Part shown: in pieces, positions 1 to 32,459 of the stretch
How positions within the stretch are numbered: the first letter of the stretch is position 1
Layout of the letters: the number at the start of each line of letters is the position of its first letter
Origin: Clostridia bacterium
Lineage (GTDB): Bacteria; Bacillota; Clostridia; Oscillospirales; Butyricicoccaceae
Direction: 5' to 3'
DNA: 32,459 nucleotides
NCBI GenBank assembly: GCA_017441945.1
Contig: JAFSBG010000035.1
Location: 1 to 32,459 of the forward strand
Made by a program: the position numbers and the translations under genes
Notes under the pieces: model-generated
What the model was told of the DNA's origin: nothing
Databases searched by the model: none
Seen by the model: only the letters and a program-made list of their open reading frames with translations

Positions 1-808
1 CGGTTTCTTTGTCATCCACATCATCAGCAAAATCCAGATTGACAATATCTTTCTTTAAGTCACCGGAATAGGTTATATACAAAATGTTGGTGTATTCTTT
101 GTCGTATTTCTTTGCATAGGCTTTTGCAAGTTCGCTTTTACCAATACCGGCAATACCCTGAAGAAAGACTTTTCCCTGTGAACAAAGAAGATTATGCAGA
201 GTTTTCAGCTCTGAATCACGTCCGCAGAAGTGACGGCACGGCCTTGGAACTTTTGCACCAAATACAAAATCTCTCAGCACAGGAGAAAAAGAACCGGATG
301 CTAACAGCGCTTTATTGCCTGCATCACGTTTTCTGAACTCACGCTCCATGCCGAAAAACAAAGTTGCAGCCAGGAAATCCGCTTTGTCCCTGTCAGAGTG
401 GCATGGATAATTTTCCAACAGCTTGTTTTTTGCTTCGTGAGAAATGGTGGTGTCCTGTAACAGCAGCGTGTGAACATCCTGTGCAGCCATGGCACTATCA
501 TACATCAGCGGCAGGACATTGAATTCGATATCAGCAGACAGAAGATCTCTGTTTTCCTCATTCATATAAAAGGAAATGATACGAGGACTGATTCTTGCCT
601 GTCCATTGAACCAACGGCAGACCTGTCCATTATCAAAAGCATAATCCAATGAATCCTCATCATCACAGAATGAAGCAAAGACCTGATCCAACAGATGCAT
701 CTGGTCAATCTTGACTTCTTCATGGAGAAGTCTGTCCATAACCGTGCGTTCATCATTGATATATTTACGCATGGTGGTAATGACTGAACTGAAATCCAAA
801 TATTCCAT
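1..808 (-). CDS. STAND/NB-ARC-type NTPase, N-terminal part (runs off the window)
   Basis: An open frame of 269 codons reads from ATG at 808 down to base 1 without a stop, so the gene continues outside the window. The start has a clear GGAGG six bases upstream. Residues 1 to about 185 form a helical N-terminal region I do not recognise. Then comes the motif FCGRDSELKTLHNLL, typical of the segment before a P-loop in AAA/STAND proteins, and a Walker A loop GIAGIGKSELA followed by a hydrophobic strand (NILYITYSG). STAND NTPases are signal-responsive switches used in transcription control, signalling and phage defence (for example Avs proteins); the sensor and effector parts would lie beyond the edge. 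It lies in the inserted element that interrupts sigE. An accessory regulatory or defence role is inference. The ATPase class is well supported; the function is not. Confidence 0.82.
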   Translation of the reverse strand, partial: MEYLDFSSVITTMRKYINDERTVMDRLLHEEVKIDQMHLLDQVFASFCDDEDSLDYAFDNGQVCRWFNGQARISPRIISFYMNEENRDLLSADIEFNVLPLMYDSAMAAQDVHTLLLQDTTISHEAKNKLLENYPCHSDRDKADFLAATLFFGMEREFRKRDAGNKALLASGSFSPVLRDFVFGAKVPRPCRHFCGRDSELKTLHNLLCSQGKVFLQGIAGIGKSELAKAYAKKYDKEYTNILYITYSGDLKKDIVNLDFADDVDDKET

Positions 809-888
809 AGCCAGCCCTCCTTTCTGAAAAGCAGTCAATTTACACTCAATCAGCGCTCAATGAGTCTTTGACAGATTCTTGATAGAAT

Positions 889-1035
889 GATACCACGAAA
901 GAAGTTCCGAGGTTTCCTGATAATATTATAGCACTAATTCCTATTATTTGAAGTAGGTAAACAGGCGTTATAAGTTGGGTATAGCGGACAACTTCTCTCT
1001 CATAGACTGAAATACCGAGGGAGGTGCGTGGTATC
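889..1035. other. Long-range inverted repeat in the element
   Basis: GATACCACG at 889-897 is matched by CGTGGTATC at 1027-1035. Inside it AGAAGTT at 900-906 is matched by AACTTCT at 990-996. The two nested arms bracket the intergenic space between the NTPase and the small plus-strand gene and include the NTPase promoter. It could be a regulatory fold or part of the element's control region. No function can be assigned. Confidence 0.4.
925..933 (-). promoter_or_regulatory. Extended -10 promoter for the STAND NTPase
   Basis: Read on the minus strand this is TGCTATAAT, a TGn-extended consensus -10. No good -35 is visible 17 bases upstream, as is common for extended -10 promoters. It would give a leader of about 110 bases before the start at 808. 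Confidence 0.5.
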
Positions 1036-1248
1036 GCAAGAAAGAGTGCTCCAATCAATGTGATTGTACATTATCCAAAAACTGAAGAAGGCAAGCGTGA
1101 ACTGGCGGAGCGAGTTGCCGGTGTCCACGCAGATATGGTCAATCAGCATATTAAAAAACTGAATTGTCCTTCCGATCAGAAGGTACAGCTGCTGGATGCG
1201 GTTATCAAATCTGCATCCATAGAGAAAGCAGGTGAACAAACTCCGTAA
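1024..1248 (+). CDS. Small conserved element protein (74 aa), unknown function
   Basis: A 74-residue charged protein (begins RGIARKSAPIN, ends KAGEQTP) with no signal peptide or membrane segment. It resembles small hypothetical proteins I associate with clostridial mobile elements, from memory only. The start is uncertain: the first usable codon is GTG at 1024, but the GGGAGG ribosome site abuts it with no spacer, and there is no in-frame ATG near. Its 3' end forms part of a strong bidirectional terminator. It is divergent from the NTPase and convergent with the XRE regulator. Role unknown; an element-maintenance or regulatory function is a guess from context. Confidence 0.55.
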   Translation: MRGIARKSAPINVIVHYPKTEEGKRELAERVAGVHADMVNQHIKKLNCPSDQKVQLLDAVIKSASIEKAGEQTP

Positions 1249-1269
1249 AGTTTGAACACCTGCTTTTTT
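1225..1269. terminator. Bidirectional terminator between the small ORF and the XRE gene
   Basis: AAAGCAGGTG (1225-1234) pairs with CACCTGCTTT (1257-1266). An inner stem CAAACT/AGTTTG lies inside it and a T run follows to 1269. It overlaps the stop codon of the small gene and abuts the stop of the minus-strand XRE gene, so it can serve both. Confidence 0.8.
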
Positions 1270-1866
1270 CTATGCTTTGATTTTACCTTTAAAATATTTC
1301 TCCCACGAATCCTTAAACATTCGCTTCTGATCTGACTCCCATGCTCGGAGCGAATTTGGTTCTATTTCCATTAACCGTGCAAAAGGCTTTTTCTTTAACC
1401 CAAGACTTTCACGATATTCTCGTATCAATTTTCCTTGCCCTTTATATAAGAAGCGATTGTAATCGTCCAGTAGATCGTCAACCGGTATCTGATAAAGCTC
1501 TGCCAGCTTGTCCACGATTTCTTTCGGATAGTGGTCTACATATCCAACCTCAAAATCTATGTAATGACCTCTGGTTATTCCGATCAGCTCAGCAACTTCT
1601 TTCTGCATCAGTCCCATATGGTGACGGCACCAACGAAGCCTGTCCTGCACATTCGGTATATCTTCATAATTCTGATACTGCTGATTGAACAACTGGGCTT
1701 CCAGTAGCTTGCGAGGGGCTATCAGTCGGAAACTATGGATATACATAGGGGCATACCTCACATATCCGTCCGAAGTGGAACAAAGTATGTATATATTCTC
1801 TGAAACCTGTGCCAGAATACGCCATTTGGGTTCTTTTCTGCTCTGGGGGTGCTGGTTTGGAACCAT
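1270..1866 (-). CDS. XRE-family helix-turn-helix regulator at the element end
   Basis: The frame encodes up to 198 aa. Residues 70-120 form a helix-turn-helix: VQDRLRWCRHHMGLMQKEVAELIGI, then a recognition-helix stretch and LAELYQIPVDDLL. A second HTH-like segment follows at about 143-185 (LIREYRESLGLKKKPFARLM). It is probably a DNA-binding regulator of the element. The start is unclear. ATG at 1866 has no ribosome site and sits only about 25 bases inside the junction. ATG at 1746 has GAGG nine bases upstream and would give 158 aa. The frame stays open up to the sigE junction, so in a circularised element the true start could lie on the other end. The HTH call is solid; the N-terminus is not. 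Confidence 0.8.
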   Translation of the reverse strand: MVPNQHPQSRKEPKWRILAQVSENIYILCSTSDGYVRYAPMYIHSFRLIAPRKLLEAQLFNQQYQNYEDIPNVQDRLRWCRHHMGLMQKEVAELIGITRGHYIDFEVGYVDHYPKEIVDKLAELYQIPVDDLLDDYNRFLYKGQGKLIREYRESLGLKKKPFARLMEIEPNSLRAWESDQKRMFKDSWEKYFKGKIKA

Positions 1867-2234
1867 AAACGCATCTGTGAGAGGATAGCATTTTCAATAC
1901 ACCGCGATGCATAGGTGGCAAGTTTCGTGTTTTTATCGCTTCGGTATGTATTTACAGCCTTGATAAGTCCTATCGTACCTATCGAAATCAGATCTTCAAG
2001 ATTGATACCAGTACTTTCAAATTTTCGGGCAATATACACCACAAGGCGTAGATTATGCTCAATTAAAATCTGCCTGATGTCCTCCTGTGTGCCGTCATAA
2101 ATGCTTATGTATTTCGCCTCCTCACTGGGCGAAAGGGGCGGAGGCAGGCTCTCGCTTCCGCCGATATAATATACCCCATCCTCGCCATTGAAAAATCGCT
2201 TCAGCAATTTTAAAATCTTTTCTATAAATCCCAT
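1758..2234 (-). pseudogene. sigE: Interrupted sporulation sigma factor SigE, 5' part
   Basis: Residues 1-115 are an excellent match to pro-SigE, the early mother-cell sigma factor of sporulation. They comprise a short amphipathic pro-sequence (about 22 aa), the conserved VYYIGGSESLPPPLS segment where SpoIIGA processing takes place, then NLRLVVYIARKF, GINLEDLISIGTIGLIKAVNT and LATYASRCIEN of region 2. After residue 115 the frame continues into element DNA for 43 codons and stops at 1758. The rest of region 2.4 and all of regions 3 and 4 (-35 recognition) are missing, so this product cannot be a working sigma factor. The start overlaps the end of spoIIGA by 13 bases and has AGGAGG five bases upstream, so the upstream part looks undamaged. 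It is either a dead gene or one rebuilt by excision of the element. Confidence 0.93.
1888..1893. other. Probable attachment junction inside sigE
   Basis: On the minus strand the sequence reads GAAAATG then CTATCC. Family SigE proteins have CIENE-I-L here (normally GAA AAT GAR); this copy has CIENA-I-L followed by unrelated sequence. The break therefore falls at or just after AATG. As I recall, the skin element recombines in sigK at a short AATGA repeat encoding the equivalent ENE. The position is inferred and could be off by a few codons, because ILSQMR still loosely resembles ILMxLR. Confidence 0.6.
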
Positions 2235-3004
2235 ACATTACCTCCTATAATTCCCCGTGTCTGCCCGACTCCTCTTATGGCGCATGCCGATTTGCCCACC
2301 ATATATTCATCCCTCCTTTTGCCGTTTATCATAAGCTCATCAGGCTTATATGCATAAATAAGGCTGAAATTGTCGCTTGCCGTGCCCATAGGCACAGGAT
2401 AGCATCGGCTTTCGATTTCAAGTCCATTCATAATTTCGGGCGAAACAAGAATCACATTCATTCCTGTCACAGGCTCACACAGAAGATTTCCCGTATCTGC
2501 CATAGCGGCAAATTTAAGGCATTTTTCCCCGAAAAATGCCTCGATTGTGACTATTTTGCACTCCTTTGCCATGGATTTCCGCCCCATTATGGTGTTAAAA
2601 ATTATGTAGCCGATGAAAAATCCCGCGAATAATTTCGCACCGTTCATATTAAAATATATCAGCCCGTTTGCCGAAACACTGCCCATCGCAAGAAGAATCA
2701 CAATGCCGCCCATGCACAGGCTTGTGATGAAAAATATGCCGCAAAGCCGCAGTAAATCGCGTATGTCCGGCCTGAAAGCCGCCGAAACTATGGTGATACA
2801 TATAAAAATCCTTGTGAATATGCCGATAAACAGCCCCGACGGGGCGAAAAAAGCTATAATTCCCATAAGCCCCGACAAAAGCGACGAAAAAATATGGCAT
2901 TTCCGCCTTAAAAATGCCCCTGAAAGTTTCGATGAAATATCGAGAAGAATATATGTCGTGATGCTGTTGATTATATACAGAATATCTATGTAAATTATGG
3001 TCAT
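2222..3004 (-). CDS. spoIIGA: Sigma-E processing aspartic protease SpoIIGA
   Basis: About 260 aa. The first half is a membrane domain of five hydrophobic segments beginning MTIIYIDILYIINSI, like family members (MKIYLDVIWLLN). The second half is a soluble protease domain with the active-site motif MADTGN (Asp at about residue 170), in line with the D-[ST]-G-N of SpoIIGA. The protein sits in the sporulation septum and cleaves the pro-sequence of SigE. I chose ATG at 3004 rather than the TTG at 3022 or ATG at 3019, because it matches the family N-terminus and has GGGGTG upstream. It is co-directional with and overlaps sigE by 13 bases, the normal spoIIG arrangement. It appears intact although its substrate gene is broken. 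Confidence 0.93.
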   Translation of the reverse strand: MTIIYIDILYIINSITTYILLDISSKLSGAFLRRKCHIFSSLLSGLMGIIAFFAPSGLFIGIFTRIFICITIVSAAFRPDIRDLLRLCGIFFITSLCMGGIVILLAMGSVSANGLIYFNMNGAKLFAGFFIGYIIFNTIMGRKSMAKECKIVTIEAFFGEKCLKFAAMADTGNLLCEPVTGMNVILVSPEIMNGLEIESRCYPVPMGTASDNFSLIYAYKPDELMINGKRRDEYMVGKSACAIRGVGQTRGIIGGNVWDL

Positions 3005-3052
3005 TTTGCTGCACCCCATCAAATCTGTATAAAATATTATATTACATTCCTA

Positions 3053-3081
3053 TTGCAAAATATGCTGTAATTTGATACAAT
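3053..3081 (+). promoter_or_regulatory. SigA-type promoter for the MATE transporter
   Basis: TTGCAA at 3053-3058, 17-base spacer, TACAAT at 3076-3081, about 30 bases before the start at 3112. The divergent spoIIGA promoter must lie in the same gap. TATAAT on the minus strand at 3036-3041 and TATACA at 3026-3031 are candidates, but neither has a convincingly spaced -35. Confidence 0.75.
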
Positions 3082-3111
3082 ATAACCAAATAAAAAATCA
3101 ATGGAGGAAAT

Positions 3112-4482
3112 ATGGAAACAAAACCAAGGGAAATAGTTTCTGACAGCGAAATAAGAAAAAATGTGCTGTCAATGATAATTCCTGTATCCATCGAGGGCAT
3201 CCTGCAGATGATCTCCTCGACAGTGCTCATGGCCTTTCTTGGCCGTGTTGACGTGCTTGCTGTCAATGCTGTCGGTATCGGTCAGCGTATGACACAGCTC
3301 CTGTGGTCTTTCGTCAAGGGTATGGGCGTAGGTATCACAGTCTGCGTTGCCCGTGATGTAGGCGCAAAAAAGACAGAAAATCTCAAGATAACCTCAATAG
3401 TCGGTATGCTTTCGCTTATCTGCATAGTTGTTTTCTTCTCAGGTCTTATTGCATTTTTTGCTGAGCCTATCGTAAGATTCTTCGGCGGCAGTGAAGAAAC
3501 AATGGTGCAGTCGATCGACTATATGCGTATAATCTGCATCGGTCTCCCGTTCTGGACAGTTATGCTGTGTAATGCCAGCGTGCTTCAGGGCTTCGGCGAC
3601 GCAAAGACTCCGATGACAGTTTCGGTCATCTACAACATCGTAAACATCGGTCTCGGCTACCTTCTCATTTTCGGCGGCTTCGGTGTTCCTGCTTTCGGCC
3701 TTTACGGTGCAGCCTGGGCAACAGTTATCTCACAGGTGCTTATGTGTGTATTGTGCATCGGTATAATGCTCAAAAAGCAGATTATAACAAATATGTTCCA
3801 CGAGCTTACAAAGTCGGTATCCAACACAGTGGCTCAGCTCAAGTACCTCTACAAAATCAGCCTTCCATCGGCATTTGAAAATATGGTATGGCAGCTCGGC
3901 TCTCTCGCTATGATGAAGCCTATCATCAGCTACGGCGATATTCCTTATGCATCTCATCAGCTTGCTATGCAGGCGGAAAGTATTTCCTATATGCCTACAA
4001 TGGGCTTCGGTATCGCAACAACATCTCTTGTCGGTCGCTGCTTCGGCGCGAAGGACCTTGAAAGCGGTCATAAATACTTCAGGCGCATTGCAAAGTACAT
4101 GGCGATTATCACAACAACAGTTATGGTGATTATGGTGGTATTCAGAAAGTTCCTCATGGGCATTCTTACACCATCTCAGGAAATCATCGACCTCGGCTCG
4201 ATTTACCTTATCATCACAGCATGTACTCTCATTCCACAGAATCTCCACGGCGTTATCACAGGCGCGCTCAAGGGCGCAGGCCTCACAAAGCCACCTATGT
4301 ATATCTCCGTTATCTGTCTCTGGGGTATCAGAGTTGTGCTCACTTATGTATTTACATATCTCGTTCCTGGCACAACAATCCATTATGTATGGGTTTCCAT
4401 GTCAATCGATATCGTCTGCCGCTTCCTTATGTCATCCACATACTTCAGAAAGAAGAAGATTTTCAAGAAAGAAGCATTGTAA
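3112..4482 (+). CDS. MATE family multidrug/Na+ exporter
   Basis: 456 aa with about twelve hydrophobic segments. It shows the MATE pattern of two homologous halves: P-V-SIEGILQMISSTVLMAFLG near the N-terminus and P-SAFENMVWQLGSLAMM at about residue 252. The loop carrying ASVLQGFGDAKTPM is typical of the family. These inner-membrane antiporters export drugs and metabolites using Na+ or H+ gradients; the substrate cannot be predicted. The start has GGAGG seven bases upstream. It is monocistronic, with its own promoter and a strong terminator at 4498. It is divergent from spoIIGA, with no evident functional link. Length is normal for the family. Confidence 0.95.
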   Translation: METKPREIVSDSEIRKNVLSMIIPVSIEGILQMISSTVLMAFLGRVDVLAVNAVGIGQRMTQLLWSFVKGMGVGITVCVARDVGAKKTENLKITSIVGMLSLICIVVFFSGLIAFFAEPIVRFFGGSEETMVQSIDYMRIICIGLPFWTVMLCNASVLQGFGDAKTPMTVSVIYNIVNIGLGYLLIFGGFGVPAFGLYGAAWATVISQVLMCVLCIGIMLKKQIITNMFHELTKSVSNTVAQLKYLYKISLPSAFENMVWQLGSLAMMKPIISYGDIPYASHQLAMQAESISYMPTMGFGIATTSLVGRCFGAKDLESGHKYFRRIAKYMAIITTTVMVIMVVFRKFLMGILTPSQEIIDLGSIYLIITACTLIPQNLHGVITGALKGAGLTKPPMYISVICLWGIRVVLTYVFTYLVPGTTIHYVWVSMSIDIVCRFLMSSTYFRKKKIFKKEAL

Positions 4483-4497
4483 TATTATAATACGTAA

Positions 4498-4535
4498 AAA
4501 ACGGTCGTTTTACTGCAAACGGCCGTTTTATTTTT
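4498..4535 (+). terminator. Rho-independent terminator after the MATE gene
   Basis: A 13-bp stem (4498-4510 with 4517-4529, one G-T pair), six-base loop, then ATTTTT. Confidence 0.92.
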
Positions 4536-4608
4536 CGGACAGAAAATATGTTGTGTTACATTTTTACATCTAATATTGAAAATTATATGTTAAAATCTGA
4601 AAAAACAG

Positions 4609-4637
4609 TTGCAAAATACGACATAATATGATATTAT
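4609..4637 (+). promoter_or_regulatory. SigA-type promoter for the DegV gene
   Basis: TTGCAA at 4609-4614, 17-base spacer, TATTAT at 4632-4637 preceded by TGA (extended -10). Leader about 50 bases. Confidence 0.8.
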
Positions 4638-4692
4638 CATTTATAGATTATAGTGGCAGTATGCCTTAAATATATTGAAAGAGGATTTTCCA

Positions 4693-5535
4693 ATGATTAA
4701 AATCATAGCTGATACATCAACTCTCACAGCAAGTGCTGACGCTGTAAAGAAGGGTTTTCAGGTCGCGCCCCTCTCTGTTACTGTAAACGGCGCAACATAT
4801 AAGGAGCTGGATGAAATCAGCTCGATGGATTTTGTAAAAATCGTCCGTGAAGGTCATATCCCAACAAGCTCCCAGCCTGCAATCGGCGATATCCTCGCCC
4901 TCTTTGACGGCGCTGACGCAAGCGACGATGTAATCAACATCGCAATGGCTCACGGTCTTTCGGGCACATATCAGTCGGCTTGCTCGGCTGCTGAAATGTC
5001 CAAGAATAAGGACAATATCACAGTTATCAACTCCAGAACTCTCTGCGGCCCACATAAATATATGGTCCTCAAGGCTCAGAAGATGGTGGAAGATGGCTGC
5101 ACAAAGGACGAAATCATCGCTGCAGTAAACAAGTGCATCGAAAACGGTCTTTCCTTCCTCATTCCTGAGGACTTCGACTTCCTCCGTCGCGGCGGACGCC
5201 TTGCTCCTCTCGCTTCCTTCATCGGCGGTGCGCTCAAGCTTGTGCCTGTCATGACTCTCAATGAGGACTGCACACGCCTTATCAAGGCAGGCCTTGTGCG
5301 TAACTTCCAGAAGGCTCTCAATGACATCATCATTCCTGAGCTCAAGAAGGACGGCACAGATGAAAATTATCTTATCACAATCAGCCACGCTGACAATATG
5401 AAGCGCGCTGAAATCGCAAAGGCTGAACTTATGAAGCATTTCCCGGATACAGAAATCGAAATCGTACTTCTCACTCCTGCCTTCATCACACAGGGCGGCC
5501 CGGGCTGCATCGCAATCCAAAGCGTATTGAAGTAA
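4693..5535 (+). CDS. DegV family fatty-acid binding protein (FakB-like)
   Basis: 280 aa from ATG at 4693, chosen because GAGGA lies seven bases upstream and the protein then starts MIKIIADTS, the usual DegV N-terminus. An upstream TTG at 4675 has no ribosome site. Family marks visible are the early IADTST strand, PTSSQPAIGD (acyl-carboxylate site loop), GLSGTYQSA, and FLRRGGRL with a Gly-rich turn before the second domain. DegV/FakB proteins bind a fatty acid and present it to the kinase FakA for phosphorylation before membrane lipid synthesis. No fakA is visible here. Monocistronic between its own promoter and a hairpin terminator. The family is certain; the acyl preference is unknown. Confidence 0.95.
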   Translation: MIKIIADTSTLTASADAVKKGFQVAPLSVTVNGATYKELDEISSMDFVKIVREGHIPTSSQPAIGDILALFDGADASDDVINIAMAHGLSGTYQSACSAAEMSKNKDNITVINSRTLCGPHKYMVLKAQKMVEDGCTKDEIIAAVNKCIENGLSFLIPEDFDFLRRGGRLAPLASFIGGALKLVPVMTLNEDCTRLIKAGLVRNFQKALNDIIIPELKKDGTDENYLITISHADNMKRAEIAKAELMKHFPDTEIEIVLLTPAFITQGGPGCIAIQSVLK

Positions 5536-5544
5536 ATATATGAA

Positions 5545-5570
5545 AAAAGCCACTCAGATGAGTGGCTTTT
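5545..5570. terminator. Hairpin terminator after the DegV gene
   Basis: AAAAGCCACTC (5545-5555) pairs with GAGTGGCTTTT (5560-5570) around AGAT. The A-rich and T-rich flanks make it usable in both directions. An almost identical hairpin lies at 6439-6462. Confidence 0.88.
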
Positions 5571-5584
5571 AAATTCCAACTCAA

Positions 5585-5637
5585 AGCCTCCCCTGTGTAA
5601 GGGGAGGGGGACCACCGAATGGCGGTGGAGGGGTTGT
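5585..5637 (-). repeat. Two-hairpin GC-rich dispersed repeat, copy A
   Basis: Read on the minus strand it begins ACAACCCCTCCACCG and ends CAGGGGAGGCT, with GGTCCCCCTCCCCT between. It aligns with copies at 10756-10810 and 12171-12221. Its first hairpin is CCACCG/CGGTGG where the others have CCATTC/GAATGG, so the stem is kept while the sequence changed. Non-coding. Confidence 0.8.
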
Positions 5638-5649
5638 TATCCGATTTAT

Positions 5650-5675
5650 AAAAGCCACCCTTTTGGGTGGCTTTT
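5650..5675 (-). terminator. Terminator of the 5687-6271 gene
   Basis: AAAAGCCACCC and GGGTGGCTTTT with a TTTT loop, 12 bases beyond the stop codon of the minus-strand gene. Confidence 0.88.
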
Positions 5676-5686
5676 GTTGCATAAAA

Positions 5687-6271
5687 TCAAGGTTCATATA
5701 CAGGATAAACGTCAGAACGTCCACATTTATAGAAGGAATATCCAAGCCCAAATCCTGCATCATAAACTTGCCTTTCCTCTTGTTTCTGTTCAAGTTCTTC
5801 ACGCAGAAGCACAGCATATTTTTTCTCTGAATTATCCAGGTCGAGCATACCGCAAATAAACTCAACAAGGGCGATATACTCATGCTCCTGTTCAAGCTTT
5901 TCACGTTCTTCGCCTTCAAGTTCGTAAATTGTTTTTCCGCCAAGGCGAATTTCCATCTTTCTGTATACATTATAAAGCGCCTGAGTCAGGTCTTCGCGCT
6001 CCATAATTGCCTGCAAAGTGGTTGAGCCTTTCAGCCAGCCCTGAAATACACGGGGCGGCGGAGAACCGTTTATCTGAGGTCTTTCGCCTTTCTGAACGAC
6101 AAAGCTTTTAATAAGCGCTTCCGTGGTCATTTTTTCGATGGTTTCATCGGGAATAGGAAACTCGGTCTGTACCTCATTTATAGGATATTTACTGTCAGGT
6201 GAAAGAGATATGACGAAAATAATAAGCGCGGCGACAAATACAAGTGGAAGGGCGTATTTCAGATATTTCAT
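5687..6271 (-). CDS. Membrane-anchored protein of unknown function (194 aa)
   Basis: An N-terminal hydrophobic segment (residues 5-24, LKYALPLVFVAALIIFVISL) acts as a membrane anchor or uncleaved signal. It is followed by a mainly acidic, helical exterior part rich in Glu, with EGEEREKLEQEHEYIAL at about residue 118. The last 30 residues contain Gly, Tyr and Cys (GFGLGYSFYKCG). I do not recognise a family. The start is supported by AGGAGAG six bases upstream and by a good promoter. It stands alone between its promoter and terminator, with no partner genes to suggest a role. Confidence 0.8.
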   Translation of the reverse strand: MKYLKYALPLVFVAALIIFVISLSPDSKYPINEVQTEFPIPDETIEKMTTEALIKSFVVQKGERPQINGSPPPRVFQGWLKGSTTLQAIMEREDLTQALYNVYRKMEIRLGGKTIYELEGEEREKLEQEHEYIALVEFICGMLDLDNSEKKYAVLLREELEQKQEERQVYDAGFGLGYSFYKCGRSDVYPVYEP

Positions 6272-6305
6272 TATATCTCTCCTTTCAGTTATATTATATA
6301 TTCAT

Positions 6306-6333
6306 ATTATCATATAGAATATAGCTCTGTCAA
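6306..6333 (-). promoter_or_regulatory. Promoter for the 5687-6271 gene
   Basis: On the minus strand, TTGACA (6333-6328), 16-base spacer, GATAAT (6311-6306). Confidence 0.75.
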
Positions 6334-6360
6334 TACAAGGACAGTCCACAAAAGAATGGC

Positions 6361-6412
6361 TGTAGGGGACGGCGCCCTCGACGTCCCGTGGACTGATGCG
6401 GGCATCAGTCCT
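6361..6412. repeat. GC-rich intergenic repeat with hairpin
   Basis: TGTAGGGGACGGCGCCC followed by CGACGTCCC and a perfect stem GACTGATG (6391-6398) / CATCAGTC (6403-6410). The TGTAGGGG start relates it to the copies at 6485 and 11930. No coding potential. Confidence 0.6.
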
Positions 6413-6438
6413 TATAAAATCACACTGCATATATAACA

Positions 6439-6462
6439 AAAGCCACTCAGACGAGTGGCTTT
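6439..6462 (-). terminator. Hairpin terminator downstream of the 6527-6928 gene
   Basis: AAAGCCACTC/GAGTGGCTTT around AGAC, flanked by A and T tracts. It nearly duplicates the hairpin at 5545-5570. It lies about 65 bases past the stop of the minus-strand gene. Confidence 0.65.
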
Positions 6463-6484
6463 AATTTTTTATTTATACTTATAC

Positions 6485-6514
6485 TGTAGGGGCGGTGCCT
6501 CTGCGCCCGCCCGC
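6485..6514. repeat. Short GC-rich repeat TGTAGGGGCGG...CCGCCCGC
   Basis: Begins TGTAGGGGCGG and ends GCGCCCGCCCGC. It matches in reverse complement the sequence at 11930-11957. Arms GGGCGG/CCGCCC can pair. A dispersed intergenic element of a kind common in gut Clostridia (recalled). Confidence 0.6.
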
Positions 6515-6526
6515 AAAGAAAAAGCT

Positions 6527-6928
6527 TTATTTTTTAGTTTTCTTTTTCGGAGTGTTTTTGACTGCTGTTTGTGGCTGATTTCCGCCTTTTGTTTCGGACT
6601 TCACTCGTCTGAGCATCTGCATAAGATAATATGTCAGGCCCATAAAATACGGAATACCGAAATATGAAAGAGTGCCGCGTGTCACCTTGAAATCTGTGTA
6701 CATACACAGCAGGGCAATCACCAGAGTGAAACCATAGATGAGATAGAGGGAAATATGGCGCGGCATACTGAGCACCTTATAGCCCATCTTGTCCCTGCCG
6801 CCGATTTTCTTCGCCGCATACCAGTCCATAAGCATAATAAGTGCAAGGCTGAAAAGAGCATAAGTAAAAAGCTCAATCAATATGGCATTTGTCGGGACGA
6901 TTTCGGTTAAAACAGCTTTGCTATCCAT
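6527..6928 (-). CDS. Small integral membrane protein, unknown (133 aa)
   Basis: Three to four hydrophobic segments: residues about 16-36 (ILIELFTYALFSLALIMLM), 60-78 (LYLIYGFTLVIALLCMY) and 88-106 (YFGIPYFMGLTYYLM). A very basic Lys-rich cytoplasmic tail ends PKKKTKK. CGGAGT lies upstream of ATG at 6928. I do not recognise a family, and no clear promoter was found in the short gap to the permease terminator. It may be a minor membrane component; the neighbours give no clue. Confidence 0.78.
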   Translation of the reverse strand: MDSKAVLTEIVPTNAILIELFTYALFSLALIMLMDWYAAKKIGGRDKMGYKVLSMPRHISLYLIYGFTLVIALLCMYTDFKVTRGTLSYFGIPYFMGLTYYLMQMLRRVKSETKGGNQPQTAVKNTPKKKTKK

Positions 6929-6954
6929 AATTATACTCCGTAGATAAATTGTAA

Positions 6955-6982
6955 AAGTGCCTGCCGAAACAGACAGGCACTT
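6955..6982 (-). terminator. Terminator of the APC permease gene
   Basis: AAGTGCCTG (6955-6963) pairs with CAGGCACTT (6974-6982). On the minus strand the hairpin is followed by TTTAC. It lies 28 bases past the permease stop. Confidence 0.8.
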
Positions 6983-7009
6983 ATTATTTTGATTTGTCAG
7001 GCGATTGCC

Positions 7010-8530
7010 CTACTTCTCATTCATCTTAGCGAAGATGTCAGCGCGCTTTTCTTCAAGTGTGAGACCCTTACGTCTGCCGTAGCAGGAGAGGTAAAGCACC
7101 ATGCCGACAGCCATCCATGCGAAGAACATTGTAACTGCAAGGTTGCCGATGTAGAATGGGCTCATTGGAATGAACATGAGAACCATGATCACAGTTGTGA
7201 TAAAGCCTGCAAAATAGCCTGTTGCAAGACCGCCAGGGATTCTGTATGGGCGCTTGAGGTCTGGTTCTGTGTAGCGGAGGCGTACGAGAGACCAGGAGTT
7301 GAGACACCATGAAAGAATAAAGCCTGCGGAGGAGAAGCAAGTCAGCGAGTCAACGAGATTGGAGCCCATGAACGGACCTGCGATGGAAAGACCAAGGCAG
7401 ACGAGAAGACCTGGAACAGGAATGCCGTGCTTGTCCTGATGAGAGAATACTTCAGGGAGAATCTTACCACGGGACATACTCATGAGCATTGTAGCAGAAG
7501 CCATGAAGAAGCCGTTCCATGTTGTGAAAAGACCAGCGATAGCGCCGACTGTGATGAACCAGTAAAGCACTTCGCCGAAGGAAATGCCGAGACCGAACAT
7601 TTCAGCAGGATAGAGCGACTTGAACATAGTCGATGCGGCCGGAGCGTCCATAAGGGCGAATTCCTGCCATGGCCATGAAGTACCGAATGCGAAGAGAAGG
7701 AATGCATAGAATACGCAAGCGAGAACAACGGAGAGAACAACTGTCTTACCAACAGAAGAAACGTCGCCGCCAGCTTCTTCAACACCCTGTGGAATTGTTT
7801 CAAAACCAGCAAGGAAGAATGGAGCGGAAGCAAGGATGGAAAGAATACCGCCGATGATACCGCTGTGTGAAACCTGCTTGAGACCTTCGCCGTAAATGTT
7901 TGGATTGGATACATCGTACATAGGCTGGAGGTTATCCATGGAGCCGCCGATAAGGGAAGCAACAGCGCCGATGATAGCCGAGCCTACGAGAACGAAGCAG
8001 AGAACTTTCTGCACCTTTGCGGCAGCTTCAAGACCACGCATATTAAGAGCAAAGAGCATGAGCGAGAAGAAGACGCCGAGAATGATGGAAATGAGATAGA
8101 TATCAGAGCCCATTACGTTATAGAGCGGCTCGCCCGACTTGATATTCGGGATGAGATAGCCTAAAACGTCAGTGATCTGAATAGCTTCCCACGGAATGAT
8201 GGCAACGAAGGCGCCGAAGGTGGCCCAGCCATCTATAATTGCAACCACGTCATTGAATGCGCGATATGTGAAAGCCATACCGCCGCCAGCGACAGGAAGC
8301 ATTGGAACAAGTTCACAGTAGCAGAGCGCTACAGGAATCATAAGAATAAGAGCTGCAAGATAGCCCAAAGCAGCAGGAATAGGACCTCCGCAGCTTGTCA
8401 TCCAGCCATTGATGGAGACAGCCCATCCTACACCTACGATAGCACCGAAGCCGATACAGAAAAAGTCAACGGCAGAAACGCCCTTCTTTTCGACTACAGC
8501 CTCGGAGACATTGTTACCCCCATTAGACAT
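7010..8530 (-). CDS. APC superfamily amino-acid permease
   Basis: 506 aa with about twelve hydrophobic segments and the APC hallmarks. The first helix holds the broken-helix substrate motif GFGAIVGVGWAVSINGW at residues 28-44. GGGMAFTYRAFN follows, then the helix-6 motif FFLAGFETIPQGVEEAGG at about 238-255. The loop LRYTEPDLKRPYRIPGG before the last helices is typical of amino-acid permeases. It imports or exchanges amino acids or a related amine across the membrane; the substrate is not predictable. AGAGAGG lies 12 bases before the start. It has its own promoter and terminator and is divergent from the XRE-TPR regulator, which might control it. Family sure, substrate unknown. Confidence 0.94.
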   Translation of the reverse strand: MSNGGNNVSEAVVEKKGVSAVDFFCIGFGAIVGVGWAVSINGWMTSCGGPIPAALGYLAALILMIPVALCYCELVPMLPVAGGGMAFTYRAFNDVVAIIDGWATFGAFVAIIPWEAIQITDVLGYLIPNIKSGEPLYNVMGSDIYLISIILGVFFSLMLFALNMRGLEAAAKVQKVLCFVLVGSAIIGAVASLIGGSMDNLQPMYDVSNPNIYGEGLKQVSHSGIIGGILSILASAPFFLAGFETIPQGVEEAGGDVSSVGKTVVLSVVLACVFYAFLLFAFGTSWPWQEFALMDAPAASTMFKSLYPAEMFGLGISFGEVLYWFITVGAIAGLFTTWNGFFMASATMLMSMSRGKILPEVFSHQDKHGIPVPGLLVCLGLSIAGPFMGSNLVDSLTCFSSAGFILSWCLNSWSLVRLRYTEPDLKRPYRIPGGLATGYFAGFITTVIMVLMFIPMSPFYIGNLAVTMFFAWMAVGMVLYLSCYGRRKGLTLEEKRADIFAKMNEK

Positions 8531-8596
8531 AAGGTTTATACCTCTCTTTTAACCAAATTGTTCTGTATGTAAAAATGAACATATAGAAACATAATA

Positions 8597-8625
8597 AGTA
8601 TATCACATTATAGAGAAAATGAAAA
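8597..8625 (-). promoter_or_regulatory. Promoter for the APC permease
   Basis: On the minus strand, TATACT preceded by TGA (extended -10). The -35 17 bases upstream is weak (TTTTCA). Confidence 0.55.
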
Positions 8626-8683
8626 GAGAAAAAATAAAAAAATTTACAAAATATAACGCACCATTCCTTAGCCCCGCCCTTCC

Positions 8684-8712
8684 TTGCTATAGGGTATAAC
8701 TTGTGCTATAAT
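8684..8712 (+). promoter_or_regulatory. Promoter for the XRE-TPR regulator
   Basis: TTGCTA at 8684-8689, 17-base spacer, TATAAT at 8707-8712 with TGC in front (extended -10). Leader about 27 bases, containing AGGGGG. Confidence 0.82.
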
Positions 8713-8744
8713 TATGGTACACTCCTTACGAAAGGGGGAAAACA

Positions 8745-9674
8745 ATGGACAATTTATATTTTGGCGAAATTATAAGAATACGCCGCGAAGAACTTAATAT
8801 GAAACAGGAAGAACTGTGCGAGGGTGTATGCGAAAGAAGCACACTTTCCAAAATAGAGCGAGGCAAAAACGAATGCAGTAAATATCTCGCCGAAGTTTTC
8901 CTGCAAAGATTAGGCTTACCTATGGACTTTTATTATGCATCAAGCAGTAAAACAGGCATAGAACAATTAAATATCAGGAACAAAATCAACGATGCCATAA
9001 GAATGAGGGAGTATGAAAAGTTGCCTGAGCTTATAAAAAAGGGTGAAAATCTACAATCAGACAACATTGTTTTCAAACAATTTTTGGTTGAAACAAAAGC
9101 CATTCATTGTCTTTGCGTAGAAAATAATATCAATGAAGCGCGCAATCTTTTAATTGAAGCAATAGGGATTTTGCATAAAGATTTTACACTTGATAAAATT
9201 GAAAGATGCCATTTCATCAAGGAAGATATTATTATATTAAACGCCCTTGCAAATACTTACTGCGATGAAGAAGATTATTCAACAGCAATTCGAATCTTCA
9301 ACAGCCTGTTAAAATCTATCGAACGCAAGTCCGCCGATAATGACGATGAGGAAACTATTCGACTGATTATAATGCTCAAATATAATCTTTCGCGTGTTTT
9401 AGGCAGAGCAGATAACTATAAAGAATGCCTTATCATTACTGACGAAGCTATAGAATTGTGTAAACGTCACGGCAGACCGACTTACCTTGCAGAACTGCTT
9501 ATAAACAAGGGTTATGCTCTTTGCTCTATTCACGGAAGAAAAGAAGAAGGCATCCTTGTACTCAAGGACGCCCTCACTCTTAATCGTTTAGTCGGTTTTG
9601 AGGATAATGTCAAAACAATTTATCGCCGAGCAAAAGAATTGTTTGGCATAGATTTACGTAAATTTAAGGCTTAA
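8745..9674 (+). CDS. XRE regulator with TPR-like repeats (RRNPP-like architecture)
   Basis: 309 aa. Residues 6-60 are an XRE helix-turn-helix (GEIIRIRREELNMKQEELCEG, then CERSTLSKIERGKN). The rest is an all-helical array of tetratricopeptide-like hairpins, for example ILNALANTYCDEEDYSTAIRI at about 164-184 and LAELLINKGYALC at about 247-259. This layout is that of Rgg/PlcR/PrgX-type regulators, whose TPR part may bind a small peptide; no ligand is shown here. Its last 11 bases overlap the end of a convergent gene for a secreted cysteine-rich peptide. AGGGGG lies seven bases before the start. It may regulate the divergent permease or the convergent operon; this is inference from position only. 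Confidence 0.88.
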   Translation: MDNLYFGEIIRIRREELNMKQEELCEGVCERSTLSKIERGKNECSKYLAEVFLQRLGLPMDFYYASSSKTGIEQLNIRNKINDAIRMREYEKLPELIKKGENLQSDNIVFKQFLVETKAIHCLCVENNINEARNLLIEAIGILHKDFTLDKIERCHFIKEDIIILNALANTYCDEEDYSTAIRIFNSLLKSIERKSADNDDEETIRLIIMLKYNLSRVLGRADNYKECLIITDEAIELCKRHGRPTYLAELLINKGYALCSIHGRKEEGILVLKDALTLNRLVGFEDNVKTIYRRAKELFGIDLRKFKA

Positions 9675-9867
9675 ACCCTCCGCCACCATCCCAGTTTGGA
9701 CTATAAGTGCAAGCCGGGCAGTGACATTCAAGACCTTTGTCTTTCACGCAGACCATGCACTTTTCACAGGTGCATTCGTCTGGGTGTTTCTGTGCTGCAA
9801 AGCTGAAACCTGCAAACATCGTAAACAGTACACTAAGCAGACATATCGTTGCGATTATTCTTTTCAT
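9664..9867 (-). CDS. Secreted cysteine-rich small protein (67 aa)
   Basis: Translation most likely starts at ATG 9867, where GAGGAGG lies seven bases upstream; a longer frame from 9909 lacks a site. Residues 1 to about 24 are a typical signal peptide (MKRIIATICLLSVLFTMFAG then FSFA). The mature part, about 43 aa, has seven Cys in the pattern C-x-C-x2-C-x2-C and C-x-C-x2-C, with one His between the last cysteines and a Gly-rich end (WDGGGGFKP). The Cys spacing suggests metal binding or a disulfide knot. It overlaps the upstream membrane-protein gene by 35 bases and so is probably translationally coupled. No family recognised. Confidence 0.8.
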   Translation of the reverse strand: MKRIIATICLLSVLFTMFAGFSFAAQKHPDECTCEKCMVCVKDKGLECHCPACTYSPNWDGGGGFKP

Positions 9868-10519
9868 TGTGTTTCCTCCTCGAAATGATGACGAAAACAC
9901 ATACAGCAACTAAAATTGCTCCGCAGCCAATGTAAAGAATCACATTGCCTGAATTGCTGTTTATCTGCATACTATCGTATAAATCAAGCATTTCCTGTGT
10001 AGCTTCATTTACTTCATAATCTTTGCCTTCATATACTGTACCGCAAATTACAGCCATAGCGTTGAGAATACGCTTATCAAGACTAATCTCATAGTTGCTG
10101 AATTGCTGTATAATCAGCTCCTGAGTTTCTTTATCAAGAAAATCCTTGGCATTTTCATTAAAGCCAACCTCTGTTTTTTGATAAGGCTCAGAGTGGATTA
10201 TATAAAATACATTAGCCTGTGCATCGTCAAGATTTTTCTGCATATTGCCCAATGCCCAATCTTTGTATTCCTCAAAGCTGCTTTTATCTACAGTTTCTTT
10301 TGTATTGGCATCGATACAAATGTCAATGCCTACATCAGCATTTTCATAAATACCTCTGCCTATATTATACATTTTTAACTGAAAAGGCTGTGAATCATCC
10401 ATGACATTGTCAAACTGCAACAATGTCAGACTTCCCGGGAATGTGGATTGAGCAGATGCAAAAGTCAGCATCATTGCGCACACCAAAGTTAAACATAATA
10501 TACTCTTTTTCATATACAT
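9833..10519 (-). CDS. Secreted/membrane-anchored protein, unknown (228 aa)
   Basis: Signal peptide at residues 1-23 (MYMKKSILCLTLVCAMMLTF then ASA). A soluble outer domain of about 165 aa follows, then a single membrane helix at about 192-212 (VILYIGCGAILVAVCVFVII) and a short basic/Asn-rich tail. The arrangement signal, domain, C-terminal helix resembles TPM-domain proteins, but I see no convincing TPM motif, so I leave it unassigned. AAGGAGG lies five bases before ATG 10519. It is the first gene of a two-gene operon with the cysteine-rich peptide, driven by the promoter at 10565-10593 with an inverted repeat just upstream. Confidence 0.82.
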   Translation of the reverse strand: MYMKKSILCLTLVCAMMLTFASAQSTFPGSLTLLQFDNVMDDSQPFQLKMYNIGRGIYENADVGIDICIDANTKETVDKSSFEEYKDWALGNMQKNLDDAQANVFYIIHSEPYQKTEVGFNENAKDFLDKETQELIIQQFSNYEISLDKRILNAMAVICGTVYEGKDYEVNEATQEMLDLYDSMQINSNSGNVILYIGCGAILVAVCVFVIISRRKHNEKNNRNDMSA

Positions 10520-10564
10520 TCCTCCTTAAATTGTAGTATAATCAAAAATCTTTTCATTAAATAT

Positions 10565-10593
10565 ATTATACCGTACAGTTATATTAAAAACAA
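10565..10593 (-). promoter_or_regulatory. Promoter of the 10519/9867 operon
   Basis: On the minus strand, TTGTTT, 17-base spacer, TATAAT. About 45 bases upstream of the start codon. Confidence 0.72.
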
Positions 10594-10599
10594 GAGGAG

Positions 10600-10637
10600 T
10601 TTCAGTCACAAAAATCGGGCAAAAAATGTGACTGAAA
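10600..10637. promoter_or_regulatory. Inverted repeat with TGTGAC half-sites, likely operator
   Basis: TTTCAGTCACA (10600-10610) and TGTGACTGAAA (10627-10637) are perfect inverted arms around 16 bases. The repeat lies directly upstream of the -35 of the 10519 operon, an activator-like position. The same TGTGAC core recurs near 27950 and 29800. Confidence 0.6.
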
Positions 10638-10706
10638 TAACCCTTGACTTTTTTATTTATTTCTGCTTATGTAAAATATTCCGCGTGGGTTTTGTGCAAA
10701 CCGCAG

Positions 10707-10738
10707 GAGATCCTTCACTTCGTTCAGGATGACAGAAT
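10707..10738. repeat. Dispersed repeat of the TCCTTCACTTCGTTCAGGA type
   Basis: GAGATCCTTCACTTCG then TTCAGGATGACAGAATG. I recall this string as a frequent intergenic repeat in gut Clostridia. Single copy in this window. The stretch 10640-10890 around it contains only this and the next repeat, with no gene. Confidence 0.45.
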
Positions 10739-10755
10739 GTTGGGAGTTCTTTTTT

Positions 10756-10810
10756 ACAACCCCTCCACCATTCTGCGAATGGTCCCCCTCCCCTTGCACA
10801 GGGGAGGCTA
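10756..10810 (+). repeat. Two-hairpin GC-rich dispersed repeat, copy B
   Basis: ACAACCCCTCCACCATTC then GAATGGTCCCCCTCCCCT and AGGGGAGGCTA. Stems ACCATTC/GAATGGT and CCTCCCCT/AGGGGAGG. A partial second copy of its end (GTGCACAGGGGAGGCTATGG) follows at 10819-10838, so the copy has a short tandem duplication. Confidence 0.82.
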
Positions 10811-10890
10811 AGGAGAGGGTGCACAGGGGAGGCTATGGAGTGGAGTGCAAGGAGAAAGCTATGGTGTGGTTGCGGCGCTATAAAAAGTTA

Positions 10891-10919
10891 TTGAAATATC
10901 CTCTGCATTGTATTATAAT
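10891..10919 (+). promoter_or_regulatory. Promoter for the EamA transporter
   Basis: TTGAAA at 10891-10896, 17-base spacer, TATAAT at 10914-10919. Confidence 0.85.
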
Positions 10920-10952
10920 AAATGTATATGCAAAACAAAGAGAGGTAATTTT

Positions 10953-11888
10953 ATGAAAAAAGGCGCGTTTTACATTGCGTTCGCCACGCTGGTTTTCAGC
11001 ACCATGGAGATCGCGCTCAAGTTTGTTTCGGGGCAGTTTGACCCTATTCAGATGACATTTTCCCGCTTTTTTGTAGGCGGACTTGTCCTTTTGCCTGTGG
11101 CACTGAAGAAAATCAAGGAGAAGGGCGTTAAAATTGACAAATCCTCCTTCCTTTATTTCGCAATGCTGGGCTTTTTCGGCATTTTCCTTTTCGGCACATT
11201 CTATCAGCTTTCAATTTCACGCATACAGTCCTCTGTTGTCGCTGTAACATTCAGCAGCAACCCTGTTTTCGTAACTCTGCTCGCCTATCTTATCCTGCGT
11301 GAGCCTATCTCGAAAAACCAGGTGGCAGGCTTGATTTTTGACATTATCGGTATTCTTATCATTATAAATCCGTTCAACACACAGCTCGATGCCCTCGGCA
11401 TTGTTTTCGTGCTTTTAGCCACATTCTTCTTCTCCCTTTACGCTGTTCTCGGCAAGAGAGAGACCAAGAAATACGGCGGTTTAGTCGTTACCTGCTTCGG
11501 CTTCCTCATCGGCGCTGTTGAAATGATGATAGTTTCGGCACTCGGCAATATTCCTATGGTTGCAGAGCTTTTCACAAGCATTGGTCTTGAAAAGTTCGCA
11601 AATGTGCCATTTTTAGCAGGCTACACACCTGCAAATCTGCCAATTATGCTTTACGCATACATCGGCGTTACAGGTCTCGGTTTCTGCGCATACTTCCTTT
11701 CGATGGAAAAGACTTCGGCGGCGGAAACTTCGCTGGTATTCTTCTTCAAGCCGGCGCTCGCTCCTGTGCTTGCCCTTCTGATTCTCGGCGAGCCGATTCC
11801 GTTCAATATGTTCATCGGTATCGTGCTTATTCTTGCAGGCTCCATGGTTTCGATTTATCCTAATCTGAAAAAGGCGCTGAAGAAATAG
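10953..11888 (+). CDS. EamA/DMT superfamily transporter
   Basis: 311 aa from ATG 10953 (GAGAGG seven bases upstream; the frame upstream of it overlaps the promoter and is not coding). Ten hydrophobic segments in two EamA repeats. Each half ends in the typical motif: NPVFVTLLAYLILREPIS at about residues 93-110 and KPALAPVLALLILGEPIPFN at about 263-282. These are plasma-membrane drug/metabolite transporters, usually exporters of amino acids, sugars or nucleotide precursors; the substrate is unknown. Monocistronic with a clear promoter and terminator. Length is normal for the family. Confidence 0.94.
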   Translation: MKKGAFYIAFATLVFSTMEIALKFVSGQFDPIQMTFSRFFVGGLVLLPVALKKIKEKGVKIDKSSFLYFAMLGFFGIFLFGTFYQLSISRIQSSVVAVTFSSNPVFVTLLAYLILREPISKNQVAGLIFDIIGILIIINPFNTQLDALGIVFVLLATFFFSLYAVLGKRETKKYGGLVVTCFGFLIGAVEMMIVSALGNIPMVAELFTSIGLEKFANVPFLAGYTPANLPIMLYAYIGVTGLGFCAYFLSMEKTSAAETSLVFFFKPALAPVLALLILGEPIPFNMFIGIVLILAGSMVSIYPNLKKALKK

Positions 11889-11899
11889 CGAAATAACGA

Positions 11900-11928
11900 A
11901 AGGCTCTCCATTCTGGAGAGCCTTTTTT
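11900..11928 (+). terminator. Terminator after the EamA gene
   Basis: AAGGCTCTCCA pairs with TGGAGAGCCTT around TTC, followed by TTTT. Confidence 0.92.
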
Positions 11929-11929
11929 A

Positions 11930-11957
11930 CGGGCGGGCATGGAAACCCGCCCCTACA
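11930..11957. repeat. Short GC-rich repeat, second copy (inverted)
   Basis: CGGGCGGGCATGG then AAACCCGCCCCTACA. Its reverse complement starts TGTAGGGGCGG like the copy at 6485-6514. It lies immediately behind the EamA terminator. Confidence 0.6.
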
Positions 11958-11988
11958 ATAATTCCTTGTTTAATGCGAACTGTATCAA

Positions 11989-12014
11989 AAAAGACCTCTG
12001 TCCGGAGGTCTTTT
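11989..12014. terminator. Hairpin terminator at the end of the XRE remnant
   Basis: AAAAGACCTC (11989-11998) and GAGGTCTTTT (12005-12014) around TGTCCG, with A and T tracts on both sides. It abuts the stop codon of the decayed minus-strand gene and may be its surviving terminator. Confidence 0.8.
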
Positions 12015-12147
12015 ATTTTTTGTCTGTACGATATAAAATATAGTCTACCGATGTTTTATGAAAATCAGCAAGCTTTATCAATATTTCAGTAGGAATATCC
12101 AATTCACCGCGTTCATAGTTGCTATAAACTCGCTGACTGCATTTTAC
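12013..12147 (-). pseudogene. Remnant of an XRE-family regulator, C-terminal end
   Basis: On the minus strand 44 codons remain in frame, ending with TAA at 12015-12013. The product contains SQRVYSNYERGELDIPTEI then LIKLADFHKTSVDYILYRTD. This is the second half of an XRE helix-turn-helix (recognition helix, ERG turn, LA-x-x-x-x-TSVDYIL ending). Upstream the frame meets a TAA (12150-12148), and 20 bases further lies GC-rich repeat copy C. The N-terminal half of the HTH is missing. A truncated, non-functional gene, possibly cut by the repeat or by deletion. Confidence 0.8.
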
Positions 12148-12170
12148 TTATATTCTACATATTTTTTCCT

Positions 12171-12221
12171 ACCCCTCCACCATTCTACGAATGGTCCCCC
12201 TCCCCTCGCAAGGGGAGGCTG
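12171..12221 (+). repeat. Two-hairpin GC-rich dispersed repeat, copy C
   Basis: ACCCCTCCACCATTCTACGA then ATGGTCCCCCTCCCCTCGC and AAGGGGAGGCTG. Same order of stems as copies A and B, with differences confined to loops. Confidence 0.82.
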
Positions 12222-12226
12222 GGGGG

Positions 12227-12254
12227 GCGGAAAAACTTTTAGCGGTTTTTCCGC
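12227..12254. other. Inverted repeat upstream of the DUF6809-like gene
   Basis: GCGGAAAAAC (12227-12236) and GTTTTTCCGC (12245-12254) form a perfect 10-bp stem with an eight-base loop. It lies about 30 bases upstream of the -10 of the next gene. It may be an operator or an old terminator. No T run follows on the plus strand. Confidence 0.45.
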
Positions 12255-12280
12255 TAAAATTCACTTTTCTTATTTTATTA

Positions 12281-12289
12281 TGATATAAT
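12281..12289 (+). promoter_or_regulatory. Extended -10 promoter of the DUF6809-like gene
   Basis: TGATATAAT; no good -35 seen. Confidence 0.55.
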
Positions 12290-12311
12290 TACAATAAAAA
12301 GAGGTGAAATT

Positions 12312-12605
12312 ATGACTATACTTGATGATTTTTTCGACGGCAACATCAACCCGGCAGAAAAATATATAAAGCCGGGAAGCGAATATCACTCCGTCACTTG
12401 TGAACTGACCGCAAGCATTGAAGCGCTGATGCCCTTTCTCAATAAAGAAGCCCGTATGATTTACGACAAAGTCGAAGACCTCATGGCGAAACAAGGATAT
12501 ATCTCCGAAAAAGAGCGTTTCATCGAGGGTTTCTGTCTCGGCGCCCGGATAATCCTCGAAATTATGGCATATAAAAACTCCCCGTGGATTTCACGGGGAG
12601 AATAA
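12312..12605 (+). CDS. DUF6809-like small protein (97 aa)
   Basis: A 97-residue acidic, helical cytosolic protein. It starts MTILDDFFDGNINPAEK, has a middle helix LTASIEALMPFLNKEAR, and ends ERFIEGFCLGARIILEIMAY. The pattern fits the small clostridial DUF6809 family as I remember it: an N-terminal LxxxFxGxxxPxE, then a helix pair and an FxxGFxLGxxLxxE end. Function unknown. GAGGTG lies seven bases before the start. Its last codons (SPWISRGE) are encoded by a hairpin that serves as terminator for the convergent carrier gene. Confidence 0.72.
   Translation: MTILDDFFDGNINPAEKYIKPGSEYHSVTCELTASIEALMPFLNKEARMIYDKVEDLMAKQGYISEKERFIEGFCLGARIILEIMAYKNSPWISRGE
12578..12600 (-). terminator. Terminator of the YfcC-type gene, embedded in the neighbouring CDS
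   Basis: CTCCCCGTG and CACGGGGAG around GATTT. On the minus strand TTTTT follows directly. The hairpin lies inside the last codons of the convergent DUF6809-like gene, 15 bases past the carrier stop. Confidence 0.82.
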
Positions 12606-12615
12606 TTCTTACATA

Positions 12616-14100
12616 TTAAATAATAACTGCGGCTGCCAGGAGGAGTGCGATTACGATGCCGAGGACGAGGAGGAATTTCCAGATGTGCTTGACGAATCTG
12701 TCGTAAGGGATTCTGCCCAATGTGAGGGCGCCCATAAGCACGCCGCTTGTCGGTGTGATGAGGTTTACAAGGCCGCTTGCCGACTGGAATGCTGTAACCG
12801 CGATATCTCTGCCGACGCCGACAAAGTCAGAAAGCGGAGCGATGATCGGCATGGAAAGCGTTGCAAGACCGCTGGACGACGGCACGAAGAATGAAAGCGG
12901 AATATAGAAAATAAAGGTCAGAATTGCGTATGCAACATCGGAGATGCCGCTGAGAAGCACTTCGCCCATGTGAAGCACGGAGGCTGTCATGCCGCCTGCG
13001 TTCATCACAACTGTGATGCCGCGGGAAATGCCGATGATGAGGACGACAGAGAACAAATCCTTTGCGCCCGATACGAATGTATCAAAGAAGTGCTGTTCGC
13101 CCTTGCCGATGATGATGCCTGTGATAATGGCGCAGGTGAGGAAGAGCATTGAAAGCTCGGCAAACCACCAGTCGCCAAGCGGCACCATGTGGCCTAAAAT
13201 ATTGCCGATTACAGGCAGACCTGTGAGGAAGCTGTGGGCATCTTCAAAAATCGTGATGCCGAATTTGCCCGACCACGGCACGATACCAAGCACCATAATG
13301 ACGAAGGACAGGGCGAAAATCGAAAGGATAAGCTTGTGCTGGCGTGTAAGCTGGGCATTTTCCGAAACTTTTGAGGAATAAGCCATAAAATGCTTTTCAT
13401 TTTCGGCTTTCTGGTCATAGACTATCGACTTTTTAGGGTCATTCTTGACCTTTTTTGCGTAATTCATAACGAAAATACTGCCGAGAGCAACGCAGATAAC
13501 GAGAATTATAAGGCGAAGCACAAGACCGTCACCGATGGAGATATCGGCAAAGCCCGATGCGATACCTGTTGCGAATGGGTTTACTGTCGAGCCAAGTGTG
13601 CCTAAGCCTGCGCCGAGGGCAACAACATAGACACCGACCACAGAGTCATAGCCCATTGCAATGAAAACAGGGATGAGAATAAGATAAAACGCCATTGTTT
13701 CTTCCCACATACCGAATGTAGTGCCGCCGAGGGCAAAAAGACACATAAGCACAGGAATGAGCAGATGCTCCTTGCCGCCTAATTTGCGGATTACCGACTT
13801 GATACCAACATCAATTGCGCCCGATGACATTACGACAGCGATATAGCCGCCCATGACGAGTATGTAGGTAGAGATATCGATGGCTTCCATAAAGCCCTGA
13901 ATCGGCGCGATGAGCACATCCCATATACCCTGCGGATTTTTCTCGGCCGCTGTATATGTACCTGCTATCGGCTGGAGCTTTTCAGCTTCAGGGTCGACAT
14001 ATTCGTATGTGCCGGCAGGGACTATCCATGTGAGCACAGCAACCAGCGCTATGATGGCAAAAAGTGTTGTGTAGCTGGTTGGCATCCTGAGTTTTTTCAT
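12616..14100 (-). CDS. yfcC: YfcC-family carrier (arginine/ornithine antiporter-like, IT superfamily)
   Basis: 494 aa with 11-12 hydrophobic segments. It begins MPTSYTTLFAIIALVAVLTWIVPAG, the standard YfcC/ArcD-like N-terminus. Further family stretches are GGTTFGMWEETMAFYLIL, TLGSTVNPFATGIASGFADI and, near the end, FFVPSSSGLATLSMPIIAPL and SGLVNLITPTSGVLMGAL. The repeated S/T-rich re-entrant motifs are typical of ion-transporter-superfamily carriers for carboxylates or basic amino acids. The substrate is not established. AAGGAGG lies eight bases before ATG. It has its own promoter (14138-14167) and is divergent from the lectin/SLH gene. Full length. Confidence 0.92.
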   Translation of the reverse strand: MKKLRMPTSYTTLFAIIALVAVLTWIVPAGTYEYVDPEAEKLQPIAGTYTAAEKNPQGIWDVLIAPIQGFMEAIDISTYILVMGGYIAVVMSSGAIDVGIKSVIRKLGGKEHLLIPVLMCLFALGGTTFGMWEETMAFYLILIPVFIAMGYDSVVGVYVVALGAGLGTLGSTVNPFATGIASGFADISIGDGLVLRLIILVICVALGSIFVMNYAKKVKNDPKKSIVYDQKAENEKHFMAYSSKVSENAQLTRQHKLILSIFALSFVIMVLGIVPWSGKFGITIFEDAHSFLTGLPVIGNILGHMVPLGDWWFAELSMLFLTCAIITGIIIGKGEQHFFDTFVSGAKDLFSVVLIIGISRGITVVMNAGGMTASVLHMGEVLLSGISDVAYAILTFIFYIPLSFFVPSSSGLATLSMPIIAPLSDFVGVGRDIAVTAFQSASGLVNLITPTSGVLMGALTLGRIPYDRFVKHIWKFLLVLGIVIALLLAAAVII

Positions 14101-14137
14101 TGGCGTTGCCTCCTTGAGGGGAAATTTTCATAGTTTA

Positions 14138-14167
14138 ATTATACTACAATCAAAGCGCAAATTTCAA
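14138..14167 (-). promoter_or_regulatory. Promoter for the YfcC-type gene
   Basis: On the minus strand, TTGAAA, 18-base spacer, TATAAT. Confidence 0.75.
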
Positions 14168-14234
14168 TAAAAATTCGGTTACAAATGAGAATTTTCTGTG
14201 ATTATGATATTTTTTTGCATAACATGTCCCCGAA

Positions 14235-14265
14235 TTGATTTTTTGCGGCAATATATAAATATAAT
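14235..14265 (+). promoter_or_regulatory. Possible promoter for the lectin/SLH gene
   Basis: TTGATT at 14235-14240 and TATAAT at 14260-14265, spaced 19 bases, which is longer than optimal. About 25 bases before the start codon. Confidence 0.4.
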
Positions 14266-14290
14266 ACTTTTTATGAAAGAGGGTTTATCT

Positions 14291-15427
14291 ATGAAAAAAC
14301 GCGTACTATCACTTATCATGGTTATCGGCATGATGCTCAGTATGGCTGCTGCGGCAGTCGATTATGCTCCTAAAGCCACAGCAAAGCTGAATGGCAACAC
14401 ATATTATATGTTTGATGAGAGCATGACATGGGACGAAGCAAGAGCATACTGCGAAGCGCTTGACGGCCATCTTGTCACAATCACAAGTGAAGAAGAACAG
14501 AAGCTTGTGGAATCTCTTCTTGAACAGGGCGAAAAGAAGCAGTACTGGATCGGTATGAGAACTGCCGGCGGCGGCAACACATGGATTACAGGTGAGCCTT
14601 GCACATATTCCAACTGGGACAGAGGCGAGCCAAACAACAAGCACAAGACAGACTCCAATGAAGACTATGTTCATATATATAATGTGGCAAATCCTGCAGT
14701 AAGAGGTAGTGAACGTTTCAAGTGGAACGATATGTTCGGCGACAACACATATCCTGGCGAAGAAAACCACTTTGCTCTCAAGTTTGTAGGCTTTATCTGC
14801 GAATGGGAATATGTGCGCTCCTCCTTCGGCTCGGAAATTTCCGGCTGGGCTGAAAAGGAAATTGAAACAGCTTATGACAAGAAGCTTATTCCTGAATCCC
14901 TGGTGGGCAAGGACCTCACTCAGCCTATCACAAGAGCTGAATTTGCCGCTGTTTCCGTAAAGGCTTATGAGGCTATTGCAGATGTAAAGACAAAGGCTCC
15001 TGCTATCGAAAATCCTTTCAGCGACACAGAGGATGAAGACGTGCTCAAGGCCTACGAAATCGGCATCACAACAGGCACAGGCGACGGCACAACATTCTCC
15101 CCTTCCGACCTTCTCAACCGTGAACAGGCTTCCACAATGCTGACACGTGTTTACAAGAAGTGCTTTATGGAAGGCTGGACAATCGAAAAGGATGCTGAGT
15201 TTGTGCTTGAATACGAAAAGCCTGCTCCATTCTCCGATGACGACAAGATTTCCCTGTGGGCAAAGGATTCTGTATACTTTATGGCAGCAAACAAGATAAT
15301 TCAGGGCAGTGAGGGCAAGTTCATGCCAAAGGCAATCACTGACGCTGAAAAGGCTATCGGCTACGCTCAGGCAACACGCGAACAGGCTCTCATCATTGCA
15401 ACAAGAATGGTTGAAAACCTCAAGTAA
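14291..15427 (+). CDS. Secreted C-type lectin-domain protein with three SLH domains
   Basis: 378 aa from ATG 14291 (AGAGGG upstream). Residues 1-22 are a signal peptide. Residues 32-173 form a C-type lectin domain: WDEARAYCEALDGHLVTI, YWIGM, the Ca2+/sugar motif EPN at 113-115, WND at 145-147, and the framework Cys pair C54 and C170. Residues about 180-378 are three S-layer homology domains (SGWAEKEIETAYDKKLI; FSDTEDEDVLKAYEIGITTG; FSDDDKISLWAKDSVYFMA), which bind secondary cell-wall polysaccharide. So this is a cell-wall-bound lectin facing outward. EPN usually goes with mannose/GlcNAc-type ligands in animal lectins; that carry-over is inference. Monocistronic, sharing a terminator with the giant adhesin gene. 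Confidence 0.93.
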   Translation: MKKRVLSLIMVIGMMLSMAAAAVDYAPKATAKLNGNTYYMFDESMTWDEARAYCEALDGHLVTITSEEEQKLVESLLEQGEKKQYWIGMRTAGGGNTWITGEPCTYSNWDRGEPNNKHKTDSNEDYVHIYNVANPAVRGSERFKWNDMFGDNTYPGEENHFALKFVGFICEWEYVRSSFGSEISGWAEKEIETAYDKKLIPESLVGKDLTQPITRAEFAAVSVKAYEAIADVKTKAPAIENPFSDTEDEDVLKAYEIGITTGTGDGTTFSPSDLLNREQASTMLTRVYKKCFMEGWTIEKDAEFVLEYEKPAPFSDDDKISLWAKDSVYFMAANKIIQGSEGKFMPKAITDAEKAIGYAQATREQALIIATRMVENLK

Positions 15428-15441
15428 AATATCATAATATA

Positions 15442-15474
15442 AAAAAATACCACCCTATACGGGTGGTATTTTTT
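15442..15474. terminator. Bidirectional terminator between the lectin gene and the giant adhesin
   Basis: AAAAAATACCACCC (15442-15455) pairs with GGGTGGTATTTTTT (15461-15474) around TATAC. Both convergent genes can use it. Confidence 0.93.
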
Positions 15475-15483
15475 ATTTAAAGA

Positions 15484-18400
15484 CTAATCTTCGTCTTCTT
15501 CCTTACGCTTGAGCATTGTGCCTGCTGCGATAGCTGCAAGACCGATCATGCAGAAGCCGATGCCGCTGACGCCGCCTGTCTTTGGAAGGTCTGTGAGAGG
15601 GATGTCCTCTTCGATGATCTCTTCTTCAACAGGAGGAGTGAGTGGAACTTCTTCTTCAATGATTTCTTCGAATGGTGCGTAGTAGACGATTACTGTTACA
15701 TCGTTATTGAGAACGCCAGCAACTTCGCCTTCAACGCCTGTCTGTTCAAAGCCTTCAATTTCGACCATTGTTTCGCCGCTTACATCGTATTCGGAACCTT
15801 CAATCATAGAGCCTGTTGTGTAACGGCCGTAGATTTCTTCGCCTGTTTCCTCATTGATGTAAACAACAGTTACCTTGTAGTAATTGTCATCATTTACAGG
15901 TGGCTGAGGTGGGTCCGGAACGTATGGTGGCTCATAAGTATTGACAACTGTGAGAGTGCCGTTGATATTATCCTCTGTGAGAACTGCGTTTTCACCGTAG
16001 GACGCATAATAATTTTCAACTTCTCTTTCAACTGCCTTATATTCGCCGAAAGCATCGACGATGATAGTTTCAGAACCGTTGCCTGCGATACGTACTGTGT
16101 CAACGAGAACGTCGCCGTTTTCTGTTACCATGTAGATATCGATAACAACTGTACCGTTATAAACATTGCCGCTGTAGGACTTTGTGACTGTGATAGTCTT
16201 ATCGTATTCGAACACATTTGTGAATGTGACCGCTGTACCGTTTTCCATATCAACAAGACCATTTGCTTCATTTGTAAGCTCTCCGCCTGTAAATGTTGCA
16301 TCTGCGCCGCCGTTATCAATTTCGATAACTTCGTAGACTGCATCTGCAGGGAGGTCTGCCAATACGAGGCTTTCGCCCGACTTGAGGAAGAATGTGTAGC
16401 CGATGACAACATCGTTTTCAACGATCGGTGTGAGCGCTTCGTTTTCAACGAGGATGACTTCGTCTGCGCTTCTCATTGTCGGGTCGTTTACAGACATAAG
16501 ATGTCTGAGAGCTTCTTCAGCCTCTGCCTTTGCATTTTCAGCATCGGCAACTGCCTTTTCAGCATTTTCGAGGGCTGCAAGAGCTGCTTCGGAGCCATTT
16601 TCGGATGCGAGAGCTTCTGCTTCTTCGAGAGCCTTTTCAGCTTCTTCAATTGGTGTTGCCTGAGCTTCTGTTACATCTTCAAGAGCTGTCTGCTTTTCTG
16701 TTACAGCTGTATTCTTTTCAGCGAGAATTGCTTCTGCTTCAGCAATCTGAGCTTCAAGACCTTCGATGGAAGCCTTGAGTGCGTTGAACGCAGCAAGGTC
16801 TTCTTCGTACTTTGCCTTTGCAGTTACATAAGCTTCATAAGCTGCAACCTTTGCCATGTATGCATCATAAGCTGCCTTTGCTTCGTTGTAAGCGACCATT
16901 GCTGTGTCATACTCAGCCTTGGCTGTATTGTATGCCGCAACTTCTTCGCTTGTATTGTATGCATTGAGGTCTTCTTCATACTTTGCATAGTCTGCATTGT
17001 AGACTGCCATTTCAGCATCGTAAGCTGCCTTTGCGCCTTCGTATGCCGCCGCATCGGCGTTATACTGAGCAACGAGAGCTTCGTGAGCTGTCTTTTCAGC
17101 TTCAAATGCTGCAAGAGCTGTTTCGTATGCTGCATAAGCTGTTTCATAATCCGCAAGAGCATTTGCTATTGTTTCTTCATCTGCGCCTTCTTCAACAGTT
17201 GGCTGAGATGGAGGATTTGGAGCTGTGCCAGTAAATTCGCCCGGAGCTGTTGGCTGAGTTGGGGCAGTTGGCTGAGTTGGAGCAACAGGTGCCACAGGAG
17301 CTGTTGGCTCACTTGGCATTTCTGGCTCTGCCACTGCTTCTTCAGCTGGAGCTTCAACGAGAGCCGGCTCAACAGGAGCTACTGCATTAGTTGCCTTTTC
17401 GAGCTGTTCATTGAGAGCATTAAGGCTTTCTTCTGCCGCTACCTTTTCTGCGATAGCCATTTCGAGCTCGAGCATTGCTTCTTCGATAGGCTTCTTTGCA
17501 AGAGCGAGATTTGCTTCTGCGTTGACTACTTCTGCCATGATAGCATCGTATTCAGCCTTCTTGAGTTCTTGTTCAGCCTGTGCATTTTCGAGAGCCGCTG
17601 TGAGAGCGTCAAGCTCTGCCTGAGCTGCTTCGATATTGCCGTCTGTTACTTCGTTATATCTCATATGGGAGAGATAGAGAGCGAATTCATATACTGCTTC
17701 AGGATCGAAATCACCTTCTGCAACCTTGTTGATAACAAGGGAGCCGCCTTCACGGCGTGTGTTGATGATGTTGATTTCAGCTTCAAAGTTTTCGCCGCCT
17801 ACATGAACATCGCCTTCACCGCTGACGGTATAATCGAAGTATGTAAGGTCTTCGATATATTCGCCATTGCTGAGGAGAACTTCTGTTACTGTGTACTTGC
17901 CCCATGCGAGGTCTGTAAGTACGACAGGAGCGATAGCCTTTTCGCCTTCATTTTCTGTGATAACAGCGCTTACATATTCAACGGATTCATCAGGATAAGT
18001 TACCTTAAAGTGGAACTCTGTGCCGATTTCTTCGCTTTCAATGTTTGCTACCGACTTGTTGATTGTGAGCGAGCCGCTCTTGTGTGTTGTGTAAATTACA
18101 TTGATAACATTTTCAGAGACATTTGCGCCTACTGTAAGCGGTGCATTTTCGATGTCAGCTTCTTCTGCATAACTTGCAGGGAGATACTTGAAGACTTCGA
18201 ATGTGTAGAGAGAAATTGCCATCATTGGCACAGGATATGTGTCAGGGTAAACCATATCGCCCAATGTGACGTTGTTTGTCACGTCGGAGCCGAGGAGATT
18301 TTCATCGATAGCAGAATCCTTGTAGTAATTTACTGTGTACTGGAGAGCATTGCTTCTTCTGTAAACCACATTGATGACGTTGCCTTCAACATTGATTACA

Positions 18401-21400
18401 GGGTATGCGCCCTCGATGCCTTCCGCCGCAAGATAGCCTTCAGGGAGGAATGCATTGAGCCAGTTTTCACCGAGGTCTGCTGTTACCATAGCTTCATCGA
18501 GCTGTGTGCCGTAGAGCTTGGAATTACCTGTATTTGTGCCGAGGAAATTGCCTTCTTCAACAGAATCCTTGTAGTAGTTTACGATGTAATCGTAGGAGTT
18601 TCTTACATAATATACATCAGCAACGTTATTTTCCGCTGCAGCTGTAATTGTGATTGGGAAACCTACTTCCTTTTCAAGTCTGTAACCACGCTTTACCTTG
18701 TCAGGATATGTTTCGATGGAGTTGCCGAATACTGCAGAGCCTGTTACATCTTCTTGTGCATCGTAAACACCATCATAGTGATATCTGATAGTATAGCCGT
18801 AGTTGTTCTTTACATAGTAGATGTGAGCCACATTTGCAGTCTCATCTGCCGTAATTGTAAGAGGCATATTTACTTCATCATCAAGAGTGTAACCATCAAT
18901 AATCTTGTCTGGATATTCACTGATGATTTCTTCAAAGAGGCCTGTGCCTGTTACATCTTCACCTTCAGCATATACACCGTCATAGTAATACTTGACTGTG
19001 TAGTCGAAGTTATCTCTTACATAGTATACTCTGATAATATTGTTTTCAGCGATTTCTGTAATTGTAAGAGGTGTGCCTTCTACCTTTTCAAATCTATAAC
19101 CGACTTCAGGCTTTTCTGCGTATGTGCTGATTGTTTCGCCAAATACAGCTTCAATTCTTTCTGTTTTGGAGTCATCCTTTACGTTATCATAGTAGTATTC
19201 TACTGTATAACCGAAGGAATCCTTTACATAATAGACATTGATGACATTTTCAGAAGCATTTGCAGAAATTGTGAGAGGAATGCCATCTGCTCTATCGAGC
19301 TTATAGCCTGTCTTGTTCTTGTCAGCATAGCCTGTGATTTTATCAGCAAACTTAGCTGTAAAAGAATCTGTCTTTGACTCATCCTTTACGTTGTCATAGT
19401 AGTAATTTACTGTGTAACCGAAGTTACCTCTTACATAGTAAACCCTGATGACATTTTCAGATGCATTCGCAGAGATCGTGAGAGGAGCGTTGTCCTTTTC
19501 CCAAATATAACCTGTGATATTCTTATCTTCGTATGTCTCGATTACCGATTTGTACTCTGCTGTGAAAGAATCTGTCTTGGAATCGTCCTTTACGCCGTCA
19601 TAATAGTACTCTACTGTATAGCCAAAGGAATCCTTTACATAGATAACATTTACAATGTTCTTTTCCGGATCTGCAGTAACTGTACCGTCGTCAACATTTT
19701 CCACAGTCGCTTCGGTCTTGTAGCCCGTAGGAACATTTTCTGCTACATAATAAGGGATTTCTGTGCCAAACTCAGCTGAGCCTGTTTCGGTTTTAAAGAG
19801 ATTATCAGGTGCAATGGAATCCTTGTAATAATTTACTGTGTAAGTATAAGTATCCTTTGCATAGTAAACCTTGATGACATTTTCAGATTCATTTGCGGAG
19901 ATTGTAAGAGGGAAGTTTTCTGTTCCAACCAACTTATAGCCCGGCTTGATCTTATCTGTGTATGTTTCGATCTTTTCGCCAAACTTAGCTGTGCCGCTTT
20001 CAGTTGCTCCGTTGTCAATTACATTGTCATAGTAATATTCAACTGTGTAACCAAAATCATCTCTTACATAATATACATCAGCTATGTTGCCGCTTGTCTT
20101 GATAGTCATCGGGAAGCCCTCTGTCTTATCAAGTCTATAACCTGTCTTTATCTTGTCAGGATACTCATTGATAGTGCTGCCAAACTCTGCAGAGCCTGTA
20201 ACATCTGCACTCTCATCGTGAATACCATCATAATGATATCTGATAGTATAGCCAAAGTTGTCCTTTACATAATAGACATTGATGACATTATTTTCAGCCT
20301 TTTCAGATACTGTGAGAGGGAGGTTTTCTGTCTTATCAAACTTATAACCTTCTTCAGGCTTATCTGTGTAAGTTTTAATCACATCACCGTAAGCTGCTGA
20401 TTTTTCTTCTGTCTTGGATTCATCCATCTTGCCGTCATAGTAGTAATTTACTGTGTAATTGAAGTTATCCTTTACATAGTAGATCTTGATGACATTTTCG
20501 CCTGTTGTGATTGTGAGTGGGAGGTTTTCTTCCTTCTGAAGCTTATAGCCTGTTGGGCACTTATTTTCGTAATCATCGATAACTGCATTCAGAGGAGCCT
20601 TGCCTGTTTCATCCCAATCCTGATGAACGCCGTCAACATAGTATTCCACAGTATAATCGTACTGTTTTACTACGTAATTGAACTCTGCGACATAAACGTT
20701 TTTGCCGTCTGTTGTGAAGTTTACAGCATTTTCAGATACCAGCTCATAATTATTGCCGCCGTCAAATGCATTTACAACTGCATTTCTGCCAGGCTTCCAC
20801 TGGTTTCTGTTTCCAGCATCAGGATTGCCGACAGCTTCCTGTGCGAAAATAACAGCTTCTTCCTTAGCCGCCACAACATTGCCGTTTGCATCGATGTACT
20901 TGCCATCTTCGTTGACACGGTAACCAATTCTGTAAACCTGGCTGTATGTACCTGTTACAGATGGAACATTGAACTCACCTGTGCGCTTTACATCGCCGAT
21001 GGTGTATTCCATAGTAGTTGTTCCGTTTGTTTTATAGACTTCATTCTGGATAAAGCCTTCTGCTTCAACGTCAAGCTCAACGATGTAAGAAAGTGTGGAT
21101 TCTTCATTCTCACTTACATTTGGAGACCATGTGAATGTGTTGCCTTCAAAGCTGATAGTACCGTTGGAAACCTTGTAGTTACCCTTGTTCTGGATTTCGC
21201 CTGTAACCTTTGTGGTTTCACCGATGTCAATGTAGCTGCCCATTGGGTCACTTACGCCGCCCGAAACAGTTTCGTCGATGGATTCACCGATTGCCTTGAA
21301 TACATCGGTAAGGTCACTGTTTGTTGTGTAAGTGTAAGTCTTATCCTTTGTATTTGTTGTTGCAATGGACTTGAGAGTTTCCCTGGCGTCATTTGAAGCA

Positions 21401-22386
21401 TTGCTTGTAATATACGATACTGTGTAAATTTCAGCACCTGTACCCTTGATAAGTCCTGCTTCATAGATAGCTGCATCACTGCTGTTGATTCTGATATCAT
21501 CAGTGTAAATGAGAGTCTTTGTGTTGTCACTCTTAAGAACACCAAGCGCATAGCCATTATAGCTATCATCACTACCGTCACCGGAACGCATAGAATAATC
21601 GTAGCCTGTTATAGCCGTCATATCCTTTGATGAATCAATTCTACTCCAGCTTGCATAGTAACCCCATTCTGGTGTGTACCAGTTAAGATTACCCTTGTCA
21701 CCATCCGAATAATTATTGTTTTTTCTGTCAGAACGTGAGCCGCTCCACTGAGCATTGATAATTGGGATAGCGTTGTAAGTAGGCTTACCGTCAGAGATAA
21801 GAACTACAAACTTCTTGGATGCATTGCTTTCTGCAAGCTTAATTCTTGCCTGATACAAACCATCCTGTGTGTTTGTGCCGCCTGTACAATTTTCTGGAAT
21901 TGCATTCTTGGCAGCCTGTCTCTCGGCAGATGTATAGAACTTTGTTGCCGATGTAGCAGCATAGTTATACTCTACAAGAGATACACGATTGGATTTGCCT
22001 TCTGCCAGTACGATGTCAATAAAGGCTTCAGCTGCTTCTTCGAGCGCTTCCATGCCTCTGTCGCCCATACTGCCGCTCTTGTCCATTACAAGGACGATGT
22101 CAGCGCCCGGAGTTGTTGTCTTGGCGCCTTTGCCGCGTACAGTAAGAGTGATTTCGTACTGATTAGGAACACTTGTAGGTTTCGCTTCTTTGGTGAGAAT
22201 CACCTGACCGTCACTGAGTGTTGCATTCTTATCGGCATTTTTGTCAACGAGTCCATCTTTGCCGTAAATCGCCGACGGAGGTGTTAAATCTGCTTCCTCT
22301 GCGGCAAACGACGGCATTGGAAACATACCGCATACCATAAGAACTGCGAGCATCAGGCTGGTCATTCTTTTCAGCTTGATCTTCAT
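15484..22386 (-). CDS. Giant LPKTG-anchored surface adhesin (2300 aa): vWA, MucBP-like repeats, Cna-B-like domains, coiled-coil stalk
   Basis: Signal peptide at 1-28. Residues about 94-390 are a vWA domain with the MIDAS motif DKSGS (102-106), a TGGTNTQDG loop and a VVLISDG strand. Residues about 576-1433 hold some twelve MucBP-like repeats of 60-70 aa (YTVEYYYDNV ... NVIxVYYVKD). A Cna-B-like domain follows at about 1436-1540. A second one begins GSLVINKVAEGDF near 1546, breaks after YEFALYLSHMRYN, and resumes near 1966 (GYTFFLKSGESLVLADL). The roughly 385 residues between are Ala/Glu-rich coiled coil around a proline-rich stretch (about 1667-1742). Another Cna-B-like and one MucBP-like domain precede LPKTGG (15571-15588), a membrane helix and a charged tail. 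AAGGGG lies upstream of ATG; no clear promoter. Likely host or mucus adhesion. The sortase at 27073 is the probable anchoring enzyme. Confidence 0.94.
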   Translation of the reverse strand: MKIKLKRMTSLMLAVLMVCGMFPMPSFAAEEADLTPPSAIYGKDGLVDKNADKNATLSDGQVILTKEAKPTSVPNQYEITLTVRGKGAKTTTPGADIVLVMDKSGSMGDRGMEALEEAAEAFIDIVLAEGKSNRVSLVEYNYAATSATKFYTSAERQAAKNAIPENCTGGTNTQDGLYQARIKLAESNASKKFVVLISDGKPTYNAIPIINAQWSGSRSDRKNNNYSDGDKGNLNWYTPEWGYYASWSRIDSSKDMTAITGYDYSMRSGDGSDDSYNGYALGVLKSDNTKTLIYTDDIRINSSDAAIYEAGLIKGTGAEIYTVSYITSNASNDARETLKSIATTNTKDKTYTYTTNSDLTDVFKAIGESIDETVSGGVSDPMGSYIDIGETTKVTGEIQNKGNYKVSNGTISFEGNTFTWSPNVSENEESTLSYIVELDVEAEGFIQNEVYKTNGTTTMEYTIGDVKRTGEFNVPSVTGTYSQVYRIGYRVNEDGKYIDANGNVVAAKEEAVIFAQEAVGNPDAGNRNQWKPGRNAVVNAFDGGNNYELVSENAVNFTTDGKNVYVAEFNYVVKQYDYTVEYYVDGVHQDWDETGKAPLNAVIDDYENKCPTGYKLQKEENLPLTITTGENVIKIYYVKDNFNYTVNYYYDGKMDESKTEEKSAAYGDVIKTYTDKPEEGYKFDKTENLPLTVSEKAENNVINVYYVKDNFGYTIRYHYDGIHDESADVTGSAEFGSTINEYPDKIKTGYRLDKTEGFPMTIKTSGNIADVYYVRDDFGYTVEYYYDNVIDNGATESGTAKFGEKIETYTDKIKPGYKLVGTENFPLTISANESENVIKVYYAKDTYTYTVNYYKDSIAPDNLFKTETGSAEFGTEIPYYVAENVPTGYKTEATVENVDDGTVTADPEKNIVNVIYVKDSFGYTVEYYYDGVKDDSKTDSFTAEYKSVIETYEDKNITGYIWEKDNAPLTISANASENVIRVYYVRGNFGYTVNYYYDNVKDESKTDSFTAKFADKITGYADKNKTGYKLDRADGIPLTISANASENVINVYYVKDSFGYTVEYYYDNVKDDSKTERIEAVFGETISTYAEKPEVGYRFEKVEGTPLTITEIAENNIIRVYYVRDNFDYTVKYYYDGVYAEGEDVTGTGLFEEIISEYPDKIIDGYTLDDEVNMPLTITADETANVAHIYYVKNNYGYTIRYHYDGVYDAQEDVTGSAVFGNSIETYPDKVKRGYRLEKEVGFPITITAAAENNVADVYYVRNSYDYIVNYYKDSVEEGNFLGTNTGNSKLYGTQLDEAMVTADLGENWLNAFLPEGYLAAEGIEGAYPVINVEGNVINVVYRRSNALQYTVNYYKDSAIDENLLGSDVTNNVTLGDMVYPDTYPVPMMAISLYTFEVFKYLPASYAEEADIENAPLTVGANVSENVINVIYTTHKSGSLTINKSVANIESEEIGTEFHFKVTYPDESVEYVSAVITENEGEKAIAPVVLTDLAWGKYTVTEVLLSNGEYIEDLTYFDYTVSGEGDVHVGGENFEAEINIINTRREGGSLVINKVAEGDFDPEAVYEFALYLSHMRYNEVTDGNIEAAQAELDALTAALENAQAEQELKKAEYDAIMAEVVNAEANLALAKKPIEEAMLELEMAIAEKVAAEESLNALNEQLEKATNAVAPVEPALVEAPAEEAVAEPEMPSEPTAPVAPVAPTQPTAPTQPTAPGEFTGTAPNPPSQPTVEEGADEETIANALADYETAYAAYETALAAFEAEKTAHEALVAQYNADAAAYEGAKAAYDAEMAVYNADYAKYEEDLNAYNTSEEVAAYNTAKAEYDTAMVAYNEAKAAYDAYMAKVAAYEAYVTAKAKYEEDLAAFNALKASIEGLEAQIAEAEAILAEKNTAVTEKQTALEDVTEAQATPIEEAEKALEEAEALASENGSEAALAALENAEKAVADAENAKAEAEEALRHLMSVNDPTMRSADEVILVENEALTPIVENDVVIGYTFFLKSGESLVLADLPADAVYEVIEIDNGGADATFTGGELTNEANGLVDMENGTAVTFTNVFEYDKTITVTKSYSGNVYNGTVVIDIYMVTENGDVLVDTVRIAGNGSETIIVDAFGEYKAVEREVENYYASYGENAVLTEDNINGTLTVVNTYEPPYVPDPPQPPVNDDNYYKVTVVYINEETGEEIYGRYTTGSMIEGSEYDVSGETMVEIEGFEQTGVEGEVAGVLNNDVTVIVYYAPFEEIIEEEVPLTPPVEEEIIEEDIPLTDLPKTGGVSGIGFCMIGLAAIAAGTMLKRKEEDED
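18085..20661 (-). repeat. Coding tandem repeat array (about 12 MucBP-like units)
   Basis: Units of roughly 180-200 bases each encode Y-T-V-x-Y-Y-Y-D then 40 variable residues then N-V-I-x-V-Y-Y-V-K-D. Some units are near-identical in DNA, for example the stretches around 19191-19231 and 19601-19641, which share CAAAGGAATCCTTTACATA-like sequence. Two sub-types recur: YTIRYHYDG units (third and tenth) and VNYYKDS units (fifth, eleventh, twelfth). This suggests duplication of blocks rather than of single units. Confidence 0.85.
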
Positions 22387-22448
22387 GTGTTTTTCCCCTT
22401 TCTTTTTTGTATTTTTTAAATATTTAAAACAATATTTAACGATTTCAG

Positions 22449-22463
22449 GCGCATTAAATGCGC
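22449..22463. promoter_or_regulatory. Palindrome upstream of the giant adhesin
   Basis: GCGCATT and AATGCGC around one A, about 63 bases before the adhesin start, in an otherwise AT-rich leader. A candidate operator. Confidence 0.4.
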
Positions 22464-22517
22464 AATTTTGAAGATTTCTGCTAAAAATGAAAATATTAAA
22501 TTGTCTTATATATAAAC

Positions 22518-22533
22518 CTGCGCAAAGACGCAG
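22518..22533 (-). terminator. Weak hairpin after pilT
   Basis: CTGCG/CGCAG five-base stem followed on the minus strand by GTTTATATAT. Weak as a terminator, so some read-through into the adhesin gene is possible. Confidence 0.3.
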
Positions 22534-22543
22534 AGATTATATC

Positions 22544-23602
22544 TTAACCCACCATTCGTGCCATTGCATCGAAATTGAATGAGTGTGTGAGAGCATTCTC
22601 TCTTGTGATTTTGCCCTGTCGATAAAGCTCCATAAGGCTGGAATCCATTGTCTTCATGCCCTGTGCCATGCCGGAATGCATTATCGATTCGAGCTGGTGC
22701 ATTTTTGATTCTCTGATGAGATTTCGCACAGCGTTTGTCGCCGTCATGACTTCGAATGCAGGCACTCTGCCGCCGTCCTTGCCCTGCACAAGTTGCTGGG
22801 AAACGACAGCCTGCAGCACCATTGAAAGCTGTACACGCACCTGATTCTGCTGATTTGGCGGGAAGGCATCGATTATTCTGTCGATGGCATTTGCCGCGCC
22901 CAGTGTATGTAATGTGGACAGTACGAGATGGCCCGTTTCTGCCGCTGTGATAGCTATATTTATTGTTTCTGCATCGCGCATTTCACCGATGAAAATGACG
23001 TCAGGCGACTGGCGGAGGGCAGACTTTAACCCCGTCACATAGTCCTGAGTGTCGATGGAAATTTCACGCTGGCTGACTATGCATCTGTTATGGCGGTGGA
23101 GGAATTCGATAGGGTCCTCAAGTGTCATGATGTGACCTTCACGAGTTTTGTTGATGCGGTCGATGAGGCAGGCGAGAGTTGTGCTCTTGCCCGAGCCTGC
23201 AGGACCTGTCACAAGGACAAGGCCGCCTGTTTTCTTGCCCAAATCCATTACAGACTCAGGAATACCAAGCTTTTTATAGTCCGGCAGATCAAAATGCACC
23301 ACGCGCATAATTACAGCAAGCGAGCCGCGCTGTTTATAGAGATTGACTCTGAAACGTCCTTCGCCGGGGAGAGAGAAGGAAAAATCGTCGTCACCTTCTT
23401 CGATGTGGCGCTCCATTTCACCTCTGTTTGCAAGGTCATAGATTCCCTTTACATATTCGAGAGTGTGTTCAGGCTTGAGAGTCTCATCACTCTGTTTGAT
23501 AAGGCAGCCGTCGATTTTGAAGCCGACAGGATAGCCTGCCACAAGGAAGATGTCGGATGCGTTTTTCGCTATTGCATTTTTAAGGATTTCTTCAAGAATC
23601 AT
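22544..23602 (-). CDS. pilT: Type IV pilus twitching ATPase PilT
   Basis: 352 aa from ATG 23602, one base after the stop of the upstream gene; a longer frame from 23650 would overlap that gene and is not needed by homology. It has all PilT boxes: N-terminal ASDIFLVAGYPVGFKIDG, Walker A GPAGSGKST (133-141), Asp box TLEDPIEFLH (160-169), Walker B SPDVIFIGEMRD (199-210), His box TGHLVLSTLHT (223-233). It also has AVRNLIRE, corresponding to the PilT-specific AIRNLIRE. The hexamer at the pilus base hydrolyses ATP to retract pili. It is the last gene of a six-gene pilus-like operon. No PilB extension ATPase lies nearby, so either PilB is encoded elsewhere or this enzyme drives the machine alone. 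Confidence 0.95.
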   Translation of the reverse strand: MILEEILKNAIAKNASDIFLVAGYPVGFKIDGCLIKQSDETLKPEHTLEYVKGIYDLANRGEMERHIEEGDDDFSFSLPGEGRFRVNLYKQRGSLAVIMRVVHFDLPDYKKLGIPESVMDLGKKTGGLVLVTGPAGSGKSTTLACLIDRINKTREGHIMTLEDPIEFLHRHNRCIVSQREISIDTQDYVTGLKSALRQSPDVIFIGEMRDAETINIAITAAETGHLVLSTLHTLGAANAIDRIIDAFPPNQQNQVRVQLSMVLQAVVSQQLVQGKDGGRVPAFEVMTATNAVRNLIRESKMHQLESIMHSGMAQGMKTMDSSLMELYRQGKITRENALTHSFNFDAMARMVG

Positions 23603-23603
23603 T

Positions 23604-23960
23604 TTAATTTCCGTCCCATAATTCAAGGATATTTCCGCCGTATTCACCACTTACATTGGATACAAGGCGGTATTCTTCTATTTCAAGCTGATTATTTTCC
23701 ATTTTTGCGCTGACATGGAGAGTTGCGCTTTCGCCCGCCACCTCAAACTGAGCATTTTCGCCGTTTTCCAGCTGACTCAGCCTTGTCTGCGCCTCTCTGT
23801 CGAGGGAATAATATTCCATCATTGTCTTTTCCGCCCTGTTTGTCAAAGCGAGGTCGGCATTCGCCGTTGAGATTGCAAGTGCGGCAAAGGATGCCAGCAT
23901 TATCACTGTGAAAACCGTAAAGATGAGGGCGGCGCCGATTGGGATTCGGGTGTTTTTCAT
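23604..23960 (-). CDS. Small pilin-like membrane protein (118 aa)
   Basis: Start at ATG 23960 with GGGAGGG eight bases upstream, overlapping the TGA of the previous gene as ATGA. Residues 6-29 are one hydrophobic helix (IPIGAALIFTVFTVIMLASF), then an Ala/Glu-rich helix with SLDREAQTRLSQLE, then a short beta-rich end. This is the shape of a minor pilin or PilX-like assembly protein but without a prepilin peptidase site. I do not recognise the family. Position between a prepilin-like gene and pilT supports a role in the same pilus system. Confidence 0.8.
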   Translation of the reverse strand: MKNTRIPIGAALIFTVFTVIMLASFAALAISTANADLALTNRAEKTMMEYYSLDREAQTRLSQLENGENAQFEVAGESATLHVSAKMENNQLEIEEYRLVSNVSGEYGGNILELWDGN

Positions 23961-24340
23961 CGTACTGCCCTCCCGAAATCTATGGCGCACAGCTTTTCTG
24001 AGCCTGCCTCTAAAAATGGATAAGCCTCTGTTTTCACGCAGGAAGCCACTCCTTCGTAAAGTCCGTCTTTTTCATTGCCTGTGACATTGAGGGCGAAAAC
24101 AGCATCATTTTCGTCACATTCATTCCAGTTTTCATCGAAATACTGTGTAAAATCTTTATTTTCTGCCATTTCTATGGCATTCTGCACCTTGTACATTGCG
24201 TTGGTCTTATCAGATGACAGGATGCCTGTATATCGTGCCGAAAGAAAGATGCCAAGCGTCACCACCCCGGCAAAAGCCAGTATCATTATTGAAATTATCA
24301 TTTCCAGCAGTGGGGCTGCCGCTCTTTCTCTTATTTTCAT
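23957..24340 (-). CDS. Prepilin-like protein with non-canonical cleavage site (127 aa)
   Basis: A short basic leader MKIRERA, then APLLEMIISIMILAFAGVV. This is a prepilin-type N-terminus with Glu at position +5 of the presumed mature chain, but with Ala instead of Gly at -1. It is followed by a soluble domain with cysteines near the C-terminus (ASCVKTEAY, EKLCAIDFG), which could form a pilin disulfide loop. The start shares one base with the preceding stop (TGATG), so it is translationally coupled. Probably a minor pilin or pseudopilin. The prepilin call rests on the N-terminal pattern and the context. Confidence 0.82.
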   Translation of the reverse strand: MKIRERAAAPLLEMIISIMILAFAGVVTLGIFLSARYTGILSSDKTNAMYKVQNAIEMAENKDFTQYFDENWNECDENDAVFALNVTGNEKDGLYEGVASCVKTEAYPFLEAGSEKLCAIDFGRAVR

Positions 24341-24768
24341 CAGTTCACCTTTTGTGCGAAATCAAGGGGATAAACCCTGCCGTTTATGCCGATTTCTATG
24401 TAAATATCGCCGTTTTCTTCCTTTGCTTCAAAGGAATCGGCAGTTATTATTTCATCGCCGTACTCTGCTTCAAATTCGGCATCGGCTTCGCCGAAATATT
24501 CTGTAAGACTGCCATCGTGATAGTAAATACGGCTTACGCAGTCGTCTTCGGCTATGGTTATCTGTCCGTTTTCGATTTTTACGTCGTCCGCCTGACGCAT
24601 TTTTGTGGAAATATATGACAGCGCTGTGCGGACCGAATGGTTTTCCTCCATGCCTGAGCTGATATTTTCATAGACTGATGCGGTTGTCACTGTCAGCGCA
24701 AGGGTGAATATTGCAAATGTCAGGTAGAGCACAAGAAGGAAGATGCCGTGGGAATGTCTGTTATTCAT
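24340..24768 (-). CDS. DUF4860-like pilus-operon protein (142 aa)
   Basis: One N-terminal membrane helix (residues 9-31, IFLLVLYLTFAIFTLALTV). Next is SVRTALSYISTKMRQADDV, then a beta-rich part with DGSLTEYFGE and YIEIGINGRVYPLDF. This fits my memory of the DUF4860 family, found in clostridial type IV pilus-like operons. Probably a minor pilin-like component, without a classical prepilin cleavage site. Overlaps the upstream gene by 8 bases and touches the next. Confidence 0.8.
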   Translation of the reverse strand: MNNRHSHGIFLLVLYLTFAIFTLALTVTTASVYENISSGMEENHSVRTALSYISTKMRQADDVKIENGQITIAEDDCVSRIYYHDGSLTEYFGEADAEFEAEYGDEIITADSFEAKEENGDIYIEIGINGRVYPLDFAQKVN

Positions 24769-25045
24769 TGGGAAGCACCGTTATTTCAGGCAGGATATTG
24801 GAAGCGAAGGCGTCATAAATGACGGTGTACTTGCTTTCGTCTATCATAAGCCCGTAGTTTTCTCTTAAATATTCAATGTCGGCGGGATAAAAGCCTTCGA
24901 TGGCATAGCAGGAGACGGCGCTTTTATGCACAGCCTGTGCAAGATTTTCCAGCCTTTCGTCGTTCAGGCTGTCGTCGGCATTGTTTATCATTATCATAAC
25001 TGCGATGACGAGTATCACCGCCAGAATTACCGTTTTTCTGTTCAT
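24761..25045 (-). CDS. Pseudopilin-like small protein (94 aa)
   Basis: N-terminal helix MNRKTVILAVILVIAVMIMI. Then NLAQAVHKSAVSCYAIEGFY and PADIEYLRENYGL, which resembles the helix and loop of GspG-like pseudopilins (a Cys-Tyr-x-x-Glu-Gly-x-Tyr-Pro pattern). There is no Gly or Glu+5 prepilin site, so it may be a membrane-anchored variant. It sits four bases after pilC and overlaps the DUF4860-like gene by 8 bases. The pilus role is inferred from context and fold pattern. Confidence 0.78.
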   Translation of the reverse strand: MNRKTVILAVILVIAVMIMINNADDSLNDERLENLAQAVHKSAVSCYAIEGFYPADIEYLRENYGLMIDESKYTVIYDAFASNILPEITVLPNE

Positions 25046-25048
25046 TTT

Positions 25049-26095
25049 CTAACCTATTGCCGCCATAACGCCTGTCAGCGGAAGGAGGACGGATACGAGA
25101 ATCATACCGACCACAAGGGCGATTATGCCGACGAGAATCGGCTCTACAGCGCCGATAAGAGAGCTTACGCTGTCTTCAAGCTCATCTGCGTAGATGCCCG
25201 AAAGTCTTTTCATGGCTTCGTCCAGATTGCCGGTTTTCATACCGATGCCCGCCATACGGGAAAACATTGCAGGGAAAACTCCCACCTTTTCAAGCAGCGC
25301 GCCGAAGCTGATGCCACTGTATATATCGTTTTTCACAGCGTTTATCTTTTCGCGCACAACCGAGTTTTCCATCACATCGGATGCCATTGTCATTGCTTCA
25401 TCGAGGCAGGAGCCTGATGAGAGGGCGAGAGACATTGCTGAAGCAAAGCGTACCGCCGAACTTTTTGATACTATATCTCTGATAAAAGGCATTTTTATCG
25501 CTGTTTTTTCAAGCTTCACTTTGCCTTTTTCGCTTTTTCCGTAAATAATCACGAATACTGCCGCTGCCATTACCGCAAGAATGATAACGAGGGCAAAGAT
25601 GCCTGCCGCCTTGCCGAAATTCATCATTGATTCGGCTGCTGACGAGACCGAGCCGCCCAGCTGGGCGAATATTCGCGCAAACATCGGAAGGACTTTGAAA
25701 ACAAGGACCGAAACCACGAGAGACATTATGAAAAATAGTGCCGCAGGGTATGTTACCGCCTGTTTAAGGCTGTTTTTAATGCGTTTTTCCTTGTCATAAT
25801 AGCTTGATAGAGATAAAAACACATCTTCAAGGCGTCCTGATGCTTCGCCTAAACCCACCATACTGCAGACATATTCAGGGAAGCAATCTGTGTCACGGAG
25901 GCTTTTTTCAAGGGTATTCTGCATCATGATGCTTTCGCCGACGCTTGAAAAGACCTGCTGTATTCTCTTATTCTTCATATCGCTCATACCGGCGGAAAGA
26001 CCGTCATACAGCGGCACGCCTGCTTTGAGCAGATATGCTGCCTGCATACAGAATATTGAGATCTCTTCCTCAGTGAGTTGGTTTTTATTCTTCAT
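25049..26095 (-). CDS. pilC: Type IV pilus/type II secretion inner-membrane platform protein PilC (GspF family)
   Basis: 348 aa from ATG 26095, preceded by GAGGAAATA. Longer frames from GTG or from 26182 would run through the promoter. It has the GspF plan of two homologous cytoplasmic domains. The first begins FCMQAAYLLKAGVPLYDGL and contains MVGLGEASGRLEDVF. The second begins FASAMSLALSSGSCLDEAM and contains MAGIGMKTGNLDEAM. Three membrane segments lie at about 130-150, 180-205 and 320-345. It is the membrane platform that connects the pilus ATPase to pilin insertion. First gene of the operon ending in pilT. Confidence 0.94.
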   Translation of the reverse strand: MKNKNQLTEEEISIFCMQAAYLLKAGVPLYDGLSAGMSDMKNKRIQQVFSSVGESIMMQNTLEKSLRDTDCFPEYVCSMVGLGEASGRLEDVFLSLSSYYDKEKRIKNSLKQAVTYPAALFFIMSLVVSVLVFKVLPMFARIFAQLGGSVSSAAESMMNFGKAAGIFALVIILAVMAAAVFVIIYGKSEKGKVKLEKTAIKMPFIRDIVSKSSAVRFASAMSLALSSGSCLDEAMTMASDVMENSVVREKINAVKNDIYSGISFGALLEKVGVFPAMFSRMAGIGMKTGNLDEAMKRLSGIYADELEDSVSSLIGAVEPILVGIIALVVGMILVSVLLPLTGVMAAIG

Positions 26096-26152
26096 TATTT
26101 CCTCGATGTTTTCCTTGCACGACACCCCTTTCCTGATATATGGGAAGGAGAA

Positions 26153-26182
26153 AGTATATATTGGAAAGGGGATTATGTGCAA
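26153..26182 (-). promoter_or_regulatory. Promoter of the pilC-pilT operon
   Basis: On the minus strand, TTGCAC (26182-26177), 18-base spacer, TATACT (26158-26153). Confidence 0.75.
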
Positions 26183-26211
26183 TTTAATTTATGATGACCG
26201 TATGTTAAATA

Positions 26212-27063
26212 CTAATATACGTACTTGATGCTGTAGTTTGTGCCGTTGCCGATGAACTTTGCGATGGAATCGCTGTTCTTTGCGGAAGATGTGAATGTAG
26301 GGTCCATTGTTGTCCACTTGACACCGTCAAAGTAGAGCTTGCCTGTCTTTATCCAGCCGATATCTTCGATATAGACTTCGTTCCATGCGTGGTAGCCGTT
26401 ATTAGGAGCAACATAGCCTGTGACAAGCTTTGTCGGGATGCCGAGAGAGCGTGTCATTGCCGCCATAACTGCCGCATAGTCAAAGCAGATGCCCTTCTTC
26501 GCCGCAACCACCATATCAACGTCAGGAAGGTAGCCGCTCTGTACTGTTTTTGCCTTGTATGTATCGTATTTCATGGCGTTTACAACGTAACCGTATACGA
26601 TATCGACCTTTTCAAGGTCTGTCTTGGCATTTTTTGTGATCTCACGGGCTGTTTTTACAACATTGGAGCTTTCGGAATAATTTACATACTGGCTGCTGTG
26701 GAGAAACGGGGAATGTGGGTTTTCCATCTTCACATCAACATTGAATGTGTTGAGCACGCTGTACTTTGTGCCCGTTGTATTGCGGAGGACACGTAGTCTG
26801 TACTGACCGTCGCCCATCTGGAATGGGTAAACTTCGCTTTCGCCGTTGTTTTTAAGGTCGTATGTATAACGCTGTGTGCCTTTTTCCACCATGACCTTTA
26901 TGCGTTTTTCTGTGCCGCCGTTGTAGCTGGCTGTGAAATAGCCGTCCTTCATTGTGGAAACGTCGATGACCGACTTGTTGGATTTCTTTACAGTTGCCGC
27001 CGCACCTGCCGTCATTGTAAACAGCGTTGCTATAAGCAGCATGATCGATACTAATTTTTTCAT
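26212..27063 (-). CDS. Secreted transglutaminase-like cysteine protease-fold protein
   Basis: 283 aa with a signal peptide at 1-22. The N-terminal part (to about 115) is a beta domain. Residues about 130-283 are a transglutaminase-like core with the complete triad: C193 in KKGICFDYAAVMAAM, H225 in YHAWNEVYIE and D254 in TMDPTF. It acts outside the cell, as a peptidase or amide-forming enzyme on cell-wall or surface protein substrates; the exact reaction is unknown. AAGGAG lies upstream of ATG. It starts 9 bases after the sortase stop, so both are one operon. Pairing with a sortase suggests work on surface proteins, but that is inference. Confidence 0.92.
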   Translation of the reverse strand: MKKLVSIMLLIATLFTMTAGAAATVKKSNKSVIDVSTMKDGYFTASYNGGTEKRIKVMVEKGTQRYTYDLKNNGESEVYPFQMGDGQYRLRVLRNTTGTKYSVLNTFNVDVKMENPHSPFLHSSQYVNYSESSNVVKTAREITKNAKTDLEKVDIVYGYVVNAMKYDTYKAKTVQSGYLPDVDMVVAAKKGICFDYAAVMAAMTRSLGIPTKLVTGYVAPNNGYHAWNEVYIEDIGWIKTGKLYFDGVKWTTMDPTFTSSAKNSDSIAKFIGNGTNYSIKYVY

Positions 27064-27072
27064 AATTTCTCC

Positions 27073-27882
27073 TTATCTCTGTACGATATCGCTGAGCACT
27101 GCACGGACAATGATGCGCTTTTCGCTGGTGCCTTTCGGATGGCATGATGTCAGAATAAGCATCTGCTCTTCGCCTTCTTTAAGCAGGCTCCAGTCGTTTT
27201 TTTCAACGATATTTGTGTCTTTGTAGTCGTAGACATATATCTTATCTTCAAAATATATCCTGAGTTTATCCCCTTCGCGGATTTTGTCTATGCTGTAAAA
27301 CCATGCGCCATAGACATCGCGGTGGGCGGCTATGATGACATTGCCTTCCCCTTCGCAAGGCAGGCGGGAAGTTTCATAAAGTCCCGGCGCTTTTTTGAGG
27401 GCGGCAAGGCTTGTGCCGTTGACAATTCTTGATCTGACACCCATACGCGGTACAACGAGCCCCATATCATAGCTTTGGTAGCCGCTTCTTTCGGAATAAT
27501 CCACAAGTTTCACCGTATCAAACACAGGAACGAGCTTCTTTTCCTTTGGTTTTTCCTCAGTGGCGGCTGTAGTTTCTTCAGTTGTATTTTCAGTCGGAGT
27601 TTCCACAAGGGGGATGTCCTCTGTCGGCTCTTCTCTTTCAAGTCCCGGGTCGGCATTGCTCGATATCAGCGACTGACCTCGTCTGAGAGCTTCCGGCAAA
27701 TCGTCATAGGAGAGGAAATCATCGTCCATAGTCACGTTTTCGTCTGCCATATTTTCGTACCAAAAGCTATAGAGCTGCTGATAAACTCTTCCCGAGCAGT
27801 TTATCCAGAGAAAGCAGACTATGAGAAGAACTCCCGAAACGATGAGGATGTTTCCGATGATATTTTTCGTTCTGTTTTTCAT
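27073..27882 (-). CDS. Sortase (class D/E-like transpeptidase)
   Basis: 269 aa. N-terminal membrane helix at about 9-29, then an extended acidic Thr/Glu/Pro linker (residues 45-115) and a sortase barrel. Catalytic residues visible are H187 in IIAAHRDVYG, C247 in LILTSCHPKG and R256 in SEKRIIVRA. It cleaves LPxTG-type signals between Thr and Gly and joins the protein to the peptidoglycan precursor. Nearby candidate substrates are LPKTGG at 15571-15588 and the thioester adhesin LPSTGG. The long linker places the catalytic domain away from the membrane. CAGGG lies upstream of ATG. First gene of an operon with the transglutaminase-like protein. Confidence 0.93.
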   Translation of the reverse strand: MKNRTKNIIGNILIVSGVLLIVCFLWINCSGRVYQQLYSFWYENMADENVTMDDDFLSYDDLPEALRRGQSLISSNADPGLEREEPTEDIPLVETPTENTTEETTAATEEKPKEKKLVPVFDTVKLVDYSERSGYQSYDMGLVVPRMGVRSRIVNGTSLAALKKAPGLYETSRLPCEGEGNVIIAAHRDVYGAWFYSIDKIREGDKLRIYFEDKIYVYDYKDTNIVEKNDWSLLKEGEEQMLILTSCHPKGTSEKRIIVRAVLSDIVQR

Positions 27883-27944
27883 ATTCCCTGCTTCGCAATT
27901 TTAATTCGGTCACATATACAGGCGCAATTTGCCTATAAAAATAA

Positions 27945-27986
27945 AAGCTGTGACTATATTATAGTATAATAGTCACAGCTTGTCAA
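27945..27986 (-). promoter_or_regulatory. Consensus promoter inside an inverted repeat, upstream of the sortase operon
   Basis: On the minus strand TTGACA (27986-27981), exactly 17 bases, TATAAT (27963-27958): a perfect SigA promoter. The spacer and -10 are bracketed by AAGCTGTGACTAT (27945-27957) and ATAGTCACAGCTT (27969-27981), 13-base perfect arms. The arms would let a dimeric regulator block or tune it. On the minus strand the hairpin is followed by TTATTTTTAT, so it could also end transcription of the 28042-28500 gene. Confidence 0.75.
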
Positions 27987-28041
27987 GCATTTTGGTCATA
28001 AAATATTATTTTATGACTTTTTTATTTAATTTTCTGTTGCT

Positions 28042-28500
28042 TTACCATTTAGCCAGCTCACCGTTATCGGCAGCTTCATTCATAAGCTTCATAAGTTCCA
28101 GCTCACTTCTGAAGCGCTGGGTAACACCCTTTTCCACCCACTGCACAGTGCCCTGCCATGTGGCATTCTGTCTGAACTGCACCTGCACGATAAATGTCGC
28201 CTTATCGCCCTGTGGCTCAGGCTGGGAGTCTATCTTTCTTTCTTCCATATATGCCTTCCTCTTTTCATCATTATTCCTGTTTGCGCCAAAAAAACTTCGG
28301 TTTTCATGGGATGCCTGAGGGAAATTGCAGTAATCGAACACATATTCAAGCACTTTCACCATATCTCCGATGCCTGAAACGGCAAAGCCTGTCTTTTCTG
28401 TGCCGATATAAAGTCTGCCTTTGTAATCATAGTCATCCATGCTGTCAAGGCAGAACACAGAGCGGACTGCCGCGCTGGTGTACTGTGGCTTTTTAACCAT
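28042..28500 (-). CDS. Small protein linked to the BTAD regulator (152 aa), unknown
   Basis: Cytosolic, no signal or membrane segment. The N-terminal part is SAAVRSVFCLDSMDDYDYKG then LYIGTEKTGFAVSGIGDMV. The C-terminal part is FIVQVQFRQNATWQGTVQWV then TQRFRSELELMKLMNEA. I recall the latter as a conserved motif in clostridial proteins encoded beside BTAD/SARP regulators; function unknown. It starts 12 bases after the regulator stop, with AAGGGGG upstream, so the two genes are co-transcribed. It could be a sensor or partner of the regulator. Confidence 0.8.
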   Translation of the reverse strand: MVKKPQYTSAAVRSVFCLDSMDDYDYKGRLYIGTEKTGFAVSGIGDMVKVLEYVFDYCNFPQASHENRSFFGANRNNDEKRKAYMEERKIDSQPEPQGDKATFIVQVQFRQNATWQGTVQWVEKGVTQRFRSELELMKLMNEAADNGELAKW

Positions 28501-28512
28501 AATAACGCCCCC

Positions 28513-29712
28513 TTAAACAGCAGGCTCTATCGGTGTGACCTTACATTCAAGTGTCACAACGCTGCCCTTATAAACTTCGCTGAAGGCTTTGCGGATACGT
28601 TTTACGATGATATCGCTGTTTTCGTAAGTGACTGTCGGCAGCATAACGATATACTGGGATGGGCTGTAACGGGAGACCACGTCGCCGCGTCTGAGACTGC
28701 CCACAAGGACATCTCTTAGAAGCTCCATCATCTGTTCATTCTTATCCTGCGAAAGACCTCCGCCCGAAGCGGATGAAACTGTGAAGAGAGCCACGAAAAT
28801 CGACTGTCCGCTGCGTTCGAGAGTTCTTGCCTCTCTGCGGTAGACGCTTTTGAAAACCTCGTATTCGCAATAGAACGCGCCGTGAATACCGTCGCCTTCA
28901 GGCTTTTCACGCAAATCTTCCTTGATATTGAGGATATCGGCTTCTATAGCCTTTACACCTCTTACGATTTCGTTGTAAATCGAGCGAAGCTCTTCAGACG
29001 GAATGACGCCCAGCTCACTGTAGAAAAGGTCGTTGACATATTCGTAATACGCCATAGCTTCCTTCTTCTTGTCCATTGCGAAAAGCGCGCGCATTTTTGC
29101 GATATGGGAGCTTTCAACAAACGGGTCTATCTTTGCGGCTTTGGATGCCACAAGGTCTATCTCCTCATATCTGCCGTCCTTTTTCAGTATCTCGCAGCAT
29201 TTATTTACGCTGTCGAAGAAGATATTCTTATACTTTACAGCAAGAGGCACCACCCATTTTTCATAGCTGAAAGATGCGAGGAAATCGCCTCTGTAAAGCT
29301 GGATAACATCGTTGTAATTTTCGGCAGTAGGATCATTTTCCGCGTTGATATAGGCTTTTTCAAGCTCCTCAATGTCGATTATACATTCAATCTGGTTATT
29401 CCAGCGGCAGATACCGCGTTTATTGATGATATACTCGCCGTTTTCACCTCTGCCGACGGCATCGAGAAGGTTTCGCAGACGGTAAACAAGATTCTTCAGG
29501 GCGTTGTTAGGATTATCAATTCCATCTTCCCAGAGAATGTCCACAAGCTCTTCCGTTGTGACCTCGCGGTGACGGTTTGTCAGCAGGTATTTGAGCAGCA
29601 GCCAGACCTGCTTTGTACGGCTCTTTTCGTCTGTCAGCACATTTCCATCATATTCCATGGAAAATGCGCCCAGCATATTTATTTTTATCGGTTGTCTTCT
29701 TATCTCTGCCAT
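28513..29712 (-). CDS. SARP/BTAD transcription regulator with degenerate GGDEF-like domain
   Basis: 399 aa from ATG 29712 (GGAGG four bases upstream). Residues about 7-100 are an OmpR-type winged helix as in SARP proteins (INMLGAFSMEYDGNVL, then WLLLKYLLTNRHREV and NALKNLVYRLRNLL). Residues about 108-250 are a bacterial transcriptional activator domain of helical repeats (YRGDFLASFSYEKWV, FYSELGVIPSEELRSIY). Residues about 280-392 look like a GGDEF domain: a strand at FVALFTV, then LRRGDVVSRYSPSQYIVMLP, where RYSPSQY replaces the usual R-x-GGDEF. It therefore cannot make cyclic di-GMP but might bind nucleotides or dimerise. Operon with the 152-aa protein, divergent from the thioester adhesin. 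Probably controls surface genes. Confidence 0.9.
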   Translation of the reverse strand: MAEIRRQPIKINMLGAFSMEYDGNVLTDEKSRTKQVWLLLKYLLTNRHREVTTEELVDILWEDGIDNPNNALKNLVYRLRNLLDAVGRGENGEYIINKRGICRWNNQIECIIDIEELEKAYINAENDPTAENYNDVIQLYRGDFLASFSYEKWVVPLAVKYKNIFFDSVNKCCEILKKDGRYEEIDLVASKAAKIDPFVESSHIAKMRALFAMDKKKEAMAYYEYVNDLFYSELGVIPSEELRSIYNEIVRGVKAIEADILNIKEDLREKPEGDGIHGAFYCEYEVFKSVYRREARTLERSGQSIFVALFTVSSASGGGLSQDKNEQMMELLRDVLVGSLRRGDVVSRYSPSQYIVMLPTVTYENSDIIVKRIRKAFSEVYKGSVVTLECKVTPIEPAV

Positions 29713-29742
29713 AAGACCTCCATCCGGTAACAAGTTTTTTCT

Positions 29743-29814
29743 TTGTGACCATTATATCACATAAAAAGTTTAAAATCAACCGATTTTCGTTATTTTGTGA
29801 CTTTTTCTTGTGAC
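29743..29814. promoter_or_regulatory. TTGTGAC repeats around the regulator promoter
   Basis: TTGTGAC occurs at 29743-29749, 29795-29801 and 29808-29814. The last two are direct repeats exactly 13 bases apart within TTGTGACTTTTTC units, lying just upstream of the -35 of the regulator gene. The first lies near its transcription start. TTGTTACC variants occur at 29846-29853 and, inverted, at 29727-29734. SARP proteins bind direct repeats, so autoregulation is plausible. Confidence 0.6.
29751..29779 (-). promoter_or_regulatory. Promoter of the BTAD regulator operon
   Basis: On the minus strand, TTGATT (29779-29774), 17-base spacer, TATAAT (29756-29751) preceded by TGA. Confidence 0.8.
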
Positions 29815-29959
29815 TTTTTTTCGACAAAATAAGATAAAACTTTATTTTGTTACCAAAATTACGGACTCAGTACTATATTTTTCTCGGCATTTATTATATT
29901 TTTTCAGGGAGAAAAGTACATTTTATTGTACTTTTTTATCTGAAATTTCCAATTTTTCC

Positions 29960-29988
29960 TTGCCATATATATAATACAGGTGTATAAT
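29960..29988 (+). promoter_or_regulatory. Promoter of the thioester adhesin gene
   Basis: TTGCCA at 29960-29965, 17-base spacer, TATAAT at 29983-29988. AGGAGG follows nine bases before the start codon. The rest of the 29820-29955 gap is AT-rich and holds no gene. Confidence 0.82.
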
Positions 29989-30049
29989 TATTATATATAG
30001 CTAATATTATGTTTCTATAGATTCAAACTCTTACAGGAGGATATCGCGT

Positions 30050-32440
30050 ATGAATAAATCGATTATGAAATTCCTTTCCCTCACGATGGTATTATGTATG
30101 ATTGCCGGCATTTTTGTCCCTGTGGCAATGGCTACTGAGACTAAAGATGAGGCGGTGACGGCTGTTGAAGCTCAGCTCGATGCTATCGACTCTCTGCAGA
30201 CAATGCAGGATAAAAGAAGCGAGTATACTGTAAAAAATAACCATTACGACACGGGAACGACAGACACGGCTATAGCCGAAGAGCATAATGCCGCCCGTGA
30301 AGGCTATGAAACTTATGTTGCAGAAATGTTCCCCGCAAGACTGGTTGCACAGCAGGCTTATGATGCGCTTACAGATGTGCAGAAAGCACAAGTCGATCCT
30401 GTACTCGTCGAAAAGCTCAATAATGATTTACCTACAGTTTTTGAAGGTGGTACATTCTCTGTAACACCACGAAAAGATGCATACACATTTGAAGCTGTCA
30501 AGGGTGGTACCGGTCTTGGCTACGAGGTAAGTAACTATATGGTTTCCGGACAGATTCCTCAGACATTTATTCTTGTAGATACATCTGACGGTAAAACTTC
30601 ATGGACACCAAGCGGCTTGTATTCTCAGGGCGAAAGCAACTATGAGGTTGTATACTGCTGTGACGTGGAAACAGGTCTTGAATACACAACAGACTACAAG
30701 CGTGTAAATCTTGAAGATAGCAATTACTACGGTAAAGAAGCATCCAAGCATATCCGCGCAATTCTTCTCAACTCCTATCCTTATGTAACTATGGATGAGA
30801 TGAAGGCATTCCTTATTGAAAATGGAATGAAAAAAGACTTTGTTGACAGCCTTAACCGCTCCGATATGATTTCCGCTGTACAGATGGCCGTCTGGACTTA
30901 TGCAAATTCCAATGACGGTGCAAAGGATGGTCTTGGCTATTTTGCAACTGTTAATGTTCCTAAAAATACAGGAATATATTTCACACCTCTCCATGATTTT
31001 ACAAACGAAACCTGGGAATGGCAGCCTGGCAAGAGACAGCGAAGTTATGATGCTCGTGCAGAATATCGTGTAAACAATCTCGCATATTTCCTCTGCAAAC
31101 TCGAAGGCGTTGAGGCAGATGATGACCAGATAGTTATTTCCGATGTCGAAGTCACACGCGCTCAGCTTGTTCCCGGCAGCAATGACACATTCGAAGTCGG
31201 TATGTATGTACACCTCAACCACGCTGGTGCCGCAAGCGACGAGCTCAATGTATATGTTGAAAGCTATCACATTGATGCAGACGGCAATAAAATCGTAACT
31301 GACACATCTGCCCGCTCATTATACGGCGAAACTGTTATGCCAATGTCTGTAATGGCTAAGGACGAAGACACTATCAAGGTCACTGTTTCCGGCACACAGA
31401 CTGTTGCCAAGGGCGTATATTTCTATGAGCCTGAAGGCGGCCGCGGTGCTTCCCAGAGCCTTGTAGGCGTATCTCAGGGCTTGACAAATGTCCACGCCGA
31501 AGAAGAATTTGGCTTCAAAAAGGAAGATTTTGAAACAGGTCTCCGCCTTTACAAGACAGATAAGAACACACAGCTTCCTATTTCCGATATAACATTCAAT
31601 ATTTATAAAGTTGAAGCCGAAGTTGACCTCGCAATAGCTCCTACAGAGGAAGAAATTGCCCAGTATGCAACCGAGGAAAACAAGGCAGGCTCCTTCACAA
31701 CAGATGCAACAGGCTATGGTGCTATCGCACTTGATAAGGGCACATATCTTGTTATCGAAGAGCACAACAAGGATAAGACTAAAAGCGTTATCGAGCCATT
31801 CTATATCGCTCTTCCTCAGGAAATCAGCACAACAAATAGTGATGGTACAGTCACCGTTGAAACAATAAACATAGTTTCGCTTTATCCTAAGAACGAGATG
31901 GTAACACCGCCTGAAGAGCCACCGTTTTTCCCACCTACACCGGACGATCTGGAAGGTCAATTTGAAATTATCAAGCACGATGCCAAGAATGAAGATAAAT
32001 TCCTTGCAGGTGCGCAGTTTGAAGTATATCAGCCTGCGGTGGCCGGTGATGAAACCGCGAAAATCATCGTTGTAAACGGTGTCAAGTGTGCTGTAACCAA
32101 TGTGCTGGACGAAAATGGCAATAATCTCATTCTCACAACAGATGAAAACGGCTATGCATCTTCCGGCATTCTTCCATGCGGTACATATTTCCTGCTTGAA
32201 ATAAAGGCTCCTAACGGATATAATCTTCTGACAGACGCTGTTGATGTCTTCATTGCATCCAGTGTTATGGATGCAGAGCCAGCACCTTACTATATTGCCA
32301 ATATGAGCGGTACTGACCTGCCTTCGACAGGCGGCATCGGCACAACGATTTTCTACATCGTCGGCGGCATTATGGTCATCGGCTCGTGCATACTTCTCAT
32401 CACAAAGAAGCGTATGAGCAACTCGGAAGATGATGAATAG
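30050..32440 (+). CDS. LPSTG-anchored thioester-domain adhesin with SpaA/Cna-B-type domains
   Basis: 796 aa. Signal peptide at 1-28, then a helical stretch to about 125. Residues about 130-350 are a thioester domain: VVYCCDVETG with C203, and SAVQMAVWTYAN with Q278. This Cys-Gln pair forms an internal thioester that bonds covalently to host surfaces in streptococcal and clostridial adhesins. A beta domain follows at about 365-490. Two SpaA/Cna-B-like domains come next: GLRLYKTDKNTQLPISDITF ... TYLVIEEHNKD, and QFEIIKHDAKNEDKFLAGAQF ... TYFLLEIKAPNGYNLL, with Lys and Glu placed for isopeptide bonds. A proline-rich linker lies between them. The protein ends LPSTGG, membrane helix, KKRMSNSEDDE. 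It is divergent from the BTAD regulator and close to the sortase operon that would anchor it. Complete. Confidence 0.93.
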   Translation: MNKSIMKFLSLTMVLCMIAGIFVPVAMATETKDEAVTAVEAQLDAIDSLQTMQDKRSEYTVKNNHYDTGTTDTAIAEEHNAAREGYETYVAEMFPARLVAQQAYDALTDVQKAQVDPVLVEKLNNDLPTVFEGGTFSVTPRKDAYTFEAVKGGTGLGYEVSNYMVSGQIPQTFILVDTSDGKTSWTPSGLYSQGESNYEVVYCCDVETGLEYTTDYKRVNLEDSNYYGKEASKHIRAILLNSYPYVTMDEMKAFLIENGMKKDFVDSLNRSDMISAVQMAVWTYANSNDGAKDGLGYFATVNVPKNTGIYFTPLHDFTNETWEWQPGKRQRSYDARAEYRVNNLAYFLCKLEGVEADDDQIVISDVEVTRAQLVPGSNDTFEVGMYVHLNHAGAASDELNVYVESYHIDADGNKIVTDTSARSLYGETVMPMSVMAKDEDTIKVTVSGTQTVAKGVYFYEPEGGRGASQSLVGVSQGLTNVHAEEEFGFKKEDFETGLRLYKTDKNTQLPISDITFNIYKVEAEVDLAIAPTEEEIAQYATEENKAGSFTTDATGYGAIALDKGTYLVIEEHNKDKTKSVIEPFYIALPQEISTTNSDGTVTVETINIVSLYPKNEMVTPPEEPPFFPPTPDDLEGQFEIIKHDAKNEDKFLAGAQFEVYQPAVAGDETAKIIVVNGVKCAVTNVLDENGNNLILTTDENGYASSGILPCGTYFLLEIKAPNGYNLLTDAVDVFIASSVMDAEPAPYYIANMSGTDLPSTGGIGTTIFYIVGGIMVIGSCILLITKKRMSNSEDDE

Positions 32441-32459
32441 GAATTAAAGACATTAAAAA

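Follow-up and report, generated by a model that had tools for sequence, protein, structure and literature searches.

We found that a 2300-residue cell-wall adhesin of a gut bacterium, encoded in the window (the whole 32,459-nucleotide stretch of DNA analysed) carries what appears to be a single DUF7601 (CnaB-like) domain, split in two by a long insert of helical and proline-rich sequence. The best explanation, and in our judgment probably the right one, is that the insert forms a hairpin stalk, in which a helix is zipped onto a polyproline II (PPII) strand and the base is stapled by an isopeptide bond of the host domain.

The adhesin starts with a signal-like segment, which is followed by a VWA domain, a GBS104-like Ig domain and a series of repeats; its C-terminal part consists of beta domains and then the LPKTG motif. 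With its VWA domain, GBS104-like Ig domain and sorting signal, the ORF has the features by which VWA adhesins of the pilus-tip type are recognised. The coordinates of all the features are given in Table 1.

Table 1. Features of the adhesin and of its split domain (positions are those of the window)
Feature	Residues	Position	Strand	Basis
ORF, LPKTG-anchored VWA cell-wall adhesin	2300 aa	15484..22386	(-)	
VWA domain	96-206	21769..22101	(-)	Pfam PF00092, E 8e-17
GBS104-like Ig domain	375-477	20956..21264	(-)	Pfam PF21426, E 3.8e-18
Uninterrupted sibling DUF7601-like domain	1438-1547	17746..18075	(-)	PF24547, E 0.0011, below curated cut-off; custom profile
Split DUF7601 domain, putative first half	1548-1578	17653..17745	(-)	Custom profile; shuffles; AF2
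Predicted isopeptide lysine, first flank	Lys1554	17725..17727	(-)	K in 84/85 aligned rows; published DUF7601 triad
Predicted helix 1	1585-1668 (~84 residues)	17383..17634	(-)	Two AF2 runs
Proline-rich segment	1671-1729	17200..17376	(-)	17 Pro, ten at exact spacing 3
Helix 2, aromatic-heptad half	1747-1867	16786..17148	(-)	Aromatic heptads
Helix 2, C-terminal half	1868-1966	16489..16785	(-)	No aromatics but H1962; AF2
Split DUF7601 domain, putative second half	1994-2059	16210..16407	(-)	PF24547, E 1e-7 alone; custom profile; six AF2 strands
Predicted catalytic glutamate, second flank	Glu2022	16321..16323	(-)	E in 85/85 rows
Predicted isopeptide asparagine, second flank	Asn2057	16216..16218	(-)	N in 84/85 rows
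CnaB-like beta domain after the split domain	2063-2152	15931..16200	(-)	Weak custom-profile match
LPKTG sorting motif	2267-2271	15574..15588	(-)	Sequence; NF033073 and PF00746 below cut-off

The first-pass annotation had placed the insert inside one Cna-B-like domain, and the profile comparisons bore this out. The first flank starts at 1548 with GSLVINK and reaches YEFALYLSHMRYN at 1578; in the second flank, GYTFFLKSG can be read from 1996. Against PF24547, the second flank scored 33 bits alone and 35.1 bits when joined to the first, past the curated cut-off of 27. The joined flanks matched DUF7601 at E 2.3e-8, with the match on the second half, and matched DUF5979 from end to end at a score below the cut-off of that family. 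Because a Pfam search with the short first flank alone gave no match, we built custom host-domain profiles from intact relatives (13 domains, later 82). On the full protein, the 13-domain profile laid residues 1548-1587 on its positions 1-40 and residues 1996-2057 on positions 60-126; with the 82-domain profile, the first flank corresponded to positions 1-66 and the second to 59-117, both halves being present. The first flank scored 7.5 bits against the host-domain profile, a value not attained in 2000 shuffles or by any of 400 other segments taken from the adhesin. When the uncut protein was aligned by MAFFT with 84 intact domains, all 84 were laid across both flanks. These sequence comparisons support the assignment of residues 1548-1578 and about 1994-2059 to a single DUF7601 domain, one half in each stretch.

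AlphaFold2 (AF2), run on an 85-row alignment, predicted two strands (1548-1558 and 1565-1574), a helix at 1585-1668, a helix at 1737-1965 with short breaks and then six strands. The strands in both flanks were predicted confidently (pLDDT mostly >80 there; pTM 0.38), but this alignment lays intact domains over both flanks, and the confidence in the host domain is not independent of the split. The top Foldseek matches were CnaB pilin domains including Spy0125, with E of about 1e-3. The first 35 of them align only 64-96 columns, and most of the DUF7601 score comes from the second flank alone, as might be expected if the flanks were separate domains, one truncated and one complete, with a long helical and proline-rich spacer between them in line with the adhesin. 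We consider such an arrangement very improbable: the profile gave complementary halves and not the two separate complete domains that the first-pass annotation had taken as the contrary outcome, the first flank alone has the conserved Lys, and the same complementary split occurs in other proteins.

The predicted isopeptide triad of DUF7601 is Lys, Glu and Asn according to a published survey, which also describes CnaB folds as tolerant of loop insertions (PMC12617251). In the split domain, the candidate triad residues are divided between the flanks. The Lys-Glu spacing is 468 as compared with 62-108 in intact domains, whereas the Glu-Asn spacing of 35 is ordinary (28-60 in intact domains); therefore, the insertion sits between Lys and Glu. 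The loop after the second strand is naturally 12-56 residues long in intact domains. A bond between Lys1554 and Asn2057, if formed, would close the base of the insert.

The order of a helix, a proline-rich stretch and a longer helix, which had been proposed earlier, was recovered in two AF2 runs. The single-sequence run gave a poor fold (pLDDT 47) and was used for its helices alone, which agree with those of the 85-row run. The earlier helix lengths of about 80 and over 200 residues also stood (about 84 and about 230 residues are now predicted), but the gap of about 385 residues did not, as N1578 and G1996 are separated by 417 residues.

Periodicities within the insert can be read directly from its residues. 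We observed 21 aromatics at heptad spacing in residues 1747-1867, making 15 i,i+7 pairs, and a run of ten prolines exactly three apart in residues 1671-1729; neither was matched in 20,000 shuffles, although both statistics were picked after the sequence had been seen. The period-3 power over the whole proline segment is weak (217 of 5000 shuffles reach it) because the proline register breaks. The hydrophobic heptad of helix 1 was reached by 8 of 2000 shuffles, whereas in the C-terminal half of helix 2 the hydrophobic heptad is not significant (384 of 2000); support for the pairing of this half with helix 1 is therefore weak.

The aromatic helix and the proline stretch would also match in length, at 18.1 and 18.3 nm. 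For a protein of A-V-P layout from the same class, the corresponding values were 51.8 and 50.5 nm; the agreement is poorer in a third protein (14.2 versus 19.2 nm). In all three proteins the boundaries were drawn by hand, and they were set after the sequence had been seen.

In antigen I/II (SpaP A/P), the heptad tyrosines interlock with PxxP pockets (review, PMC7732690). The likeness to this adhesin noted in the first-pass annotation held up: the insert has a long Ala-rich helix bearing Tyr heptads, a PxxP polyproline stretch of equal length, and a tblastn match (E 6e-5) to an A region of AgI/II type. It differs in its helix-P-A order (P before A), in having no tip domain, with the proposed hairpin closed at the tip, and in being nested, as an adhesin stalk, in a DUF7601 loop. 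The V domain that lies between A and P in antigen I/II is absent from the insert, where only about 17 residues separate the last Pro from the first Tyr, and no AgI/II Pfam domain was detected in the full protein or in the insert.

Two antigen I/II-like layouts were noted elsewhere. In the same class, L180/L191 (G398:C278) has a Tyr-heptad helix of ~345 residues, a beta segment and ~163 Pro-rich residues, an A-V-P-like layout in a protein cut by the contig end. In L184/L190 (G622:C7), the order of helix, globular part and Pro-rich part resembles A-V-P.

The domain could be split and the insert still not be zipped: it might consist of two independent coiled-coil segments joined by a flexible Pro-rich linker, and perhaps associate with its counterpart in another molecule. 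Linkers rich in proline and helices rich in alanine occur widely, both Pro-rich linkers and permease coiled coils are among the weak matches, and AF2 is unsure over about 1672-1712. We nevertheless regard this arrangement as rather unlikely, in view of the ten-proline run and of the exact heptad aromatics, which are found only in that half of helix 2 that equals the proline stretch in length.

For the zipped hairpin, we propose the following geometry. The insert of ~400 residues would interrupt DUF7601 in the variable loop that follows the second strand, leaving and re-entering the host domain at neighbouring strands. Helix 1 would run outward from the host domain, the Pro-rich stretch would continue outward as a PPII strand, and the chain would then turn. 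On the return, the aromatic half of helix 2 would pack along the PxxP strand in the manner of antigen I/II; the remainder would run against helix 1. A Lys1554-Asn2057 isopeptide bond, catalysed by Glu2022, may staple the host sheet, so that the base resists opening by force or proteolysis. Such a hairpin, plausibly projecting sideways from the adhesin, would reach about 31-33 nm and may provide the sortase-anchored protein with a side arm or spacer, possibly with an adhesive role.

Next, we looked for relatives of the insert. At recognisable similarity, it was found in none of the genomes searched (60 relatives, 345 of the order and 398 of the phylum). Among genomes of the order, the apparent homologs proved to be permease coiled coils and Pro-rich linkers and were rejected as relatives. 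The ortholog in RGIG7261 is 64% identical over the first 500 residues; its contig stops short of the insert.

Other inserts at the same loop, for which the first-pass annotation had proposed a search, were indeed present. Scanning the fetched DUF7601 loci for complementary halves, we observed three split DUF7601 domains in G642, with inserts of about 670-955 residues; the loci were picked from listed matches in partly read genomes, and their counts give no frequency. The G642 proteins share with the adhesin the host domain, the loop and a large nested insert, but here the insert consists of DUF285 leucine-rich repeats (3 of 3), together with List-Bact repeats in 2 of 3. The phylum search yielded a related domain in G1085 with a helix-stemmed insert of about 230 residues, and relatives in its genus, g595 (G1153, G1156), carry comparable inserts, including a 55% identical ortholog. 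These share the host-domain subfamily, the loop and the helix-like entry and exit, but their inserts are about 220-240 residues long, with non-helical sequence between helix-like stems that were judged by sequence alone. An apparent split of 1438 with 1996 in P0001 was spurious, as it was the sibling domain that had been paired there; we did not accept the weakest candidates (L131, L090 and L132). One DUF7601 match (L158, G715:C30) lies inside an open frame of 13,291 residues.

The G642 and g595 inserts support the view that the DUF7601 loop is permissive. Whether this loop, which follows the second strand, serves generally as a display socket, into which unrelated modules such as leucine-rich repeats, helix-stemmed heads and alpha/polyproline stalks have been inserted repeatedly, each with its base held by the isopeptide bond of the host, is in our estimate evenly balanced.

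Insertion into a CnaB loop is already known from a few pilins. Spy0125 (Cpa), like the adhesin described here, has a CnaB-type isopeptide domain with a large insertion between the bond-forming residues, and RrgA is a CnaA-like counterpart (PMC12617251). The inserts of Spy0125 and RrgA are usually folded adhesion or isopeptide domains, whereas the insert of the adhesin would be an alpha-helix/polyproline hairpin with no recognised head domain. It is this alpha/polyproline stalk that would be new; in the open-access literature searched, we found no description of such an insert in a CnaB loop. One domain family would accommodate three or more insert types, unrelated to one another, at a single loop, and one of these types would be an antigen I/II-like stalk in a bacterium other than a streptococcus. 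The split between Lys and the Glu-Asn pair offers a sequence rule for finding side-displayed modules that family searches overlook, the first half being too short to give a score. A covalently stapled scaffold of this kind also suggests itself for protein design.

The adhesin adjoins a T2SSE/T2SSF/sortase/transglutaminase-like gene set, the whole lying downstream of a BTAD regulator. The only ortholog found (RGIG7261, a Clostridia MAG from water buffalo cecum; L087) has an identical neighbouring gene order, and this conservation suggests a T2SSE-T2SSF-sortase pilus-like locus that includes the adhesin. The upstream genes, on the same strand at 22544-29733, encode T2SSE, T2SSF, DUF4860, sortase, transglutaminase-like and BTAD-regulator proteins. 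Another LPXTG protein, encoded at 30050-32440, has thioester (TED), GramPos_pilinD1 and SpaA domains, and beside the adhesin, at 14198-15427, lies a gene whose product combines a C-type lectin domain with S-layer homology repeats.
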